This document shows, piece by piece, positions 1-64,000 of a stretch of DNA of 64,000 bases (its first letter is position 1; the number at the start of each line of letters is the position of its first letter). Under the pieces are notes generated by a model. That model saw only the letters and a program-made list of their open reading frames with translations, was not told the origin of the DNA and searched no databases. This DNA comes from Bdellovibrio bacteriovorus (GTDB taxonomy: Bacteria > Bdellovibrionota > Bdellovibrionia > Bdellovibrionales > Bdellovibrionaceae). The stretch is from positions 487,545-551,544 of the forward strand of contig NZ_LUKD01000008.1 in assembly GCF_001592745.1 (NCBI RefSeq), written 5' to 3'. Position numbers and translations under genes: made by a program.

Positions 1-242
1 GCCACTAAAGCTGTAAGACCGTAGATGGCTAAAATAATTCCTAAGACGACGGAAGACGGTTTAAAGTCAGCACACGCCGAAAAAAGCGGCCAGCACACCG
101 AGGGGTTCGAGGGAGAAAGAACCCATTGCACGGGCCTTTCTGTGAGCCAGAAAAATAAAGTGAGCAGATGTTCGAAGCTTAAAATCACTCCGACAAAAAG
201 CAACTGAGGATAGGTTTTTAATTCTTGAAGTAACGACCTCAT
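1..242 (-). CDS. HTTM-like multi-pass membrane protein, N-terminal part (runs off the window)
   Basis: An open frame starts at ATG 242 and leaves the window at base 1, giving about 80 residues that begin MRSLLQELKTYPQ. It contains two hydrophobic stretches separated by a segment ending SVCWPLFSACADFKPSS. This segment matches SLCWPFFPACDVIRFSS of the complete membrane protein at 5438-6610, so the two are paralogues. The start overlaps the stop of the upstream pentapeptide gene as ATGA, exactly as in the second locus, which supports both the start and translational coupling. Function is unknown; by its full-length paralogue it is probably an HTTM/gamma-carboxylase-like inner-membrane protein. 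Confidence 0.8.
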   Translation of the reverse strand, partial: MRSLLQELKTYPQLLFVGVILSFEHLLTLFFWLTERPVQWVLSPSNPSVCWPLFSACADFKPSSVVLGIILAIYGLTALV

Positions 243-676
243 AGCTGCTCTTTCATACCCAATGCCAAGGCCGTTTCATGAGAGAAGGGGAGCCGCGTAT
301 TTTTATCGAACAAAGCGCCGTCCAGTTGAGCCCCATAAAGCAAGGCTTGAGAAAGATCTGTGCCGAGAAGTTTACTTCCGCGCAAATCTGCAAAACTTAA
401 GTGAGCTTTAGAAAGATTTCGATTCGAAAGATTGGCTTCACGCAAGCTGACAAAAGGAGCATACAGACGCTCTTGCAAAATAACTTCCGAAGCAGGGAAG
501 AGGGGTTGCACCCCGGGATTTAAAATAGGAAAAGCAGGAGTGAATACCTGCTCTTCTGATGGAAAATAAAGTCTATTTACTTTGGGAGGAGGGAACATGC
601 GCTGACCTAAATAGGTCAGCTGCAAAAGTCCCACGAAGGTGATTAATCCTGAGTAGTAAAAAGCCAGGCGTTTCAT
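239..676 (-). CDS. Membrane-anchored pentapeptide-repeat protein
   Basis: The 145-residue product has one N-terminal hydrophobic segment (about residues 5-25, signal anchor). A Pro-rich linker follows, then a run of A(D/N)Lxx-type pentapeptides at about residues 80-125 (for example LREANLSNRNLSKAHL and FADLRGSKLLGTDL). Pentapeptide repeats fold as a right-handed beta-helix and usually serve as a binding scaffold. The ATG shares one base with the stop of the fibre-like gene upstream (TAATG), and the stop overlaps the next membrane-protein start (ATGA), so this is the middle gene of an operon. The same pentapeptide/HTTM pair recurs at 5438-7152. The ligand is unknown. Confidence 0.82.
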   Translation of the reverse strand: MKRLAFYYSGLITFVGLLQLTYLGQRMFPPPKVNRLYFPSEEQVFTPAFPILNPGVQPLFPASEVILQERLYAPFVSLREANLSNRNLSKAHLSFADLRGSKLLGTDLSQALLYGAQLDGALFDKNTRLPFSHETALALGMKEQL

Positions 677-2616
677 TAGAAACCGTCGCCATCTCCGTCG
701 CAGGAGCTTGGAACTGAGAATGTTCCCACCGTCACTGTACTACCGTTCACACATTGAGAAATTGTCGCGCTACTACAGCTGCTGGATCCGACCCAGGCTC
801 TTCCGTGCAGATTTCCACCACAGGAAGCATAACCCGCATTTACCGCTACGTTATTGACGGCTGTAATGCGTCCGTAAGAATCGACATAGAATTGCGGAAC
901 GTAAGAACCGTTACCATACCAACCTGCACCGACACCTGTATTATTGAGTCCGATGGAAACACCACCAGAGGAGCCGCCGCCCCACATGCCTGGGCCTACG
1001 CTTACGCTCGTGATAGTACCACCAGAGTTATTATCTGCTTGCGGAACCCATTGTCCGCCGTCCCACTTCAGCACTTGGCCTACGCCCGGATTGACGTTAG
1101 CAACCCAACGACCTTGTACACGCTGAACTGTCGTACCGCTCTGACCACCGACGACGTCACCGGCTAAAGCGCCATAGAACCCAGCAGCGTTACCAGGAAT
1201 ATTTCCAGTTACTTTTGAGCCCGAGACAGAAGCTATTTTTGCGTCAGTGACATTTCCGTCAGCGATCTTCGCTGTCGTCACGTTGGCATCGGCAATTTTT
1301 GCCGTCGTCACGTTGCCATCAGCGATCTTCGCCGTAGTTACAGCGGAGTTTGCAATTTTAGCTGTCGTTACATTGCTATCAGCAATTTTTGCCGTCGTTA
1401 CATTTTGATCAGCAATTTTATCTGTGGTGACATTTCCATCTGCAATTTTAGCGGTGGTCACGTTCTGATCAGCGATTTTCGCCGTCGTAATATTACTATC
1501 CGCAATCTTCGCTGTTGTCACCGCACTGTTTGCTAAATCGGCTGTCGCAATACTTCCATCCAAGATTTTTGCAGAGTTCACAGCACCATCAACGATTTTG
1601 ATTGTACTGATAGCACCGTTTGCAATTTTATTAAATGTAATCGCACCGTCGGCGATTTTACCGTTCGTTACCGAGTTATTCATTAGTTTATCACTGGTAA
1701 CGGCTTCGTCCGCCAGCTTATCGGTTGTCACGGCGTTATTTAAGATTTTTCCGCCAGAGATCGCATTATCAGCAATGTCTGCGGCTCCCACAGAACCGTC
1801 TTCGATATTGCTTGAGCCGACTCCCGTGTTTCCAGTCACCACATTTTGCCAAGTTCCTCCAATAGAAACTTGAACTGTCTGCGTGGCTTCATCGTAGCGC
1901 ATAAGACCGTCACGCACGGGCGCTGTCGCTGTACCATCAGAAGATGGAATACCGATAGAGCCTGTTGTCGGAGAGCTTGCACTTGGATTTAAAAGCGCAA
2001 GAAGTCCGTCGAAGTTAGCAGGTAATAAAAGAGTCTCAACACGATTTTGCGTCACGTTGGCGGAAGCTTGAATAAAGTCAGCGGCTTTCTTTCCTTCTAA
2101 CGCCACGGCATTTTCAGATTCCATAGCATAAGGAACCGAGCGCAAATCAAAGTCCGGAGACAGAGCAACGGTTTCAGAACCCACCGTAAATGTTACGCGC
2201 ACTTTTCTAGAGTCACCGGCATTGGGTGCATAACTGGTCTGACCACCAGCGCAGCTTGCAAGACCGGCAATCGTTCCTGAGTTTTTAAGAATTTTATGAA
2301 GTGGCAAAGTATGGCCCGAAGGTACTACTGTCGCACCAGCCTCACCAGCTCCGATAGCAAAGTTGATAACACCTTTACTATTCGTCATGTTGACGACCCG
2401 GTTTTCTTCAAACAGCACGCAGGCTTCTGCGCCCGGTGAAAGAACCTTGATGTTGAAGTGGACGTTAGAGTCTTCTAATGGAAGACCATCCGGCTGAATT
2501 ATGCGACCTTGAATTGTCAGGCCTTGAGGAACCTCTGACACAGACATCTGTGCCCAAGCGGGTACCGCTAGTAGAAGTGCCGAAGTTATTTCCAGAGTGC
2601 TTCTAATCGAGAGCAT
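676..2616 (-). CDS. Secreted fibre-like protein with 19 decapeptide repeats
   Basis: The 646-residue product has a typical signal peptide (cleavage near AWA-QM, about residue 22). Its N-terminal domain (about 30-170: LTIQGRIIQPDGLPLEDSNV, then NSKGVINFAIG) matches the start of the S74 fibre protein at 29021-32041. Residues about 268-462 are tandem ten-residue units of consensus IADGNVTTAK. The C-terminal part is Gly/Ser-rich and ends in a DGDGDG stretch. Such architectures occur in tail-fibre and adhesin-like proteins; this one lacks the S74 chaperone domain of its paralogue. It heads the pentapeptide/HTTM operon. A cell-surface or secreted fibre is inferred; the ligand is unknown. Confidence 0.8.
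   Translation of the reverse strand: MLSIRSTLEITSALLLAVPAWAQMSVSEVPQGLTIQGRIIQPDGLPLEDSNVHFNIKVLSPGAEACVLFEENRVVNMTNSKGVINFAIGAGEAGATVVPSGHTLPLHKILKNSGTIAGLASCAGGQTSYAPNAGDSRKVRVTFTVGSETVALSPDFDLRSVPYAMESENAVALEGKKAADFIQASANVTQNRVETLLLPANFDGLLALLNPSASSPTTGSIGIPSSDGTATAPVRDGLMRYDEATQTVQVSIGGTWQNVVTGNTGVGSSNIEDGSVGAADIADNAISGGKILNNAVTTDKLADEAVTSDKLMNNSVTNGKIADGAITFNKIANGAISTIKIVDGAVNSAKILDGSIATADLANSAVTTAKIADSNITTAKIADQNVTTAKIADGNVTTDKIADQNVTTAKIADSNVTTAKIANSAVTTAKIADGNVTTAKIADANVTTAKIADGNVTDAKIASVSGSKVTGNIPGNAAGFYGALAGDVVGGQSGTTVQRVQGRWVANVNPGVGQVLKWDGGQWVPQADNNSGGTITSVSVGPGMWGGGSSGGVSIGLNNTGVGAGWYGNGSYVPQFYVDSYGRITAVNNVAVNAGYASCGGNLHGRAWVGSSSCSSATISQCVNGSTVTVGTFSVPSSCDGDGDGF
1233..1812 (-). 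repeat. 30-bp tandem repeat array inside the fibre gene
   Basis: About 19 in-frame 30-bp units encode decapeptides of consensus I-A-D-(G/S/Q)-(N/A)-V-T-T-A-K. Units near 1240-1530 are nearly identical; those near 1560-1810 are more diverged (LADEAVTSDK, IANGAISTIK). There are no spacers and the period is a multiple of three, so this is a coding repeat and not a CRISPR array. Unit number could vary by slippage or recombination. Confidence 0.85.
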
Positions 2617-2761
2617 ACCAAATTCCTTGTTAAAGTTACGTACAGAACAAAGAACAACAAATTATCTCGTTACCAAAACATATCGGATAAACTGGCCGAA
2701 AAGATAAGTGGACTCTTAGAAAATTACAAAATTTTATCGGAATCGTTTTAAACTGAGACAC

Positions 2762-3406
2762 TTATTTGCGCGAAGACTCTTTTATATTAGCCTGGCAGCT
2801 TTGCGAAAGCTCATTGAACTTGGCTTTCAAACAAGAAAAGTAGCGACGTTGCTCAGAACAGAACTTTTGAATATCTGAGGAGCAGTCTGCTCTAAATTTA
2901 TCTTGAACAGCACCGACCTGATTGGCGCAAGCGCGCGATATCTTTTCTTTATTAGATCGCAAACACGCTAATGGATGTTCCGCCATAAAACGATTGCCGG
3001 TGCAAAGCTCTTTATAGTCCTCTTCGCAAGCAGGTGTTTTCTTTAAGAGTGTTTTCACCACATCGTCGGGACGAAGTGGTTTGCGCGAGTCATAATTTGG
3101 ATCGAACTCTTTCGGAGGTATAAGGGCCTCCATACCCAGAGATGTCTGAGTATCATTGCCAGCTAATTTCGCCGCAGGCACGGGAGTTGGCGTCACAGGA
3201 GGCGGTGGTGGCGGAACTTGAGCCGTAGGTGACAGCTTGATCATGGTCGAAGTTGGGGCCACGGCCCCTTGTTCTGCACTTTGTTCAACTGGTTTGGGAT
3301 TTGAAGACGCAAGATTCGGTTGAACCATGCGCACGGTTACTAGAGCCGTTGTCACAGAAACAACCACAGTTCCCAATATAATAAGGAGGACGTTCCGGAT
3401 ATTCAT
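2762..3406 (-). CDS. Membrane-anchored protein with GLG1-type Cys-rich repeats
   Basis: The 214-residue product has an N-terminal TM anchor (about 5-28), then a low-complexity Pro-rich linker (about 60-80) and a Cys-rich C-terminal half. Two repeats are visible there. The first is C-x4-Y-x3-C...CL...C (from ACEEDYKELC). The second is C-x3-I-x2-FC...CL...C (from DCSSDIQKFC). This spacing resembles the Cys-rich repeat of Golgi protein GLG1 (Pfam Cys_rich_FGFR), which also occurs in bacterial exported proteins. Four Cys per repeat suggests disulfides in the periplasm. No partner gene gives a function; it stands alone between divergent and convergent neighbours. Confidence 0.75.
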   Translation of the reverse strand: MNIRNVLLIILGTVVVSVTTALVTVRMVQPNLASSNPKPVEQSAEQGAVAPTSTMIKLSPTAQVPPPPPPVTPTPVPAAKLAGNDTQTSLGMEALIPPKEFDPNYDSRKPLRPDDVVKTLLKKTPACEEDYKELCTGNRFMAEHPLACLRSNKEKISRACANQVGAVQDKFRADCSSDIQKFCSEQRRYFSCLKAKFNELSQSCQANIKESSRK

Positions 3407-3531
3407 ATCATTATAATACTTCGGCTGATCTTCAGAAGAACTAAAGTCGCATATAGAAGAGTTGAAAATCTGTCATTTAAGAAATCCCGGACCGGGGCCG
3501 ATAATAATATATAGATATTTTGGAGGCAGGT

Positions 3532-4164
3532 ATGGTTTGGTACGTCTTGACGCCTTTACTTACGCTTCTGCTCACAGGTTGCGGAATCGAAGCCAGTCTG
3601 GAAAATCTTGCGGGACTCAGTGGTCCAAAACTTCCACCAGGCATCGTATTGCCGGAACGTCCTATTGCGGGCGTTATCACGGATCCATCAAAAGCCGATT
3701 TTGAAAATACCGAGGTCTTAGTGGGCTCACATGGTATTTCTGACGGAAGCTCTCAGCTGCTAGTTGTTGTGCGTTTAATGAACTCAGACAACACCGTGGT
3801 GCAAGGGTATCGCCCTGATTATTCCGTGACCAAAGGTACTGGCGTTGTGAAAGCAGACTGTAGTTTGAGTGATAGTTATGGAGTTTCTATCTGCGCGATC
3901 AAAGCCACAGACTCTGGCGTAAAATCCATTCGCTACGAAAACCTGGCCGATTTCCATCCCGAAAAGGATGTTGTGTTTAATGCTCCCGCAAAAGAAACAA
4001 CAACCGTCGGCGTTGGTGGCGGTGGGGGCGGCGGAACTCATGAAGCCTCTAACCCCAAAGGCTGGCGTATGACAGCCACAGTGGGAGCACAATACGACAA
4101 AGTGATAGCTCAGAAAAACGGCTATAAACTTTTAATGGGACCTGTGGGCGCAACGGTTGAGTAA
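3532..4164 (+). CDS. Lipoprotein, function unknown
   Basis: The start is ATG 3532 behind a GGAGG site at 3522-3526; the longer frame begins with TTG and would place this site inside the gene. The product (about 210 residues) has a signal peptide ending in lipobox LLTGC. After the Cys comes GIEASLEN, which resembles the post-Cys MNASL of the two giant lipoproteins in this window. Residues about 55-150 look like a beta-sandwich (Ig-like) domain. A Gly-rich linker and a short conserved-looking tail follow. It is convergent with the PQQ gene, with 8 bases between stops. No function can be assigned. Confidence 0.75.
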   Translation: MVWYVLTPLLTLLLTGCGIEASLENLAGLSGPKLPPGIVLPERPIAGVITDPSKADFENTEVLVGSHGISDGSSQLLVVVRLMNSDNTVVQGYRPDYSVTKGTGVVKADCSLSDSYGVSICAIKATDSGVKSIRYENLADFHPEKDVVFNAPAKETTTVGVGGGGGGGTHEASNPKGWRMTATVGAQYDKVIAQKNGYKLLMGPVGATVE

Positions 4165-4172
4165 GCCGCGCC

Positions 4173-5441
4173 TTAGTTTTTAAGGACCAAGAGTCCGTCT
4201 TTTCCTGATGTTGAAATGAAAAGATGGTTTTTGAAATAGACGGGAGAGCCAGAAAACGGGCTCTCCATTTTTATTTCTTGTAAAACCTTCCCCGAATGAA
4301 GGTCATGCACGCATAACGCTTTTTCTTCACAAAGAAAGACGGCCACTTCCTGTTGAGTATAACTGATAACAAGAGGACTTGATTGTGCGCGCGATTTGAG
4401 TCCCTTGATTTCAGAGGACCAAACGATCTTCCCTGAAGGACCATGTACGACGAAGTTTTTATTAAAACCCGTGACTGCAATCAGAGTTCCGTCTTTATTT
4501 ATAGAAGGGCAGCTCATCGCCGAGCCGTCTAAAGGCAAACGATATTGCAGAAGACCTGTTGTAGTATTAAGCGAATACAAAAAACCATCCCAGGACGTAA
4601 AGTAAGCACTTCCTCCATGAATGGCTGCGGCACATTTAATATCGTCATTGGTTGCAAAAGACCATTTTGGTTTTCCATTTTTTAGGTCATAGGCAACCAT
4701 CGCGCCGGTGTTAGATCCCATCAAAATCTGAGCGTTAGGAACATCCAGGGTCGGAGATGAATGCGGATGATTTCCAATTAACGGAGACGTCCAAGTCCAT
4801 TTTCCAGTTTTTGCCTCGAGAGCGAGTAAAAATCCTTCGGGTTCTGGAAGTTCGATCCCCACATAAAGAATTCCATTATGCATAAACGGTGAAGATCCGA
4901 CGGTTGTGCCTGCCTTTGTGATCCAGCGAAGTTTTCCATTTTCTTTGTTCAGGGCATAGACGTAACCAGCATAATCTCCGATATAGACACTGTCTTTATC
5001 CGTCAATGGAGTGGAGTGCATGCCGCGAGGACTGACTCCACTATAAAACTGCCAGCGCAGTCGTCCCTGCCAATCATAAGTTCTTAAAAAACCTGTATCA
5101 TCAGCAACATAAAATCCCTGTTCATCTGCCGCCGGAGAACTTTTGCTCGCGCGATGAATGCCATTATTAACTTCGGCGACTTGCCACAGAATTTGAAACG
5201 GAGTGAAGCCCGAAGCATCCACCTCGTGATGGCCTGACCGGCGGTTGTCGCGGCGATAGGTTGATAAACTTTCTTTTTTGTCTTCTGTACTTAAATCATA
5301 CTGAAGGACCTCTGCTTGCTTCGGCTCTTTCGACTTCTGAAGGCGAAGACCGCTATCAAGCATCGACCAGGTTTTAAGTTCAGCCCGTGCTAAAAGAACC
5401 AGAACGACGATACTGTAAATAGCGAAAACATATTTCATCAT
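4173..5441 (-). CDS. Exported PQQ-type (YncE/BamB-like) beta-propeller protein
   Basis: The start is ATG 5441, which overlaps the stop of the upstream membrane-protein gene as ATGA (a second ATG lies directly after it at 5438). The product of about 422 residues begins with a hydrophobic signal/anchor. It then carries at least six repeats of the PQQ-propeller pattern: GFLRTYDWQGRLRWQF, GYVYALNKENGKLRWI, GFLLALEAKTGKWTW, GAMVAYDLKNGKPKWSF and GFLYSLNTTTGLLQY. Each ends in a K/R-W or equivalent strand. Propellers of this type either bind PQQ or act as protein scaffolds; no partner dehydrogenase is present, so a scaffold role is more likely. It is third in the pentapeptide-HTTM-propeller operon. 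Confidence 0.82.
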   Translation of the reverse strand: MMKYVFAIYSIVVLVLLARAELKTWSMLDSGLRLQKSKEPKQAEVLQYDLSTEDKKESLSTYRRDNRRSGHHEVDASGFTPFQILWQVAEVNNGIHRASKSSPAADEQGFYVADDTGFLRTYDWQGRLRWQFYSGVSPRGMHSTPLTDKDSVYIGDYAGYVYALNKENGKLRWITKAGTTVGSSPFMHNGILYVGIELPEPEGFLLALEAKTGKWTWTSPLIGNHPHSSPTLDVPNAQILMGSNTGAMVAYDLKNGKPKWSFATNDDIKCAAAIHGGSAYFTSWDGFLYSLNTTTGLLQYRLPLDGSAMSCPSINKDGTLIAVTGFNKNFVVHGPSGKIVWSSEIKGLKSRAQSSPLVISYTQQEVAVFLCEEKALCVHDLHSGKVLQEIKMESPFSGSPVYFKNHLFISTSGKDGLLVLKN

Positions 5442-6610
5442 AAGATTTCCGCCCAAAGAATTTCAGCTCTGGATTTAGAGCAAACGTCAGGAATGAAAAG
5501 GCGTGTTTTAAAAACATCTCCCGTAGTTCTTCTTGAGGAAAGCCAGAAGTCCATTTTTTCCGAGCGGTCTTTACAGACGAGTTGAATCTGCGACAGGAAC
5601 ACCAAAGGATCACACTGCGTTCGTGTTGATGGCGCTTTTACAAAAGGATCGTAAGTTTCCTCTGAAAAGGGGGCGTGGCGAATCAAGAGCGTGTCGCATT
5701 CCATTCGGGCATCAAGCATATTTAGCGAAAGAATTCGAGGTGCTCCGCTGGCGGCGGGGTCTCCCGCTAAAAGGCTCGGGACGATTTGCAGAAGCGCCAA
5801 AATTAAAATAGGAATCAGCGTGCTCTTTTTTTGCCAAAGACGGGAATCAATAACGGCTTGCCATCTCTCTTTATAAAGAGGGATTAATATGAAAATTCCT
5901 AAAAGCAAGAACATGGTCAAGGGATAGAAGTACCCGACGATATGCCATGAAAAGGCATGAAAAAGAATAAATTGGAAAAGGATAAGCCCTCGAATCCATC
6001 TTTTTTTGCTAAAAAATCCAAATACAAAAATGCACTCTAAGATAACGGCATAAATAAGACTGATATGTTCAATTGATGACGGAAGAAAGCTAGGCGTGAT
6101 GAGGGCGGTTCCACTGAGCCATTCCGGATCAAACTTCAAAATGCCGGCACCCCAATAGAAGATCCCAATGAAAAAGGGGATGGTGATGTTTTTTGTCGGA
6201 AGAAACAAAAAGGCAAGATGGGTGAAGAATACCATATAGTGATAGTTGCCCATCAAGCCATAAGATAAGCTTGTGAAGTAGACCTTTAAAGCCAGTAACC
6301 CCATCAATCCAAAATACGCATATTTCAATCGGCGGAATAAGAAAAGTCCGGCGACTCCCAGTGAAGCCACTGCATACACTTCTAAAAATAAAGAAGCCTG
6401 CGCGGTCGAAGAAAAACGTATCACATCGCAAGCAGGGAAAAACGGCCAGCATAATGAAGCTGAAATCGGGGAGGCCTTCGTGACCAGATCCAAAGATCGG
6501 TCCATCCAAAAGTACGCGCTCAATAGATGAGTCAGCGCTAATAAAGCACCATAGACTTGCAAGGCGCGGGAGCTTTTTATTTCTTCAAGTTGAGACTGAA
6601 AATACCTCAT
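5438..6610 (-). CDS. HTTM (vitamin K-dependent gamma-carboxylase-like) membrane protein
   Basis: The start is ATG 6610, which overlaps the stop of the pentapeptide gene (ATGA); the longer frame adds nine non-hydrophobic residues. The 390-residue product has about eight or nine TM helices up to residue 290, followed by a soluble C-terminal tail with Cys residues. FYWGAGILKFDPEWLSGTAL at about residue 158 fits the HTTM-family signature (small-G-x-K-x-x-P-x-W-x-x-G). HTTM proteins are related to gamma-carboxylases, but bacterial members are mostly uncharacterised. It is a full-length paralogue of the partial gene at 1-242 and sits in the same gene order. Substrate is unknown. Confidence 0.75.
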   Translation of the reverse strand: MRYFQSQLEEIKSSRALQVYGALLALTHLLSAYFWMDRSLDLVTKASPISASLCWPFFPACDVIRFSSTAQASLFLEVYAVASLGVAGLFLFRRLKYAYFGLMGLLALKVYFTSLSYGLMGNYHYMVFFTHLAFLFLPTKNITIPFFIGIFYWGAGILKFDPEWLSGTALITPSFLPSSIEHISLIYAVILECIFVFGFFSKKRWIRGLILFQFILFHAFSWHIVGYFYPLTMFLLLGIFILIPLYKERWQAVIDSRLWQKKSTLIPILILALLQIVPSLLAGDPAASGAPRILSLNMLDARMECDTLLIRHAPFSEETYDPFVKAPSTRTQCDPLVFLSQIQLVCKDRSEKMDFWLSSRRTTGDVFKTRLFIPDVCSKSRAEILWAEIL

Positions 6611-7152
6611 GGGGTCTCCTTCACTTGAAGCTTCCATTTTTGCAGTTTTTCTAAAGAAAGGTGTTTTGCTGTTTCAGAATCCACGGTGCAATTTTGAAAT
6701 GAACTTGCGACGAAATCGACGCGTCGAAGATCACTTTTAACAAAATGAGTATTAATAAAGACGGCACCTAAAAAGTGTGCTCCATCCATTTTTACATTTT
6801 CGAAAGTGACATTCTTTAGGCTGCAGTGGTTGCATTTAAACCCCGAAAGATCCGAGTGCCTAAAGTCCACGTTTTCGAACTCAACCTTCGTAGATCGAGT
6901 GCCGGCTAAATTTGTATCTTTCCAAGTCACGTTTTTAAAAGAAACTTGATACCAATTATTGAGAAGAAAAGAGCTGTTGGTAAATTGGGCGTTGATCACT
7001 TGAGCCAGACTTAAAGGCTTTTCGCTATAGTCGAAGCTGGGATGAGTTTTTCCACTGAGGGGCGACGCACTCAATGTTAGTCCAGAACTAGATTGCACAG
7101 CTGTTAGACTGAAAATGAAGACGGTCCAGAAATTGCGCCAATGTCTCATCAT
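6607..7152 (-). CDS. Exported pentapeptide-repeat protein
   Basis: The start is placed at the ATG-ATG pair 7152/7149, because the sequence from there (MMRHWRNFWTVFIFSLT) is a normal signal peptide; the longer frame adds 26 unlikely residues. The mature part has an irregular pentapeptide beta-helix at about residues 50-150 (SFKNVTWKDTNLAG, VEFENVDFRHSDLSG, DGAHFLGAVF). Its repeats are more diverged than those of the paralogous gene 239-676. It is first in a three-gene operon with ATGA overlaps into the HTTM and propeller genes. The start region lies back to back with the giant lipoprotein gene at 7222. Confidence 0.78.
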   Translation of the reverse strand: MMRHWRNFWTVFIFSLTAVQSSSGLTLSASPLSGKTHPSFDYSEKPLSLAQVINAQFTNSSFLLNNWYQVSFKNVTWKDTNLAGTRSTKVEFENVDFRHSDLSGFKCNHCSLKNVTFENVKMDGAHFLGAVFINTHFVKSDLRRVDFVASSFQNCTVDSETAKHLSLEKLQKWKLQVKETP

Positions 7153-7221
7153 GGAACAATGATACCGATTTTTTAACCAGAAACAATGGAGAATTTTCAG
7201 TAGTATCCGATACGTATATAT

Positions 7222-10200
7222 ATGCATCATCTGGAACGTCTTGTTTTGCTACTAACAGTACCGCTGTTTCTGGCGAGTTGTATGAACGCCAGTCTAGAGG
7301 CTTTTAGTTCTCAGTTGAGAGCGACGGGCACTTTGCAACCTGCGTATAAACCTTCAGACATCGTTCCGATTCGCTGGGCCACGGCTCATGGCACCATGGA
7401 ACCTGACTACCTAACATTAGAAATGTCCTCCGACGGTGGTTCTACTTGGACCATGATTGAATCGCGACTTGAAAACGACGGGGAATATGACTGGAACATT
7501 TCGACACTGACTCCCACAGTTTATAGCGTTCGTTTAACGGCCGTGATTCGCGCGTCGCAAGACATCGTTGAAGTCGGAAGTTTTCTTCTCGACAACCAAG
7601 TTCCTGTTGTTGGTGCCGATCAAACAATTGTGGTGACGGAAGATACACCTCAAAGCTTCACTTTGAATGCCCCGACTGAAAACGATCAGTACCGTATTGT
7701 CTTTGTCTCTAGTCCCACGCGCGGAACCTTGACGGGCTGTGTGGCAAATTCGAATGTACTCAACTGCCTCTATTCTCCTAATCTCAATAATGAGATTGAT
7801 GATAGCTTTACATATAAAATAGTCGATCGTGCCGGCAACGAATCGGCCGTAGCGACAGTCACCCTCGATGTAACGCCGGTTAATGATATTCCGGTCATTC
7901 AAACTTTGGCTTGTCCAACGACGATTGGCGAAAACTACAACTATTCGTGCACGATCGCGGCGACGGATGTGGATCTTCCAAGTCCTTTGACGCTTACTTA
8001 TCATCTGGATGGAACAACGACCTGCGGAGGTTGGTTGTCCATTGATGCCAACACGGGCGAAGTCAGTGGAACTCCAGGGGCTGCCGAAGTGGGAACGAAC
8101 TGTCAGGTTGATGTTTACGCCGAGGACAACGTTGCCGGACAGAGCACTCGTTTCTCATGGAATATTTCGGTCACGAACTCGGCACCTATCATCAATGTTA
8201 CTGGCGGACCTTACAGTCTTTTAGAAGACGCCGCTTTTGCCGTGATTATTCCAGGGGCAAATGTCTCTTCGATTGAAGAAAGTGGAAGCACTTACAGTTT
8301 AGTGACGCCGACGGCTTCTGGCGATCATTGCGTTGATCATGTGGCTTCTCCCGCAGCGTCTAATCTGACGATTGACGCCTCTACGGGCGAAGTGTCTTTC
8401 AGACCAGCTCCCGACTATCAAGGTGTCTGTTATATTCGTATTGCCTTAACGGACAGCTTTCCTTCCACGGGTTACACGGAAGTCGCGTTGACAGTAACAA
8501 ATGTTCAGGATGCGCCGGTCGTTGCTACAAATCTAACTCCATGTTCGGCGTCTGCGACTGAAGACGTGGCTTATTCTTGTACGGTTGCGATCACGGATCC
8601 TGATCCAGAAAATCTCACAGTGATTCGTGATGGCTCCGACGATTGCGTTTGGTTGACTGAAACTCCGTCCTCGGATGGCCGAACAGTCACTATCTCGGGA
8701 ACGCCCGATAATAGCAACGTCGGAGGATGTCAGTTAGAAATACGCGCTACCGATCCGAATGCGGCTTCACATATGCAGTCCTTGGCAATCACTGTTGCGA
8801 ACGCAGCGCCCACATTGACGATTGCGACACCCGATGTTCTGACCGAAGATGATGCAAGTTTTGCCAGCAGTGTTGTTGAAGTGCTTTCCGATGCTGACGT
8901 AAGTTCTTTGGATGAAGGACAAGGCGTATACTCTTTAGTTTATACAGGCCTTTCGGGTACAGCATGTAATGACACCAGTGTCGTTGCAACTCCGGCGTCA
9001 GATATTCTGATCAACACCACCACGGGCGCGGTGAGTATCAAACCTCGCGCACATTACTTCGGATCTTGTTTTGCAAAAATTCGCTTTAACGATGGCAACG
9101 GTGCTGGAAATTCCATCGTAGATCAAGAAATCGAGATCATTGTGAATCCGGTGAACGATGCTCCGACAATCACGAGTGTTCCCACAACGTGGGAAATTTT
9201 ACTAGATCCTTCCGGCAATAAAGTCGAAAACGTCCCATTGACTCTCTCAGTGGGGCCGGCAAATGAGAGCGCCCAAACGGCCTCGCTTATTTGTACAAAT
9301 TCAAATCCGACAAGACTTAACGTGAATTGTTCTGCAACGCGCGTGGGTGACGGCAGTGTCAATATCGTATTAACAGCGACTCCTGGTGTGGATTCATCTG
9401 CCGTTGTGACGGTGAAAGTAAAAGATGATGCGGGTGGCACGGATGAATCTACGGTCGCAACAATCAACGTTTCCTTGACCGATGCTGTCGTTCTTGCGCC
9501 GATTGCGGTAGATACACTGAACTATGATATTTGGTCCAAAGCCTCCACAGAATATAGTACGGCAGTTGCCAACTCCAGTCGTACTTTCGTTGTGCGTGTG
9601 AATCCTGGCGTTAAAGTTTATAGTAATGATCCTCAATATGCTGCAATGGTAACTGGAACTTCTTCAGGTGCATTATCGACGACAGCGCGTGTTCGACTCA
9701 TCAATCAAGGAAGTATTATTGGCGCTAGTGGTGCAGGCGGTGCATCGGCGGCTTCCGGTGATCCGGGGCCCCTTCGTCAAGGACAAGACGGCGGCACAGC
9801 TTTCCAAGTTTACGCTCTTCACGCCAATGTTACGATCATCAACGAAGGCTTCATCTTCGGTGGCGGCGGCGGCGGTGGTCGCGGAGGAACTGATAACAAC
9901 GACGGTGCTCAAGGACAAGGCGGCGCCGGTGAAGGACCCCTTGCTGCGGCTGTCGCAGGAAGTGCCGGAGCTTCAAGTGGAGGCGTCGGTGGTGGAGCTG
10001 CAACCGCAGTCGCTGTTGGGGTTACAGTTCATGACTACATTCCTTCAAATGGTGCTGCGCAAATCAATGCTTCCGCTGGCCAAGGTGGAAGCAGCTGTTT
10101 GATCGGATCTGCGTTAGGTAATGACCCGGGGCAGGCTAAATTCGGTCGTGGCGGTTTCGGTGCCGGCTTCGGTGGTGGCGCGGGAACATGTTCTCTCTCA

Positions 10201-10572
10201 TACGGCGGCGGCGGCGGTGGTGGTTACTTCGGTGGCGGCGGTGGATCCGGTGGTCTTTCCGATGTCAGCGACGGGGCAAACGTGAACACCGACGTGAACG
10301 GTTATAACGGTGGTAATGGTGGTGCGGCGATTCAAGTGCCGAACTCGGTCGTGAATCCTGGCGACGTGAATATCGTGATTCTTCCTGAAGCAGGATCGCA
10401 GATCGCAGGTTGCGTGTGGAATGATATTTCTCAAAGATATCTGACGGGCGTAACAGGGGATAGTGATGTCAACACACGAACACTGACGTTTTCTTCAACC
10501 GCTGCACAAAGCGTGAATGCTCCAAGCAGTGTCCGTGTTTGGAATAACGGCCGCGGTAAAGCCTACCGCTAA
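7222..10572 (+). CDS. Giant lipoprotein with Ig/cadherin-like repeats and Gly-rich domain
   Basis: The 1116-residue product has a signal peptide with lipobox LASC, followed by MNASLEAF. Residues about 130-760 hold tandem beta-sandwich domains of the VCBS/cadherin type. Recurring elements are TEDTPQSFTLNAP, NDIPVI, NDAPTI and I.GTP. Residues about 835-1040 are a Gly-rich segment with GGGGGGG runs, in the style of surface glycine-rich proteins. Regular Cys pairs in the repeats suggest disulfides outside the cytoplasm. It is probably a surface-exposed adhesin-like protein. It is divergent from the pentapeptide operon; no strong ribosome-binding site precedes ATG 7222. Confidence 0.82.
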   Translation: MHHLERLVLLLTVPLFLASCMNASLEAFSSQLRATGTLQPAYKPSDIVPIRWATAHGTMEPDYLTLEMSSDGGSTWTMIESRLENDGEYDWNISTLTPTVYSVRLTAVIRASQDIVEVGSFLLDNQVPVVGADQTIVVTEDTPQSFTLNAPTENDQYRIVFVSSPTRGTLTGCVANSNVLNCLYSPNLNNEIDDSFTYKIVDRAGNESAVATVTLDVTPVNDIPVIQTLACPTTIGENYNYSCTIAATDVDLPSPLTLTYHLDGTTTCGGWLSIDANTGEVSGTPGAAEVGTNCQVDVYAEDNVAGQSTRFSWNISVTNSAPIINVTGGPYSLLEDAAFAVIIPGANVSSIEESGSTYSLVTPTASGDHCVDHVASPAASNLTIDASTGEVSFRPAPDYQGVCYIRIALTDSFPSTGYTEVALTVTNVQDAPVVATNLTPCSASATEDVAYSCTVAITDPDPENLTVIRDGSDDCVWLTETPSSDGRTVTISGTPDNSNVGGCQLEIRATDPNAASHMQSLAITVANAAPTLTIATPDVLTEDDASFASSVVEVLSDADVSSLDEGQGVYSLVYTGLSGTACNDTSVVATPASDILINTTTGAVSIKPRAHYFGSCFAKIRFNDGNGAGNSIVDQEIEIIVNPVNDAPTITSVPTTWEILLDPSGNKVENVPLTLSVGPANESAQTASLICTNSNPTRLNVNCSATRVGDGSVNIVLTATPGVDSSAVVTVKVKDDAGGTDESTVATINVSLTDAVVLAPIAVDTLNYDIWSKASTEYSTAVANSSRTFVVRVNPGVKVYSNDPQYAAMVTGTSSGALSTTARVRLINQGSIIGASGAGGASAASGDPGPLRQGQDGGTAFQVYALHANVTIINEGFIFGGGGGGGRGGTDNNDGAQGQGGAGEGPLAAAVAGSAGASSGGVGGGAATAVAVGVTVHDYIPSNGAAQINASAGQGGSSCLIGSALGNDPGQAKFGRGGFGAGFGGGAGTCSLSYGGGGGGGYFGGGGGSGGLSDVSDGANVNTDVNGYNGGNGGAAIQVPNSVVNPGDVNIVILPEAGSQIAGCVWNDISQRYLTGVTGDSDVNTRTLTFSSTAAQSVNAPSSVRVWNNGRGKAYR

Positions 10573-10581
10573 TAAAGCGAA

Positions 10582-11094
10582 TTATAAGTTCAGTTTTCCT
10601 AAAGCCTGATCTAAGTTTTTAAAGGTCAGGCTCAATGCTTCTTCGTAAGCCTTCGTGACATCGGCACTTAACTTAAATCCAAAGGGATGTTTCATCTCAA
10701 AGCAGCTTGCTGCTTCGGCATTGAGTTTTGCCTTTTGGGGAATCGTCAAATGACTGACGATTTTCACACAGCCTTCTTTAAATTGACCGGTAGAGTAATC
10801 TTGGATTGTCAGCACTAAAGAATTAGCACCCGAAGTTTGAACTTTAATATTTTCTCGAGCTAAAGCATCCGTCACGGCACGAGCGACTTCAGCACGTAAC
10901 TCTGTAGATTGAGTTTTCATTTCTTCAGCGCGGGCATCAATCACGCTGAGCGAAACGGTTCTTTTTGCAAGTCCGCTCATAGGGGACACTTGAATGTTCT
11001 CGGCCTTGATTGCCGGAACGTCCTTGATGGTTTTACCCGTCATGGCACAAGAGCTAAGAAATAAACAACCTAAAACAGCTAGGGAAAGTCTCAT
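10582..11094 (-). CDS. Small lipoprotein, YajG-like
   Basis: The 170-residue product has a signal peptide and lipobox LSSC at Cys16. The mature domain contains VSLSVIDARAEE followed by an amphipathic helix (ELRAEVARAVTDALARENI) and beta-strands ending FKNLDQALGKLNL. This pattern, a strand with a D-x-R motif then a helix that feeds a variable domain, resembles the YajG family of outer-membrane-associated lipoproteins. Assignment to YajG is tentative; it could be another member of the same fold class. It is convergent with the giant lipoprotein gene (9 bases between stops) and appears monocistronic. Confidence 0.7.
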   Translation of the reverse strand: MRLSLAVLGCLFLSSCAMTGKTIKDVPAIKAENIQVSPMSGLAKRTVSLSVIDARAEEMKTQSTELRAEVARAVTDALARENIKVQTSGANSLVLTIQDYSTGQFKEGCVKIVSHLTIPQKAKLNAEAASCFEMKHPFGFKLSADVTKAYEEALSLTFKNLDQALGKLNL

Positions 11095-11176
11095 GATGAA
11101 TTCCTTCTTTTAGGAATTATTATCGATTAAGACTTTCCCCGAAAGCAACGGAAGATTCTGCGCTTTAACAAAAAAA

Positions 11177-11629
11177 TTACGTCGTAGCGCTGGCACCTCT
11201 TTGCGACGAGCGGAACTCGACATCCAAAGTGATGTTCGCTTTTAAAAGTTTCGAAACAGGACAACCGGATTTAGCTTCTTCCGCAATCGTTTGAAACGTC
11301 TTAGAATCAATGTCTGGAACTTCGGCGATAAGTTTTAATTTTGAAGAGGTGATTGTGAAACCTTCGCCTTCTTTTTGCACGGTCACAACCGCAGAAGTTT
11401 CCAGGCGATCCGCCGTGAACCCCTTTTTCATCAGGGCGCCACTTAAAGCCATTGTGAAACAACCAGCATGGGCCGCCCCAATCAATTCCTCAGGGTTCGT
11501 TCCCAACTCGGAGCCGAAACGAGTGTTGAACGTGTAGGGTGTGTTTCTTAACGCCCCACTTTCTGTCGTCAATTCGCCTTTTCCATTTTGAATATTGCCC
11601 TTCCATACTGCCGTGGCTTTTCTATCCAT
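11177..11629 (-). CDS. OsmC-family peroxidase-like protein
   Basis: The start is ATG 11629 behind a strong AGGAGG site at 11635-11640. The product of 150 residues (MDRKATAVWKGN...) is the size of OsmC/Ohr proteins. The two family cysteines are present in HAGCFTMALS (about residue 57) and SGCPVSKLL (about residue 130). The segment GTNPEELIGAAHAGC is typical of the OsmC branch. OsmC proteins reduce organic hydroperoxides using this Cys pair in the cytoplasm. The longer frame would add 33 residues that include the ribosome-binding site and is rejected. Probably monocistronic. Confidence 0.92.
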   Translation of the reverse strand: MDRKATAVWKGNIQNGKGELTTESGALRNTPYTFNTRFGSELGTNPEELIGAAHAGCFTMALSGALMKKGFTADRLETSAVVTVQKEGEGFTITSSKLKLIAEVPDIDSKTFQTIAEEAKSGCPVSKLLKANITLDVEFRSSQRGASATT

Positions 11630-11748
11630 AAATTCCTCCTGGTTTTGTCGTATTCTATGTGCCCAATTTCCGGGCGTGAAGACTGTCGTCAAAATACAAA
11701 ACAGCTTTAATACTTGGAGAAATTCCAAAGTTTTGATCCAATGAAGGC

Positions 11749-12027
11749 ATGAGTCTTGATAAGTTCTTCCAGGGGTTGATACAAAAAGTCGAAGAGTCCG
11801 AAGATGTCGTGACGAATGCAGGAAAGGACGCTGAAGGGTTTTACAAGCCCACGCGCACGATTCTGCTTCGCCATTTGAACCTATTAAAGGACTTGCATGC
11901 TAAACCCTTGGCAAAGCCGATGGTTCTGGCTTCTTGGAAATATGCAGTTGAACATCTTCCGCCCGAGTGGCTGGTTCCAGATCCCGAAGATCGTGAGGCC
12001 CTCAAGAATCTTTTAGGCAGCGGTTGA
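11749..12027 (+). CDS. Small conserved-looking hypothetical protein
   Basis: The 92-residue product is soluble and largely helical, with no signal peptide. It contains FYKPTRTILLRHLNLLKDLHAKPLA and ends LPPEWLVPDPEDREALKNLLGSG. The frame uses the same codon style as neighbours and stands in its own intergenic slot, so it is probably real. It is followed at a distance of 53-59 bases by the P-loop protein gene on the same strand. I recognise no family and assign no function. Confidence 0.6.
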   Translation: MSLDKFFQGLIQKVEESEDVVTNAGKDAEGFYKPTRTILLRHLNLLKDLHAKPLAKPMVLASWKYAVEHLPPEWLVPDPEDREALKNLLGSG

Positions 12028-12086
12028 GCCCGCTGGGAATATGTGTTGAAGCGCAAGTCGTTTGATGACATTCTTCTTTCGTGAAT

Positions 12087-12617
12087 ATGCAAAACATCCA
12101 AAAAATTTCTGTCGTCGGAAACGCAGGCGGAGGTAAGACCGCGCTCAGTCGTCGTCTTTCAGAAATTCATCATTTGCCTTTAACTCACGTGGACAGCATC
12201 CAATTTGTTGCAGGAATGAATATACGTCCGCACAAAGAATCTATTTTATTGCTGACGGAAGTTCAAAATAAAGACTCGTGGATCATCGATGGGTACGGAC
12301 CATTGGATATCATCGAAAAACGATTTCGCGCTTCAGATCGTGTGATTTTTATCGATTTCCCGATATGGCGTCATTATTGGTGGTGCACGAAACGCCAAAT
12401 TCAAAATCTTTGGTCGCGCCGAGAGGAATTGCCAGAAGGATGTAACGAAGCGACTTGGGCGCATACAAAAAAACTTTATAAAACCTTGTGGCAAGTGCAC
12501 ACCAAGATGCGGCCCGAGCTTTTAAGAATTTTTGCACGAGAGAATTTAAAAGAAAAAGTGATCTACGTCAGGACTCTCCGTGAGTGGAATGAGATCTTCA
12601 CCCACGGAGTTTCTTAA
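12087..12617 (+). CDS. P-loop NTPase of the adenylate-kinase/FlaR (topology modulation) type
   Basis: The product is about 176 residues. It begins with a strand and Walker A loop VVGNAGGGKTALSRRL at about residues 8-23, followed by HVDSIQF and WIIDGYG. These match the layout of small adenylate-kinase-like proteins annotated as DNA topology modulation protein FlaR. VIFIDFPIWRHYWWCTKRQ is the likely Walker B and lid region. The name reflects an old genetic phenotype; the likely activity is a small-molecule kinase. Two starts are possible (GTG 12081 or ATG 12087) and neither has a clear ribosome-binding site. The stop is three bases from that of the convergent S8 protease gene. Confidence 0.75.
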   Translation: MQNIQKISVVGNAGGGKTALSRRLSEIHHLPLTHVDSIQFVAGMNIRPHKESILLLTEVQNKDSWIIDGYGPLDIIEKRFRASDRVIFIDFPIWRHYWWCTKRQIQNLWSRREELPEGCNEATWAHTKKLYKTLWQVHTKMRPELLRIFARENLKEKVIYVRTLREWNEIFTHGVS

Positions 12618-12620
12618 GAA

Positions 12621-15600
12621 TTAATCTTCGGAATTGTAAGTCACAGGTACAACCTGAGACTGAGAGTCTTCAAGAACAGTGTCACGAACCGCTCTGTTTT
12701 GAGGAGCGTAAAGAACCAGGCTTTCAGCGCCATAACCTTTGACCAAAGAAAGGCTTTGGCTTGTACCGCCAGCAAGTTCGATTTCCTCTGGCAGTTCTGC
12801 ATAAGCTTGCGCCAAAGAGTTGACAGAAACTTTCTGCCATTTTGTATCTTGGTTTTCCAAATAGTCATCGTACTCGATCACGCCATTATCTTGGTGAGTG
12901 GTTGAGACTTTAATATTCAACTCTCCGGTTTCAGCTAAAGCGAGTGCGGAAACATCAGCTTCAATAATCGCTAACGTCGAGTTATCAAACACATACATCG
13001 CTTGCTGATCTAAAACCGCTGATGAGTAGTCTTCTTTCGCTTTCTCTGGATTTGCTGCAAAGTCGGCTTCAAACTTTTTACGAAGTTCGCGGGCTTGTGC
13101 GCCATCAAGAAGCAAAGTCGCAAATTGCTCGCCAGTCAGACCTGGAACGTCTTCGGCAGGAAGACCTGCAAGCTCCTGATCTGTGACGCCGTCTCCGTCA
13201 GCGTCGATTTGCACGTTCACTTCGCAGGTGTTCCAAGTCGTCATGCCTTCAAAAAGCTTGATCGCCACTTGCAATTTTTTGACACCGTCTTTTTCGATAA
13301 TGCGGTATCCAGCTGATTGCATGTCACAGTTGCGGTTGTGAGCTAAATCGGGCTTTGGATCTTTCTTGCGTGAGTCGGAACCCAACAAGTTAAATAGGTA
13401 AGCATAACCTGTGTTGACGCCCTTATTCAGAATTTCAAGCGTCGCCACGCTGCCGGCAGCATCTGCCGCTGAAGTTGCGTGCACCGTCAAAGATTTTACG
13501 CTCACTTGCGAAATTTGACGAACCACTGCCAACGCTGGAAGTTTTAACGCCACAGTTTCTGAAGTTTTGAATTTCAAGAAGCCGTCCAATTCATCTGTTT
13601 GATTTTGCATCAAAGAGCCGATGATTTTTGCCGTCACAGTGATAGTTTTAGATTCACCCGCAGCCAACGTCACAGAAGGCGCACTCACTTTTAAAGCAGC
13701 AGATCCTGACCACTCTGGAGTCAAAGTCAAAGCCGCGTCGCTGATGTTTTTCAAAGTGATCTGACGGCTTAAAGTTTTTTGCTTTTCAACGTCCGTAATT
13801 CCCAAAGAAACCGTCGCGGGAATTGAAACCACTTGGGCTTTCAAAGACTCAGCTACTTGCACACGGCCGGCACCTTGGCGGCTGATTGTGTAGGTCTTTT
13901 TATTAGCATCAGAAATCACTTTCCCATGACCCAAAAGAACAGATTTCAATTCCGCCGGAGTCAAAGTGTTAAACTTCTGCTTTAGAAGAGCCATCACACC
14001 CGCCACATGAGGAGCGGCCATGGATGTTCCCGAGTTTGCAACGCCTTTCGCGCCTAAGCCCATGTCTGCGGAAATAATGTTTGAACCTGGCGATGAGATT
14101 TCAGGTTTAATTAGGCCATCTTCAGAACGGGGACCGCGAGAAGAAAACGGGGATGCGGTATCCGCCAACCACGGTTTTTCAATGATAGCTCCAGATTTTA
14201 AATCAACGATCACAGAGCCTTTTGCCATTTCGGCTTTTACTGCCGTTGCGCTTTTCTTCGTGATCATAATTCCAGGGATGTCGTAAGAGCCCTCGCCGCC
14301 CATAACGATCATCTCGCCATCGGCGTTGTTTGCTACGATCACGGCAATGGCGCCAGCACCGTGAGCTCTTTTGATTTTGTCAGCAAATGCGACAACACCA
14401 CGATCGATGAGCGCGACTTTGCCTTTGATTTGTGCTTTCGTCGCTTCGTCGAAGTCTTTATCGGCCACGCCTAGAAAGATCAACTCTCCTTTAAGCGCTG
14501 GTACATCTGCCAAGGGCTTTGTGATCGCGCCTTCTAGGAATTCTTCTTTCAAAACTCCGCTGGAAGTCGTGAAGGCCGCTGCTGGAAATTGAACGTTTTG
14601 ATTGGAATCATCAATCACGGAAGCCACGGAGATCGCATCATCAGAAACGCCAGGGGCGCCTACGATGTAGCTCTTATCTCCGTTGTTACCTGCTGCTGCG
14701 ACTACAACTGTGCCACCAAGAACCGTATTTTTGATCGCATGATTGTACATGATGTGGGGGTTGCCATAACCGCTTCCCAAAGAAAGGTTCACAACGTCCA
14801 ATTGATCATCGAAATTCAAATCTCCGTTAGGATCAACAGAGTATTCCAAAGCCGCAATGACGACTTCATCGCTGGTTGAACCTTTCGCTCCGAAAACTTT
14901 GATCGCATAAAGGTCCGCTTCAGGAGCAACGCCACTGTAAGTGTTTACATTATCACCGATCCCCGCGACAGTTCCCGCAACATGGGTTCCGTGACCACCT
15001 TCATCCAACGGATTGACGTCGGGACGAGGAATGCGTTTTTCATAGTTAGGAGAGCCAGAGTTGTATTCCGTTCCGACAAGGTCGATGCCGCCGACAACTT
15101 TTTTATTTGGGAATCCGGCATTGGCCACGGAAGGATTGTTTGCTTTATAGGCTTCTTCTGTTCCTTCACCCAAGAACATAGCGTGAGTATAGTCGATGCC
15201 GGTGTCAATGATGCCGACCTTCATGCCTTGACCGCGAATGTTCAGCGCGTGAGCGGCTTCACTGCCAATGAATTTAACAGAAGTGTTCGTTCCCAAGCGG
15301 CCCGCGACCTCAGTGGCTTGAATAATAGGACGAGAAAAATGACCTGATTTTTCCGTCATGACGACGTTAGGCAAAGACTTGATCGCATCAAAGGCTTTCG
15401 CAGGTGCCCAGATCGCAACACCGTTTAAAACAAGTCGGTAGCGAATAAGAACTCGAATGTCTGGAGAAATTGCGGCAAGTTCTTCGATAGTCGCTTTCTG
15501 TTCGGCTTCAATGGCCGCCAAAAGTCTTTTGTCAATTTGCAGTTTTCCATCCTTACGCTGAGCGGATTCAAGAAGCGCAGGATTTTGGAGTTTTAGGATG

Positions 15601-15767
15601 GCAATAAAAGGCTCTTCCACTTGTGGGCGAGTTGAGTAAAGTCCATCCAAAAATCCGTTATTAGAAATTTCTCCCGGAGCCGTTTTGGAGGCCGTACAAC
15701 CCGCAATCCCCAATGAAAGAAGAAGCGTGATTAAAGACGATCTAGCTGCAAATGACTGAAGTTTCAT
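12621..15767 (-). CDS. Lipoprotein subtilisin-like S8 serine protease with PA domain
   Basis: The start is ATG 15767 behind an AGGGGG site, giving 1048 residues. The signal peptide ends in lipobox IAGC (Cys24). A propeptide-like segment (about 50-150) precedes the S8 domain. The catalytic triad is visible: Asp188 in GIIDTGID, His262 in GGHGTHVAG and Ser582 in NSGTSMAAPHVAG. The oxyanion Asn is in AAAGNNG near 361. A protease-associated (PA) domain is inserted at about 405-525 (GKVALIDRG, HGAGAIAVIVANN). The C-terminal part carries Fn3-like domains. It is probably an envelope-tethered or surface protease, plausible for prey digestion (inference). Confidence 0.92.
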   Translation of the reverse strand: MKLQSFAARSSLITLLLSLGIAGCTASKTAPGEISNNGFLDGLYSTRPQVEEPFIAILKLQNPALLESAQRKDGKLQIDKRLLAAIEAEQKATIEELAAISPDIRVLIRYRLVLNGVAIWAPAKAFDAIKSLPNVVMTEKSGHFSRPIIQATEVAGRLGTNTSVKFIGSEAAHALNIRGQGMKVGIIDTGIDYTHAMFLGEGTEEAYKANNPSVANAGFPNKKVVGGIDLVGTEYNSGSPNYEKRIPRPDVNPLDEGGHGTHVAGTVAGIGDNVNTYSGVAPEADLYAIKVFGAKGSTSDEVVIAALEYSVDPNGDLNFDDQLDVVNLSLGSGYGNPHIMYNHAIKNTVLGGTVVVAAAGNNGDKSYIVGAPGVSDDAISVASVIDDSNQNVQFPAAAFTTSSGVLKEEFLEGAITKPLADVPALKGELIFLGVADKDFDEATKAQIKGKVALIDRGVVAFADKIKRAHGAGAIAVIVANNADGEMIVMGGEGSYDIPGIMITKKSATAVKAEMAKGSVIVDLKSGAIIEKPWLADTASPFSSRGPRSEDGLIKPEISSPGSNIISADMGLGAKGVANSGTSMAAPHVAGVMALLKQKFNTLTPAELKSVLLGHGKVISDANKKTYTISRQGAGRVQVAESLKAQVVSIPATVSLGITDVEKQKTLSRQITLKNISDAALTLTPEWSGSAALKVSAPSVTLAAGESKTITVTAKIIGSLMQNQTDELDGFLKFKTSETVALKLPALAVVRQISQVSVKSLTVHATSAADAAGSVATLEILNKGVNTGYAYLFNLLGSDSRKKDPKPDLAHNRNCDMQSAGYRIIEKDGVKKLQVAIKLFEGMTTWNTCEVNVQIDADGDGVTDQELAGLPAEDVPGLTGEQFATLLLDGAQARELRKKFEADFAANPEKAKEDYSSAVLDQQAMYVFDNSTLAIIEADVSALALAETGELNIKVSTTHQDNGVIEYDDYLENQDTKWQKVSVNSLAQAYAELPEEIELAGGTSQSLSLVKGYGAESLVLYAPQNRAVRDTVLEDSQSQVVPVTYNSED

Positions 15768-15912
15768 GATTTCCCCCTGGCGACCGAAGGGCCATTTCGA
15801 CCCCAAAAGGGCGGCATTCGGTCAGCCAAGCGGATATATCCAATAACCGTGCCGAAAGATACAAAAAAGCGAACCCGATTTTGAGGTCAGAACGGCTCTG
15901 GTTTCTAGAAAT

Positions 15913-15936
15913 GATTGTTCCATACCTGGAACAATC
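15913..15936. promoter_or_regulatory. 24-bp palindrome upstream of the pirin and S8 protease genes
   Basis: A perfect 9-bp inverted repeat, GATTGTTCC then six bases then GGAACAATC, lies in the 240-base divergent intergenic region. It is 72 bases before the pirin start and 146 before the protease start. No T-run follows, so it is not a terminator. It is most simply a dimeric operator for one or both genes; the regulator is unknown. Confidence 0.5.
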
Positions 15937-16007
15937 TGTCCTTATTGTGTCCCGAACCCACAGTCAGTGAGGAGTGCTATATTGTACGTTAACGAAAGGA
16001 TGTCCTT

Positions 16008-16892
16008 ATGAAAAAACTTCTCTTCTCTCAGACTACAGAACAGCGTCATTGGGTGGGTGATGGATTTCCGGTTCGTTCAATCTTCTCCTACAATGACCGC
16101 GCAAAAGAAATGTCACCATTTCTTTTGATGGACTATGCAGGCCCTGCAAATTTTCCGGCATCTTCCAGTAAAGAACGTCGCGGTGTCGGCGAACACCCTC
16201 ATCGCGGTTTTGAAACGGTCACAATAGTTTACGACGGTCAGGTGGAACATCGTGATTCAGCAGGTGGCGGCGGAATTATCGGCCCCGGCGATGTGCAATG
16301 GATGACAGCGGCTTCTGGATTGGTGCATGAAGAATTTCATGGTCCCGACTTCGCGAAACAAGGTGGACGCTTTGAAATGGTTCAGCTTTGGGTGAACCTG
16401 CCTCGTGCTTACAAAATGTCTTCTCCTCGTTACCAAGGAATTGTCTCAAAAAACATTCCTTCGGTGGAGTTGGCGGATGGGGCCGGGGTTGCGCGAATCA
16501 TCGCTGGAAATTTTGACGGGCATAAAGGCCCTGCTATGACGTTTACATCGATCAATCTTTGGGATCTTAGATTGAAAGCAGGGCATACGACAGAATTCAA
16601 AGTGCCTGCAGGACACACGGCTTCGGTCTTTGTCCTTAGCGGGAAAGTGCGTTTAGGAACAGGTGAGGTTTTGCAAGAAGCCTCGCTAGCCGCTCTTGAT
16701 CCGGTTGGAGATGTTTTCTCTTTAGCCGTGGAAAGTGACGCGAAGGTTCTTTTCATGGGTGGTGAAGCCATTCATGAACCCGTTGTCGGTTACGGACCTT
16801 TTGTGATGAACTCGAAAGCCGAGATCATGCAAGCTATCACCGATTATCAACTAGGTCGCATGGGTCAGTTGGCTCAAGAAGTTGTACGATAA
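16008..16892 (+). CDS. Pirin-family bicupin protein
   Basis: The 294-residue product has the pirin N-terminal signature: GEHPHRGFETVTIVYDGQVEH and GPGDVQWMTAASGLVHEEFH at about residues 60-110. The metal ligands HPH, H and E are present, and a C-terminal cupin half (about 165-290) follows. Pirins are Fe(II)-binding cytoplasmic proteins; some act as quercetinases or transcription cofactors. AAAGGATGTCCTT gives a good ribosome-binding site at the ATG. The gene is monocistronic with its own terminator at 16929. Confidence 0.93.
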   Translation: MKKLLFSQTTEQRHWVGDGFPVRSIFSYNDRAKEMSPFLLMDYAGPANFPASSSKERRGVGEHPHRGFETVTIVYDGQVEHRDSAGGGGIIGPGDVQWMTAASGLVHEEFHGPDFAKQGGRFEMVQLWVNLPRAYKMSSPRYQGIVSKNIPSVELADGAGVARIIAGNFDGHKGPAMTFTSINLWDLRLKAGHTTEFKVPAGHTASVFVLSGKVRLGTGEVLQEASLAALDPVGDVFSLAVESDAKVLFMGGEAIHEPVVGYGPFVMNSKAEIMQAITDYQLGRMGQLAQEVVR

Positions 16893-16928
16893 ATTTATAT
16901 AGAGCGTTTCAGGGAACGTTTTGGACGG

Positions 16929-16960
16929 CCCGAGGATTCTTTGAGTCCTCGGGTTTTTTC
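16929..16960 (+). terminator. Rho-independent terminator after pirin
   Basis: CCCGAGGA (16929-16936) pairs with TCCTCGGG (16946-16953) over a nine-base loop. TTTTTTC follows directly. Confidence 0.9.
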
Positions 16961-17099
16961 TTTTAAGCGCATTGGTTGAGTTTGAAGCTCCGGACAGTGT
17001 CGAAAGATTTTACGCCGGGTCACCTTTTTCTAAGATAAAAACCCATGCTAGAGCTCTCGCGGGTTTGCGGGTAAAGTCCCTCTACCTATTGGGGGCTCT

Positions 17100-17675
17100 A
17101 TGCGTAACTTCGCGATATTTGTTTTTCTTCTTATAGCATCATCATCGGCCTTTGCAGATTTGGCGGAAAGTTTTGAAAAGATCAAGTCTCATGCGCGCCA
17201 TTATCGTGATCCCGGTGCTGTGTGTGAAGAAGTGGCGCAAATCGAATTCTCAGAGCTTTATCCTGTGCCTCAATACGAAGTGATTGTCGGTGTTGCTTAC
17301 AACGTCAAAGGCCGCACGGTGGGCGAGCTTGATATGGTTTTGATGGATAAGAACACGCAGAAAGTGGCGATGGTCGGTGAAGTGAAATGCTACACGGATC
17401 TCAAAAACGGTCTTAAGAAAGCCAAGCAACAAAGAAAACGCTTCTTGACGGTGTTAGGCTCGGGGCAAAAAATCGACTTCGTGAATACTTCGAGTGGAGA
17501 AAAATACGATTACGAACAATTCCAGTACGTGACTCAATTTATTTCTGTCTCTCAAAAAGGCGGTAAAGCTGTCGGTTTTGATTACGAGCTTGAGCACACT
17601 TTGGACGAAATGTCTCAGTTGCGCGATCAAGTGATTCACTGTCAAAAAGACGGTCTTTGCCCTCGTCCTCAATAA
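17100..17675 (+). CDS. Exported protein with a PD-(D/E)XK nuclease-like core
   Basis: The 191-residue product has a clean signal peptide (cleavage near AFA-DL, residue 19), so it is periplasmic or secreted. The core reads GRTVGELDMVLMD, then 13 residues later MVGEVKCY. This E-L-D then E-x-K spacing with a following helix (NGLKKAKQQRKRFL) fits the restriction-endonuclease-like fold. A nuclease role is inferred only from that motif; no close family is recognised. Cys42 and two C-terminal Cys suggest disulfides. The gene is convergent with lysR (two bases between stops). The 207-base upstream region shows no gene. Confidence 0.7.
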   Translation: MRNFAIFVFLLIASSSAFADLAESFEKIKSHARHYRDPGAVCEEVAQIEFSELYPVPQYEVIVGVAYNVKGRTVGELDMVLMDKNTQKVAMVGEVKCYTDLKNGLKKAKQQRKRFLTVLGSGQKIDFVNTSSGEKYDYEQFQYVTQFISVSQKGGKAVGFDYELEHTLDEMSQLRDQVIHCQKDGLCPRPQ

Positions 17676-17677
17676 AA

Positions 17678-18586
17678 TTATTTAAGCTTTTGAAACTCAC
17701 TTGTCAGTACGTCTCTAAACCATTGCTTCAGAGGATCCTTGTGCGTGATACCATGCCAGATCATTTGAAGCGTGATTTTAGGCATCTCCACAGGTGGTTT
17801 TTGAATGTGGATCGGAAAGTATTCTTTGTATTTTTCTAATAACACTGTGGGCGCCGTGAGTACGATGTCTGTGTTTGCTAGCGTCCATGCGAGTCCGGTA
17901 AAACTGTACGAACCCAGGACTATGTTTCGTTCTTGAATTTTAGTGCCGACTTTTCTTTTCAATCCGTCTTTAAAATCCCCCTGAAGAGTGATCAAAGCAT
18001 GATCGCATTGATAAAACTGAGACGGCGAAAGCTCTCCGCGAATAAATCCGTGGCCTTTTCTGAAGGCTGTTGAAAATCCGCCTTCCCAGAGTTTTTTTTG
18101 ATAAAAGCCTTCGGGCAGATCTTTATAAAATCCAGCAATGGCAAAGTCGTAAGTCCCTCTTTCCAAATCTTTGACGGGGAGTTCTCCGCCGGTGGGCCTG
18201 ATGGAGATTTGCAGGAGGGGAGCTTCTTTTTTCAAGCGTTTCAACAAAGCAGGCATGATCATCACCTCTACGAGGTCCGTTGTGGCGATGGTGATGCGTC
18301 CTTTCGCTTTGACAGGATCAAAGCGTTCTAATTTTTGCGAAAGATCCCGAGCTTGTTTTACGAATTCCTCGACGGACGGCCGTAATTTTTTTGCTGTCTC
18401 GGTTGCTGCCATGCCTTTAGAGACTCTAACGAACAAAGCGTCATCAAAATGGGCGCGAAGTCTTGCAAGCGCGTGACTGACGGCAGACTGACTCATATGA
18501 AGTTCTTTAGCTGTTTGTGAAACATTCAGCGTTCGGTAAAGGCTTTCGGCAATAAAGAACAAATTGGTGTCTAGGTTTGGTTTCAT
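17678..18586 (-). CDS. LysR-family transcriptional regulator
   Basis: The 302-residue product has the LysR winged HTH at residues 5-65 (VSQTAKELHMSQSAVSHALARL) and an effector-binding domain from about 90 to 295. RLFV-like text appears as DDALFVRVSKGM. Length and layout are typical. It is divergent from the DJ-1-like gene across 97 bases, which holds an inverted repeat at 18613. By the usual LysR arrangement it may control that neighbour. Confidence 0.93.
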   Translation of the reverse strand: MKPNLDTNLFFIAESLYRTLNVSQTAKELHMSQSAVSHALARLRAHFDDALFVRVSKGMAATETAKKLRPSVEEFVKQARDLSQKLERFDPVKAKGRITIATTDLVEVMIMPALLKRLKKEAPLLQISIRPTGGELPVKDLERGTYDFAIAGFYKDLPEGFYQKKLWEGGFSTAFRKGHGFIRGELSPSQFYQCDHALITLQGDFKDGLKRKVGTKIQERNIVLGSYSFTGLAWTLANTDIVLTAPTVLLEKYKEYFPIHIQKPPVEMPKITLQMIWHGITHKDPLKQWFRDVLTSEFQKLK

Positions 18587-18612
18587 AAAACTCCCTAGTA
18601 TGAATATATCAG

Positions 18613-18632
18613 ATAGCTAATATGAAAGCTAT
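18613..18632. promoter_or_regulatory. Dyad in the lysR / DJ-1 divergent region (candidate LysR operator)
   Basis: ATAGCT, eight bases, AGCTAT form a perfect inverted repeat centred between the two divergent starts. It contains a T-N11-A style spacing that suits LysR-family sites. It is 27 bases from the lysR start codon and 51 from the DJ-1 start. Confidence 0.5.
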
Positions 18633-18683
18633 GAATTGGATTTATATAGAGTCTGAAGGCATTATATGTGTATCGGAGGCTTT

Positions 18684-19442
18684 ATGAGCTATATCGCTTT
18701 ACTTGCATTCATTTTTAATTTTCAGACAGCAGAGGCTGCCACAAAAGGAGACGCCGTTATGAAAAAGGCTCTTATCGTTATTACGAATCATGATCAAAAA
18801 GGTGACACGAAACAACAAACCGGATGGTTTCTATCAGAGGTAACACATATTTATTATCCCCTGGTGGCAGCGGGATATAAAGTCGATTTCGCAAGTCCTC
18901 GAGGTGGTGTCGCCCCTATGGATGAATCAAGCCGCGACCTCAAAGATGCAGATAACAAACGCTTCGTTGAAAACAAAGAGCTGATGGCTCAAACACAGAA
19001 TACACTGGCATTAGCCAACGTAAATCCTAAGGACTATCAAATCGTTCACTTTGCCGGGGGCCATGGTGCTATGTGGGATTTCCCTGGAAACGAGGCGGTC
19101 AATAAGGTGGCAGCGGGAGTTTATGACAACGGCGGGATTGTCGCAGCAGTCTGCCATGGGCCTGCAGCTTTAGTGGATGTCAAGTTGGCGAATGGGAAGT
19201 ACCTCGTGGAGGGAAAAGATGTCAGTGCCTTTACGGATGCGGAAGAAGCCGAAGTGGGGCTAGCGAAAACGGTTCCGTTTTTACTTGAGTCGAAGCTGCG
19301 CAGTCGTGGGGCGAAGATGCATCCCGCGAAGAACTGGTCGGATCAAAGCAGTGTTTCTGAAAGATTGGTAACCGGTCAGAATCCTCAGTCTGGTCACAGT
19401 GTTGCTAAGAAGATTGTCGAATTAGCAAAAACTCTGAAGTAA
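18684..19442 (+). CDS. DJ-1/PfpI (type 1 glutamine amidotransferase-like) protein, probably exported
   Basis: The start is ATG 18684 behind GGAGG at 18675-18679. The product of 252 residues opens with MSYIALLAFIFNFQTAEAA, a likely signal peptide. The DJ-1/PfpI domain follows: KALIVITNHD, FASPRGG, HFAGGHGAMWDFP and the nucleophile elbow AVCHGPAALV with its Cys. This is the Hsp31/HchA-like class, whose members act as glyoxalases, deglycases or chaperones, normally in the cytoplasm. An alternative ATG at 18760 (MKKALIV) would give a cytoplasmic form, so location is uncertain. The gene ends in a strong terminator. Confidence 0.88.
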   Translation: MSYIALLAFIFNFQTAEAATKGDAVMKKALIVITNHDQKGDTKQQTGWFLSEVTHIYYPLVAAGYKVDFASPRGGVAPMDESSRDLKDADNKRFVENKELMAQTQNTLALANVNPKDYQIVHFAGGHGAMWDFPGNEAVNKVAAGVYDNGGIVAAVCHGPAALVDVKLANGKYLVEGKDVSAFTDAEEAEVGLAKTVPFLLESKLRSRGAKMHPAKNWSDQSSVSERLVTGQNPQSGHSVAKKIVELAKTLK

Positions 19443-19446
19443 GAAA

Positions 19447-19475
19447 AAAAAGCCCGCCTAAAAAGCGGGCTTTTT
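19447..19475. terminator. Bidirectional rho-independent terminator
   Basis: AAAAAGCCCGC (19447-19457), loop CTAAAAA, then GCGGGCTTTTT (19465-19475). It sits between the convergent DJ-1 and AHSA1 genes and has A/T tracts on both sides, so it can serve both. Confidence 0.93.
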
Positions 19476-19481
19476 AATTTA

Positions 19482-20429
19482 CTATTTTTGTAAAAGTTCT
19501 TCTAACTTATCAAAAGATCCTGTCCAGCCCATGGTCATACTTGGTTTGTGCTGAACAAAGATGGCTATCTCTTCCGGAGTGGCGTTCTGCGGTTCCCACG
19601 TTACTGTCACACGAGTTTCCTCAGGTCCCTCTTCCGCCAACTGAATTGTCGTAAGCATGATTTGTGGCCATACCGGCAAAGCGGGGTGGTGAGATCTATT
19701 TTCTTTTTCATCCACAAAAGCTGTCGTGTAAACGATGCGATGAGGTTTCTCGATCTCAAGATACTTGATGTGGTTGTACATCTTGATATCTCCATTGGTC
19801 ATCATGCTAAAAGTTGTAGAGCCCGGCTTGATTTCTGATCGAATGTACTCCATCGAAAATCCTGTCGGCGCCAACCATTTTGAAAAGTGTTGAGGATTCG
19901 TCCACATCTCAAACATGGTGTTGATGTCGGTTTCGAACGTGCGATTGATAACGAACTTTTCTTTGTGATCGATCTCGTCAGAAAGATATTCTGCCAAGCG
20001 GTCCCAAGTGGAATTTCCGCTCGCCTGTTTAATAAACTTGCGAGTTTGCTCTGCCGCTTCTGGTGTAGGCAGTGTCATCGTCATATCCATTTTCGTCTTG
20101 CCATTATTCAGTTCTGAAAAAAGAACGGTCACGCGAAAGAGGGGAGGGCGATCATCATTGCCTCCATGGTCATAAACGAGCTTCGCGTGTTTTTCCACCT
20201 CGTGATAGAGGGTTTTATTTTCCCAGTTCGTGCCATCAGGTCCGTGCATGGTGTAGGCCCAGTGCCCGCCCGGTTTTAAATCTTTACTGTGTGTCGTGAT
20301 CGTGAAGCCTCGAGGGCCCCACCATTTCGCGACTTTTTTGGGATCTGTCCATGCATCCCACACCAATTTTACGGGAGCGTCATAGATGCGGATGATTTTA
20401 AGTTCGTTGGATTTATTTTTTGCGCCCAT
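19482..20429 (-). CDS. Tandem AHSA1/SRPBCC-domain protein
   Basis: The 315-residue product contains two AHSA1-type SRPBCC domains in a row. The first is at about 10-150 (IYDAPVKLVWDAWTDPKKVAKWWGP, LKPGGHWAY). The second is at about 155-312 (INRTFETDINTMFEMWTNPQHFSKWLAP, IKPGSTTFSM). Usual members have a single domain of about 150 residues, so this is an internal duplication or fusion. It overlaps the upstream ArsR gene by 17 bases. ArsR/SRPBCC pairs are common and the SRPBCC partner probably binds a hydrophobic ligand. The ligand is unknown. Confidence 0.88.
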   Translation of the reverse strand: MGAKNKSNELKIIRIYDAPVKLVWDAWTDPKKVAKWWGPRGFTITTHSKDLKPGGHWAYTMHGPDGTNWENKTLYHEVEKHAKLVYDHGGNDDRPPLFRVTVLFSELNNGKTKMDMTMTLPTPEAAEQTRKFIKQASGNSTWDRLAEYLSDEIDHKEKFVINRTFETDINTMFEMWTNPQHFSKWLAPTGFSMEYIRSEIKPGSTTFSMMTNGDIKMYNHIKYLEIEKPHRIVYTTAFVDEKENRSHHPALPVWPQIMLTTIQLAEEGPEETRVTVTWEPQNATPEEIAIFVQHKPSMTMGWTGSFDKLEELLQK

Positions 20430-20778
20430 TTTTCTTTCCTTTCGATTTCTTTTTAGCCGTTACCGATTTTAAGTATTCATCTAAGCGATCAAAACTTTCT
20501 TCCCAGAAGACACGGTACTGTTCCATCCAGTCGGAGGCGGTCTTCAAGGCTTCGCCATTCAATTTGCAAGGGCGGTACTGAGCCTCTTTGGATTTTGTGA
20601 TCAGACCTGCTTTTTCTAAAACCTTTAAGTGCTTCGTGATCGCAGGCAGACTCATCTCTTTTAAAAAAGGTTCTGCGAGATCGGATACGTTCGCTTCGCC
20701 TTTTGATAGACGAGCAAGCATCGCTCGCCGTGTGGGATCCGCAAGGGCCGAGAATGTTTGACTGAGTTGATCTTGCAT
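20413..20778 (-). CDS. ArsR-family transcriptional regulator
   Basis: The 121-residue product has a winged HTH at about 10-85 (FSALADPTRRAMLARLSKGEANVSDLAEP, SLPAITKHLKVLEKAGLI). A Lys-rich tail follows. No CxC metal-binding motif is present, so it belongs to the non-metal branch that accompanies SRPBCC genes. It is first in the two-gene operon and lies just behind the palindrome at 20797, which it probably binds. Confidence 0.93.
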   Translation of the reverse strand: MQDQLSQTFSALADPTRRAMLARLSKGEANVSDLAEPFLKEMSLPAITKHLKVLEKAGLITKSKEAQYRPCKLNGEALKTASDWMEQYRVFWEESFDRLDEYLKSVTAKKKSKGKKNGRKK

Positions 20779-20796
20779 AATTTACCTTTCGGTTAA

Positions 20797-20812
20797 TTAA
20801 CTAATAAGTTAA
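20797..20812. promoter_or_regulatory. Candidate ArsR operator
   Basis: TTAACT, AATA, AGTTAA form a perfect inverted repeat 19 bases upstream of the ArsR start codon. The position suits autorepression. The rest of 20779-21017 is AT-rich promoter sequence with no visible gene. Confidence 0.6.
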
Positions 20813-21017
20813 ATATAATCGCAACATAATACTTTGTCAATGGGGGCCTAAGCATTCGAAATAAAACGGAATTTCATGGATTAACAGCATTGTAACGAAG
20901 TCCCGAACTGGCGCGTGCTCTTTCAAGATTCGGTCAAAGAAATCGCGAGTCGCTCTTCAGTTCGATAAAAACTGTGTCGAGAAGTAGGGGGTTCTAAACA
21001 ACTAACAAGGTGAACAT

Positions 21018-21665
21018 ATGATGAAATGCGGTACGTTTAGTGTCATAGCGGTTTCTCTATTAACAGCTTTTTTAGTCGGCTGTAATGCGCCTGAAAGTGA
21101 CGACAGTGGTTCAACGGCTCCAGACCTCAGTGTCTCTTGGCTATCTGGAAAAGCCTTTGAAACAGCCTGCTTAGCCGGGAACGACCCCGTGACGGGCGCA
21201 GATCATTATCAAGCGCAGATTGAATTTGATGGGACAGATTTTAATTATACCGAGCTTTGGTATACGGGTACGTGTACAGGTGCTAACTACACCGTCGTGT
21301 ACTTAACGGGAGGAACCGTTGCTATTTCGGGATCGGGAACTACACGCAATATCGACTTCCAACTTGATGATCTCTTTATCATGCCTATGGTGACGGCAGC
21401 GCAGACAGCTTACAATAGTGACTGTGGAGGATCCAGTCCCTGGGCTGGCAATGCTGCTAACGGCAACAACGGTGTCGCGGAATCCGCCTTCATGATGACG
21501 TGTATGAACAAAGACTTTCCAAGTCTCGCGAACAAAACAGTGTCTAACATTATCAGTTTATCAGGCACGAGTCTGACTGTGGGCTTGGGCGATTCAGGAA
21601 TGCCGGGAGTTCTTTCCGGTGGAACTGTTCCCGCATCAGCGACGGTGCAGTTGGTTCTTCAGTAA
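21018..21665 (+). CDS. Lipoprotein, function unknown
   Basis: The 215-residue product has a signal peptide with lipobox LVGC. The mature part is acidic and Cys-containing, with YTELWYTGTCTGANYTVVYL and a Gly/Asn-rich stretch (GNAANGNNGVAESA). It starts behind AAGGTGAAC and is followed by a terminator, so it is monocistronic. I recognise no family. Confidence 0.75.
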   Translation: MMKCGTFSVIAVSLLTAFLVGCNAPESDDSGSTAPDLSVSWLSGKAFETACLAGNDPVTGADHYQAQIEFDGTDFNYTELWYTGTCTGANYTVVYLTGGTVAISGSGTTRNIDFQLDDLFIMPMVTAAQTAYNSDCGGSSPWAGNAANGNNGVAESAFMMTCMNKDFPSLANKTVSNIISLSGTSLTVGLGDSGMPGVLSGGTVPASATVQLVLQ

Positions 21666-21745
21666 ATAGTTTCAATCCATTTTAAATTCCGAATAACCAC
21701 TGAATAGGTTTGAAAAAGTGGTGTTGTTCGTGGATGCAGTAAACC

Positions 21746-21774
21746 AAAAGCCGCTAGAGATAGCGGTTTTTTTT
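21746..21774 (+). terminator. Rho-independent terminator
   Basis: CCGCTA (21751-21756), GAGA loop, TAGCGG, then a run of eight T. The stem extends into the flanking A and T tracts. Confidence 0.9.
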
Positions 21775-21781
21775 GTATCAG

Positions 21782-21804
21782 TTCACTGCCACGGTGGCAG
21801 TGAA
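21782..21804. promoter_or_regulatory. 23-bp palindrome downstream of the terminator
   Basis: TTCACTGCCAC and GTGGCAGTGAA are perfect 11-bp arms around a single G. No T-run follows. The remaining 21805-21942 shows no gene. It could be a protein-binding site; the nearest downstream start on the plus strand is far away, so its target is unclear. Confidence 0.4.
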
Positions 21805-21942
21805 GCAATCAATAGTTCAGGCTTATTCTGCTTTTTCGGCGCCTGCAGGCTCTTAGTAAGTAAAGCGGCCCACTGTCATTGAAAAAGATGGGCAGTTTCG
21901 TCTTCATTCGAAGGCCAAGGCATAGCAAAAATGATTTAAGTA

Positions 21943-22467
21943 TTACGGAACGCAAAAATCTTCTCTGAAGGCGACCTTACGTACGGAACTTAAGGGAATA
22001 TCCACGACTCCTTCGAGTACGGGTTCTCCCGCACTTGTAGAGTTTAGGACTGATTTCGGACGCAGGCTGTAATAGATACGAAGGCTGGTCTCTGGATTGA
22101 CTGCGGAGTTTCCACAGGCAGACCCAATACATGAAAATGAAGTGACCGCTTCATACTCACAATTTTTTTTACAGTAACGTCCTGTAGTATCGTAGACTCT
22201 TTTGCCACTGATGAGGACATCCCGTTCATCATACAGTGAAAAGGGCTTTATAACATTCGGAGCGCAGTTCTTTTTACCGCAAACACAGTGAGCAATCGCC
22301 TTATTTAAACGCACAGATCTAAAAAGAGACCTAGCATTAGCTGCGTTGGACACGACGATTTTTTCGAGGCCTCGTATATGTTCAATTTTGGAACTTCCCT
22401 GAGCGAAACCTGGGATCACAAACATCGTCGTCAATAAAAGTTTTTGAAAGAGGCTGATTCGGATCAT
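21943..22467 (-). CDS. Small Cys-rich exported protein
   Basis: The 174-residue product has a signal peptide (cleavage near AQG-SS). The mature part has clustered Cys: HCVCGKKNC, YCKKNCEYEA, SFSCIGSACG and a C-terminal FCVP. Even numbers of Cys suggest disulfide bonds. I recognise no family. A GTTCT-N9-AGAAC site lies 53 bases upstream, and a possible promoter (TTGAAG-17-CATATT on the minus strand) lies between. The gene follows a TIGR02147 regulator on the same strand. Confidence 0.75.
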   Translation of the reverse strand: MIRISLFQKLLLTTMFVIPGFAQGSSKIEHIRGLEKIVVSNAANARSLFRSVRLNKAIAHCVCGKKNCAPNVIKPFSLYDERDVLISGKRVYDTTGRYCKKNCEYEAVTSFSCIGSACGNSAVNPETSLRIYYSLRPKSVLNSTSAGEPVLEGVVDIPLSSVRKVAFREDFCVP

Positions 22468-22519
22468 TTCAACTTATCGGAGAATATGTCCAAATCTTAA
22501 TGTCACTTCAAAAATAGGT

Positions 22520-22538
22520 GTTCTGAAGAATGTAGAAC
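22520..22538. promoter_or_regulatory. GTTCT-N9-AGAAC site, copy 1
   Basis: Perfect five-base arms around nine bases. It is placed upstream of the Cys-rich exported protein gene and directly behind the stop of a TIGR02147 regulator gene. It is one of six related sites in 22-34 kb. Confidence 0.65.
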
Positions 22539-22544
22539 GACGAG

Positions 22545-23327
22545 CTAATCGGAAAGACTGACAGTCTCGACCTTTTTAGTCATGGGAGTGAATCCGATGT
22601 TAAGAACGTACACCTCGTCTTTCGGAACGTTGAGGCGGCTTAAATACTCGTGACATTCCTGTACGAATTCGACGGCCTTGGTTTGTATGTAATCCATGTC
22701 TTCGCTAGAGCAGGCAATGACCATATTGCTCCAAAAGCGCTCATGTGGAGGCCGCTTTGTGAAAGAGTCTTGGGCTTTCTGTAAATACTCTGTAGCCGTC
22801 TTTATCATGATAGTGCGGCTTGTTTCGTCGGCGACTTTAATACAGTTTTTATTTGTAGAGATGATTTTGTTGAACTGATTTCTCTTAAGCTCATTAATGT
22901 TAAGAAGGTCGTTCAGGGCTTTTTGCGCTTCCTCCGGCGATATTCCTATGCGTGCGGAGATCCACTCGGCATTATCATTAAAATCTTCTGTCGAGGTTAA
23001 TTCGAGAATAACATAGTGATACCACGAAGAAGCTATGGACGTCAGCTCGTTCGTGGCCACGCAAAAATTAGAGAAGGGTGGCAGCGGGCTTTCTAATATC
23101 TCCAAAAAATCAGCATCGCCTTCAAGGGCGATCTTTAGTTTCGCGATCGTCTTTTTGGAAAGTTTTCTTTTGCCACGCAACGTCTCGTTGAGTGTCGATG
23201 CCGACAATCCTATTTTAGTGGCAAAGGCCCGTTGTGAAAATCGTGGATTTTTTTTCTTTTTGTTTTCGATGACCTGAACCAGATATTCTTTGATGTCGTA
23301 CTGCAAGAGTTGTTTCCACTTACTCAT
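22545..23327 (-). CDS. TIGR02147-family regulator
   Basis: The 260-residue product has an N-terminal HTH (about 22-65: NPRFSQRAFATKIGLSASTLNETLRGKRKLSKKT). It then carries the TIGR02147 C-terminal domain, with WYHYVILELTSTEDF near 100 and the PKDEVYVLNIGFTPMTK ending. The family is abundant in Fibrobacter and Bdellovibrio; its members are presumed DNA-binding regulators. It is closely similar to the gene at 33765 (FSQRAFA, GKR.LSKK). The upstream region 23328-23467 contains GTTCT and AGAAC half-sites 18 bases apart instead of 9. Confidence 0.88.
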   Translation of the reverse strand: MSKWKQLLQYDIKEYLVQVIENKKKKNPRFSQRAFATKIGLSASTLNETLRGKRKLSKKTIAKLKIALEGDADFLEILESPLPPFSNFCVATNELTSIASSWYHYVILELTSTEDFNDNAEWISARIGISPEEAQKALNDLLNINELKRNQFNKIISTNKNCIKVADETSRTIMIKTATEYLQKAQDSFTKRPPHERFWSNMVIACSSEDMDYIQTKAVEFVQECHEYLSRLNVPKDEVYVLNIGFTPMTKKVETVSLSD

Positions 23328-23467
23328 TCTGTGTCTCCCAAGATGCCCACACCAAAATTCTTATAGCTTTTCAGGGTGATTTTCCAGAGACGACGGGCAG
23401 TAATTGTTCTGCCTTTTTTTTTAAATAGAGAACGCTAAAAATCTATAATTGCGCAGAACCTTCTTCT

Positions 23468-23806
23468 TCAATTGAAAACCGACAGCGTTTTTAATGCCGC
23501 TGCTTTTTTCTCGGGATCAATCTTTCGCATGTCTTTTGGAGGTGCTTCTAGGGGAGCGGATTGGCTCACCGAAGCAGATGCTTCCTGGGACGTAAAGGTG
23601 GAGGCTGAAGTTGAAGACTGTGTTCTGGCTTCAGGTCCTTTATTGGGCTCTGGCACGTGAGACTGAGGCTGAGACGACTTCAATTCCTCAACATCTGGCA
23701 GAACCGCAGTTTCTGCCGTGACACTTGTTGATTTTTCTTTCAGGTGTTTTGCGATCACCAAGAAAACCGCCAGACTCAAGGTGAGAATAACGAATTTGTT
23801 TTTCAT
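23468..23806 (-). CDS. Small membrane-anchored Ser/Pro-rich protein
   Basis: The 112-residue product has an N-terminal TM segment (FVILTLSLAVFLVIAKHL). A low-complexity Ser/Thr/Pro/Ala linker follows, and it ends PEKKAAALKTLSVFN. It begins 15 bases after the collagen-like prepilin gene and has the site GAAGGCATCC before its ATG. It is probably the last gene of the pilin operon. No family is recognised. Confidence 0.68.
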   Translation of the reverse strand: MKNKFVILTLSLAVFLVIAKHLKEKSTSVTAETAVLPDVEELKSSQPQSHVPEPNKGPEARTQSSTSASTFTSQEASASVSQSAPLEAPPKDMRKIDPEKKAAALKTLSVFN

Positions 23807-23820
23807 ACGGATGCCTTCAT

Positions 23821-25644
23821 TTATTTTTTCTTTGGTGGATTATCGCGAAAATATGAAAACCACACATCAAACATCAAGTGATAGTTGCCGTCCGTTGTTT
23901 TGACAACGGACTTCAATGTGGTTTCATTGCCATATTTGTCCACCTCTTTAAAGTTTGGATCTGCATTAAGATCGATAACTTCCACCTTCATCTGCTTGAG
24001 TGTGAACAGTTCGTGCTTCTGGGCGACGCCGTCAAAGTTTTCATCGTGCCACAGGCGAAGTTTGTGATAAATGGGATCTTCAATAGTGATATAAGTATCT
24101 GCGGGACCAAGGAGCGTTTTCGCATCGACGCTTGTTCCGTCATACTTCGCTAAGGCCTTATATCCGTCTTTGGCAAATTTGCCGTCGGGTCCTAATGTAT
24201 TGTCTCCGAAGAGTTCATCAATACCGCGCACTTCACCCGCGTTATTGGGTTTCACTAGGAAATAATATTGAGGCGATCGGTACCAGGAAATTCGTTTCGG
24301 AGAGTAAGGTGGTGATGAGTTCATTCCAAGTATGTCGAAGGTGATTCCATCTTCGTGCGATGTAAATACAAGTGGCTCTGCCTTCTGTACATTCGAACCA
24401 AATTGCACCATGAGCGGTGATCCTGCTTCGTAGCAATAGCGGTAAGAAAATCCGGCGCCTGGTCCCGTTAATTGTCCGTTGGTGCAAGTTGCAGGCGCTG
24501 AAGAGGCGACGCCACAACGAGGGGCTCCGTAAAGTTCGACAGTTTCTCCGTCTTCCAGCGCATAACCACCGACGACGCAAGGTTGCGGCGGCGCCGTTCG
24601 ACATTGTGTAGCCCCATAGGAACCTGTCAGAACTCCGTTAATACATGTTCTAGTTTCACTTTGGCAGTTTTGTCCAAAAGGCACGGTTTCAGATGCATAA
24701 AGCGTGATGCTTTGGCCGTCACTCAGCGTTTGGCCATTCAAAGAACAAAGCGCTCCCGGCGAAGCAATAGGATGCGGAGATGGTTTTCCAGATATGATGA
24801 TGCCACCTTCTCCGCCAGAACCGGGACCATTTCCGCCTCCGTTGCCACCAGTGTTTAAGAAAATGGTAGACCCATTGCTGCCCGCAGGACCGCGCGGACC
24901 TTGGGCTCCGGTGGCACCTCGAGCCCCCATGGCTCCTTGAGGGCCCGTAGGCCCGGTGAATGCGATCAGAGGAAGACATCCAGTTGAATCCGCTGTGAAT
25001 GTCTTTCCGTCGCCATCAGTGACGGAGTTTTTAAAACCTACAAAGACCTTTCCCGCTTTTGCGCAAGTGGCTGTTGGTGAAAGGTTGTCACCGAGGTTTG
25101 TTCTTGCTCTTGGCAGGACGTTAAAGGCATTTAAATTAATTTGTTCGGGACCGCCGTATTTGAAATTGATTTCAATTTTTTCTTCTGGATATTGGCATGT
25201 TGTCGCCGAAGTACAATGTACGGACCAGATAATTTCCGCCTGATAAAGACAGGATGTGTTGGGCGTTCCGAAGTTGTCACAAACAGAGCCGTCCGGATTA
25301 AAACCTTGTTGTTGTTTCCCTGGGTCGGTCAGTCTAAGGCCGTCACCGTTAACTAAAATGATTTTAGCTTTCGTGTCATTGGCGCAGCTCGCCGGATAAG
25401 TTTGAATACATGCCATTGCGGGATTTTGCGCAATTGTTTTATCCCAAGAATACTGCTGACTAATCGTCGACATTAAGTTTGCTGAAATGGTACTGAAAGC
25501 TGATTTTCTAGCATTCAAAATCGACATCTTTTGAAAATGTGTCGCCGCTACCATAGAAGCACTGACGATGGCCCCTAATGCACCCAGAGCCACTAAAGTT
25601 TCGACCACAGTAAAGCCTTTTGTATTCGAACCTGGTGTCGTCAT
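23821..25644 (-). CDS. Prepilin-like protein with collagen-like repeat
   Basis: The start is ATG 25644 behind GAGG. The 607-residue product opens with a type IV prepilin signal: NTKG|FTVVETLVALGALG, with Glu at +5. A globular part follows, which shares CAKAGKVFVGFKN with the neighbouring pilin. Next come exactly nine Gly-X-Y triplets (GPTGPQGAMGARGAT...) at about 230-260 and a Gly-rich linker. Cys-containing NGxxLxDG modules (about 290-400) come next. An EF-hand-like loop DENFDGVAQKHE lies near 550. It is probably assembled or secreted by a type IV pilus/type II-like system; a minor pilin with an exposed tip is inferred. Confidence 0.82.
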   Translation of the reverse strand: MTTPGSNTKGFTVVETLVALGALGAIVSASMVAATHFQKMSILNARKSAFSTISANLMSTISQQYSWDKTIAQNPAMACIQTYPASCANDTKAKIILVNGDGLRLTDPGKQQQGFNPDGSVCDNFGTPNTSCLYQAEIIWSVHCTSATTCQYPEEKIEINFKYGGPEQINLNAFNVLPRARTNLGDNLSPTATCAKAGKVFVGFKNSVTDGDGKTFTADSTGCLPLIAFTGPTGPQGAMGARGATGAQGPRGPAGSNGSTIFLNTGGNGGGNGPGSGGEGGIIISGKPSPHPIASPGALCSLNGQTLSDGQSITLYASETVPFGQNCQSETRTCINGVLTGSYGATQCRTAPPQPCVVGGYALEDGETVELYGAPRCGVASSAPATCTNGQLTGPGAGFSYRYCYEAGSPLMVQFGSNVQKAEPLVFTSHEDGITFDILGMNSSPPYSPKRISWYRSPQYYFLVKPNNAGEVRGIDELFGDNTLGPDGKFAKDGYKALAKYDGTSVDAKTLLGPADTYITIEDPIYHKLRLWHDENFDGVAQKHELFTLKQMKVEVIDLNADPNFKEVDKYGNETTLKSVVKTTDGNYHLMFDVWFSYFRDNPPKKK

Positions 25645-25672
25645 ATAAGACCTCGAATCTTGGTAGTGTAAC

Positions 25673-26479
25673 TTACGGACAATACGCATCCGCCCCATTG
25701 TAACCTTGAGGGCCCATCATGCCGGTGGCTCCCATCGGCCCCGTGGGACCTGTCGGACCTTGAGGCCCGCGAGGTCCCAGGAACGCAGCATAGGATATGC
25801 AACCTTCGCCATCGGAGGTTTGTCCGTTAAATACATTTTTTTCGCCAATGAAAATCATGCCTTTGCGGGCACAGATAAGAACAGGGGAGTCGTTTCCGCC
25901 AAATTGTCCACGGCTTTGTTCCACGACGTTGTAGTTAGCAGGATTGAAGGGGAACTTATTCTCTTTTGAGTGCGGGGTGTATACAAAGTGTATACTGATG
26001 TAGTCTTCAAAAGAAGAGCAGGTGCTGTTTGCGCACTGAGCTCGCCACTTTAAAGAGACGTGCAGAGGACATGAGTCATCGCCCGCCGAAGAGTAAGTGT
26101 CACATCGTGTTCCATCCATGCGATATCCTGCAGAAGGAATAGCGCTATCATATATAATCGTTCCTTCCGCATCATATAAAGCGATATTCAAGCGCTCTGT
26201 TTCGCCTGGCGTGCAGAATTTCTGAGAAGACGAAACGCATTTCATTTGCGCATTCTTTGCCCGGGTCATCATCCAGGATGAGTCAGAGGTGATCGCTGAC
26301 AATAGGGAATTGCGAATGTGAAGGACGTTGTCCTTGAAGCGCACTTCCTTCTGAACAGCTTGTTGATTCAACAGTGTTGTCACTGTCGCCATTCCCGAAA
26401 TACTCAAGATGGTGCCCACCAAAAGCACACTGATGATGCTAAAACCTTTTTGATTCGAGAGAGCTGAAATGAAGTTCAT
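25673..26479 (-). CDS. Prepilin-like protein with C-terminal collagen-like repeat
   Basis: The start is ATG 26479; the longer frame adds 68 residues with no hydrophobic logic and covers regulatory sites. The 268-residue product opens NQKG|FSIISVLLVGTILS, a prepilin signal with Ser in place of Glu at +5. Its middle domain resembles the next gene (CARKGMIFIGEKN, then GCISYAAFLG). It ends in nine Gly-X-Y triplets (GPRGPQGPTGPTGPMGAT...) and a short Cys-containing tail. The two prepilin genes lie 28 bases apart and form an operon. Confidence 0.8.
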   Translation of the reverse strand: MNFISALSNQKGFSIISVLLVGTILSISGMATVTTLLNQQAVQKEVRFKDNVLHIRNSLLSAITSDSSWMMTRAKNAQMKCVSSSQKFCTPGETERLNIALYDAEGTIIYDSAIPSAGYRMDGTRCDTYSSAGDDSCPLHVSLKWRAQCANSTCSSFEDYISIHFVYTPHSKENKFPFNPANYNVVEQSRGQFGGNDSPVLICARKGMIFIGEKNVFNGQTSDGEGCISYAAFLGPRGPQGPTGPTGPMGATGMMGPQGYNGADAYCP

Positions 26480-26532
26480 ACCAATATATCGGTGGTAAAA
26501 AATGCAGTCTTTAGAAATCCTCACAACGAAGT

Positions 26533-26550
26533 GTTCTATCTTTTTAGAAC
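26533..26550. promoter_or_regulatory. GTTCT-N8-AGAAC site, copy 2
   Basis: The arms are perfect but the spacer is eight bases, one shorter than the other copies. It lies in the 194-base divergent region between the prepilin operon and the lipoprotein pair. Confidence 0.5.
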
Positions 26551-26582
26551 AAGCAGGTCTGCGCTTGTCGAAGAGTTCACTC

Positions 26583-26601
26583 GTTCTAAAAATACCAGAA
26601 C
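26583..26601. promoter_or_regulatory. GTTCT-N9-AGAAC site, copy 3
   Basis: Perfect arms with a nine-base spacer, 50 bases from copy 2 in the same divergent region. It is 72 bases upstream of the lipoprotein start at 26674. Confidence 0.65.
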
Positions 26602-26673
26602 ACATAGTCGAGTTTTCCAGTTTATTCGCAAGAATCAAGAGCCGATAAGTCCACACATTCCAAAGGGGGAATA

Positions 26674-27690
26674 ATGAAACCATTGAATATGGGTAGGTAT
26701 CTCGTCGGAGTTACGGTGGGCAGTTTATGTGTGCTCGCCTTTCAAAACTGCGTGCCACAATCTGGATTTCAAACGGATCAAGGTACTTTCAGTTCCCAGT
26801 CAAGCATGGGAAGTAGTAACGGAAGTAACAATCTCGGTAGAACTGGAATCGTGCAAACATCTGGGACGGATACCTCCAATAGTGGTGGTTTGTATGCCCC
26901 TCCCAAGCAACTTTTTTTTACAGACCTTTCAGTCGGTGACGGCTCGACGATTCAAAGAGTGAAGCAAACATTGATCGGCGTCGGGGGACCCAACCTGCGT
27001 GGTTGCACCGCTTTACTTTCGGAATCACATATTTATTGTGTGAAGGACACTGACTATCGCCTTGTAGGTGGAGCGGGTGACAAGCAGTGGAGTTATAATG
27101 CAGGAACGGATACTTACTCTGCTGATTTCACCGTCTCCGGATGGCCTCATGCTGACTATATCACACGCTACATTTTACCTGATGGCACACGCTCTGAGGT
27201 CCGCTTTAGACCGATTCTTTTTAGAGATTCGTCTTCAGGTAACGGCTCTTACTTAACTCGCGTGGTGCAAGTCTTAAGTGGTGTGGGGGGTGCAGGATTG
27301 CGTGGATGTACGGCGCTTATGTCAAATTATAATGTTTATTGTTTAAAAGACTCCGAGTTCCGTGTTGTTGGCGGCAGTGATGATAAACAGTGGTCTTACA
27401 ATCCTTCCACAGACACTTACTCGGCAAACTTTGATGTCACTAATTGGGGCTGGCCACATCAAGAATACTTTACTCGTTACATTCTCCCTAACGGAAATCG
27501 GTTGGAAATTCGTTTCTATCCTGGGCGCACTTACACGGCCGGCCCGGCGCCTTATTCGGGACCTAAATGGGTGATGACCGTAGAAAAAGCATGTCTTGGT
27601 CCTACGCCGGCACCGGCTCCGATTGGTCAAGCTTGTTCTGTACGAGGTCAAACTCTAAGTAATGCTTGTGGTACGGCGACTTGCCAATAG
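26674..27690 (+). CDS. Lipoprotein with two tandem domains
   Basis: ATG 26674 follows AAAGGGGGA. The 338-residue product has a signal peptide ending LAFQNC, a lipobox style shared with the next gene. Two direct repeats of about 105 residues fill the rest. Each has the order LRGCTAL, (I/V)YC(V/L)KD, (R/V)VGG, DKQWSYN, TDTYSA(D/N)F, WPH, TRYILP(D/N)G and (V/I)RF.P. The conserved Cys pair in each repeat suggests a disulfide. The family is not recognised. It is divergent from the collagen-like prepilins and shares their regulatory region, so a joint surface role is possible. Confidence 0.78.
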   Translation: MKPLNMGRYLVGVTVGSLCVLAFQNCVPQSGFQTDQGTFSSQSSMGSSNGSNNLGRTGIVQTSGTDTSNSGGLYAPPKQLFFTDLSVGDGSTIQRVKQTLIGVGGPNLRGCTALLSESHIYCVKDTDYRLVGGAGDKQWSYNAGTDTYSADFTVSGWPHADYITRYILPDGTRSEVRFRPILFRDSSSGNGSYLTRVVQVLSGVGGAGLRGCTALMSNYNVYCLKDSEFRVVGGSDDKQWSYNPSTDTYSANFDVTNWGWPHQEYFTRYILPNGNRLEIRFYPGRTYTAGPAPYSGPKWVMTVEKACLGPTPAPAPIGQACSVRGQTLSNACGTATCQ

Positions 27691-27709
27691 AAACTTCGAG
27701 GGGGATGTT

Positions 27710-28840
27710 ATGAACTTATGTAAAATTAAAATAGCGTCAGTCGGCACAATCTGTACTTCCTTTTTAGTTTTGGGTTTTCAAAACTGTTCGGGCACGCAAT
27801 TTACGGCTGCAGAGACCGAAGCTTTAAATCTGAAAAGAGTGAGTTCGACGGAAATGAATTCTTCCGAGCCAACTTCATCGTCGGCCAAGATTGATTTGGT
27901 GACTCCGCGAATCGTGTTATCAGATCAATATGACGGAGAAGCAAAGCCCTCTTTTTCTCCTAAAAAAATCGTCTATGGAACTGTTTACGGTTTAAGCGAT
28001 AAAAACGTGCATGTGTGCATGGGAAGCTATTATGGTTGTGAGTATTGGCCGGGATATCGACAGGCGATGTCCACGGTCGCGCATTACAGTAAACCTGTAG
28101 AACAACTTCCCAACTGGCGGTATCAGGTTTCGGATAGGACGTGGAGATTCACATTAGATTACAGTGAGGTCGGCGACGTCCTTGACAAGGTCGTTGTGCA
28201 TGAAATGGTTCCGGATTCAGAAACAGACTTTGTTTTCTTCAATGGTCCTAGTGCCGGAGTTCGCCTAAGACTTGAAGCTATGATTTCAGTTCGTTCCGAA
28301 CTGCACGATGCGGGAATTTACTTCAATGCTTGGGGGCGTGATACGGTTTCTTCGATCACGCAAGATTCTTACGGCAGTAAGATCTTCACGCGAAATTCGG
28401 GATTGAGTTCATTAAATCAGACCTTCTCGCACATTGCGGGGCTTGGTCCTAACGTGGGCGTCTGTCATGAAAAAGTGGGGAGTGGTCGTTGCAGCTCTGT
28501 GAACAACTACATGCCTGCTCAGAATCTGGGCCGCTATAGCACGGTTCGAGGTCTTTGGCAGATCAACAACTCAGGTTTGAAACTGGATTCGTTGGGCGCA
28601 GTGGGTGGCAAATATGCTATGTATGCCAGGGACGCCTCAACCGGAACCACAGTGAGCAGTGAATTCTATCTGAATCCACCGTCAATTCGTTGTTACTATG
28701 CTTCAACGACGCCAGTTCTGGGGCCTTGTTCGGATCCAGAAACAAGTCAGAATCAATGCACGCAGTCCAACGTAGGTCAAACACTGCAGGGAACGGGAAG
28801 TTGCAAAGCGAAGTACACTTGCGCTTGCACAAGCTCGTAA
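27710..28840 (+). CDS. Lipoprotein, function unknown
   Basis: The start is ATG 27710 behind GAGGGGGA; the longer frame begins inside the previous gene. The 376-residue product has a signal peptide ending LGFQNC. The mature region is Ser- and aromatic-rich, with FSPKKIVYGTVYGLSDKNVHVC and WRYQVSDRTWRFTLDYSEV, and a Cys-rich end (QCTQSNVGQTLQGTG...CACTSS). It lies 19 bases after the tandem-domain lipoprotein, forming a two-gene operon with a terminator after it. No family is recognised. Confidence 0.75.
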   Translation: MNLCKIKIASVGTICTSFLVLGFQNCSGTQFTAAETEALNLKRVSSTEMNSSEPTSSSAKIDLVTPRIVLSDQYDGEAKPSFSPKKIVYGTVYGLSDKNVHVCMGSYYGCEYWPGYRQAMSTVAHYSKPVEQLPNWRYQVSDRTWRFTLDYSEVGDVLDKVVVHEMVPDSETDFVFFNGPSAGVRLRLEAMISVRSELHDAGIYFNAWGRDTVSSITQDSYGSKIFTRNSGLSSLNQTFSHIAGLGPNVGVCHEKVGSGRCSSVNNYMPAQNLGRYSTVRGLWQINNSGLKLDSLGAVGGKYAMYARDASTGTTVSSEFYLNPPSIRCYYASTTPVLGPCSDPETSQNQCTQSNVGQTLQGTGSCKAKYTCACTSS

Positions 28841-28863
28841 AAGAAAAAACAAATAGAAAAAGA

Positions 28864-28892
28864 AAAAGCCTCGGTAAGAACCGGGGCTTTTT
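28864..28892 (+). terminator. Rho-independent terminator
   Basis: AAGCCTCGGT, AAGA loop, ACCGGGGCTT (one U-G pair), then a T-run. Confidence 0.9.
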
Positions 28893-28919
28893 TTATTGTC
28901 TGTAGTACCTAAAAGTCTT

Positions 28920-28938
28920 GTTCTAGAATAACCAGAAC
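28920..28938. promoter_or_regulatory. GTTCT-N9-AGAAC site, copy 4
   Basis: Perfect arms, nine-base spacer, 82 bases upstream of the S74 fibre gene start. It lies downstream of the preceding terminator, so it belongs to the fibre gene. Confidence 0.65.
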
Positions 28939-29020
28939 GGAAACTCTGTAAAATATTAAAGGCCATATTGAGAGCACAACGTGCAACGCCGAATAGTTCA
29001 TCAAACATTAGGAGTTGTAA

Positions 29021-32000
29021 ATGCTTTCACGTCTGTTGTTAAATCATCTCCTTTATCTTTTTTTATCCGCAGTGGTATTGCCTGCCTACGCTGTCGGTCC
29101 CGTAGCTTCAACCGGTTCCTTGACTTATCAAGGTCGTATTCTTCGTTCTGACGGAACGCCGTTTGAAAATAAAAATGTCTCTTTCGTGTTTCAGATTCTC
29201 GATCCCGGTGGGCAATGTGTGATTTATCAAGAGCAAGTGAACGGCATTAACATGGAAAACTCAAAAGGTGTTTTTGATGTTCCTATTGGTACCGGATCCG
29301 TTCAATACATCACGGGTCTTGGTGCCTCCACCGTGGTTGATATTTTCAATAATGATTCCGGAATGGGATATTTCTGTGGAGCCTGTTCTAGTTCGGGAAG
29401 TTCCTATAATTGTTCTGCAACGACAACACCTTATCATCCAATAGCTACGGCCGGCCGTTTATTGCGAGTGGCTTTTTATGACGGCACGGGATGGAAGACG
29501 GTGACACCCGATAATGAAATCCGCACGGTGCCTTATGCGGGTTATGCGACATCGGCTCAAAAGCTCGGAAAAAATTCCGTGAATGATTTCGTTCTAAAAA
29601 ATGAAATCAATAACTCCGGAGCGGGAAGTGTGAACTGCGATAGTGGCAGCTTTTTGACTTGGGATGCAAATACCATGAAGTTCGGCTGTGGCAGTGTCTC
29701 GGGTGCTTCCGGCGGTACGGTAACGAGTGTCCTGACTGGAGCTGGATTAACCGGAGGGCCAATCACTGATAGTGGAACAATCTCACTAAGCACCTCTGGA
29801 GTGACCGCCGGCACTTATGGTTCGGCAATACATATGCCCGTCATTGAAGTGGATTCTTATGGTCGTGTGATCAACGCCAGTCAAACTTCTATCACCGGTT
29901 TTGTTCCGTACTCGAGTTTGCCAGCGTGCAATTCAGCGGCGCATACACTTTCATTTATTTCTCCCATTGGAGGTTTTAGTTGTACACCTATTTCCATCAC
30001 TCTTTCGGGCGATGTCAGTGGGTCGCAAGGCACGGCCGTAGTGGAAGGGTTGCAAGGAACGCCGGTGGCTTCCTCGGCTCCCACCAACAATCAAGTTTTA
30101 CAATTTGATGGAGCTCAGTGGAAGCCCACCACTCTTTCATTAGCGGCTTCAGATTTAACTTCTTTGTCGGGAACCGGGATTGTGAAGCGAACTGGGGCTT
30201 CTGCTTTTACGACACTCGGAGTGAGTGCTCCGCTTGTTGATTTAGGAACTAGCATCGGTCTTTCTCTCAGCACAGGTTTAAAGTTGAATTCCAACAGTCT
30301 TGCGGTGGATGTGGGTACGGGGGCTAATCAGATTCCACAACTTGATGGTTCAGGAAAAATCAGCACGTCGGTGATTCCCTCCGGTGTAAGCTCACAGTGG
30401 ATGACTTCGGGTTCGAACGTCTCTTATAGTGGAGGCAATGTGGCCGTAGGAACTCCCAGTCCCACACGCCGTTTTGAAGTGTATGCGGCGAATAGCTCGT
30501 TCCGTCCTTTTGGACTAAGAACAAGTGACTATGTTTCTGGTACTAGCGGAACTGGTTTTGACGTCGATTTCGGGGCCGCCTCTGGAAATACTTATGTGCA
30601 ATTGAACGCCATTCACACAGGCGGAACAGCTGCGACAAATCTAGTTCTTCAACCGACAGCGGGAAATGTGGGAATTGGTACCATTTATCCTGCAAGCTCA
30701 TTGCACGTCAAATCCTCGGGGCAAGTAGTAACCACCTTCGAATCGACCGATGCCAATTATATGGGGATTCACCTGAAGTCAGGTTCTACAACAAATCCAC
30801 CTTCGATCTATGCGAGTGGCAATGGCATGTCCTTGTATACCATGGGTACGGAGCGAGTGGGTCTGCATTCTAACGGTAACGTCATTCTTGCAACGGCGGC
30901 AGGAAGCGTCGGTATAGGCACACCAAACCCTCAAGGGACGCTGCATGTTGCTTCAGGCAATGTTTATTTTGGCGATGCTCTTACGCCGACACCCAGTGTG
31001 CAAACGAAGATGACGGTTGTTGATTCAAATCCTATCATCACTGTGGCGGCCAGCAATGCGGCGGGCTCTGCCGGCATCGAGTTTCAACCCAAGGGAACGG
31101 GGTTATTAGGGGGGCAGTACAAGATTTTTGGTTCACCTTCAGCAGGACCTTACGGGAACGGATTGATTTTCGAACTTGGCAATTTAGGTACGATGGGTGG
31201 TGGCCAATTCGTCATGCGGCTTGACTCCAACGGCTACTTGTCTTTAGGACAAGGCTTAGCAATGGAGTCGGCGGCGGCAAGGCTCCATGTTAAAGGAATT
31301 GGCGCCTTAGTTGATCCTTCGCCTTTTGGTTCTAATCCGTCAGGAACTGTTCAGCGAATCGAAGGCACTAATACTGTCCTTGATGCAGGTTTCTCGACAA
31401 CTGAAAATCCATGGCTTCAGGCTCGCACTAAAACTGATTATTCTCTTAGCAAGGCTCTTTTATTAAATCCTGCAGGTGGAAACGTGGGAATTGGAACGGT
31501 AGCCCCTGCTTATGCGCTTCATGTTGCCGGCGCTTCCGGGGCCACCGTAGGATTTTTCACAGACGGCACTGCAAGTTGTTCGATCCGTCCTGCCACGGCC
31601 GGAAGTGTGAGCTGTTCTTCTGACGAAAGGCTTAAGAAGAACGTCACAGGCTTTTCAGATGCCACATCATTAGAGAATATTTTAAAACTGAACACAGTTA
31701 CATACGAATGGAGAAGTGTGAATAATGGTCGTCACACGGGGTATATCGCACAGGAAGTGGAAAAAATTGCTCCTGAATTCGTGACAACAGGAAATGACGG
31801 CTACAAGCAAGTCAGTTACTCAGGCTTTATTCCTTGGATTACCGGAGCTATTAAAGAGCTTAATAAAAAACTTATGCTTGGAATGGCTTCTAAGGCCGAC
31901 AAAGAGATGGTAGAAAATAAAATCCAAACACTGGAGCTAGAGGTTCTGGCAAAAGATCTTAAGATAAAAATGCTTGAAGAAGAAAATCTTCAGATCAAAG

Positions 32001-32041
32001 CGCGCCTTGAGAAAATTGAAAAGGCTCTTGGCGCGAGATAA
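29021..32041 (+). CDS. Secreted fibre protein with C-terminal S74 self-cleaving chaperone domain
   Basis: The 1006-residue product has a signal peptide (cleavage near AYA-VG). Its N-terminal domain (LTYQGRILRSDGTPFENKNV, then NSKGVFDVPIG) matches the fibre at 676-2616. The long middle region contains NVGIGTxxPxxxLHV units typical of fibre shafts (near 545, 630 and 825). The C-terminal domain, from about residue 865, has the S74 cleavage signature SSDERLKKNV, then YIAQEVEKIAPE. A coiled coil ends the protein. S74 domains trimerise fibres and cut themselves off. No other phage genes are nearby, so a cellular fibre is inferred. Ribosome-binding site is TAGGAG. Confidence 0.87.
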   Translation: MLSRLLLNHLLYLFLSAVVLPAYAVGPVASTGSLTYQGRILRSDGTPFENKNVSFVFQILDPGGQCVIYQEQVNGINMENSKGVFDVPIGTGSVQYITGLGASTVVDIFNNDSGMGYFCGACSSSGSSYNCSATTTPYHPIATAGRLLRVAFYDGTGWKTVTPDNEIRTVPYAGYATSAQKLGKNSVNDFVLKNEINNSGAGSVNCDSGSFLTWDANTMKFGCGSVSGASGGTVTSVLTGAGLTGGPITDSGTISLSTSGVTAGTYGSAIHMPVIEVDSYGRVINASQTSITGFVPYSSLPACNSAAHTLSFISPIGGFSCTPISITLSGDVSGSQGTAVVEGLQGTPVASSAPTNNQVLQFDGAQWKPTTLSLAASDLTSLSGTGIVKRTGASAFTTLGVSAPLVDLGTSIGLSLSTGLKLNSNSLAVDVGTGANQIPQLDGSGKISTSVIPSGVSSQWMTSGSNVSYSGGNVAVGTPSPTRRFEVYAANSSFRPFGLRTSDYVSGTSGTGFDVDFGAASGNTYVQLNAIHTGGTAATNLVLQPTAGNVGIGTIYPASSLHVKSSGQVVTTFESTDANYMGIHLKSGSTTNPPSIYASGNGMSLYTMGTERVGLHSNGNVILATAAGSVGIGTPNPQGTLHVASGNVYFGDALTPTPSVQTKMTVVDSNPIITVAASNAAGSAGIEFQPKGTGLLGGQYKIFGSPSAGPYGNGLIFELGNLGTMGGGQFVMRLDSNGYLSLGQGLAMESAAARLHVKGIGALVDPSPFGSNPSGTVQRIEGTNTVLDAGFSTTENPWLQARTKTDYSLSKALLLNPAGGNVGIGTVAPAYALHVAGASGATVGFFTDGTASCSIRPATAGSVSCSSDERLKKNVTGFSDATSLENILKLNTVTYEWRSVNNGRHTGYIAQEVEKIAPEFVTTGNDGYKQVSYSGFIPWITGAIKELNKKLMLGMASKADKEMVENKIQTLELEVLAKDLKIKMLEEENLQIKARLEKIEKALGAR

Positions 32042-32042
32042 C

Positions 32043-32720
32043 CTATTTCTCTAAAAGGATTTTTTTAATCTGAGCGTACTTCTGACGAGTCAATGCCGAC
32101 GTCGAAAGAATATAAGAAGAGTAATAACGAACATTTTCCGAAGACGAGATATTCGGGGTGATTTGCAAAGCTCGCTTGTAAACGACTTCGTGAATTAGTA
32201 GCGCGACCCTATCGGCTAGACTGAGTTGAATCCATAGCGGCTTAGAAATGAAGTAACTCGAATCATTCTTAAACTGCGAAACATGCTGCACGGCCAGTTG
32301 TTTCAGCTCACAACCTTGCGGGATAAATCCAATGCCGGCGTCCGTTGTCGGGAAAAGTTCTCCATCAATAAACTGCGCCTCCGTTACAAAACGGTGCAGA
32401 AGTCTTTCAAGTTCGGTCACAAAGACAGGATCAAAAGGTTTGACCCTTTGGAGGCTTTCAAGTGCCAGGTCGATGCTTTTTGATAAACAAGGAACAAGGA
32501 TTTCCCACCCTTCCACTTCTGGAATATGGCAGACAGAGAGATTCATGTCCTTTAAGTACGGAATAAGCATATAACGCTGAACAGATTCATAAGTGTCATA
32601 GAACTGAACGGTCTTTGCTGCTGGGCACACGATTCCTTTTCCGCCATTTCCGAATTCTGTAGAGCGAGCCGCACTGAATGAAAGGAAGAAGAATGTTGTT
32701 AAAAATAGAAATGATTTCAT
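32043..32720 (-). CDS. Exported protein with N-terminal NGGxGxxC motif
   Basis: The start is ATG 32720, whose A is shared with the stop of the upstream regulator gene (TGATG); the frame can be extended one codon to a TTG. The 225-residue product has a signal peptide ending near ARS-TE, then FGNGGKGIVC. The rest is helical and contains ALLIHEVVYKRAL, which looks like an HExx motif but lacks the second His of HExxH. It is translationally coupled to a TIGR02147 regulator. Function is unknown. Confidence 0.75.
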   Translation of the reverse strand: MKSFLFLTTFFFLSFSAARSTEFGNGGKGIVCPAAKTVQFYDTYESVQRYMLIPYLKDMNLSVCHIPEVEGWEILVPCLSKSIDLALESLQRVKPFDPVFVTELERLLHRFVTEAQFIDGELFPTTDAGIGFIPQGCELKQLAVQHVSQFKNDSSYFISKPLWIQLSLADRVALLIHEVVYKRALQITPNISSSENVRYYSSYILSTSALTRQKYAQIKKILLEK

Positions 32721-33478
32721 CAATGATTCCTTGAATGAGTCAAAGGATAGATCTGCAAACAGATACTGTAGACTTCAGTTTTTTCACCTTGCTCTAGAAT
32801 TTCATTAGCTTGACGGCGGAATTCACGAGCTAGCATTTTAACCTTATAAATATTTTTCGGATTCGACGGAATAACGATCGACGTGATATCGCGTACGTCA
32901 ATAGGATCGCGGATAAGTGACTCACGTGCCTTATCGATCAATTGGTGGTGCATGTTCTTTAGAGCCTCAGAAGGTATATCACTCGTCGAAGTTAAATTTG
33001 TGTAAGTGGGACGGAGGCCTTGTGGTGTTTCGTGAATCAGTCCGGCTTGAAGAAGCTTTGCGTAAGAGTCTTTGACTAATTCAGGAGAGAGATTCAGGCG
33101 TTCTGCTACCACATCAGGATCGCTGTCGAAGTGAAGGGTGTCCATGGCATTTAGAATGGCAAAATGATACCACTCGCGAATGAAAAAAATCTCGCTTTCT
33201 TGAAGCTGGTGCGCGCGTCGAGTGTCCTTCTTTTGGTGTTTCGATTTTTGTACTAAGTAGGCTAAATAAGCGGCTTCGTTTTTATTGAGCTTCAACGCGA
33301 CTTCAATTCTCTGAATAACTCTTTTACCTGGTAGAACTTTGCCGCGCATAATGTTAGAGACGCGACTCGGAGAAACACCTAAATCACGAGCTAAAGCACG
33401 CATTGAGTATTGAGGATTTCTAAAGCGTCTTTCCTCTAATACTTTTGTTATAAGATCAGCGACTTCCCGGTATTTCAT
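32720..33478 (-). CDS. TIGR02147-family regulator
   Basis: The start is placed at ATG 33478 (MKYREVADLITKVLEERRF), which aligns with the paralogues; the longer frame uses TTG at 33523. The product of 252 residues has an HTH at about 25-60 (MRALARDLGVSPSRVSNIMRGKVLPGK) and the TIGR02147 domain, with EWYHFAILNAMDTL near 105. It is divergent from another TIGR02147 gene across a region with two palindromic sites. It is coupled to the exported-protein gene downstream. Confidence 0.87.
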   Translation of the reverse strand: MKYREVADLITKVLEERRFRNPQYSMRALARDLGVSPSRVSNIMRGKVLPGKRVIQRIEVALKLNKNEAAYLAYLVQKSKHQKKDTRRAHQLQESEIFFIREWYHFAILNAMDTLHFDSDPDVVAERLNLSPELVKDSYAKLLQAGLIHETPQGLRPTYTNLTSTSDIPSEALKNMHHQLIDKARESLIRDPIDVRDITSIVIPSNPKNIYKVKMLAREFRRQANEILEQGEKTEVYSICLQIYPLTHSRNH

Positions 33479-33564
33479 TCGCGGAAAACTACGGAGAATT
33501 GACGAATTTATCAAGAGCTTCAAGAATCATTTTGAAAAGTTCTCCGCAGGTCTATTCACAAACT

Positions 33565-33583
33565 GTTCTGAAAAAAACAGAAT
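33565..33583. promoter_or_regulatory. TTCT-N9-AGAA site, copy 5
   Basis: GTTCT-N9-AGAAT, with an A-tract spacer. It lies 87 bases upstream of the minus-strand TIGR02147 start at 33478. Confidence 0.55.
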
Positions 33584-33668
33584 ATCGCGAGTGCTGTTCG
33601 GAAGCGTGCGGAGAAATGTCGTACGCATTTTGCAGGCGAAACAACGCTGGTGTCATTCTGTCGAATTT

Positions 33669-33687
33669 GTTCTAAAAAAAGCAGAAC
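33669..33687. promoter_or_regulatory. GTTCT-N9-AGAAC site, copy 6
   Basis: Perfect arms with an A7 spacer like copy 5. It lies 78 bases upstream of the plus-strand TIGR02147 start. Copies 5 and 6 are about 104 bases apart, close to ten helical turns. Confidence 0.65.
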
Positions 33688-33764
33688 GAATAATGGTTGA
33701 GATGGTGTGATGTTGATACAGAACGCAACACGGATGCCGTTAAAATTAGGATTGGCAATTCAAA

Positions 33765-34514
33765 GTGCTGGAAGAATTTGGGGGAATATTGGAAAGCCTT
33801 TTCGATTTACATGAAGTGGATGTTAGAGAGTGCCTTAAAAAACTTATCGATATTAAGAAAAACCGAAACAGACGTTTCTCGCAGAGGGCATTCGCTATTC
33901 AATTAGGGTTTACTTCTTCAACGTTCAATGAAATTTTGACGGGTAAGCGCAACCTCTCTAAAAAAAGCATTAATAAAATCAAACTGGGCCTAGGAAAAGA
34001 TCCGGACATAAAAAAATATCTGTATGAAAGTGCGAAAGTTTCTTTGTCACAGCGCTGGTACTATGATGCTTTTCTTGAACTGGTTGCGACGGAAGGTTTT
34101 GAAGAAATCCCATCATGGATTGCCGGCAGATTGGGAATCAGTGAAGAACAGGCCCGATTCGGACTTGAAGAACTTGAGCAAAATGGAACGCTCACCAGAA
34201 ATACGTCCGGCTGTCTAGTACACGCAGAAGGCTTGCGCCGCCGGGCGCACTTGCGACTTGTTAAAAATCCGCAAACCGAAGATCTTGCGAAATTATCTCA
34301 AGCTGTTACGGCCCCACAGTCGAATGAGCAGTTCTATGGAACTCTTGTGATGGCTATTGATCCGAATGATTTTGAATACATTCGTGCTCGGGTCATGGAT
34401 GTCATGAAGGAGCACAGCGATTTCTTGTGTCGCGATGGAGTTAAAAAACAAGAAGTCTATCTTCTTAGTTTTGGATGTATGCCGTTAACCAAAAAAGTTT
34501 CTTCTTCGAAGTAA
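33765..34514 (+). CDS. TIGR02147-family regulator
   Basis: The frame starts at GTG 33765; no ATG is available before the conserved region, and the ribosome-binding site is weak. The 249-residue product has an HTH at about 36-80 (RRFSQRAFAIQLGFTSSTFNEILTGKRNLSKKS), close to that of the 22545 gene. The TIGR02147 domain follows: RWYYDAFLELVATEGF and KQEVYLLSFGCMPLTKK. It is divergent from a second family member and convergent with the giant RCC1 lipoprotein gene. Confidence 0.85.
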   Translation: MLEEFGGILESLFDLHEVDVRECLKKLIDIKKNRNRRFSQRAFAIQLGFTSSTFNEILTGKRNLSKKSINKIKLGLGKDPDIKKYLYESAKVSLSQRWYYDAFLELVATEGFEEIPSWIAGRLGISEEQARFGLEELEQNGTLTRNTSGCLVHAEGLRRRAHLRLVKNPQTEDLAKLSQAVTAPQSNEQFYGTLVMAIDPNDFEYIRARVMDVMKEHSDFLCRDGVKKQEVYLLSFGCMPLTKKVSSSK

Positions 34515-34580
34515 TAAAAGGCCAGATAGACGAGTATAGGAGGCCGCAAATTTCAGAAATTTTTCGGAGCAATCAAATCG

Positions 34581-37500
34581 TTAATTCGGGAACGGTCCCA
34601 CTGAAACCGGCGCTAGACGGAATGGTTTCTTGTTCGTACCTAATTGACCTTGGGTATCTGCACCAGAGCAGTACCAATTCGTACCTACTTTACCGCAAGA
34701 TCCATAGCCATTTCTGATATCAAAATCTGTGACCGTACCATAAGCGTTCAGCGTTGTCAGAAGGGTCGGCGATAAGTGATATTCATTGGTCAAGTAATCA
34801 TTATTTCCGTGCTGGTCAAAGCGATTGTATCCCCAGCAGGAAACTGCGCCATTAGCGATGACACAATGATTTGTATATCCGCTCACCAATTTATTGATAT
34901 TTGTAAATGTATGTTCTACCGGAGCAGCTACGGCATTTCCGGTGCTGCCATTTCCTGATTGCTGACCGAAGCATCTCACTGTCGACGTTCCAAAGCGTGC
35001 ACATGTTCCGTAACTCGACATCGCTAATTCATCTGCATTTAAGAACGCAGGAACTTGCACCAAGCCTGGTCTTAACGTCGTATCACCCAATCCAAGCTGG
35101 CCTTGAGCATTGTAGCCTGAGCACCAAACGGATTTGTCGGTTTTGATTACGCATGCGTGAAAGCGACCGAAAACAATTTTACTGTTATCACTTCCTGCTG
35201 ATGTGATCTCAACTGGGTTTGTATAAAGTCCCATAGCCATGTCAAAAATCTCGGAAGTTGCTAAATTACCCCAACAGAAAAGTTTTCCACCTTTAATCGC
35301 ACAGGCAAAATCATTGCCCATCGAAATGGCGAAGTCAGTCACACCTGATGTCAGACCTGCCGGTGTATTCGGATTTCCCGAAGTCGAAGTACTGGCTCGA
35401 ATATACGAGCGTCCCCAGCATTTCAGAACACCTAGTTGAATCGCACAACCACCGCTAGGCGCTGTCATCATTTTACCAATATTACTTTCCAGCGTTTTGA
35501 TAGAAGTTGGAACTAGATACATTCGATCTGCTAAAATATTTCCGGCTTTGTTATGGATGTTGTCGCCCATGCATTTGACCCCGCCACCATAAACACCGCA
35601 GGCATGTTCGTCGAAAATAGAAATAGCGCTGGCACCTACAAAGTCAGGACTCAGATAAAAACCATTTGATTGCAGAACTTGCTGATCTCCCAACTGACCG
35701 AAACCTGAAAAACCAGTGCAATAGATTTGACCAGATCGTATGAAACAAGTGTGGGCCCCCGGGCTGCCTGCGATAGCCGTCACATTCGCGGATCCACCGA
35801 CGACCGGCGAAAGTGGAATGATAGAAGTTCCCGTGGGTTGATTAATACCGCCTTCACCGAAGTAGTTGCGACCGCGGCAGTGAGCCTGTCCGCCCATCAC
35901 AACGCAAGTTTGCACACCAATCGTCATATCTGTGAGATTGACGTACTCGCTCATCAGAGTAGGGGTCGGCACATCAGCACTTAAGCCAGTGACAATCTGG
36001 TAGTCGCCGTTGTTACCCCAACAATAAACTTGATTGGATGAGTTCTTAGCGCAGGTGCCATAATAGCCCGTCCAGAAGTCTGTCACAGTGCCAAGGCCAG
36101 GAACTGCAGAAATACTCCAGCTAGGATTGAAGTGGCCTAAGCCCAATTCTCCATTCGTATTTACGCCCCAGCAATAAAGGGCTCCGGTTTTCAATGCGCA
36201 GGCATGTGTCCAGCCCATCATGACTTTACCAACTCCGGAAGTAAGACCCGCAATACTCACCGGAACTGCCGATGACGAAGCCGTCGACGGATCTCCCAAT
36301 ATTCCAAAATCTTTAGCACCCCAGCAATAAACTCCTCCGTCTTTGACGGCACAAGAGTTCATATAACCTATACTCACCGAAGTGACTCCAGAAGACATTC
36401 CTGTTACTAAAGTTGCGGTTGAGCGAGTTGTAAGACTTCCGTTACCCAAAAGGCCGGCCCCCGGGTAGTTGTTATGAGCTCCCACGCCTGCACAGTAAAG
36501 GGCTCCTGCATTCGTGATGGCGCAGGTGATGGATGAGCGAGTCGATATTTTAACTGCGGGCGCGGGGAGAGTGAATTCCACAGGTGTCGATGAAGCGATG
36601 TAATTGCCTCGGCCCAGTTGGCCTGAATTATTAATACCCCAGCAATAGACTTTTCCACTGCTAGTCCGTGCACAAGTGTGATTGTCGGCAGCGTGAACTT
36701 CGACAGCGTCTTTTCCGGCAGGTGAGTCGTTGTCATTGATGATAATGTCTGCATTTGAAATATACGAAGTACCACCAGTGATACCGGTAATTTTGATAGG
36801 AACACGCTTAAAGAGTTCATCAACGGCATTGTCTAAACTTGTCAGACTTCCAAATGATATCGTCGTCGCGCCTGATGGAATGGAAGCCGTGCCTGACGTG
36901 GTGGCCATTGTATAATCGGTGCCCGCTGCCGCGCAGTCGACTCCTGTACACGTGTCGCGAGTCCAATTAATGGCAACCGCCCCCTTGTCCGTTGGATGTG
37001 ATAGTGTCGCGATCAAACTTGTTGTTGCGCCCTCAGTAACATAAACGTCTTGGATCGTGACTAAAGGTGGTTCTTCGTCATCCGTGATTGTCACGGTGTG
37101 AACTGTGTTAGTTCCCAAAGAGCCACCGACAGGCGAACTTAAGGTCATTTTGAAAGTTTCGTCATTTTCTTCCGTACTGTTATCTAAAATCGGAATAGAA
37201 ATATTTACGGAAGTGCTTCCAGCAGCAATCGTCGCTGTCCCGTTTGTCGCGGTGTAATCGCTCCCCATCGTCGCCGTGGGCGCTGAACCGTTAGAGTAAG
37301 TGTAGCTGACACTGACAGCGATATCGACCGCTGCAGGAATGCTGACGGCGACAGTGTGCGTGGGATCGTTGTATTCAGAAATACTGGAGGTCGTACTTGT
37401 AAATTGAATCGCTGGCGAATTTTTTGTCCACGTCGCTGTCGTTGCCGCCGCATAGGTCTGCCAATTTCCAGCGGCATCTTTGCCGACAACGCAAAGTTTT

Positions 37501-40500
37501 ACACTGCCGTTTGCATAAGCTGAAATATTATCTGTGATATTTGTCGTGTGTACGACTTCCGAAGCCGAATAACCGGCAGCCACCGTGCAATCTGTCGAAG
37601 CGGCAGGACCTATTTTATATTTGTATCCAACGACGCCGCTTCCATTGACGTCGATATTAAGTGCATATTTCGCGCTGGAGCCGGTAGGTTGCCCCGAAAG
37701 AGTTGCCGTCGGAGGAGTGTTATCAAAAACGATAGAGGCGGAACTCGCCATGGCGCTGACGTTTCCAGCCGCATCTTTCACCCAGGCATAAAGTGTTTTT
37801 GATTCATTCACGGTGCTGACCGTAAACGTCGCAGGTAAAGTCGTTCCTGCCGTCCATGTGCAGGAAGCCACCGCCGTATTATTTTCCATAATACAATAAG
37901 ATGCCGGCGAGCCACTGACAGAAGATGTAATAGCAAAGCTTGTGCTGTTCGTCGGAGACGCATTTGTCACCGTGAAAGCAGTGATACCAGGAGCCGTCGT
38001 ATCGATGACGATGTTTTTATTTGTTCCTAAAGATCCCGCCGCCGCAGTTCCTGGCAATGTTAATGTTGCATTGTTAGAAGCAGCGTCTCGAATAGTTGCA
38101 GAACTAATGGTCAAAGAGTTCGTTGCTGTATAGTTCAGATCAGCGACCGTATCAGTGGCTTGAACTGTGTAGTTAAAGATCAATGTATTCGTTCCCGTAC
38201 CTGACGCATAAGAGGCAGAGCGAGCGGGCGTTGTGTTCAGAGCGAGCAGTGGAGTTCCGGTGACATTCACGTTTTCAGAGAAAGTAACACGAACATCAAT
38301 AACGTCACCAACGGTGTAAGCGCCGTTTGCTTTATTAGATGTGACATTGGTGATCGTAGGAACCGCCGTGTCTATCACTAAGGCACTGGAACAAGCCGAC
38401 GTGACGGAATTCCCCGCAGAGTCTAGTGAAATGACTTGATAAGAGTAAGTCGTGCCATTTGCGCCTGTGAAGCTCGAAGTTGTAGCCGTACTTGTTTCGG
38501 TATTTTCTGTGCCCGTATAAGTATTGCAAGTAGCTCCTGTATAAAGACGCACTTTCTGTGAAGCCACGTCCGTGCTTGTCGACTTCGTCCATTGCGCTAC
38601 GATAGCCGTGGTATTAGTTGGAGTCGTCTGCTGCCATGTAAGTGAAGAGGCGCTTACTGGAGCCGTGATATCGTAAGTTACAGTCGCGTCCGTGAAAGTG
38701 GAGGCGTTATTGGTATTTCCTGCCGGATCACTGATTTTTCCTGCTGTAAGAGATGGAATCAAAGTTCCAGCTGTCGTGATCGCTGTTGCTTGCAAAGTCC
38801 AAGTCACGTTATCTGACGTAGCTAAACTCCAGGTGATGCCTGACGCTGTTCCGCCTTGAGTGATATCCGATATAGCGAAAGTGCTTGGATTGATAGCTTC
38901 CGTAAATACAATCGTGAATTCGACAGGCAAAGTGTTCGTAGGATCGTCTTGTCCTGCTTTTTGATTGATAGTCAATGAAGGCTTCGTTGTCTCATAGGTG
39001 ATTTGATTATCCGTGCTCGTGCTTGCCGTATTGTTGTTGCCAGCAACATCGGTAAGCTTATTCGCCGTGATAGAAGGAATTAAAGTTCCCGCGCCGGTGA
39101 TTGCAGTCGCTTTTAAAGACCACGTGATGTTGTCTGAAGTTGTTAGACTCCAGGTAATTCCCGTTGCTGTGCCGGACTGAGTGATATCCGCAACGACAAA
39201 GTTAGTGATGGCTTCGCTTGCAACAATAGTGAATTCAACAGGCAAAGTATTCGTTGGATCTGCTTGCCCTGATTTTTGATTGATGGTCAGAGTAGGGGAC
39301 GTCAGATCTTGAGTCCAAGTGACACTCGTAGCAGAGGTCAGAGCTTGTTCAACACTCGCAGAGTTTTTACCAAGGACACAGACCTTGATATCCGTATTGC
39401 CTAGCCCACTGACCGAGTCTGTGATGTTTGTCGCGACAGGAATGTCAGCCGAATACCCCGTTGCGACGGCACAGTTCGTAGAAGCAGCGGCACCCACTTT
39501 GTAGCGATAAGTCTGAACATCTGCGCCTGCAACATCAATGTTCAAGGTCGTCTGATTTGTTTTTCCAGTAGGCTGGCCCGTGATCGTGGCGATAACGGCC
39601 GATGTATTGACGTTGAAAATAAAATCGTTGTTCGTCGCGGTTATGGTATTTCCGACCGCATCGCGCGAAGAAACTCGAACTGTGTACTGAGTGCCGTTGT
39701 TTAAAGTGCAACCTGTAAATGTCGAAGAGGTTCCCGCAACAGTTTGTGCCGCACACACTGTTGCTGAGGCATCACTGTTTCTAATTTCAACGACATAGTC
39801 AGCACTTCCTGCAGACGTTTCCCAATGAGCTGTTGCCGTAGAACCATTTGTCAGCCATTCATCTTCAGTCGTGTCGGTGCCGCCAGTAACACCGCTGATA
39901 GCGAAAGCCCCTGGTGCCTGCGTATCAATCACAAGTGCCTTATTGGCGCCTAATGAACCTGTTGAACCAGGTGCAGGCAAACTCAAGACCATGTCGTTTC
40001 CGAAGCTGTCCTTGATGGCGGCTCCCGCTAAAGACAAAGCATTGATAGATTCATAATCAAGATCGCTGGAGTTGTCTCCGGCTTGAACGGTGTATTGGAA
40101 GATCAGGGTGTTGGTTCCTGAACCGCTCAAATAGGTCGCTGCTTGATCCGTCGAGCCCGTCTCTACTAAAAGTTCAGGCGTTCCGCCAGTCACAGTGACG
40201 TTTTCAGAAAACTGCACTGAAATTGGAATCACTTGACCTGCTTTATAAGATCCATTTGCCAGGGACGAAGTGACGGATAGAACCGAACCGGGAAGATCCA
40301 AAGTATATTGAACGGTAGCGGCCGTCGGTAAAGGATTAGCAGCTAAATCCGTTAAAGAAGTTTTTGCGGTCAGTGTACAAACTTCGCCGTTGGCCGGAGG
40401 AGTTGTCACCGTCAAATTCACAACGGCCGAAGTCGCACTCGAAAGTGAGGCACCAGCGATAGAAACGTTGGCACCGGCCGAACATGTGATACTCCAGTTT

Positions 40501-42320
40501 GAAGTAGTCTCAATTGCAGTTTGTGACATCGCTTCACTGAACTGAACCGTGATGGAGGCGGGAAGACTTGAGCGAACACTGGTTGCAGGATTGAACGAAG
40601 CCACAGTCGGAGCCGTACGGTCCATGGTCAGTGCCGTAGAGCAAGCAGAGACCGACACATTTCCGGAAGTATCGATGACAGTGATATTATACGAGTAAGT
40701 GTCTCCGTCAGTTCCCGTGAAGGAGCGATTGACAGCGGACGTGGCCAAAGAAATTGCCGAGCCTTCCAAGGTTAGACATGAAGAGTCCTTATAAAACTGG
40801 ATCTTTTGTTCGGCGATATCTGTTGCATCAGAAAGCGCCCATGTCGCCGATACGGGAGAGGCTTTAGTTGGTGAGGTTTGCAACCAAGACAAACTTGTCG
40901 GTAAAGAAGGAGCGTTGGTATCGTAAGTCACCTGGCTATCGGAACTCGTTGATACGGTATTTAAGTTTCCGGCTAGGTCTGAAAATTTATCTGCGTTGAT
41001 AACCGGTTGAATCACACCATTATTATCAACACCTGAAACCGTCAGTTCATAATGAGTGGAATCAATCTTCGTCAGTGTGTACGTATTCACCAAAGCGGAA
41101 CCCGAAAAACTGACATCCGAATCAGTCAAAGAACTTTCGGCAAGGGCCTCACTAAATACCAAAGTAAATCGCACTGGCAAGGTGTTCGTAGGATCTGCTT
41201 GGCCGGCCTTCTGGCTGATGACGACAGAAGGTTTTAATGTGTCATAGTTCCAAGTGTAGTTTGTCGAAGCCGAGTAGGGTTGCCAGAAGTTGTTAGTGTC
41301 TTTTCCAATCACGCAGATCTTTAAATTTTGATTCGCCAGCGAAAGAAGAGAATCCGTGATCTTCGTTCCCACCGCAATTTCACTCGAGTATCCCGAAGAA
41401 ACAGCACAGTCTGTGCTGCCTTGGACACCCAGTTTATAACGATAGTGCGTGATGTTTGTCCCTGAAACAGTGATATCTAGATCGTCAACATTGCTCGGAT
41501 TGGCGGGACGTCCACCCAATACAGCTGCGACTTCAACCCCGATGCCTGACATATTCAAAGAACCGCTATCGGCGATATCGGGATTGGTGTAATTCCAAGA
41601 GAGAGTTTGTGCATGAGTGTTCACTTCCGTCGGAGAATACGTAAGGACGAGTGTACAGGAAGAGTGACCGTTAAGAGTTCCTGTACAAGTTCCCCCAGTC
41701 CCCGGAAAGGAACCCCCTTTAAAAGCAAATGGCGCGGACAAAGAGCTTAAGTTTAAATTTTCTGCCGGCGCATCTTCGCTATTTTGCAAAGTCACCGATC
41801 TTTCAATCACGGAGTCTTTAAGCTGAGCCCCGAAATCCAAAGTCGCAGCCGTCGCCGTCACTTTCGCGCGTGTTGTTTTGTCCTTTACGACGAAGGAAAT
41901 GAAATTCGCGTCGAGGTCAGAAAAGCGCTCTCCGGTGAAACGAAGTTGAAACGTCTCATCACTTTCAATTTTTGTGTCCCGAGTTGGCTTGATGATAAAA
42001 CTAATGGAACTGACGCCAGGATGAACAATCAAAGTTCCATTGGAAGCCTCAAAGTCCCCATCGGCATCGTTCAACGTCCAGCCCAGGTCTTCGGCCTGCA
42101 AAGTCATGCCCGAGACATTGGGAGTTTCAATGCTTAATGTGATTTGATGGCCAATGCCTTCTTCAAGGACGACAGCAGTGCCGGATTCAACTGTGATCTT
42201 TCTTAAAATTTCATTTTCGCTAAATAAAGGAGTCAGTGAGGCGTTCATACTACAACTTGTCAGTAGTAGGGCCACGCAAAGGGCTGAGCTGTATTTTAGG
42301 AACGTTCCGGCATTGAACAT
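34581..42320 (-). CDS. Giant lipoprotein: Calx-beta, Ig-like and RCC1 repeats
   Basis: The 2579-residue product has a signal peptide with lipobox LTSC, then SMNASL. Calx-beta-like domains lie near 45-135 and 1680-1770. Between them are many bacterial Ig-like modules, including near-identical copies of QKAGQADPTNTLPVEFT and of VDVRVTFSENV-type strands. From about residue 1880 to the end are RCC1-type repeats (CARTSSGKVYCWGINNSGQLGRGN and about twelve more), which form one or two seven-bladed propellers. Cys are regularly placed in the propeller. A surface-exposed binding protein is inferred. The start has only a weak ribosome-binding site. Confidence 0.88.
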   Translation of the reverse strand: MFNAGTFLKYSSALCVALLLTSCSMNASLTPLFSENEILRKITVESGTAVVLEEGIGHQITLSIETPNVSGMTLQAEDLGWTLNDADGDFEASNGTLIVHPGVSSISFIIKPTRDTKIESDETFQLRFTGERFSDLDANFISFVVKDKTTRAKVTATAATLDFGAQLKDSVIERSVTLQNSEDAPAENLNLSSLSAPFAFKGGSFPGTGGTCTGTLNGHSSCTLVLTYSPTEVNTHAQTLSWNYTNPDIADSGSLNMSGIGVEVAAVLGGRPANPSNVDDLDITVSGTNITHYRYKLGVQGSTDCAVSSGYSSEIAVGTKITDSLLSLANQNLKICVIGKDTNNFWQPYSASTNYTWNYDTLKPSVVISQKAGQADPTNTLPVRFTLVFSEALAESSLTDSDVSFSGSALVNTYTLTKIDSTHYELTVSGVDNNGVIQPVINADKFSDLAGNLNTVSTSSDSQVTYDTNAPSLPTSLSWLQTSPTKASPVSATWALSDATDIAEQKIQFYKDSSCLTLEGSAISLATSAVNRSFTGTDGDTYSYNITVIDTSGNVSVSACSTALTMDRTAPTVASFNPATSVRSSLPASITVQFSEAMSQTAIETTSNWSITCSAGANVSIAGASLSSATSAVVNLTVTTPPANGEVCTLTAKTSLTDLAANPLPTAATVQYTLDLPGSVLSVTSSLANGSYKAGQVIPISVQFSENVTVTGGTPELLVETGSTDQAATYLSGSGTNTLIFQYTVQAGDNSSDLDYESINALSLAGAAIKDSFGNDMVLSLPAPGSTGSLGANKALVIDTQAPGAFAISGVTGGTDTTEDEWLTNGSTATAHWETSAGSADYVVEIRNSDASATVCAAQTVAGTSSTFTGCTLNNGTQYTVRVSSRDAVGNTITATNNDFIFNVNTSAVIATITGQPTGKTNQTTLNIDVAGADVQTYRYKVGAAASTNCAVATGYSADIPVATNITDSVSGLGNTDIKVCVLGKNSASVEQALTSATSVTWTQDLTSPTLTINQKSGQADPTNTLPVEFTIVASEAITNFVVADITQSGTATGITWSLTTSDNITWSLKATAITGAGTLIPSITANKLTDVAGNNNTASTSTDNQITYETTKPSLTINQKAGQDDPTNTLPVEFTIVFTEAINPSTFAISDITQGGTASGITWSLATSDNVTWTLQATAITTAGTLIPSLTAGKISDPAGNTNNASTFTDATVTYDITAPVSASSLTWQQTTPTNTTAIVAQWTKSTSTDVASQKVRLYTGATCNTYTGTENTETSTATTSSFTGANGTTYSYQVISLDSAGNSVTSACSSALVIDTAVPTITNVTSNKANGAYTVGDVIDVRVTFSENVNVTGTPLLALNTTPARSASYASGTGTNTLIFNYTVQATDTVADLNYTATNSLTISSATIRDAASNNATLTLPGTAAAGSLGTNKNIVIDTTAPGITAFTVTNASPTNSTSFAITSSVSGSPASYCIMENNTAVASCTWTAGTTLPATFTVSTVNESKTLYAWVKDAAGNVSAMASSASIVFDNTPPTATLSGQPTGSSAKYALNIDVNGSGVVGYKYKIGPAASTDCTVAAGYSASEVVHTTNITDNISAYANGSVKLCVVGKDAAGNWQTYAAATTATWTKNSPAIQFTSTTSSISEYNDPTHTVAVSIPAAVDIAVSVSYTYSNGSAPTATMGSDYTATNGTATIAAGSTSVNISIPILDNSTEENDETFKMTLSSPVGGSLGTNTVHTVTITDDEEPPLVTIQDVYVTEGATTSLIATLSHPTDKGAVAINWTRDTCTGVDCAAAGTDYTMATTSGTASIPSGATTISFGSLTSLDNAVDELFKRVPIKITGITGGTSYISNADIIINDNDSPAGKDAVEVHAADNHTCARTSSGKVYCWGINNSGQLGRGNYIASSTPVEFTLPAPAVKISTRSSITCAITNAGALYCAGVGAHNNYPGAGLLGNGSLTTRSTATLVTGMSSGVTSVSIGYMNSCAVKDGGVYCWGAKDFGILGDPSTASSSAVPVSIAGLTSGVGKVMMGWTHACALKTGALYCWGVNTNGELGLGHFNPSWSISAVPGLGTVTDFWTGYYGTCAKNSSNQVYCWGNNGDYQIVTGLSADVPTPTLMSEYVNLTDMTIGVQTCVVMGGQAHCRGRNYFGEGGINQPTGTSIIPLSPVVGGSANVTAIAGSPGAHTCFIRSGQIYCTGFSGFGQLGDQQVLQSNGFYLSPDFVGASAISIFDEHACGVYGGGVKCMGDNIHNKAGNILADRMYLVPTSIKTLESNIGKMMTAPSGGCAIQLGVLKCWGRSYIRASTSTSGNPNTPAGLTSGVTDFAISMGNDFACAIKGGKLFCWGNLATSEIFDMAMGLYTNPVEITSAGSDNSKIVFGRFHACVIKTDKSVWCSGYNAQGQLGLGDTTLRPGLVQVPAFLNADELAMSSYGTCARFGTSTVRCFGQQSGNGSTGNAVAAPVEHTFTNINKLVSGYTNHCVIANGAVSCWGYNRFDQHGNNDYLTNEYHLSPTLLTTLNAYGTVTDFDIRNGYGSCGKVGTNWYCSGADTQGQLGTNKKPFRLAPVSVGPFPN

Positions 42321-42538
42321 CTTTGTTCTTTTCGGTTTTTTTAAAGATGAAATAAAGGCCTTTCAAAGAAGAAAAAGTCCAGTCTTTGTAGAGATTTACA
42401 CGCATTATGAATGTGAAATATTGTTCGGAGCTGAACGGGGATTCTCACTTTCAGACGAGTTAAACAACAGCCTGGTCCCTGGCACTCGAAGGCTTTACAT
42501 CTGGACGAAGATGCGATTTTAACTTACTTTCGACTCTT

Positions 42539-43975
42539 ATGAGTGACGATAAAAATCAATTTGGCTGGAATTTCGATAACACTTATGCGCGATTGTCTGA
42601 CGTCTTTTTTGAAAGAGTGAATCCGACGCCCGCTCGTACTCCTGTGATGGTGATGTTTAACGAGGCTCTAGCTCAAGATCTTGGCTTAAACGTTTCAGAA
42701 CTAGCAAAGCAGGGTCAGAATTTTTTTGCGGGTAACAATCTTTTTAAAGGCTCAGAAGCCATCGCCCAAGCCTATGCTGGTCATCAATTCGGACACATCA
42801 ATATGTTGGGTGACGGGCGTGCGAATCTTTTAGGTGAACATGTGACTCCCAAAGGCGAGCGTTTTGATATTCAGCTTAAAGGGGCGGGCCGAACGCGTTT
42901 TTCTCGACGTGGTGATGGTCTTGCCGCTTTAGGCCCGATGCTTCGCGAGTATATTATCAGCGAAGCGATGTTCGCCTTAGGCATTCCCACGACGCGAAGT
43001 CTTGCGGTGGTAACAACCGGAGAACAAGTCATCAGAGAAACACCCTTACCGGGGGCGGTGCTAACCCGGGTTGCTAGCAGCCACCTGCGTGTTGGAACAT
43101 TCGAATATGCAGCGGGTTTTGATCAAGGTAAAAACTTAAGCGAACTCGCAGATTACACTCTTCGTCGTCACTATCCTGATTTGGTGTCGCATCCTGAACC
43201 TTACGTCGCTCTTTTGAAGGCGGTCATCGAACGTCAGGCGTCGTTGATCGTTAAATGGATGCAAGTAGGTTTTGTCCACGGCGTGATGAACACGGACAAC
43301 ATGACTATTTCTGGTGAGACGATCGACTACGGTCCTTGTGCATTCATGGATCGCTTTTCACTTTCTACGGTTTTTAGTTCCATCGATGTTCAAGGAAGAT
43401 ATTCCTATGGACAACAGCCCTCGATCGGGCAATGGAATTTAGCGCGCTTCGCAGAAACCTTGCTTCCACTCTTTAGCGCTTCTCAAGAGGAGGCGATTGC
43501 GAAAGCCGAAGAAGCCCTCGACACTTACGCCGAGCACTTGCAGCGTCACTGGGTGACGGGCATGCGCGGTAAACTAGGAATCGTGCAAGCAGGAGAGGAC
43601 GATATGCCTCTCTTTAATTCGCTTTTAGAACTTATGGAGAAGAATCAGGCCGACTACACGAATACTTTCCGGGCTCTCGCGAACGGGAAGATGTTGGATG
43701 AACCGCTCTTTAAAAGTTCCGAATTCTTAGAGTGGCACAAAGCTTGGCAAGCGCGAAATCCTGACTTGGACTTAATGCTTAAGCATAATCCAGCAGTCAT
43801 CCCTCGTAATCATATGGTCGAGAAAGCTCTAGCGGCCGCCGTCGAAAAAAATGACTACTCCGTTGTGAACCGTTTGCTCGAGGTTGTTCGAAATCCTTTC
43901 GTCGAACCTAAGGATGGTGCAGAGTTTTTGAGTCCCGCTGATGATGAAGATTATCAAACTTTTTGCGGGACTTAA
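42539..43975 (+). CDS. selO: SelO (YdiU/UPF0061) protein adenylyltransferase
   Basis: The 478-residue length equals that of the E. coli protein. The pseudokinase-like features are present: QLKGAGRTRFSRRGDG and LREYIISEAMFALGIPTTRSLA near 115-155, and VGFVHGVMNTDNMTISG with DYGPCAFMD near 245-275. The C-terminus ends DEDYQTFCGT. SelO transfers AMP to Ser/Thr/Tyr of target proteins and is linked to redox stress. The 218-base upstream region has no gene. The SemiSWEET-like gene follows after two bases. Confidence 0.95.
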   Translation: MSDDKNQFGWNFDNTYARLSDVFFERVNPTPARTPVMVMFNEALAQDLGLNVSELAKQGQNFFAGNNLFKGSEAIAQAYAGHQFGHINMLGDGRANLLGEHVTPKGERFDIQLKGAGRTRFSRRGDGLAALGPMLREYIISEAMFALGIPTTRSLAVVTTGEQVIRETPLPGAVLTRVASSHLRVGTFEYAAGFDQGKNLSELADYTLRRHYPDLVSHPEPYVALLKAVIERQASLIVKWMQVGFVHGVMNTDNMTISGETIDYGPCAFMDRFSLSTVFSSIDVQGRYSYGQQPSIGQWNLARFAETLLPLFSASQEEAIAKAEEALDTYAEHLQRHWVTGMRGKLGIVQAGEDDMPLFNSLLELMEKNQADYTNTFRALANGKMLDEPLFKSSEFLEWHKAWQARNPDLDLMLKHNPAVIPRNHMVEKALAAAVEKNDYSVVNRLLEVVRNPFVEPKDGAEFLSPADDEDYQTFCGT

Positions 43976-43977
43976 TT

Positions 43978-44247
43978 GTGTCTTTCAATGATGTTTTAGG
44001 CTGGGTGGCCTCGCTTGTTCTGATCGCTACGATTGTGAATCAGATACGCAAACAGATCCGTGATCGGACTTCGGAAGGAGTTTCGATTTATCTTTTTGCA
44101 GGGCAGATTTTCTCAAGCCTGGGTCTGACTGTTTATTCTTATAATTTGGGGAATTGGGTTTTTACGGTTTTGAATTTCGTTTTGCTCTTAACAAATATCA
44201 CCGGATTTTATTTTACTAAGAAGTTTAAGGATGAGGAGAAGGGGTAG
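43978..44247 (+). CDS. SemiSWEET / PQ-loop membrane protein
   Basis: The start is taken as GTG 43978, two bases after the selO stop; a TTG upstream would overlap selO. The product of 89 residues has three TM helices. It reads VLGWVASLVLIATIVNQIRKQ, then RTSEGVSIYLFAGQIFSSLGL, then a third helix. This is the half-transporter pattern of bacterial SemiSWEET sugar carriers, which work as dimers, although the PQ pair is NQ here. It is likely co-transcribed with selO. Confidence 0.8.
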   Translation: MSFNDVLGWVASLVLIATIVNQIRKQIRDRTSEGVSIYLFAGQIFSSLGLTVYSYNLGNWVFTVLNFVLLLTNITGFYFTKKFKDEEKG

Positions 44248-44300
44248 TTTCTTCTTTTTTTCATTTCGATATTTTTTCTGAAGACTGATGAGTTTGGCTT

Positions 44301-44463
44301 GTTTCTCGCTTCGCTTGAAACTCGCTTTTGATTTTGGCTTCTTGTTCGCTTTGCTCACAAGTCGCATCTTGGTGCTTCGATCGTGGAGGGGATTGGGCTC
44401 GGGCCATCGTGGCCCTCGGTCCTTTGGACCGCCTTCGGCGCCTTCGAGGACGCATCCTGCGTC
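44301..44463. other. Cluster of short hairpins in a GC-rich gene-free stretch
   Basis: Region 44248-44798 has no convincing gene. It holds two related hairpins with loops TCGCTTyGCTy (44301-44321 and 44341-44361). Three 6-bp-stem, 3-nt-loop hairpins follow: GGGCCA-TCG-TGGCCC (44401), CGGTCC-TTT-GGACCG (44417) and GACGCA-TCC-TGCGTC (44449). The GC content is clearly above the flanks. It could be a structured RNA, a REP-like element or remnant repeat DNA; nothing shows it is transcribed. Confidence 0.4.
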
Positions 44464-44580
44464 GTCGATGAACCCCTGTGGTCGGCGCGCGCTGCTTGCC
44501 GCGAGCTTTGGTGATCTTTTTTTTGCGCCAACCTTTTGAGTTCAAAGCCCCTTGGGAGAACCAAGACTGTGAGTAAAAAT

Positions 44581-44610
44581 AAAAAACCCGAATCTTTCGA
44601 TTCGGGTTTT
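44581..44610. terminator. Bidirectional rho-independent terminator
   Basis: AAAAACCCGAATC, TTTC loop, GATTCGGGTTTTT. A and T tracts lie on both sides. It sits just outside the left end of the island. Confidence 0.92.
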
Positions 44611-44627
44611 TTATTTTTAGTTACAAA

Positions 44628-44654
44628 ATTTGGCGTTCCCAATGGGAACGCCAA
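44628..44654. repeat. Left attachment-site candidate: palindrome of tRNA-Glu 3' ends
   Basis: Two 13-bp arms, TTTGGCGTTCCCA and TGGGAACGCCAAA, flank one A. Each arm contains the tRNA-Glu acceptor 3' strand, discriminator base and CCA. The left arm plus the centre base gives the 13-bp repeat shared with the tRNA at 59111-59123. Confidence 0.6.
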
Positions 44655-44798
44655 AGGGCCCCGTCGCGAAGCGATGGGTCTAACATAACTTTTCGAGTTC
44701 AGGCGAAATATAAATGAAGCAAGAGTAGTGAGAAAAGTTGGCGTGGGAACCCGAATTGGAAACGACCATGGTTTCCTCCGCCCAACGCAGTAGAGCTA

Positions 44799-45215
44799 GT
44801 GAATATCATTGAGTTTCCATTCGTGCAATCGCACCGCTCTGAGAGCTTCCTGCGGCAAAAGTACCTAAATGAACGCCTATCTCCAGCTGAAATCGGAGCT
44901 CAATGTTTTTCCTCCAAGCGCACGATCTTAGCTTGGCTTGAGCATTATAAAATTCCAGTTCGTCCTGAGGATATGCCCGAGAGAAGAGGATTGCGATTCG
45001 GAGAAAGACGAGAAAAAGGACGGATTATCAGAGATGAAAGAGAGCAAAGAGTGATCGCAAAAATGCACAAATTGCGATCTCGAGGATACAGCTATCCCCA
45101 AATAGTCGAGGTTCTGAACTCGATGGGGGTCAGGCCCAAATCAGGGAAAAAGTGGTACCTGAAGATAGTTTTTGAGGTCATAAATTCAAAAATCTCAAAA
45201 TTATCCAAAATTTAA
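44799..45215 (+). CDS. Double-HTH DNA-binding protein of the island
   Basis: The frame starts at GTG 44799 and gives 138 residues. An N-terminal HTH-like segment reads YLNERLSPAEIGAQCFSSKRTILAWLEHYKI. A C-terminal segment, MHKLRSRGYSYPQIVEVLNSMGVRPKSGKKW, resembles the recombinase-domain tail seen in large serine recombinases. No catalytic Ser domain is present. It may be an excision or copy-control factor, or a remnant of a recombinase. It is first in the island, close to the left repeat. Confidence 0.6.
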   Translation: MNIIEFPFVQSHRSESFLRQKYLNERLSPAEIGAQCFSSKRTILAWLEHYKIPVRPEDMPERRGLRFGERREKGRIIRDEREQRVIAKMHKLRSRGYSYPQIVEVLNSMGVRPKSGKKWYLKIVFEVINSKISKLSKI

Positions 45216-45248
45216 ATTCCAACGATTACGAATACTTAACTAAATAAG

Positions 45249-45354
45249 CAGTGAGGAATTGAGAATGTGCATCAAAAAAGAGTTTGATTTTGCCGAAATA
45301 CACGCTATCCTAAGGGTAAGTTGAAAACGAATGCACATTATCAACTACTCACTC
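45249..45354. repeat. Long imperfect inverted repeat
   Basis: Arms at 45249-45272 and 45331-45354 pair over about 24 bases with few mismatches; the best part is TTGAgAATGTGCAT against ATGCACATTaTCAA. The 58-base interior has no gene. It is the only notable feature of the gene-free stretch 45216-45566 besides the small ORF at 45369. It could be a replication, transfer or excision site or a structured RNA. Confidence 0.5.
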
Positions 45355-45368
45355 AAGAAAGGAGGCAA

Positions 45369-45425
45369 ATGAGAGCAGAGTTAGAAATTGTAGCTACGGT
45401 TACCAGTCTTGGCCGACATCAATAA
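45369..45425 (+). CDS. Possible 18-residue leader peptide
   Basis: ATG 45369 follows AAAGGAGGCAA, the strongest ribosome-binding site in the island. It opens an 18-codon frame (MRAELEIVATVTSLGRHQ). It lies between the inverted repeat and the first operon gene. It could be a leader peptide; it is too short to judge by codon use. Confidence 0.3.
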   Translation: MRAELEIVATVTSLGRHQ

Positions 45426-45566
45426 CCGCAGCCGCATAAATCCCCCAAAGAGGATTCACAAATAAATGTAACACAGCTTTGAGAGTTTGGCCAGTGTTCT
45501 GTCCAAACCCTTCTTTGGAGATAAATGAAACCAGTTTTAACAATCTTTAAAGAAGGAGATTTTTTT

Positions 45567-45875
45567 ATGAGACAGATTTACGAGGTTCCCAAAGAGGAAA
45601 TCTCAAAGGTTCTAAGCGCAATTGGAAGATCTCAGATGGCACATCGACTTGCGATTTATAAAGCAGTCGGTGGAAAGCTAAAACCGTCATTTAATTATGT
45701 GATGGATCATCTAGAAAAAATGGGAGCAATCATTGAAGTCGAGCGTGACTTTTATGCGCTCCATCCGGTCTTCCGTGAAATGGATGATGAGGCAGGATTA
45801 AAAGCCTGCTTTCCGATGAAGGTGAAAAAATTAAAGTCAGACAAGGCGGAGGCTGTATGGATCAGAAGTCATTGA
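45567..45875 (+). CDS. Small wHTH-like protein at the head of the RM operon
   Basis: ATG 45567 follows AAGGAGA; an in-frame ATG at 45525 with its own GGAG site would add 14 residues. The 102-residue product is soluble. VLSAIGRSQMAHRLAIYKAVGGKLKPSFNYVMDHLEKMGAI looks like a winged-HTH helix set, and IEVERDFYALHP could be the wing. It overlaps the DUF2130 gene by 19 bases. It may regulate the operon. The assignment is tentative. Confidence 0.65.
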   Translation: MRQIYEVPKEEISKVLSAIGRSQMAHRLAIYKAVGGKLKPSFNYVMDHLEKMGAIIEVERDFYALHPVFREMDDEAGLKACFPMKVKKLKSDKAEAVWIRSH

Positions 45876-47134
45876 TCGCATCGCTTTCGATCCCTTGCCC
45901 TGAGTGCGGCTACTTGCTGCATACAGAGGATGCCGTTCGAAAACACATTCAAAGCGAACTCGAAAAATCCTCTAAGGACCTGCAAGTGAAAATGCAAACT
46001 CAGGAGAAGCTATTTAAGGAGAAGCAAGCCGAACTTGATAAACAAAAGGCTGATATTGATTCCTTAGTAGAAAAGCAACTGAAGGCTAAGCTTCAGTTAG
46101 TCCAGCAAACGGCATCTAAAGAAGCAAAAGAAAAGATCAGTCTTGAGCTTGAGGATCTGAAAAATCAGATCAATGAAAAGCAAGAGGCGCTTCAGAAGGC
46201 TCAGGCATCAGAGCTTGAGTTGCGAAAGGCTGCTCGTGAAGTTCAGGAGAAGGAGAAGAATCTTGAACTTGAAGTGCAGCGCCGAGTGCAAGACCAAGTT
46301 GATTCAGAAAAGCAGGCAATGCATGAATCGATGGGTCAGGAATTTCAGCTTAAGCTTCTTGAAAAAGAAAAGCAGATCCGAGATATGCAGGTGAAGCTGG
46401 AAGAGGCTAAGCGTGCTTCTCTTCAGGGCTCTCAGCAAAACCAAGGGGAAGCTGTTGAAGATGATATCGAAAGCCAGCTGAAGGCTCGATACCCTACGGA
46501 CACCTTCGATCCAGTTCCGAAGGGAGCAGAAGGTGCAGACCTCGTTCATTCAGTGCGCAACTCCTCGGGCCAAGTGGTTGGCACGACAGTTATCGAGCTG
46601 AAAAATACGAGAACCTTTCCTGGGGACTGTATTCAGAAGCTTGCGCGTGACCAGCGTGTACTTGGTGCTGACGCGGCAATCCTGATTACGAAAACTCTAC
46701 CAAAAGATGCGCCTCCAATTAGTATCATCGATGGCGTTTTCGTTGTTTCGCTATCATTAGCGGTTCCATTCATTTCGATCATCAGAAAGTCGATTGAAGA
46801 ATTGTCGTACGCTCGTGCGACGACTCAGGGGCAAGACGAGAAAATGAAGTTGATCTACTCGTATCTTACGGGTCCGGCTTTTAAGCAAAAGATCACTTCG
46901 ATCGTGAATGCTTTTGAGACCTTGATGGAGCAACATGAAGGCGAAAAGAAGTACTTCAAGAAAATGTGGGCTTCTCGCGAAAAGATGTTGGAGCAAGTAA
47001 TTGATTCGGCAACTGGGATGTACGGCGACATCGAAGGTATCGCTGGGCGTATTTTGCCTGAGGTAAAAGCTCTTGCTCTGCCAGAGGTGAAAGAAGTTGA
47101 AACAGTTTTGATTGATGGGAGGGGCGATCAGTGA
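45857..47134 (+). CDS. DUF2130-type coiled-coil protein with nuclease-like domain
   Basis: The 425-residue product begins with a short zinc-ribbon-like segment (IPCPECGYLLHTEDAVRKHI). Residues about 30-200 are a long coiled coil rich in E, K and Q. The C-terminal domain (about 205-400) has DTFDPVPKGAEGADLVHSV, then GTTVIELKNTRTF. This D then E-x-K arrangement is typical of a PD-(D/E)XK fold and is the pattern of DUF2130. GGAGG precedes the ATG. DUF2130 genes are often near restriction genes; its biochemical role here is not established. It lies 18 bases before the half-HsdS gene. Confidence 0.78.
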   Translation: MDQKSLIASLSIPCPECGYLLHTEDAVRKHIQSELEKSSKDLQVKMQTQEKLFKEKQAELDKQKADIDSLVEKQLKAKLQLVQQTASKEAKEKISLELEDLKNQINEKQEALQKAQASELELRKAAREVQEKEKNLELEVQRRVQDQVDSEKQAMHESMGQEFQLKLLEKEKQIRDMQVKLEEAKRASLQGSQQNQGEAVEDDIESQLKARYPTDTFDPVPKGAEGADLVHSVRNSSGQVVGTTVIELKNTRTFPGDCIQKLARDQRVLGADAAILITKTLPKDAPPISIIDGVFVVSLSLAVPFISIIRKSIEELSYARATTQGQDEKMKLIYSYLTGPAFKQKITSIVNAFETLMEQHEGEKKYFKKMWASREKMLEQVIDSATGMYGDIEGIAGRILPEVKALALPEVKEVETVLIDGRGDQ

Positions 47135-47152
47135 TCGCCTTCCAGGTGGTAT

Positions 47153-47881
47153 ATGAGATTTAATAATTGTGAGTACGTTAAAATAAACAAAATCGCCGAC
47201 CTCAGAGCTGGATATCAACTGCGAGACCGCGTTGACCCAGATCCAAAGGGAAAGATTAAGTTTATTCAAGTTGGAGATGCGAATCGCGAGACACATCAAA
47301 TTGATCTTGCGAAGAGCGATCTTATTACCATCGACAAGGCCATCGAATACGGAAAATACGAACTGCACGGACATGAAGTACTTTTCTTATCGAAAGGTAG
47401 TAAGCCAGGGGCATTTACTGTCCCTGGCGTTTCGGACTGGGTTAGTCGAAGTTGTCATGTGATTCCGATGTCGCATTTCTTGATTTTAGAATCTGACAAA
47501 TCACGAACCTACCCGCCGTACCTTGTGTGGGCTCTGAACCAAAAGTTCATGGAGCCAGCAATCAAGGCAAGCATGAAAGGTTCGGGAATTCCGTTTATCG
47601 CTAAGAGTGACTTTATGGATATTAAAATACCGATCCCAAGCATTGAGGTGCAAAAGAAAATCGCCGAATTGAGTGCCCTTCGTACAAACGAGTTAATCCT
47701 GGCTAAGAAGCGCGATGGTTTAATGAATCAGCTTCTCGAAGCTCTTCTTTTTGGGCAGCTCGAAGGCGACGCGGCCGACGCGGCCGACGCCAGCGTCGCG
47801 AAGCAAAAGTTATTGGATGAATACGAAAAATATAAAGACATTTCCCCTGAGGATTTTCAAAAAGAATTGAGGAAGCTATGA
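47153..47881 (+). CDS. Half-length type I specificity subunit (single TRD)
   Basis: The 242-residue product has one target-recognition domain (about 1-165; KINKIADLRAGYQLRDR, FIQVGDAN and FLSKGSKPGAFTVPG). A conserved helical region follows (IPIPSIEVQKKIAEL...MNQLLEALLFGQLEG). Full HsdS proteins have two TRDs and about 400 residues, so this is a half subunit, which in known cases can dimerise. A short Ala/Asp insert (GDAADAADAS) near 205 comes from a palindromic repeat also found at 55032. The stop overlaps hsdM as ATGA. Confidence 0.8.
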   Translation: MRFNNCEYVKINKIADLRAGYQLRDRVDPDPKGKIKFIQVGDANRETHQIDLAKSDLITIDKAIEYGKYELHGHEVLFLSKGSKPGAFTVPGVSDWVSRSCHVIPMSHFLILESDKSRTYPPYLVWALNQKFMEPAIKASMKGSGIPFIAKSDFMDIKIPIPSIEVQKKIAELSALRTNELILAKKRDGLMNQLLEALLFGQLEGDAADAADASVAKQKLLDEYEKYKDISPEDFQKELRKL

Positions 47882-49398
47882 GCAATACAAAATCATTAGA
47901 CCAAGACGCCGAATTGAAGAAAAAACTTTGGTCGGCATGTGACACGTTCAGAAACGTGATGGATTCAAATCAATATAAGGACTACATCCTCGCATTTCTT
48001 TTCATCAAGTATATTTCTGACATATACGAAGAAAAAGTCACTGAACTTCGAAAGAAGTTTAAGAACGATGAGGATATGGTCAAGCGTCGTCTTGAGCGTG
48101 AAAGGTTTGTTCTCCATGACAAAGCTACATTCGCGTGGATTTTCGAGAACCGAAATAAAGATAATATTGGCGCTATTATTAATTCGGTACTTCATGAAAT
48201 CGAAGAACTGAATAAAGTTAAACTGAACAATGTTTTTCGTGGAATAGATTTTAACAGCGAGCAAAATCTTGGTAAGCCAAAGGACAAATTGGATCGCTTA
48301 CGCCATCTGATTAATGACTTTAAAGACCTCGATCTGAAACCCTATCTGCACAACGCTGATGTTATTGGTAATGCATACGAGTATTTGATTGAAAAATTCG
48401 CGGCTGATGCCGGGAAAAAGGGTGGAGAATTTTATACTCCTCCGGAAGTCGCTACTCTTCTTGCAAAGCTTGTAGAGGCGAAACCTGGAAACACGATTTA
48501 CGATCCCACCTGCGGTTCAGGATCGTTGTTGATTAAAGCGGCTAAGGAAGTTGGGAGCAACGACTTCTTCATTTATGGTCAAGAAGTGAACGGAGCTACT
48601 TGGTCCTTAGCTCGAATGAATATGTTTCTACACGGAATTGAGCAGTCTGATATTCAGTGGGGCGATACCATAAAATCACCAGCATTTATCGAAAAGGATT
48701 CGATAAAAAAGTTTGATATCGTTATTGCAAATCCACCTTTCAGTAAAGACAAGTGGTGGGGCGCGCCGACAGAAAAGGGTAAGGAAACAGAGAAGAAAGC
48801 CGAAAACGATGACTACAAACGTTTTTGGCGTGGTGTTCCGCCCACCTCAAGGGGCGACTGGGCGTTTATAAGTCATATGATTGAAAGTCTTTTGCCAGGT
48901 GGTACTTGTGGAGTGGTTGTGCCGCATGGGGTTCTATTTCGAGGTGATGCCGAGGGAAGAATACGTAAAGCCGTAATCGAGGAAAATCTTATTCATGCCG
49001 TTGTTGGCCTGCCGCCAAACTTATTTTATGGCGCGGGAATTTCGGCAGCCCTGTTAATTTTCAAAAAAAATCGCAAGCAAAAAGACATTCTCTTCATTGA
49101 CTCCAGTAAGCATTTTCTTGAGGGGAAAAAGCAGAATAAGCTTCGTGACGAAGATATCGGACGAATTTTTGAGACATTTAAAAAGCGAAAAACAATTGAT
49201 AAATTCTCTTACCTCGCCTCGCTCGACGAAGTTCAGAAGAATGATTTCAATTTAAACATTGGCCTCTATATTGATGGGTCAGAGGAAATCGCCAGCATAG
49301 ATATTCGCGCTGTACAGAATGATATTGAGGCAATCGAGTCTGAGCTCAGCCAAGTACGTGCAAAGATGAAAAAATATCTTAAGGAACTTGAGATATGA
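47878..49398 (+). CDS. hsdM: Type I restriction-modification DNA methyltransferase subunit
   Basis: The 506-residue product has the N-terminal helical HsdM domain (about 10-160). SAM-binding motif I is at 209-216 (DPTCGSGS) and the catalytic NPPF motif of N6-adenine methylases at 285-288. GGEFYTPPEVATLLAKL near 182 is a family hallmark. It methylates adenine in the target chosen by HsdS. ATGA overlaps join it to the half-HsdS gene before and the full hsdS gene after. Confidence 0.97.
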   Translation: MSNTKSLDQDAELKKKLWSACDTFRNVMDSNQYKDYILAFLFIKYISDIYEEKVTELRKKFKNDEDMVKRRLERERFVLHDKATFAWIFENRNKDNIGAIINSVLHEIEELNKVKLNNVFRGIDFNSEQNLGKPKDKLDRLRHLINDFKDLDLKPYLHNADVIGNAYEYLIEKFAADAGKKGGEFYTPPEVATLLAKLVEAKPGNTIYDPTCGSGSLLIKAAKEVGSNDFFIYGQEVNGATWSLARMNMFLHGIEQSDIQWGDTIKSPAFIEKDSIKKFDIVIANPPFSKDKWWGAPTEKGKETEKKAENDDYKRFWRGVPPTSRGDWAFISHMIESLLPGGTCGVVVPHGVLFRGDAEGRIRKAVIEENLIHAVVGLPPNLFYGAGISAALLIFKKNRKQKDILFIDSSKHFLEGKKQNKLRDEDIGRIFETFKKRKTIDKFSYLASLDEVQKNDFNLNIGLYIDGSEEIASIDIRAVQNDIEAIESELSQVRAKMKKYLKELEI

Positions 49399-50549
49399 AA
49401 ATGCAAACGCAAATGAAACGTTTAGATGAACTGGCTACTGTTGAAAGAGGTAAATTTTCAGCTCGCCCTAGGAATGATCCAAAATACTATGGGGGGGACA
49501 TTCCTTTTGTTCAAACTGGAGATATCGTTACTAGTGGCGGGATATTAAAATCATACACTCAGACATTGAATGCTGAGGGACTTAAGGTAAGTAAAATATT
49601 TCCCAAGGGATCTATTTTGGTCACAATTGCAGCAAACATAGGGAATTCGGCGCTTACAACGTTTGATACGGCTTGCCCTGACAGTGTTGTCGGGCTTCGG
49701 CCAAAAGCGGGAATCGATTCAAAGTGGTTAAACTATGCAATTCAATCACGACGAGAAGAGCTAGACGCAAAAGCAACAAAAGGCGCGCAAAAAAATATCA
49801 ACTTGGAAGTTCTAAGGCCTTTGCTTATCCCAACCCCCAATGCTGAAGAACAGAAGTATATCGGTGAATGTCTGTTCAGCTGGGACAAGTCAATTGAACT
49901 CGAAACAGCTCTTTTGGAACAATATAAATTGGAGTTGGACGGGTTTATTGAGAATCTTATTGGAACTGAAAACATGACAAGCTTGAAGGAGATATGCCAA
50001 GAGATACGAGACGGCACGCATGCTTCACACATCGATGTCGCTCAAGGCATTCCACTTCTAAGCGCAAAGGATATCGTTGATCGAAAGATCATGATTCCGA
50101 CTGACGCTCGAAAAATCAATTCGGCAGATTTCGATCAAATTCATAAGAAATTTGTTCTTTCCAATGGCGATTTGTTACTTACGATTGTTGGAACAATTGG
50201 TCGCGTAGCTGTCGTATCGAATTATGATCGGAGTTATACATTTCAACGAAGCGTGGCATATTTGAGATTTAAGAAAGACTTCTCATCCGAGTTTTACTCC
50301 TATGTATTCGAGTCTCGATATTTTCAGAAAGAGTTGAAGCGTAGGGCAACTCAGTCAGCGCAGCCAGGAGTGTATTTGGGTAGTCTGTCTGAAATCTTGG
50401 TGCCTTCGCCAAGCAAAGAGAACCAGGAAAGGATTACGAGATTTCTTAGCACTCTTGATCAGTCCATCCGTCTCACCCGAGAAAAGATCCGATTGCTAAA
50501 GCTTCAAAAGCAGGGACTAATGCAGAAGCTTTTTGGAGACCTTCAATGA
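49395..50549 (+). CDS. hsdS: Type I restriction-modification specificity subunit (two TRDs)
   Basis: The 384-residue product has two target-recognition domains, starting near residue 5 (LDELATVERGKFSARPRND) and near 195 (LKEICQEIRDGTHASHID). Each is followed by a conserved helix (LLIPTPNAEEQKYIGECL; ILVPSPSKENQERITRFL). Each half sets one part of a bipartite recognition sequence. It overlaps hsdM and hsdR as ATGA. This is a complete subunit, so the half subunit upstream is an addition and not a replacement. Confidence 0.95.
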   Translation: MKMQTQMKRLDELATVERGKFSARPRNDPKYYGGDIPFVQTGDIVTSGGILKSYTQTLNAEGLKVSKIFPKGSILVTIAANIGNSALTTFDTACPDSVVGLRPKAGIDSKWLNYAIQSRREELDAKATKGAQKNINLEVLRPLLIPTPNAEEQKYIGECLFSWDKSIELETALLEQYKLELDGFIENLIGTENMTSLKEICQEIRDGTHASHIDVAQGIPLLSAKDIVDRKIMIPTDARKINSADFDQIHKKFVLSNGDLLLTIVGTIGRVAVVSNYDRSYTFQRSVAYLRFKKDFSSEFYSYVFESRYFQKELKRRATQSAQPGVYLGSLSEILVPSPSKENQERITRFLSTLDQSIRLTREKIRLLKLQKQGLMQKLFGDLQ

Positions 50550-53500
50550 CAACTAGACGAGCCATTTTCCGCGAAGACGAAAGCTCGCAATTGCCAGCGC
50601 TTCAACTCCTACAAAATATGGGTTGGATTTATTTAACTCCGGAAGAGGCATTGGCGGAGAGGAAAGGAAATCCTAGAAGCGTCATTTTAGAGGGAATCTT
50701 AGAAGAAAGACTTAGAAGTCGTGAATTGAATACTATTCTAGTAAGTGGAGAAGAGTATGAGTTTGGCGACGCAAATATAGCAAATGCGATTCACGAAATT
50801 AAACGTGTGCCTTTCGAAGGCTTACAGACCACGGCCGAGAAAATTTTCGATCTAATTACTCTAGGAAAAAGCTGTACTGTAACGATTAATAATGATCGTA
50901 AGAGTTACGATCTGAAATATATTGATTGGTCGAACGTGGCGAACAACGTTTACCATGTTACGGAAGAATTCATTGTCGAATCTCACACTGGAAATGGCAC
51001 TAAAAAGATTCCTGATCTTGTACTCTTTATTAATGGCATTCCTATTGTAATTATCGAATGTAAAAGGAGTGATTATAAAGATCCCGTAGAGGAAGCAGTT
51101 TCACAACATATCCGCAATCAAGAAACTTCCAACATTCCAAATCTTTACGTCTATTCACAACTCTTACTTGCAGTTAGCCCATTTAACGTTCGCGAGAAAA
51201 ATCGATTTTGCCTGTATGCTACTACAGGTACACCTCGGGTTTATTGGTACCCATGGATCGAAGATGAATCTAAGTTGCTGGCAAAGGAACTTGAAATTCT
51301 AGTACATAAGCCATTGTCGACCAAAGAAAAGGATCGATTATTTGGAGATCGCTTCAGAAACATCCGCGCCTACTTTGACGATTTGGAGAAGCACCCTCGC
51401 CAGGTAACAGATCAAGATAAAATGATTTTTAGTCTCTGTCGGAAGCAAAGAGTGCTCGAACTAGTTAAAAAGTTCATCTTATTCGACGGCGGCGTCAAAA
51501 AGATAGCCCGATACCAACAGTATTTTCTTGTTAATCAATCGGCAGAGAGAATTTGTAGCGTGAAGCCAGGAGAAAAGCGGCCCAACGGAGTTGGCTGGCA
51601 TACACAAGGCAGCGGTAAGTCTCTCTCTATGGTGATGCTTGCAAAGACGCTTGCGATGGATGATCGAATCAAGGAACCGAAGATTGTATTAATCACGGAT
51701 CGAATTGACCTTGATGACCAGATTTTCAGAACATTCCAAAATTGTGGAGTCGAAGTTCGACAAGCTTCAAGTGGACAGGACTTGATTGACTCGCTTAAAG
51801 ATTCTAAGGCCGGTATCATTGCGACAACAATCTTCAAGTTCGATTCCGTAATTAATGCCAAAACTGATCCTTTTGAATCAACCGATATTATTCTGCTAGT
51901 GGACGAAGCCCATCGATCCCAATATGGAGAATCCAACTCGAAGGTTCACAAGGTTTTCCCAAATGCTTGCTTTATCGGTTATACCGGGACTCCATTAACA
52001 GAAAAAGAACGTCATACGATGGAGAAGTTTGGTCCGATAATTGGACGCCCTTACACCAACAGAGATGCTCTTCGGGATAACGCTGTTGTTCCTCTTCTCT
52101 ATGAAGGAAGAATGGTCCCTCAGTCTGTTAATCAGGATCTCATTGACCGCTGGTTTGAAAGACTAACTAGTGGCTTGTCAGAGGCTGAAAAGGCAGATCT
52201 TAAGAAAAAATATAACCGACGTGATCAGCTTGCGAAGACTGACCAACGAATCTTTATGATAGCTGCTGACGTCTCGGAACATTTCTATAGGAACTGGAAA
52301 AACACCGATGGTGGACTTGGATTCAAGGGTCTCCTAGCTGTCGACTCGATTGCCTCGGCTATGAAATATCGAGACTACTTCAGAGAAATTGGTGAGGTTG
52401 AGGTTGAAGTCGTAATTTCTAAAACGAATGATCGCCGTGGTCATAGTGAAGTTGGTGAAGAGCAAACAGCATTGCAGAAATACGAAGAGTACATCAAGAA
52501 AAACTGGGGCGATCACAAAAAATTTGAACGAGACATAAAAAAGCGATTCGACAGTGATCAAGGACCTGACATCTTAATCGTCGTCTGGAAGTTACTTACG
52601 GGGTTCGACGTTCAAAGATCTACCGTTTTATACGTTGATAAAAATCTATCAGAACACACACTACTTCAGGCAACGGCTCGGGTAAATAGAACTTTTCCAA
52701 AGAAAGATTTTGGATACATTGTTGATTACCACGGGAACCTCGATAACTTCATAGATGCAATCAAACAATACGATGACCTTGCAGCTAAACTCACAGCAAC
52801 AGAGGGTCCTACTGAAGAGGCTGAACTTAAGAGCGCAATTCATGATATTCAAGAGCGAATAAAACTACTTCCGCAACATTACGCCGACTTGATAGATTTG
52901 TTTGGCGGGGTGAAAAACAAAAGAGATGTCAAAGAGTATGAAAATGCTCTTTGGGAACCAGAAAAGAGAGAAGAGTTTTACGAAAAGCTTGGAACTTTCG
53001 GTCGAACGCTACATTTAGCGCTATCGTCGTTCGACTATTATTCTAAAGCTCCAATATCAGAAGTTGATAAATACAAAGAAGAACTCCGCTTCTTCAATTC
53101 TTTGAAGTTCGACCTAAAAATGATTTTTCAGGAACGAATCGATTACAGAGATTATGAGCCTAAGATTGAAAAGATATTGAACGATCATGTTATGGCTAAA
53201 GGAGTTGAAACAATTGTTGAGCCAGTTGCTATCTATGATTTGGAATTCGGTAAACAGTTCGAAGGCAAAGATGCAACAACGCAAGCTCTGACAATCCTGA
53301 ACTCGACAAATAGATACATTTCCGAAAATCTCGAACGCGATAAAGCATTTTACGAGAGATTCTCTGCGCTGATTGAAGAAACTCTTGAGGACTACCGTAA
53401 GGGTCGCCTTTTAGAGAAGCAACTACTTGAGAAAGCGACTGACATCAAAGAAAAGGTTCTCACGCGAACAGGAGATGATACTCCCGAAGTTTTGAGGGGA

Positions 53501-53788
53501 AATGAATCTGCTATGGCTTTCTTTGGAATCTTGAAGTCGAACATGGGTGCAGACAAAGTAGAAGTCGACGTTTTGGCTAAGTGGGCTTCAGAGATTGATT
53601 CGATAGTTTCGAAAAATGTCGTCGTGGATTGGGTTCGTAACACGCATATCCAAAACAAGATAAAGAATCTTGTCGAAGACTATATTCTTGATGTTAAATC
53701 AAAACATAAATTATCTATTGATTTCGAGAAGATAGATAAAATTTTGGAGGAAGTGGTTAGGTCTGCGAAGTTAAATAGGAAAAAATGA
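50546..53788 (+). CDS. hsdR: Type I restriction endonuclease subunit
   Basis: The 1080-residue product has an N-terminal PD-(D/E)XK nuclease domain (IPDLVLFINGIPIVIIECK, about 152-170). SF2 translocase motifs follow: Walker A HTQGSGKS near 352-358, DEAH near 453-456, GYTGTP near 480 and motif VI QATARVNRTFPKKD near 705-718. A C-terminal helical domain completes it. No frameshift is present, so the restriction activity is probably intact. It overlaps hsdS (ATGA) and the YgjP gene (ATGA). Confidence 0.96.
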   Translation: MTTRRAIFREDESSQLPALQLLQNMGWIYLTPEEALAERKGNPRSVILEGILEERLRSRELNTILVSGEEYEFGDANIANAIHEIKRVPFEGLQTTAEKIFDLITLGKSCTVTINNDRKSYDLKYIDWSNVANNVYHVTEEFIVESHTGNGTKKIPDLVLFINGIPIVIIECKRSDYKDPVEEAVSQHIRNQETSNIPNLYVYSQLLLAVSPFNVREKNRFCLYATTGTPRVYWYPWIEDESKLLAKELEILVHKPLSTKEKDRLFGDRFRNIRAYFDDLEKHPRQVTDQDKMIFSLCRKQRVLELVKKFILFDGGVKKIARYQQYFLVNQSAERICSVKPGEKRPNGVGWHTQGSGKSLSMVMLAKTLAMDDRIKEPKIVLITDRIDLDDQIFRTFQNCGVEVRQASSGQDLIDSLKDSKAGIIATTIFKFDSVINAKTDPFESTDIILLVDEAHRSQYGESNSKVHKVFPNACFIGYTGTPLTEKERHTMEKFGPIIGRPYTNRDALRDNAVVPLLYEGRMVPQSVNQDLIDRWFERLTSGLSEAEKADLKKKYNRRDQLAKTDQRIFMIAADVSEHFYRNWKNTDGGLGFKGLLAVDSIASAMKYRDYFREIGEVEVEVVISKTNDRRGHSEVGEEQTALQKYEEYIKKNWGDHKKFERDIKKRFDSDQGPDILIVVWKLLTGFDVQRSTVLYVDKNLSEHTLLQATARVNRTFPKKDFGYIVDYHGNLDNFIDAIKQYDDLAAKLTATEGPTEEAELKSAIHDIQERIKLLPQHYADLIDLFGGVKNKRDVKEYENALWEPEKREEFYEKLGTFGRTLHLALSSFDYYSKAPISEVDKYKEELRFFNSLKFDLKMIFQERIDYRDYEPKIEKILNDHVMAKGVETIVEPVAIYDLEFGKQFEGKDATTQALTILNSTNRYISENLERDKAFYERFSALIEETLEDYRKGRLLEKQLLEKATDIKEKVLTRTGDDTPEVLRGNESAMAFFGILKSNMGADKVEVDVLAKWASEIDSIVSKNVVVDWVRNTHIQNKIKNLVEDYILDVKSKHKLSIDFEKIDKILEEVVRSAKLNRKK

Positions 53789-54501
53789 AGCAACAGGAAG
53801 TTTACAGCATCAAGGATGGACAACACGAGATTTCTTTTGAGTTGAAGTTTTCGACTCGGAAGACGTTAGGGATTTGTGTAACTCCAAAATCAGAAATCCA
53901 AGTAACCGCACCGGAAGGACTCTCGGTAGAACGGGTTTTGCACTCTGTGAAACGCCGTATGCCATGGATAATTAAACAGCTTAAGGGTCTAGAGAAAGTC
54001 CGATTCGTGGATTCAGTTCCGGAATACGAATCCGGTCAAACAATTCGTTTTCTCGGCAGAGACTACATGTTGAAGGTCCTACAGGTAGAAGCTTTCGAAG
54101 AAGAAGGCGTTTCACTCGAGCATTCAATACTCAAACTTACCATTCACAATCGAACTCAGAAAGATCGAATCAACTTGATGGTCGAAGAATGGTATCGGAA
54201 TGAAGCCTTACTATACCTAGGTAACAAGTTTGAAGCGCTATCACAGAAAGTCATAAAGTATGGACTGCCCAAGCCACAATACTACCTACGAAAAATGGAA
54301 AAGAGATGGGGAAGCTGTACACCTAATGGAGTCATCTACCTGAATCCAGAACTTATAAAGCTTCCGTCGCATTGTATCGAGTACGTAATCATGCACGAGC
54401 TTTGCCATTTAAAATATCCGGATCATTCCGCCGAGTATTACCACTTTCTAGAAACAGTCATGCCTGACTGGAAAATTCGTGAAAAGGATCTAAATTTATG
54501 A
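53785..54501 (+). CDS. YgjP/DUF45-type metallopeptidase
   Basis: The 238-residue product has the zinc site HELCH at 204-208, in the context YVIMHELCHLKYPDHSAEYY, and the preceding KRWGSCTPNGVIYLNP. Both are characteristic of the YgjP-like (SprT-related) family. These genes are frequently found beside type I restriction genes, but their role there is not established. ATGA overlaps link it to hsdR and to the pilin-like gene. Confidence 0.92.
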   Translation: MKQQEVYSIKDGQHEISFELKFSTRKTLGICVTPKSEIQVTAPEGLSVERVLHSVKRRMPWIIKQLKGLEKVRFVDSVPEYESGQTIRFLGRDYMLKVLQVEAFEEEGVSLEHSILKLTIHNRTQKDRINLMVEEWYRNEALLYLGNKFEALSQKVIKYGLPKPQYYLRKMEKRWGSCTPNGVIYLNPELIKLPSHCIEYVIMHELCHLKYPDHSAEYYHFLETVMPDWKIREKDLNL

Positions 54502-55007
54502 TCGAGAAAAAAGTAAAAGAGTCGGAGGTTGGCTTCAGCGCTTGGGAATTAGTAATCGTCGTAGCGATCATCGGTGTTCTTTTAATGATTGCTGGTCCCA
54601 ATTTTGTGAAGTTCCAAAGATCATTGAAGATGTCCGAAGAAAAAACACAGCTAGCGGCTGCCTATACTGCAATGCAAATTCAGAAGCTTGAAAAGGACCC
54701 AACGAAGGCCAATGAGATATTGAACCAGATGAGTTCCAAATATCCAGATTTCCGGGTGCCTGCAATCTTACCCGATGCCGATCCAAAACAATCAGCGTCG
54801 GACGTAAAAATTGGTATCTTAGAATATCGAATCGGTAAATTGGAAGAGACGATAAAAGATGCGTCAAGTAGCCAGCCGTCTTGGTGGATACTTCTCCTAG
54901 TAATTCCGGGGATTAGTGCGATGATGGGGAGACTTCTGAACCCATTGTTTGATTATCTTGGCGCCCACCTAAAATCCAAAGCGCAGGAAACCCTGGAGAA
55001 AAAGTAG
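54498..55007 (+). CDS. Two-TM protein with prepilin-like N-terminus, last gene of the RM operon
   Basis: The 169-residue product opens SEVG|FSAWELVIVVAIIGVLLM, which fits a type IV prepilin signal with Glu at +5. A charged, partly helical middle part follows, containing QMSSKYPDFRVPAI and a short coiled coil (ILEYRIGKLEETIKDA). A second TM segment is near 130-150 (SWWILLLVIPGISAMMG), with a Lys/Glu tail. Real pilins lack the second TM. The ATGA overlap with the YgjP gene makes it part of the RM operon. A membrane component of a defence system is possible but unproven. Confidence 0.78.
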   Translation: MIEKKVKESEVGFSAWELVIVVAIIGVLLMIAGPNFVKFQRSLKMSEEKTQLAAAYTAMQIQKLEKDPTKANEILNQMSSKYPDFRVPAILPDADPKQSASDVKIGILEYRIGKLEETIKDASSSQPSWWILLLVIPGISAMMGRLLNPLFDYLGAHLKSKAQETLEKK

Positions 55008-55021
55008 TTTTTCCGTTTTTG

Positions 55022-55083
55022 GGCGTCGCTCGCGACGCCAGCGTCGCCTGCTTTCGGAAAACCTTTCCGACGTACGGAAAGGT
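55022..55083. repeat. Nested palindromes after the RM operon
   Basis: GGCGTCGC-TC-GCGACGCC (55022-55039) overlaps GCGACGC-CA-GCGTCGC (55032-55047). A third hairpin, ACCTTTCCG-ACGTA-CGGAAAGGT, lies at 55061-55083. None has a T-run, so they are not standard terminators. The sequence GACGCCAGCGTCGC also occurs inside the half-HsdS gene near 47784. Confidence 0.6.
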
Positions 55084-55186
55084 ACTTTCCTTGTGTGTTC
55101 TTCGCAGATTCGGCAACTGGGTAGCCAGGGCTCACCAGAAAGCTTTCGGCGTTTTCCTGTGAGACCCATAATTGTGTCGAAATGTA

Positions 55187-57100
55187 ATGGCGTGTTTTAA
55201 TGGAAAAATGAGATCCCTCGTTTTACCTATTTTAAACCCTGCTGTTGCAAATCAGCCATTTTCTGAATGGGCAGCTCCACCTATTGAGCAGTTCCTTAAC
55301 TCTCTAGACGCCTCCGAACTTACAAAGTCCCACTATGCATCTCGCCTTCAACACAAAGAGGCGATTTTTTTCACCGATCCAAATGGTGATGCGTACGCGA
55401 GAGTGAACCTATCGGGCCAAAAGGAGGTTTGGCCCACTAACTCTGAAGAATTCCGGACTTGGTTAGGGTCACGATCTAACAAGGAGTTGGGTAAGTTTCC
55501 TACTGAGAGTGTAATGCGAGAGGTAGTTGCGCACGCGACCGGTAGAGCAAAGACTGACGGAATCCGAGAACTAGTTTTCAATCGAGTCGCTGGTCACGGG
55601 CGGAATATCTACATTGATATGGCAGATAAGCTTGGCCGTTTCATTGAAATAACTCCAAGTGGTTATGCCATGACTACCAGTTTGCCAAATGGAATCTGGT
55701 TCACGCGTTCTTCCAGTATGTTGCCTCTTCCTGCTCCTACACCGGGTGGAAGCATTAATGATCTTAGAAAGTATGTGAATCTGAAGGACGAAAAATCTTG
55801 GCAGATACTATTGTCTTGGATTCTTGGTAGCCTAAATCCTGAAGGACCTTTTCCTATTTTAATGATTAACGGTGGGCCTGGAACTGCAAAATCCACCTCC
55901 TCCGAATTTATTAAAAGGCTGATTGACCCTACAGGTGCCCCATTGCGAAACCTCACTAAAAATGAGCGCGACTTAATGATCCTCGGAAAGAATTCATGGA
56001 TCATGGGATTTGATAACGTAAGCTATATCAAAGATGATGTAAGTGACATGTTTTGCCGGATTGCAACCGGCGGTGGCTTTTCTACCCGTAAGTTGTACAC
56101 CGACGCAGGGGAAAAGATTTTTTTCATCAAGCGTCCCTGTCTCTTCAATGGGATTCCTGATTTTTTCTCTACACGATCAGATCTAATCGACAGATCTCTT
56201 CACGTAACGTTGAAACCAATCTTAGAGAAAGATCGAAAGCTTACGCGTGAGCTGGAAAGAGAGTTCCAAGCAGACCATGGCAAAATGCTCGGCGCGATTT
56301 GCCAGCTACTAAGTAAAATGCTCTTTGATTTGCCCTCACATTCATTACAGTCAAAGCCAAGAATGGCAGACTTTGCGCATTTCGTTTCTAGCGCGGAACC
56401 ACATTTAGGGTGGAGCACTGGAACTGTTGTTGATCTGATGAGAGAAAATCGAGCCGATGCTGAAAGCGTTCTGATTGAGAATTGCGTTTACTCTAGTCTC
56501 ATCATTGTACTTGCTTCAGAAAATTGGAGTGGATCTGCTTCCGAGCTCCTTGAGGAAATCGAGGATTCTCTTGGGGAGGATAGCCGAAGACTGAAAGGAG
56601 TGCCGCAGTCTGCATCAGCACTATCAAGTTCACTTAGGAGGTACGCGCCTGCATTTCGATCCGTTGGAGTTCACATTGACTGTGATGGCAAAACTTCGGG
56701 AGCAAACTCTCGTCGTTTCATATCTATCTCGTTAGACTCTTCAGCGGATATAGAAATGGTTAGGCAGGCACGTCAAGATTCTAGTCAGTACGCGCGCATG
56801 GAACTCAGAAAAAAGAAGCGAGCCGATCTTCGGGCAATTGCAAATAAGAAAAACAAGGAGCTTGTTCCGAATAGTACTGTGCTCAAGGATATTTTGATGA
56901 GTACTGCAAAAGTTGAATCTCAGACTTCCAAAGCTAATTCAGATGAGCGGAATTCGCCTGGGTCTCCGGAGTGTTTCGGACATGTACACGTGTTTGATCC
57001 CAGCTCTGAAAAGTGTGTTGAGTGTCCATATGAACATGCTTGCCTCAATGAAATCGAACGTGGAAATGCGAAAGATCCCCAACAGGCGGTTCTGCAATGA
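55187..57100 (+). CDS. SF3-like ATPase (replication protein of an integrative element)
   Basis: The start is uncertain: ATG 55187 or ATG 55208 (preceded by GGAAAA). The product is about 630-637 residues. The N-terminal half is unassigned. The ATPase core lies at about 200-350, with Walker A INGGPGTAKST, GFDNVSYI in the Walker B position and a sensor-like PCLFNGIPDFFSTRSDL. Proteins of this type serve as primase-helicase-like initiators in phages and satellites. The C-terminus has a Cys/His cluster (CFGHVHVFD...CVECPYEHAC), perhaps a zinc site. It is coupled by ATGA to the next small gene. Confidence 0.75.
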   Translation: MACFNGKMRSLVLPILNPAVANQPFSEWAAPPIEQFLNSLDASELTKSHYASRLQHKEAIFFTDPNGDAYARVNLSGQKEVWPTNSEEFRTWLGSRSNKELGKFPTESVMREVVAHATGRAKTDGIRELVFNRVAGHGRNIYIDMADKLGRFIEITPSGYAMTTSLPNGIWFTRSSSMLPLPAPTPGGSINDLRKYVNLKDEKSWQILLSWILGSLNPEGPFPILMINGGPGTAKSTSSEFIKRLIDPTGAPLRNLTKNERDLMILGKNSWIMGFDNVSYIKDDVSDMFCRIATGGGFSTRKLYTDAGEKIFFIKRPCLFNGIPDFFSTRSDLIDRSLHVTLKPILEKDRKLTRELEREFQADHGKMLGAICQLLSKMLFDLPSHSLQSKPRMADFAHFVSSAEPHLGWSTGTVVDLMRENRADAESVLIENCVYSSLIIVLASENWSGSASELLEEIEDSLGEDSRRLKGVPQSASALSSSLRRYAPAFRSVGVHIDCDGKTSGANSRRFISISLDSSADIEMVRQARQDSSQYARMELRKKKRADLRAIANKKNKELVPNSTVLKDILMSTAKVESQTSKANSDERNSPGSPECFGHVHVFDPSSEKCVECPYEHACLNEIERGNAKDPQQAVLQ

Positions 57101-57315
57101 ATTCGCTAAAAGGATATTTTGACCATTTGCATGAGCATAAGTTCCGGGGACAGGTGATCGTTACATTCAAAGATGGACAGATTTCTCTCCTCGAACAAAA
57201 GCAACAGTTCAAATCGATCCCGCAAGAGATTCTGAGTAGGAAGAACCGCCAAGAATCTCATGTCGTACCAGAAGGTCCGCATGAGTTCCCAAAGCAGTTC
57301 TCTAAAAAGATGTAA
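57097..57315 (+). CDS. Small hypothetical protein, DUF2292-like segment
   Basis: The 72-residue product overlaps the ATPase gene by ATGA. Its first 40 residues (GQVIVTFKDGQISLLEQKQQFK) resemble the beta-rich DUF2292 pattern of helix, G-x-V-x-V-x-x-x-D-G-x-V and E. The tail is basic. Function is unknown. Confidence 0.6.
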   Translation: MNSLKGYFDHLHEHKFRGQVIVTFKDGQISLLEQKQQFKSIPQEILSRKNRQESHVVPEGPHEFPKQFSKKM

Positions 57316-57562
57316 CTCGTGTGAGGGGATTTTTCCCCTCACATCATTCTATCGAAAGGCAAATCGGTTCGACAGTAATTGCAAGGCGTGTATAGCTCGA
57401 AAAAAAGCGTCATGGTATAAAATGAAGTGCAAAAAGAATAGAACTCAGACGCAAAACCTTGAGGTATTGCAGGTGAATATTCCCGACAAAAAATATTTGT
57501 CGGCACAGATCAGAAATTTGATCAAGGGAATGAATTTTGATGTCGACGGAAGTGAAAACTAA
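57281..57562 (+). CDS. Small zinc-finger protein
   Basis: The start is placed at ATG 57281; an in-frame ATG at 57260 adds seven residues. The 93-residue product has KRCNSCEGIFPLTSFYRKAN, then NCKACIARKKASW. This gives CxxC-x(n)-CxxC, the zinc-knuckle arrangement common in small phage and island proteins next to HNH or recombinase genes. It overlaps both neighbours, including the recombinase start by 23 bases. Confidence 0.7.
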   Translation: MSSQSSSLKRCNSCEGIFPLTSFYRKANRFDSNCKACIARKKASWYKMKCKKNRTQTQNLEVLQVNIPDKKYLSAQIRNLIKGMNFDVDGSEN

Positions 57563-59168
57563 AAAGAGGATCGCAATTTACACCCGCGTCAGCACACTGA
57601 ACCAGGTTGTTGAAAATGGAAGTTTAGAGCAGCAGGAAAAAATTTGCCGTGACTATCTTAGATCTTTATCAGTGCGAGACGGAGTCGACTATGAAGTGGT
57701 GAAAGTATACACAGATGCTGGAATCAGTGGAGCTACTGCGGCTGCTCGACCGGCATATTTAGAAATGCTTTCTGACTGTGACAGAGGAAAGATAGACGGT
57801 ATTACAACCTTTGAACTTACTCGGCTGTCTCGATCAGTAAACGATCTTGAAAAACTGACGAGTAGATGTCGGAAAAACAAAGTGGCCCTTCTGATAAAAG
57901 GGTTCGATATGGACCCAAATACGTTAATGGGCGAAATGCTCTTCCGGTTTTTAGCAGTACTTTCTGAATTCGAGAGAAAGCTCACTGCAAATAGAGTGAA
58001 AGAAAGTACGCGAAGTAGAATGCTTAACCTTGGCCACGTAAATGGCGGAAGAATACCTCTCGGATTCGATCGAGATCCCGAGCGAAAGGGTTGCTGGAAG
58101 GCGAACCCGGCGGAGTTAAGACAAGTCGAACATATAATGAACGTGTTTCTCGAAACAGGATCATTTAAGGCAACTTTAGTTGAAATCAAAAGACTCGGAA
58201 TTACCAATAAGGATGGGAAGGATTTTAGATTTACTTCTCTGAAGACGCTTCTCACAAATTACAGGTATCTGGGAAAACAGCTCGTGACTTGCGGTCCCAA
58301 CGACGAAGATAAAAAGTGGGCCTCTCTTCATCATGGCTGCGTAATCTCCGAAAATCTGTATCAGCAAGTCCAAGAGAAAATTGCTGAGATTGATGGTCGT
58401 AAAAATCTAAATCGTTTGAGTGCTAGAATATATCCTCTCACGGGTCTACTTCAGTATGAAGACGGCTCATTGTTTTGTGGCCAGAGTGGAACTTCAAGAA
58501 ATGGGTCTAAGCATTTTTACTATTGGAATAAGAAGCACAAAGTGCGAGTGGAAGCTGACATCTTTGATAAAGCTATTTTGGATTTCCTAAAAGGCGTCCT
58601 AGTAAGCGACAAAGAATTAGAAAAGTTGGTCGGTACAATCAACGGTACTTGTAAAAGCAGAATGGAACTGATTACACAAAGAATCAGAGAGATTCGAAAG
58701 GATATTCAAGTTCTGTCTGATGAAGATGAGAAGATGTTAGCTGAATTGCGAAGTTTTAATAAATCTAACGGAGCGGCGAAAGCTCTTCAGTGGTTGGAAC
58801 AGCAAACTTCCAAAAGCGAAGAGCAAAAAAAAGTTTTGGGCCTGGAACTGGAAGAGCTTCTGCGAGAAAAAGAACAGCTAGAGGCCTCGGGTGCGAACCT
58901 TGCTGGGGTTCGTGGGGTTTTAGCAAAGTTCTGTGAACTGGTTTCCAAAGCCGACCCTGTTCGACAACGAGAGTTCTATCGCCAAATTTTCAAGAAGATC
59001 GAATTTTCGAAATACAACAAAGTCAAAATTGAGTGGTTCTTGCCTGGAGGTCCCCAAAGGGGAGGAGATTATTCTTTCACCGAGGAAACAGAGGTTGCTT
59101 CCGGTTTAAATTGGCGTTCCCAAGGGGATTTGAACCCCTGTATCCTCCGTGAAAGGGAGGTGTCCTAG
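57540..59168 (+). CDS. Large serine recombinase (integrase of the island)
   Basis: ATG 57540 gives 542 residues. The resolvase catalytic domain (about 10-160) has IYTRVSTLNQ with the nucleophile Ser, then ITTFELTRLSRS and FERKLTANRVKEST. The recombinase domain (about 165-260) follows. A Cys-poor zinc-ribbon-like region (about 300-350) and a coiled coil (about 370-460) come next. The last 19 residues are read from the antisense of tRNA-Glu, so the C-terminus is set by the integration site. It probably catalyses integration and excision of the island. Confidence 0.9.
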   Translation: MSTEVKTKKRIAIYTRVSTLNQVVENGSLEQQEKICRDYLRSLSVRDGVDYEVVKVYTDAGISGATAAARPAYLEMLSDCDRGKIDGITTFELTRLSRSVNDLEKLTSRCRKNKVALLIKGFDMDPNTLMGEMLFRFLAVLSEFERKLTANRVKESTRSRMLNLGHVNGGRIPLGFDRDPERKGCWKANPAELRQVEHIMNVFLETGSFKATLVEIKRLGITNKDGKDFRFTSLKTLLTNYRYLGKQLVTCGPNDEDKKWASLHHGCVISENLYQQVQEKIAEIDGRKNLNRLSARIYPLTGLLQYEDGSLFCGQSGTSRNGSKHFYYWNKKHKVRVEADIFDKAILDFLKGVLVSDKELEKLVGTINGTCKSRMELITQRIREIRKDIQVLSDEDEKMLAELRSFNKSNGAAKALQWLEQQTSKSEEQKKVLGLELEELLREKEQLEASGANLAGVRGVLAKFCELVSKADPVRQREFYRQIFKKIEFSKYNKVKIEWFLPGGPQRGGDYSFTEETEVASGLNWRSQGDLNPCILREREVS

Positions 59169-59187
59169 GCCCCTAGACGATGGGAAC
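59112..59187 (-). tRNA. tRNA-Glu (anticodon TTC)
   Basis: A 76-base tRNA with acceptor GTTCCCA/TGGGAAC, discriminator G and encoded CCA. The anticodon loop is CTTTCAC and the T loop GTTCAAATC. The island meets its 3' end, and the 13-bp repeat covers the acceptor 3' strand. Confidence 0.97.
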
Positions 59188-59208
59188 GTGTAGAGAAAAA
59201 ACAGAAAA

Positions 59209-59284
59209 TGGTGGCTCGCGATGGATTCGAACCATCGACCCCTTCATTAAAAGTGAAGTGCTCTACCAGCTGAGCTAGCGAACC
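59209..59284 (-). tRNA. tRNA-Lys (anticodon TTT)
   Basis: A 76-base tRNA with acceptor GGTTCGC/GCGAGCC, anticodon loop CTTTTAA, T loop GTTCGAATC and encoded CCA. It is 21 bases upstream of tRNA-Glu in the same transcript. Confidence 0.97.
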
Positions 59285-59305
59285 ACTGTCCGTTTAGGAA
59301 GTGCT

Positions 59306-59334
59306 AATTTGTAGTAAGGCGGGGGCAAAGTCAA
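59306..59334 (-). promoter_or_regulatory. Promoter of the tRNA-Lys/tRNA-Glu unit
   Basis: On the minus strand TTGACT (59334-59329) is followed after 17 bases by CAAATT (59311-59306), about 20 bases before tRNA-Lys. The spacing is optimal. A purA terminator lies just upstream, so the tRNAs need their own promoter. Confidence 0.7.
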
Positions 59335-59378
59335 TACGATTTCTTGCTGTTTTTTAAAAATTTTTGCGATTTTTTTAT

Positions 59379-59415
59379 AAAAAAAAGGGCTTTGCTTAAG
59401 GCATAAGCAAAGCCC
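59379..59415 (-). terminator. Rho-independent terminator of purA
   Basis: On the minus strand GGGCTTTGCTTA and its complement pair over a five-base loop, followed by a run of eight T (A-run 59379-59386 on the plus strand). Confidence 0.93.
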
Positions 59416-59437
59416 TTCGTGAATTCGCTAACTGTGC

Positions 59438-60736
59438 TTAATTATTGAACAAAGGTTTGACCCACAATGTCTGCTCGCGGCCCGGGCCGACGGAAATTAC
59501 ATCGATCGGAGTTCCCAATTGTGAGCCTAAGTAGTCAATGTAGTTTGTTGTTGGACGCGGAAGATCTGAAAGTGTTTTTACTTTCGTTAAATCTTCTTTC
59601 CAACCAGGGATCCACTCGATCACCGGTTCTACTTTTTCCAATTCGTACGGAGATGTTGGAAGTTCGGTGATTGTTTCGCCATTTAATTTGTAAGCTGTGC
59701 ACACACCGATGCGATCGTGGCCTGTTAATACATCTAACTTCATCATCGCTAGGTTCGTAATACCATTCACGCGGATCGCGTATTTCAAGGCGACTAGATC
59801 CAACCAACCACAACGGCGTGCACGGCCTGTTGTCGAGCCGAATTCGTGGCCGTCGGCTTGGATTTTTTTGCCGATTTCGTCGTGAAGTTCTGTTGGGAAT
59901 GGGCCGCTTCCTACGCGAGTCGCATAAGCTTTGAAAACACCGATCACTTTTTGAATGCTCATCGGGCTGATGCCTGCGCTGGCGCAAGCATTCGAAGCCA
60001 ATGTCGAAGAGCTTGTCACGAACGGATACGTTCCGTGCATCACATCCAACATCGTACCTTGAGCGCCTTCGAACAAAACGCGCTTTCCGGCTTTCAAGTT
60101 TTTGTTGATGAAGAGTGAAGAATCTTTGCAACGATACGGAGCTAAATCTTCTGCTACTTTTTGAAGGTCCGCCATGATGTCTTCCAACTTGAAAGTCGGC
60201 GCCTTGTAGTAGTTTTCCAGCATGAAGTTTTTCTCGCGCAATGCCAGTTCTACTTTTGCTTTTAAAGTTTCGCGATCGAAAATATCACCGAACAAAACAG
60301 CGCGGCGAGAAGCGCGGTCTTCGTAAGCGGGGCCAATGCCTTTTCCCGTTGTGCCGATTTTGCTATCGCTCAATGCCGCTTCACGAGCCGCATCTAAAGC
60401 TTTGTGGTACGGAAGAATGATTGTTGCTGTATCAGAGATCAACAATTGCTTTGGATTTTGCAAATAGCCTGTTGCTTTTAGTTTGTTGATTTCATCGCGG
60501 ATAGAGAAAACATCGATCACAACACCCGGAGCAATCACGCATGTTGTTTCGGGACGAAGAATTCCGCTGGGTACCAAGTGAAGAACTGTTTTCTGACCGT
60601 TGACCACGAGTGTGTGGCCTGCGTTGGCGCCGCCTTGATAGCGAACGACCATGTCTGCTTTTTCAGCGAAGACATCAATAAGTTTACCTTTACCTTCATC
60701 GCCCCATTGGGCTCCGACAACAACAACACCTGACAT
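59438..60736 (-). CDS. purA: Adenylosuccinate synthetase
   Basis: The 432-residue length is typical. The GTP site GDEGKGKLID is near residue 12. The substrate motifs follow: GANAGHTLV, TGKGIGPAYEDRASRR, QGTMLDVMHGTYPFVTSS and GRARRCGWLD. It joins IMP and aspartate in the first step from IMP to AMP, using GTP, in the cytoplasm. It lies 74 bases after the dehydrogenase gene on the same strand, across a strong hairpin. AAGGGA just before the ATG is its ribosome-binding site. Confidence 0.98.
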   Translation of the reverse strand: MSGVVVVGAQWGDEGKGKLIDVFAEKADMVVRYQGGANAGHTLVVNGQKTVLHLVPSGILRPETTCVIAPGVVIDVFSIRDEINKLKATGYLQNPKQLLISDTATIILPYHKALDAAREAALSDSKIGTTGKGIGPAYEDRASRRAVLFGDIFDRETLKAKVELALREKNFMLENYYKAPTFKLEDIMADLQKVAEDLAPYRCKDSSLFINKNLKAGKRVLFEGAQGTMLDVMHGTYPFVTSSSTLASNACASAGISPMSIQKVIGVFKAYATRVGSGPFPTELHDEIGKKIQADGHEFGSTTGRARRCGWLDLVALKYAIRVNGITNLAMMKLDVLTGHDRIGVCTAYKLNGETITELPTSPYELEKVEPVIEWIPGWKEDLTKVKTLSDLPRPTTNYIDYLGSQLGTPIDVISVGPGREQTLWVKPLFNN

Positions 60737-60746
60737 TGCAATTCCC

Positions 60747-60778
60747 TTCGAAGGTACCAGTCCCCTGGTACCTTCGAA
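60747..60778 (-). promoter_or_regulatory. 14-bp-stem hairpin in the purA leader
   Basis: TTCGAAGGTACCAG pairs perfectly with CTGGTACCTTCGAA around a four-base loop. It ends one base before the AAGGGA ribosome-binding site of purA and has no T-run. It could affect mRNA stability or translation of purA, or act as a processing site between the dehydrogenase gene and purA. Confidence 0.6.
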
Positions 60779-60810
60779 CTTTCTCGCAAGAGATTCTCTC
60801 AGGCAAGTTT

Positions 60811-61797
60811 TTATTCTCCTTTAAATGGAGCGGCTCCGTACCAAGGGGCTCTTGGCGGGAGGGTGTCAGAAGTCGATCCGTCGATAAAAAACGCCATAAG
60901 CTTATTAGCTGCCACCTGGGAGGCTTTAAAGAACGCATCCTCGGTATTGGCTCCAATATGCGGCGTGAGAATCACGTTCGGATACGTGAGAAGTTTTGAG
61001 TTTCGGGACAACGGTTCTTTTTCAAAGACATCCAGTCCGACGGAGCGCAGCCAACCTTTTTCAATGGCTTCGCACAGGTCGTTTTCATTGATCACGGAAC
61101 CGCGCGACGTGTTGATTAAAGTCAAACCGCGATGAATATATTCAAAGTGCGAACGGTTGAGCATATGCTCTGTTTCCAGGGTCTTTGGCACGTGAAAGCT
61201 TAAGATATCAGCAGTTTTTAAAACCTCTTCATAACTTAAACGGGGAATTTTCAAGCGTTCAAAAACTTCGTCCTCCTGATAAGGATCAAAAGCGACAACG
61301 TTCATGCCGAATGCTTGTGCTAGTTCGGCGACGCGGGAACCGATTCGTCCCAAACCTACGATGCCGTAGGTGCGACCAGAAAGCTCAATGCCTGTCACCA
61401 GATCGCGCTTCCATTCGCCGGCTTTCACCATCTTGTGCGACTGCGGAATGTTGTTCACACAATTTAGAACTAGTCCCCATGTTAGTTGGGCTGCGGATTC
61501 AATATTTGCGGAAGGGGTGTGCATCACTGTCACGCCCCACTTTTGAGTGGCATCTAAATCGATGTGATCAAAGCCACTGGTGCAGGTGATGATAAGCTGC
61601 AACTGACGGGCTTTTTTTAAAAGCTCTTCATTCACTGTTGTGCGACTGCGAATGATCAACGCATTGGCGCTCACCAGGTGTTCCAGCGGCAGATGCTGAG
61701 GGTTATCACTGCGCACCACTTCAAACTGGCTATGTTGTTGCAAGTACAAAAAACTATCTTGCGCGAAGCGGTCGGTGATCAGAATTTTTTTCTTCAT
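60811..61797 (-). CDS. D-2-hydroxyacid dehydrogenase (3-phosphoglycerate dehydrogenase-like)
   Basis: The start is ATG 61797, overlapping the aminotransferase stop (ATGA). The 328-residue product has the NAD-binding GLGRIGSRVAELAQAFG near 145-165. The catalytic residues are Arg in NTSRGSVINE, Glu in DVFEKEPL and His in TPHIGANT. The length matches the short SerA form with no ACT domain. Together with the coupled aminotransferase it suggests serine synthesis from 3-phosphoglycerate; another hydroxyacid substrate is possible. Confidence 0.88.
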   Translation of the reverse strand: MKKKILITDRFAQDSFLYLQQHSQFEVVRSDNPQHLPLEHLVSANALIIRSRTTVNEELLKKARQLQLIITCTSGFDHIDLDATQKWGVTVMHTPSANIESAAQLTWGLVLNCVNNIPQSHKMVKAGEWKRDLVTGIELSGRTYGIVGLGRIGSRVAELAQAFGMNVVAFDPYQEDEVFERLKIPRLSYEEVLKTADILSFHVPKTLETEHMLNRSHFEYIHRGLTLINTSRGSVINENDLCEAIEKGWLRSVGLDVFEKEPLSRNSKLLTYPNVILTPHIGANTEDAFFKASQVAANKLMAFFIDGSTSDTLPPRAPWYGAAPFKGE

Positions 61798-62960
61798 GGA
61801 TTGTCCCTTAACCACGCGCGCGCTTCATCGGTGATATTTGAAATGTGCTCTAAAGATATAAAATCAGGATCAAAGAAACGCAGGGTGTGTCCCAAGCACT
61901 CAATCAAGCGCACTTGTTCTTCATCTTGAATGTAACCCATGTGGCCGACGCGAATGATTTTACCCTTTGCTTGATCTTGGCCACCCATGATTGTAATGGC
62001 GTGAGTTTCCTCTAGGTGCAGGCGGATTTTTTGTCCGTCCATTCCTGCAGGCACCGTCAAAGCAGTGACTGAATCACTCGGAGATTTTGCATAAAGTCCG
62101 AAACCTAATTTCAAACCGAATTTGCGAGTGAACTCAGCTCGGCGATGAATGATACGGAAAAGTTCTTGTAGGCCTTGTTTTTCAATCAAGCCCAGGACCG
62201 TGTCTAAGGCACGAATGATCGCCACGTTTGAAGAGTAAAAAGTTTCTCCACTGCCATTCGCTTTCTTTTCTTTGCGCAAATCAAAATAATAGCGAGGGCA
62301 TTTTGCTTGATCGACAAACTTCCAAGCTTTTTGTGACAAAGCTAAGAAGGTCATTCCTGTGGGTAACATAAAAGCTTTTTGCGAACCGGCGACTAAGCCA
62401 TCAATACCCCAAGCGTCCATAGGCAGGGGATAAGCACCCAAAGCGGTGATGGCGTCGACCAAAAGTAAAGTCTCAGAATATTTTTTTACAACAGATGCCA
62501 GCTCCTGAATGGGATGCGCCACCGCCGTGGAAGTTTCACAGGCCTGGCAAAGAACCGCGCGCGTGTCAGGATTTTTCTTCAGCAACTCTTCAACTTCAGA
62601 AACTTTGACGGTTTCGCCCCAAGGAACATTGACGATGGTGACTTCGGCGCCAAAAGTTTTTGCCATATCGGCCCAGCGCTCACCGAATTTTCCAGAAACA
62701 ATCGCGATCACTTTATCGCCTGGAGAAAGCACGTTCACTAAAAGTGCTTCCATGCCGCCAGAACCTGTGGACGTCAAAAGATAAACATCTTGTTCAGTTT
62801 GAAAAACGCTTTTAATTCCCTTTAAAACACGCTTCAAAATGGCGTCAAATTCAGGGGTGCGGTGATGAATCATCGGAAGTGCCAATACTTTGCGCACCTC
62901 AGGATGAAGATTCACGGGACCCGGCGCCAGCAAACTGTAATTGTCATTGAGAGATGTCAT
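61794..62960 (-). CDS. Class V aminotransferase (alanine-glyoxylate/serine-pyruvate type)
   Basis: The 388-residue product opens YSLLAPGPVNLHPEVRKVL, a signature of this group. It then has STGSGGMEALLVNVL and the PLP Lys in VAGSQKAFMLP near 195. Class V members of this type make serine, glycine or phosphoserine. The stop overlaps the dehydrogenase start, which supports a two-step pathway (oxidation then amination). It is divergent from lptE, with very little space between. Confidence 0.92.
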   Translation of the reverse strand: MTSLNDNYSLLAPGPVNLHPEVRKVLALPMIHHRTPEFDAILKRVLKGIKSVFQTEQDVYLLTSTGSGGMEALLVNVLSPGDKVIAIVSGKFGERWADMAKTFGAEVTIVNVPWGETVKVSEVEELLKKNPDTRAVLCQACETSTAVAHPIQELASVVKKYSETLLLVDAITALGAYPLPMDAWGIDGLVAGSQKAFMLPTGMTFLALSQKAWKFVDQAKCPRYYFDLRKEKKANGSGETFYSSNVAIIRALDTVLGLIEKQGLQELFRIIHRRAEFTRKFGLKLGFGLYAKSPSDSVTALTVPAGMDGQKIRLHLEETHAITIMGGQDQAKGKIIRVGHMGYIQDEEQVRLIECLGHTLRFFDPDFISLEHISNITDEARAWLRDNP

Positions 62961-63004
62961 TTTTCTTCCTTGATATCTTCAGTATTTTATACTCAACTGG
63001 TCCC

Positions 63005-63589
63005 GTGGACGCAATCTTTAAAGGCCTTCTCATTCTGACTGTCAGCTTCTCGGTTTTACTCTCGGGATGCGCTTACCGCATGGGCGCTGCGAGTCGCAGT
63101 ATTCCAGGTGGGTACAAGCAGATTTCAGTGCCCATTTTCAAAAATAGGACCCAAGAAACTGGCATTGAAGTCGGCTTCACAAATGCGTTGATTTTAGAGT
63201 TTCAACGTTCGCGCATTGCTCGTATTGTGGACAACTCTTTGTCAGAAGTGGCAGTGATCGGGCAGATCGATAATATTCAATACATTCCCGGAGCAAAACG
63301 TGTCGCCGGCGAGCAATCTTCGGCCTATCTTCCCAACGGAACTGTCATCGCGACGGAGTACCGGATTCTTCTTACAGTAACTGTCAAAGTGGTGCGACAA
63401 GCTGATGGAACAGAGCTTTGGAGTGGAAGTTTCAGCGGAGAGCGTACTTATGCAGCACCTCAGGTGACGCTCGCAGGCGTGAACTCGGTAAATCCTCTTT
63501 ACAATCTTTCTGCACGCAGGCAGAACATTGACGTCATGGCGAACGACATCATGGCCGAAGCCCATGATCGTATTACAGAAAATTTTTAA
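63005..63589 (+). CDS. lptE: LPS-assembly lipoprotein LptE
   Basis: The start is placed at GTG 63005, which gives a normal lipoprotein signal (DAIFKGLLILTVSFSVLLSGC); an ATG at 62954 would overlap the divergent gene. The mature part has YRMGAASRSIPGGYKQISVPIFKNRTQE and TYAAPQVTLAGVNSVN, which fit LptE. LptE plugs the LptD barrel in the outer membrane for LPS export. It lies directly before holA, the usual lptE-holA order. Confidence 0.85.
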   Translation: MDAIFKGLLILTVSFSVLLSGCAYRMGAASRSIPGGYKQISVPIFKNRTQETGIEVGFTNALILEFQRSRIARIVDNSLSEVAVIGQIDNIQYIPGAKRVAGEQSSAYLPNGTVIATEYRILLTVTVKVVRQADGTELWSGSFSGERTYAAPQVTLAGVNSVNPLYNLSARRQNIDVMANDIMAEAHDRITENF

Positions 63590-63631
63590 GCACCGGGGAA
63601 AAGGTCTTTACGACTTTTTTTGAGAAAAACG

Positions 63632-64000
63632 ATGGCACTGATTGATGCGCAGAAATTCTATAAAGACCTCGAAAAAGGTCAACTTGCGCCAATGTACTTT
63701 CTTTTCGGTGAAGAGCCTTATCTCCTGAATCAAAGTGTTGAAAGATTTAAATACGCGGTCCTGACGGAAGGGGCGGTGGATTTTAACTACAGCCTTTTTT
63801 ACGCCAGTGATGCTGATGTGGTTGCGATTCGCGATGCAGTAGAAACCCTGCCGATGATGGCAGCTCGTCGTTTGGTCATCTTGAAAGAAGCGCAAGAGCT
63901 CACGGACAAAGAGTGGGCTGAATTTGACAGCCTGATCGAGTCTCCGGTGGAAAGCACGGTGTTTGTAATTCTGGCTTCCAGAGTCGACAAACGTAAGAAA
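63632..64000 (+). CDS. holA: DNA polymerase III delta subunit, N-terminal part (runs off the window)
   Basis: An open frame from ATG 63632 continues past the window end and gives 123 residues. It reads MALIDAQKFYKDLEKGQLAP, then YFLFGEEPYLL, then VETLPMMAARRLVILKEAQEL. This is the delta-subunit pattern (G-x-E-P/D near residue 27 and the strand R-x-V-x-L). Delta opens the sliding clamp in the replisome. It begins 42 bases after lptE. Confidence 0.92.
   Translation, partial: MALIDAQKFYKDLEKGQLAPMYFLFGEEPYLLNQSVERFKYAVLTEGAVDFNYSLFYASDADVVAIRDAVETLPMMAARRLVILKEAQELTDKEWAEFDSLIESPVESTVFVILASRVDKRKK

Follow-up and report, generated by a model that had tools for sequence, protein, structure and literature searches.

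An island of adhesion genes and TIGR02147 regulators

The window (the whole stretch of 64,000 nucleotides that was analysed) contains an island in which genes for prepilin-like proteins, lipoproteins, an adhesive fibre and other exported proteins lie together with the genes of three TIGR02147 regulators, P1, P2 and P3 (Table 1). The Cys-rich exported protein is related to the prepilins of an island in another genome of the genus, with 29 % identity to L092:4295-5371 by BLASTP (E 3.9e-18). The second gene of the prepilin operon encodes a GXY run of 30 residues, and the first gives partial prepilin (NF007660) and PF01391 matches, both under the cut-off. An ORF that seemingly spans the two operators upstream of this operon is over-extended, and the prepilin start was read from the sequence at about 26479. 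The first of the two lipoproteins has a 36 % identical relative that is likewise under an operator in the G007b island (see below). The 29021-32041 product scored 191.1 bits for the N-terminal domain of mosaic adhesive trimer (MAT) fibres (NF053851, cut-off 60) and 56.3 bits for PF13884 at its C-terminus, and is a member of the Bdellovibrio MAT family (PMC10769870). There are 23 MAT genes in this genome, one of which is tied to the island operator; this link to a specific operator is an addition to the MAT study, in which a term search of the text found no promoter or operon analysis of these genes.

All three regulators exceeded the curated cut-offs for TIGR02147 (Fsuc_second, 50 bits; P1 98.3, P2 97.5 and P3 68.1) and for the gathering score of PF14394 (DUF4423, 30 bits; P1 97.8, P2 135.8 and P3 63.4), and this family is numerous in these bacteria, with about 15 genes in this genome. 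An AlphaFold model of P1 (mean pLDDT 84) confidently places an Xre-type HTH, a winged helix and long C-terminal helices. Foldseek returned no structural match for P1 at E 0.001, and the best match on a second look, 4g6q_B (Z 7.9, rmsd 5.3 over 152 residues), is within the usual background, so that these fold searches give no information on a ligand or partner. The literature searched contained no paper that mentions TIGR02147 by name and no account of what members of the TIGR02147/DUF4423 family bind or control; one paper in it does no more than list a DUF4423 protein, Bd3700.

Table 1. Predicted genes, operators and promoters of the island, in window coordinates
Feature	Position	Strand	Remarks
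Cys-rich exported protein	21943..22467	-	Related to prepilins of G007b island
FliA/sigma28-like promoter TTAAG-N15-CCGATA	22475..22500	-	11/11; -10 start 49 bp from 22520 operator centre
Operator GTTCTGAAGAATGTAGAAC	22520..22538	.	Perfect N9; upstream of 21943-22467 gene; fits refined pattern
Regulator P1, TIGR02147/DUF4423	22545..23327	-	Xre-type HTH, winged helix, C-terminal helices; likely operator binder, from sequence
Prepilin-like protein, collagen-like GXY tract	23821..25698	-	Operon gene 2; 31-32 % identity to other island prepilins
Prepilin-like protein, collagen-like tract	25673..26479	-	Operon gene 1; start read from sequence
FliA-like promoter TAAAG-N16-CCGATA	26487..26513	-	Prepilin operon; -10 start 49 bp from 26533 operator centre
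Operator GTTCTATCTTTTTAGAAC	26533..26550	.	8-base spacer; serves prepilin operon
Operator GTTCTAAAAATACCAGAAC	26583..26601	.	Perfect N9; serves divergent lipoproteins
FliA-like promoter, -10 GCCGATAA	26621..26647	+	Weak -35; -10 start 50 bp from 26583 operator centre
Two FQNC-type lipoproteins	26674-27690, 27662-28840	+	Divergent from prepilin operon
Operator GTTCTAGAATAACCAGAAC	28920..28938	.	Perfect N9; upstream of MAT fibre gene
Weak FliA-like promoter TTGAG-N16-CCGAAT	28968..28994	+	-10 start 60 bp from 28920 operator centre, one turn further
MAT fibre, C-terminal Peptidase_S74 chaperone domain	29021..32041	+	NF053851, PF13884
Exported protein, GNGGKGIVC motif	32043..32723	-	Paired with P2; 62 % identical partner beside P2 relative in G007b
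Regulator P2, TIGR02147	32720..33523	-	Different recognition helix; probable target, not operator reader
Operator GTTCTGAAAAAAACAGAAT	33565..33583	.	One mismatch, ends AGAAT; upstream of P2
Operator GTTCTAAAAAAAGCAGAAC	33669..33687	.	Perfect N9; upstream of P3
Regulator P3, TIGR02147/DUF4423	33765..34514	+	P1-type HTH; likely operator binder, from sequence

A palindrome clustered in the islands

An earlier note on this DNA had reported six copies of an inverted repeat, GTTCT-N9-AGAAC, all upstream of genes, and each was present where it had been placed, as four perfect copies with a nine-base spacer, one with an eight-base spacer and one ending in AGAAT. A pattern search of the whole genome (3,755,232 bases) returned only 10 perfect copies, of which four are grouped in an 11.2 kb part of the window, each in a promoter region, and the remaining six are within ORFs of 182-1006 aa. 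Given so few copies genome-wide, about 0.03 would be expected in 11.2 kb (binomial about 2e-8). Allowing up to one mismatch, the window held nine matches against 2.6 expected, a number reached by none of 100 shuffles. Across the genome the motif was not enriched (10 copies compared to 18 for the reversed control); it is therefore strictly local, and the refuting test worded in the note, on promoter frequency genome-wide, would have been misleading for a regulon confined to an island.

A de novo dyad search ranked GTTCT with a spacer of 8-9 as the top recurrent intergenic dyad in the island, and at 11 other TIGR02147 loci and nine control regions of the same genome (runs of N in two of these regions were disregarded) comparable dyads recurred at most twice, which equals shuffles. 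The refined pattern, GTTCTRNWNNNWNYAGAAC, was found at four sites in this genome (G000) and nine in a second genome of the genus (G007), all inside islands, whereas 64 further genomes of the family had no more than two sites apiece. One-mismatch matches in the window at 5387, 30504, 31329 and 58857 did not fit this pattern and resemble chance matches. The best reading of the palindrome, based on sequence, is that GTTCT-R-(AT-rich)-Y-AGAAC, of 19 bp and sometimes 18, is the predicted operator of a private regulon.

G007 carries two related islands, which encode the nearest relatives of the island regulators and hold 10 perfect copies of GTTCT-N9-AGAAC at promoters of both related and unrelated genes. 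Among 141 genomes of the order, the clade of P1 and P3 comprised six proteins (>340 bits, with the next best at 156) from three genomes only, namely G000, G007 and G009, and a scan of named genomes beyond the genus turned up nothing more than short HTH matches to unrelated proteins. The motif tracks this clade across genomes and is located at the regulators' own promoters, with no perfect site directly upstream of P1 in the window. In G009, where the P1-type regulator (L093:9735-10511) is more diverged, an island of the same type with similar promoters carries another palindrome of the same geometry, TGTGTT-N9/10-AACACA, and all four exact genome copies of it are in the island. Clade co-occurrence, the sites at regulator promoters and the replacement palindrome of G009 together lend good support to the proposal, made from the sequence, that the repeat is a dimeric operator serving a local regulon of TIGR02147 proteins.

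Operator spacing to FliA-type promoters

The published consensus for the Bdellovibrio attack-phase FliA promoter is TTAAG-N16-CCGATA (PMC3627812). Promoters of this type accompany part of the operator-gene pairs of the islands, and two in the window matched at 11/11 positions, with spacers of 15 and 16. At least 9/11 positions matched in 11 of 36 island promoters, compared to a mean of 1.1 and a maximum of 4 in shuffles; one such promoter (9/11) lies 59 bp from the P3 operator. The distance from operator centre to -10 start was 49-51 bp in nine of the 36 pairs and 59-61 bp in six, two distances that differ by one helical turn, and this total of 15 was significant (P<0.001; 1000 permutations peaked at 7). 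In an unbiased 4-mer scan, CCGA placed 48-52 bp away from operator centres gave the strongest signal among all words and offsets, exceeding all 100 register-destroying nulls. Between the prepilin operon and the divergent lipoproteins there is one operator per promoter, at 49-50 bp and outside the -35/-10 elements. The -35 is weak in several of the target promoters, and about 20 of the 36 pairs had no recognisable FliA promoter at either distance. When the operator register was ignored, FliA-like promoters around island gene starts showed only a weak excess (8/48 compared to 14/216); the signal emerges only on alignment to the operator. In this genome and in relatives, CCGATA promoters in the neighbourhood of other TIGR02147 genes showed no enrichment of palindromes some 49 bp upstream.

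The fixed spacing, which the note does not mention, suggests a mechanism. If transcription starts 6 bp beyond the -10 octamer, a distance taken from PMC2859248, the operators would be centred at about -62 to -64 and -72 to -74. Both positions fit a class-I arrangement, with the activator near -61.5 or displaced upstream by whole turns, always on the same helix face, as in CRP promoters of the lac type, although those use sigma70 rather than sigma28 and a global rather than island-private regulator of an unrelated protein family. The E. coli aer and trg promoters are a parallel in that a dimeric activator, CRP, acts upstream of a sigma28 promoter, as proposed here; however, activation of aer was best at -49.5, a position that the island operators do not occupy, and a site at -61.5 had no sigma28-dependent activity (PMC2859248). 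A site at -62 or -72 used with sigma28 holoenzyme is consequently without exact precedent in E. coli. The attack-phase FliA regulon (PMC3627812) likewise has TTAAG/TAAAG-N15-17-CCGATA-like promoters before surface-protein genes; the island adds a second, island-specific site at a fixed helical distance upstream. No such upstream site is described in the passages of that paper that were consulted, which suggest that more specific regulators exist.

Proposed mechanism and alternatives

We consider it probable that P1/P3-type dimers bind the operators and activate attack-phase FliA promoters of the adhesion island. Dimers encoded by the same island would bind the 18-19 bp palindrome upstream of the -35, separated from the -10 by five or six helical turns, and would probably recruit FliA-RNA polymerase in the manner of a class-I activator. 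The predicted targets are the prepilin-like proteins with collagen-like tracts, the lipoproteins, the one MAT fibre and the regulators themselves, and production of this adhesion set in the attack phase would require permission from the regulator. Counterevidence lies in the operator-gene pairs that have no recognisable FliA promoter, in the P1 gene of the window with no perfect site just upstream, and in the E. coli result for sigma28 at -61.5.

An unlikely alternative is that the same proteins bind the same regulon but repress its FliA promoters, so that the island would stay off until a signal lifts the repression. The HTH, which is of the Xre type, closely resembles those of antitoxins and repressors such as HigA, many of which repress, and operators at the regulators' own promoters would suit autorepression, but the sites lie upstream of the -35 rather than over the promoter, two positions one turn apart are typical of activation, and the weak -35 elements also argue against repression.

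It is less likely still that the operator is real and is read by P2 or by a DNA-binding protein encoded elsewhere. P2 has close relatives (66-67 % identity) in both motif-bearing genomes, G000 and G007, and in each of them an operator lies upstream of the P2 gene too; however, the G007a island encodes regulators of the P1 and P3 types and no P2, the P2-type protein of the G009 island is distant (31 %), and the predicted base-contacting residues of P2 are SPSRVSN compared to SASTLNE in P1. Of the DNA-binding proteins that were recognised, the P1-type regulator alone occurs in every one of the four islands, which counts against other readers. The suggestion in the note that the TIGR02147 proteins themselves bind the repeat thus holds, as a likely assignment, for P1 and P3, whereas P2 is probably a target of the regulon.

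Finally, short five-base arms and the ease with which A/T-rich intergenic DNA yields dyads might favour chance repeats, terminators, RNA hairpins or leftovers of mobile repeats, but this reading, already unlikely from the sequence comparisons, is very improbable given the enrichment above shuffles and control regions, the recurrence at promoters of related and unrelated genes in G007, the fixed distance to promoter elements and the substitution of another palindrome in G009.

A wider proposal, which we regard as evenly balanced, is that P1/P3-type TIGR02147 proteins are dedicated class-I sigma28 activators, with an operator code private to each island that changes with its regulator, so that interchangeable, separately switched surface sets would sit atop a common attack-phase programme.

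In summary, the operator, regulon and promoter geometry proposed here for a TIGR02147/DUF4423 clade would be the first testable set of its kind, and connect this family with the attack-phase sigma factor and with genes for adhesion, among them that of a MAT fibre of a type that serves in prey recognition. The apparent natural shift in specificity from one sister species to another provides a direct route to mapping residues onto the bases that they read. If the private operator codes are true, these predators would possess interchangeable surface sets, each separately switched, through GTTCT-AGAAC in two species and TGTGTT-AACACA in a third.

Copies of the putative operator and the genes downstream of them

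All six copies of the inverted repeat GTTCT-N9-AGAAC described in the earlier note were recovered at their positions and with their spacers, each located in a promoter region (see table). The open reading frame that seemingly spans the copies at 26533 and 26583 was drawn too long, as the prepilin start lies at ~26479. The proposed target set, namely the Cys-rich protein, collagen-like prepilins, lipoproteins, S74 fibre and divergent TIGR02147 regulators, was likewise found in full under the sites, and the regulators P1, P2 and P3 each scored above the TIGR02147 and DUF4423 cut-offs.

Features of the island in the window and of related loci
Feature	Position	Remarks
Perfect GTTCT-N9-AGAAC	22520, 26583, 28920, 33669	promoter regions
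Copy with N8 spacer	26533	promoter region
Copy ending AGAAT	33565	promoter region
Cys-rich exported protein		operator-associated; akin to sister-island prepilins, E 3.9e-18
Regulator P1	22545-23327	between Cys-rich gene and prepilin operon
Operon of two prepilin-like proteins		operator-associated; collagen-like tracts
Two FQNC-type lipoproteins	26674-28840	operator-associated
MAT fibre protein		operator-associated; NF053851, 191 bits; Peptidase_S74 domain at C-terminal end
Regulators P2 and P3	32720-33523, 33765-34514	divergent pair; operator-associated
TGTGTT-N9/10-AACACA (G009:C6)	L093:9619-9640	about nine more places in L093 and L098
MAT/TIGR02147 neighbourhoods (G000)	C9:51258-51993, C1:802943-804287, C8:182171-186749, C8:316131-323258	

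The genome scan that the earlier note had proposed showed no genome-wide enrichment: the pattern search returned 10 perfect copies in 3,755,232 bases of this genome (G000) against 18 for a reversed control pattern. Four of the 10 fall inside 11.2 kb of the window (C8:487545-551544), where ~0.03 would be expected, and the remaining six are all within open reading frames of 182-1006 aa. When intergenic DNA was screened without bias for dyads that recur, GTTCT came first in the island. Nothing comparable turned up in nine control regions or around 11 further TIGR02147 loci, if runs of N in two of these places are disregarded.

Just upstream of P1, at 23406-23433, GTTCT-N18-AGAAC combines the same arms with one additional helical turn, and may be either chance or a stretched operator. 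The island is adjoined by a lipoprotein-like surface protein of 2579 residues (34581-42320), upstream of which no operator was recognised.

Sister islands and a second palindrome

Among 60 relatives, the closest P3 homologues were found in two genomes of the same genus, G007 and G009. G007 carries two islands, G007a (~2.868 Mb) and G007b (~1.21 Mb), which hold 10 of the 23 perfect N8 or N9 copies in its 3.6 Mb. These island sites precede regulators, prepilins, lipoproteins, a PknB-like kinase and one MAT gene, the last with two sites upstream, a perfect one at 126 bp and one with a single mismatch at 84 bp. The spacers of the island sites are alike: R stands beside the left arm, Y beside the right one, and the middle is rich in A/T. 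A pattern refined in this way, GTTCTRNWNNNWNYAGAAC, gave four matches in G000 and nine in G007, all within islands, and at most two per genome in 64 other family genomes; the G000 and G007 counts are partly built in, because the pattern was derived from those very sites, and the informative part is the contrast with the rest of both genomes and with the other genomes.

The single G009 island encodes a P1-type regulator (38% identity to P1), prepilins, lipoproteins, a kinase and giant surface proteins. No GTTCT site was found at its promoters, where the recurrent palindrome is TGTGTT-N9/10-AACACA with a mostly A/T-rich middle. The G009 genome has four exact copies, each of them inside the island; other genomes of the genus have three at most.

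Several further observations concern the islands' proteins. The unusual FQNC lipobox is common to lipoproteins of all four islands (window 26674-28840; loci L090-L093, L097 and L098), and exported proteins of very large size are also encoded in the islands of G007 and G009. One more P3-like regulator of G007, its third (L090:18109-18591, 160 aa), retains its helix-turn-helix, lacks part of DUF4423 and appears to carry an internal deletion. Two small related proteins (L090:16475-16792 in G007a and L098:8586-8966 in G009; 44% identity), each downstream of an operator, look by eye like KH-type RNA-binding proteins.

Promoter geometry

The published Bdellovibrio attack-phase promoter, TTAAG-N16-CCGATA, is ascribed to FliA (PMC3627812). 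At the Cys-rich gene the corresponding sequence reads TTAAG-N15-CCGATA, and at the prepilin operon TAAAG-N16-CCGATA; our scoring allowed TAAAG as well as TTAAG, with spacers of 15-17. Across the four islands, 11 of 36 operator-gene pairs, which we assigned ourselves and of which several sites carry one mismatch, matched at 9/11 or better (200 shuffles: mean 1.1, maximum 4). At 8/11 or better, nine pairs lay 49-51 bp and six 59-61 bp from the operator centre, compared with at most three in any three-base bin outside both peaks and at most seven in any bin of 1000 random re-registrations; the scoring bins were picked after inspecting promoter matches, and the permutation and a 4-mer scan cover all offsets. 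That scan, which uses no promoter model, placed CCGA at 48-52 bp first over all words and offsets, above all 100 register-destroying controls. The divergent region 26479-26674 has one operator per promoter, at 49-50 bp, and the weaker MAT fibre promoter (TTGAG-N16-CCGAAT) lies at 60 bp. In more than half of the pairs, no clear FliA promoter stands at either peak distance. G009 sites occur in both peaks despite their different palindrome, which supports these palindromes as equivalent sites. The FliA-type promoters, together with the MAT family and the abundance of TIGR02147 genes, also make Bdellovibrio the probable source of the genome.

At E. coli aer, transcription was mapped to begin 6 bp past the -10 octamer (PMC2859248); with the same distance here, operator centres would fall around -62 to -64 or -72 to -74. 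These two positions, one helical turn apart and both upstream of -35, suggest that the bound protein contacts RNA polymerase from one DNA face, by analogy with class-I activators. At the sigma28 promoter of aer, however, CRP is effective at -49.5 and ineffective at -61.5 (PMC2859248), so the island arrangement would be no copy of aer. Repression by the bound protein is possible and ranks second to such activation.

Candidate regulators

A P1/P3-type profile run against 141 genomes of the order detected six proteins above 340 bits, confined to G000, G007 and G009, and the next scored 156 bits. The P1 type was the sole DNA-binding protein recognised in all four islands, and sites are present at the promoters of several P1/P3-type regulators. 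Since, in addition, divergence of the regulator goes with a different palindrome, these proteins are, from sequence comparison, the best candidates for reading the operator. P2 is a less likely reader, as it is missing from one motif-bearing island and its recognition helix differs.

The predicted model of P1 (mean pLDDT 84) comprises an N-terminal Xre-type helix-turn-helix, a winged-helix domain and long C-terminal helices; its sequence profile matched HigA-like and other Xre helix-turn-helix proteins and winged helices among solved structures, and fold searches gave no match above background. Compared with the five regulators of GTTCT islands, the G009 protein changes R to S at P1 position 29, A to D at 34, F to L at 35 and S/T to A at 42. 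These residues, in and ahead of the helix-turn-helix, are candidates for setting operator specificity.

Of the 23 MAT fibre genes in the genome, several have a TIGR02147 gene from outside the window as an immediate neighbour or at a distance of no more than 7 kb. The association of a MAT fibre with a TIGR02147 regulator may be a general pairing.

What the first reader, a model, noticed from the sequence alone, without database searches (positions are those of the whole stretch)
45567..55007. Type I RM operon extended at both ends into a seven- to eight-gene unit
hsdM, hsdS and hsdR are joined by ATGA overlaps to a half-HsdS upstream and to a YgjP metallopeptidase and a pilin-like membrane protein downstream. 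A wHTH-like protein and a DUF2130 coiled-coil nuclease-like protein precede them. Such tight coupling implies co-production. A type I system with a membrane protein, a protease and a second nuclease-like protein could be a composite defence system.
Basis: partly seen in the sequence, partly recalled or inferred. Interest (0 to 1): 0.74.

Follow-up and report, generated by a model that had tools for sequence, protein, structure and literature searches.

The report
Restriction operon with a dedicated half-HsdS
A bacterial DNA-restriction operon on a mobile island belongs to a widespread family that carries an extra small 'half' DNA-recognition subunit, and paired palindromes in front of many such operons suggest that this half subunit, together with the methylase, controls its own operon.

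Summary
The operon is real as described: ATGA overlaps join half-HsdS, HsdM, HsdS, HsdR, YgjP and a pilin-like protein, preceded by DUF2130 and a small ORF. It is cargo of a ~14.4-kb serine-integrase island at tRNA-Glu; a close relative has the empty site. The 7-8-gene 'composite defence system' is not conserved: 0 of 80 related loci carry DUF2130, and the pilin-like gene is unique here. But half-S, HsdM, HsdS, HsdR and YgjP form a core found across many phyla (half-S upstream of HsdM in 68 of 80 close HsdM relatives). Half-S is not shuffled like HsdS: it forms one clade (66/66) and diverges in step with HsdM (Mantel r 0.77; HsdS halves 0.24-0.28). Promoters before half-S often carry paired palindromes, GTA-N7-TAC (41 sites at spacer 7 versus 0-6 at any other; held-out loci 25 versus 0-5); other half-S clades have other half-sites with similar geometry. 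Engineered half-S/HsdM dimers recognise sequences of this form (EcoR124I-delta-50: GAA-N7-TTC). Best explanation: HsdM plus half-S is a fixed-specificity methylase/repressor that autoregulates the operon, while full HsdS supplies variable restriction specificity. This is inferred; no clear operator was found in the window itself.

The parts
44738..59118 (.). Integrative island that carries the operon (crossover core TTGGCGT at 44738-44744 and 59112-59118)
   Evidence: Empty site in relative G001, whose sequence runs GAAAAGTTGGCGTTCCCAAGG without the island
45567..45875 (+).
   Evidence: absent from related loci
45857..47134 (+). DUF2130 protein: coiled coil plus PD-(D/E)XK-like domain; an accessory gene, not core
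   Evidence: Pfam E 1.7e-49; invariant D...ExK and CPxC; weak fold matches to PD-(D/E)XK nucleases
47153..47881 (+). Half-HsdS (single TRD plus helix), conserved partner of this HsdM subfamily; proposed operator-reading subunit
   Evidence: Pfam Methylase_S; one clade 66/66 apart from HsdS halves; structure pLDDT 90
47878..49398 (+). HsdM, EcoR124-like N6-adenine methyltransferase subunit
   Evidence: NPPF intact
49395..50549 (+). HsdS, two-TRD specificity subunit, the part that is swapped between systems
50546..53788 (+). HsdR, restriction and translocation subunit
   Evidence: nuclease and DEAH motifs intact
53785..54501 (+). YgjP-like (M48/SprT-like) zinc metallopeptidase, conserved after HsdR
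   Evidence: Pfam E 6.7e-53; HELCH; 55 of 64 systems
54498..55007 (+). Pilin-like two-TM protein; only in this genome, not core
57537..59168 (+). Large serine recombinase (integrase of the island)
   Evidence: Pfam Resolvase plus Recombinase
59112..59187 (-). tRNA-Glu (TTC), attachment site at its 3' end
45271..45288 (.). Only candidate operator of the window: single palindrome ATCAAA-N6-TTTGAT upstream of ORF2; could be chance

Best explanation
The locus is a mobile type I restriction-modification operon of a broad subfamily whose conserved core is half-S, HsdM, HsdS, HsdR and YgjP. HsdM with the two-TRD HsdS and HsdR makes the ordinary restriction enzyme, whose specificity is swapped by exchange of HsdS. 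HsdM with two copies of half-S makes a second, symmetric complex of 'Type 1 1/2' design (like M.AhdI). This complex reads a palindromic bipartite site that is present, often twice, around the -35 region of the operon's own promoter. By binding or methylating these operators it adjusts expression as HsdM accumulates, for example allowing expression on entry into a new host and damping it later. YgjP probably acts on HsdR as a safety protease. In the window the operon rides on a tRNA-Glu island and has gained DUF2130 in front and a pilin-like gene behind. Shown: the architecture, the co-inheritance of half-S with HsdM, half-S monophyly, the palindromes and their clade-dependent half-sites.
For: Half-S precedes HsdM in 68 of 80 related loci, mostly coupled. 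Half-S follows HsdM divergence (Mantel r 0.77, as YgjP does; HsdS halves 0.24-0.28) and is one clade, 66/66. GTA-N7-TAC upstream: 41 sites against 0-6 at other spacers; held-out loci 25 against 0-5; 39 in the last 100 bp with 1.4 expected; new plasmid loci 8 against 0-1; 22 type I loci without half-S: 0; other ORFs 2.1 per 75. Another half-S clade has GCATCA-N7-TGA, 12 against 0-1, another G[AT]A-N6-TAC, 11 against 0-3. Half-S dimers on EcoR124I HsdM read GAA-N7-TTC, M.AhdI (2M+2S) GAC-N5-GTC (PMC3874165); the HsdM here aligns end to end with EcoR124II HsdM. A half-S/HsdM pair without adjacent HsdS/HsdR exists. RptR, a repressor in front of hsdM in the RRDM island, shows that such operons are autoregulated (PMC12255303).
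Against: No binding, methylation or expression was measured. The window has no operator of the known classes, and many other half-S loci have none that I recognise (48 of 75 lack GTA-N7-TAC). E. coli relatives without half-S carry other palindromes just upstream of hsdM, so a different reader is possible. Half-S and HsdM are inherited together, so the tree cannot say which of them, or which unlinked factor, reads the site. Motif classes after the first were found after the fact.
Confidence: 0.55

Rival explanations
1. Half-S is a second, fixed specificity subunit for defence: HsdM and half-S, with HsdR, methylate and restrict a palindromic site genome-wide, next to the site of the full HsdS. 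The promoter sites are then a by-product or a secondary control.
For: Engineered half-S/HsdM/HsdR complexes restrict and modify DNA (PMC6158711). The half-S fold is an intact TRD plus helix.
Against: A defence specificity is expected to be shuffled like HsdS; half-S is not. Sites are concentrated in the operon promoter, 39 in the last 100 bp, which defence alone does not explain.
Confidence: 0.2
2. Half-S regulates by assembly: it competes with HsdS for HsdM and limits active enzyme, while the palindromes are bound by an unlinked transcription factor.
For: Half-S retains the TRD-plus-helix form that in HsdS contacts HsdM (inference from known HsdS structures). Half-S-less E. coli relatives also have palindromes before hsdM.
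Against: Half-sites change with the half-S clade while the spacing stays typical of type I enzymes, and the sites recur in about nine phyla with no other constant linked gene than the RM genes.
Confidence: 0.15
3. Composite defence system of seven to eight genes, in which the DUF2130 nuclease, the protease and the membrane protein act with HsdMSR.
For: Translational coupling of the pilin-like gene. DUF2130 also adjoins this kind of operon in G042, where two identical palindromes 65 bp apart precede the DUF2130 gene. Genomes with DUF2130 more often have HsdR (5 of 15; Fisher p 0.013).
Against: 0 of 80 related loci have DUF2130; in the phylum it sits in many other contexts; the pilin-like protein is unique to this genome.
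Confidence: 0.05

Closest known systems
Type I (IC, EcoR124-like) restriction-modification systems
   Same: HsdM, two-TRD HsdS and HsdR; HsdM aligns end to end with EcoR124II HsdM
   Different: A dedicated, conserved half-HsdS precedes HsdM, YgjP follows HsdR, and cargo genes sit between HsdM, HsdS and HsdR
'Type 1 1/2' methyltransferases such as M.AhdI (2M+2S, single-TRD S)
   Same: HsdM-like M with a single-TRD S; predicted target is a bipartite palindrome with 7 bp between the target adenines
   Different: Here the half-S shares HsdM with a full HsdS and HsdR, and the palindromes lie in the operon promoter; composition and activity untested
RRDM defence island (RptR, hsdM, hsdS, darTG, hsdR, M48 peptidase; PMC12255303)
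   Same: Type I operon with an M48/YgjP-type peptidase after hsdR, cargo between hsdS and hsdR, and a first-gene autoregulator that binds palindromes
   Different: The first gene there is the 79-aa repressor RptR, here (in the subfamily) a half-HsdS; operator sequences differ
Phase-variable type I loci with several hsdS genes (PMC7394358)
   Same: More than one hsdS gene in the locus
   Different: There the extra hsdS genes are variants exchanged by inversion; here half-S is co-directional, upstream of hsdM, and does not exchange with HsdS
Esub1 (PDB 8VSR, 8VSQ)
   Same: Single-TRD HsdS-like fold; best structural match of the half-S model
   Different: About 17% identical; solved in complex with Prx; its genomic context was not examined here

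Membership tests
Type I restriction-modification system | HsdM, HsdS with two TRDs, and HsdR in one operon, motifs intact | tested here: met
Type I restriction-modification system | Methylates and restricts a bipartite sequence | not testable with these tools
   needs methylome and phage or plasmid assays
Half-S / YgjP type I subfamily (described here) | Half-S directly upstream of HsdM and YgjP directly downstream of HsdR | tested here: met
   window architecture and 68 of 80 relatives with half-S
Half-S / YgjP type I subfamily (described here) | Paired palindromic operators upstream of the operon | tested here: inconclusive
   present in many relatives; in the window only a weak single palindrome
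Type 1 1/2 methyltransferase (M.AhdI type) | Single-TRD S subunit with an HsdM-like M | tested here: met
Type 1 1/2 methyltransferase (M.AhdI type) | 2M+2S complex active on a palindrome | not testable with these tools
   needs purified proteins
RRDM / RptR-controlled island | rptR gene as first gene of the operon | tested here: not met
   the genes before HsdM are ORF2, DUF2130 and half-S; RptR is described as 79 aa in PMC12255303
Phase-variable (inverting) hsdS locus | Extra hsdS exchanges sequence with the expressed hsdS | tested here: not met
   half-S is monophyletic and at most 32.5% identical to the HsdS halves of its own locus
MADS defence system | MAD2 and MAD5 above NCBIfam cut-offs | tested here: not met
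   MAD2 68 of 720 bits, MAD5 at most 56 of 400 bits
Composite DUF2130-RM-YgjP-membrane defence system | The extra genes co-occur in relatives | tested here: not met
   0 of 80 with DUF2130, pilin-like protein unique

The most novel reading that the evidence does not exclude
A phylum-spanning subfamily of type I restriction systems carries a built-in second methyltransferase, HsdM with a dedicated half-HsdS, whose main target is a pair of palindromic operators in the operon's own promoter. Specificity for defence (HsdS) and specificity for self-control (half-S) are thus split between two subunits that share one catalytic partner.
Probability: 0.5. Interest if true: 0.85.

Novelty: new variant of a known kind. 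Interest (0 to 1): 0.68.

Why it matters
How type I systems enter a new cell without killing it is an old question; control has mostly been ascribed to ClpXP degradation of HsdR, and a dedicated repressor (RptR) was described in 2025. A methyltransferase that shares its catalytic subunit with the restriction enzyme and reads its own promoter would be a simple self-timing switch that travels with plasmids and islands. It would explain many short 'extra' HsdS annotations, predicts m6A motifs (GTA-N7-TAC, TCA-N7-TGA) that can be checked in available strains, and makes the function of the half-S directly testable.

Tried and rejected
Half-S as a decayed HsdS: rejected, since an open half-S of 180-265 aa is present in 78 systems and is monophyletic. 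Half-S as a shuffled specificity cassette: rejected. DUF2130 as a core gene: rejected. Pilin-like protein as a core gene: rejected. A general inverted-repeat scan without a set half-site gave only a diffuse excess, and loci that lack GTA-N7-TAC show no general N7 excess. Operator search in the window: no match to the known classes, only a single N6 palindrome of doubtful significance. First guess for attL, the 13-nt repeat at 44630: rejected, because it is also present beside the empty site of a relative; the core is TTGGCGT at 44738. Literature: no paper in the library has these motif strings, and the searches for half-S or autoregulation showed none that describes it, but most subscription journals are missing. 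DUF2130 model: only weak matches, among them PD-(D/E)XK nucleases (SPARDA, DdmD, MspJI). DUF2130 literature: nothing on function.

Full report
Observation. ORF2, DUF2130, half-HsdS, HsdM, HsdS, HsdR, YgjP and a prepilin-like protein lie on the + strand, and the last six share ATGA overlaps. Family searches confirm DUF2130, the single Methylase_S domain of the half-S, HsdM, HsdS, HsdR and YgjP; ORF2 and the pilin-like protein have no full-length family match. Catalytic motifs are intact.

Setting. The operon lies in an integrative island. Relative G001, 94% identical over the right flank, has the empty site, in which SelO, SemiSWEET and the left flank run into tRNA-Glu. The crossover core TTGGCGT is at 44738-44744 and 59112-59118, so the island is about 14.4 kb and ends in a large serine recombinase.

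What is constant and what is not. Among 59 related genomes only four have an above-cut-off HsdR, and three of these also have DUF2130. In the phylum (368 genomes) DUF2130 is found above its cut-off in 13 places, mostly in other contexts (helicase-nuclease, HNH, N6-MTase/AAA and unrelated genes); only the window and G042 show DUF2130 next to half-S, HsdM, HsdS, HsdR and YgjP. The genes after YgjP differ between loci, and the pilin-like protein is found full-length only in this genome. By contrast HsdR-YgjP adjacency is common (25 of about 43 HsdR loci), and ten loci of the phylum including the window have half-S upstream of HsdM. HsdR with a following M48 peptidase has been published in the RRDM island (PMC12255303).

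A broad subfamily. A scan of 84,980 species genomes with the HsdM alignment returned the 80 closest loci. Of these, 68 have a half-S of 180-265 aa upstream of HsdM, in Bacteroidota, Pseudomonadota, Bacillota, Planctomycetota, Verrucomicrobiota, Spirochaetota and others; none has DUF2130. These are the closest relatives of a half-S-bearing alignment, so 68 of 80 is not a prevalence. Half-S to HsdM gaps are mostly -17 to +20, and HsdR to YgjP gaps mostly -4 or -1. Variable cargo sits between HsdM and HsdS and between HsdS and HsdR: RhuM, HAD, Shedu, Abi, NucS-like, Fic, SLATT, AAA, PDDEXK, TIGR04141 and kinase genes on plasmids and in E. coli PM22.

Half-S is a constant subunit. Over 66 systems, pairwise identity of half-S follows HsdM (Mantel r 0.77; in the 37 systems that also have HsdR and YgjP, half-S 0.76 and YgjP 0.77), while the two halves of HsdS hardly do (0.24 and 0.28). 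Where HsdM is 90-98% identical, half-S averages 75% and the HsdS halves 24-26%, the level of unrelated TRDs. In a tree of 66 half-S and 132 HsdS halves all half-S are on one side of a branch with support 100. So half-S is inherited with HsdM and does not exchange with HsdS. The predicted structure of the window half-S (pLDDT 90) is one TRD and a long helix; its closest solved relatives are Esub1 and S subunits.

Operators. Aligned upstream regions of close groups showed bipartite palindromes around TTGACA. Tested formally, GTA-N7-TAC occurs 41 times in the 200 bp upstream of 75 half-S genes against 0-6 for every other spacer from 0 to 14; in the 50 loci not looked at before, 25 against 0-5 (Poisson p about 7e-18, although related loci are not independent). 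Thirty-nine sites lie in the last 100 bp, with 1.4 expected; 27 loci have a site and 14 have two, typically near -25 and between -73 and -100, 54-71 bp apart. Plasmid loci fetched later gave 8 sites at spacer 7 against 0-1; 22 type I loci without half-S gave none; other ORFs of the same loci gave 2.1 per 75. Sites of this class occur in about nine phyla; single sites can be chance.

Half-site follows half-S clade. A clade that includes E. coli PM22, Acinetobacter junii, Aeromonas, Proteus and Methylobacter has GCATCA-N7-TGA(TGC): 12 sites at N7 against 0-1 at other spacers, and 0 at N7 in the other 74 loci. Its Acetobacteraceae branch has GCACCA-N7-TGGTGC and GCATGA-N7-TCATGC. A Bacteroidota clade has G[AT]A-N6-TAC, 11 sites at N6 against 0-3. 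G042, the other locus with DUF2130, has two perfect TTCATTA-N6-TAATGAA palindromes 65 bp apart upstream of DUF2130. These later classes were found after the fact and rest on the spacer controls.

Why half-S/HsdM is the likely reader. In reviewed type IC derivatives, a half-S dimer on HsdM recognises GAA-N7-TTC (EcoR124I-delta-50) or TCA-N8-TGA (EcoDXXI-delta-C), and natural M.AhdI (2M+2S) recognises GAC-N5-GTC; counted on the sequences, GAC-N5-GTC, GAA-N7-TTC and GTA-N7-TAC all can place 7 bp between the two target adenines (PMC3874165). The HsdM here aligns with EcoR124II HsdM end to end. Half-S dimers with HsdM, and with HsdR, are active when engineered (PMC6158711). A half-S/HsdM pair without adjacent HsdS or HsdR exists on a Bacteroides plasmid.

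Limits. Many half-S loci, including the window, have no operator of the recognised classes. In the window, ORF2 and DUF2130 separate any promoter from half-S, and only a weak N6 palindrome was seen upstream. E. coli relatives without half-S also have palindromes before hsdM. No activity was measured. The literature searched is open-access only.

Verdict. The composite defence reading is only partly supported: the core unit is real, the added genes are not part of it. The locus is a member of a type I subfamily with a dedicated half-HsdS, and the best-supported role of that subunit is self-control of the operon.

Noticed in passing
L044 (G042), reverse-complement positions 2593-2612 and 2658-2677, upstream of its DUF2130 gene: Two perfect TTCATTA-N6-TAATGAA palindromes 65 bp apart precede the DUF2130 gene, so in that genome DUF2130 may be the first gene of the controlled operon.
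   Followed up: partly
L220 7474-9530 (Bacteroides finegoldii plasmid): Half-S and HsdM pair with no HsdS or HsdR beside it: a possible free-standing Type 1 1/2 methyltransferase, with a GTA-N7-TAC site at -194.
   Followed up: no
   Followed up: partly
Slots between HsdM-HsdS and HsdS-HsdR in L136-L227 and L258: These two slots collect defence-like cargo (RhuM, Fic, Shedu, Abi, SLATT, HAD, TIGR04141, kinases and others), a possible place to look for new defence genes.
   Followed up: partly
window 54498-55007: The pilin-like protein joins a PilA-like N-terminus (about 48% identical to pilins of the same genus over 55 residues) to a second membrane segment; no full-length relative was found.
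   Followed up: partly
window 34581-42320, minus strand: A 2579-aa predicted secreted repeat protein lies near the island; not examined.
   Followed up: no
L046 (G030 contig 29) 6814-14045: DUF2130 flanked by a 1041-aa protein with an N6-methylase domain and a 752-aa AAA ATPase: a different defence-like cluster that uses DUF2130.
   Followed up: no
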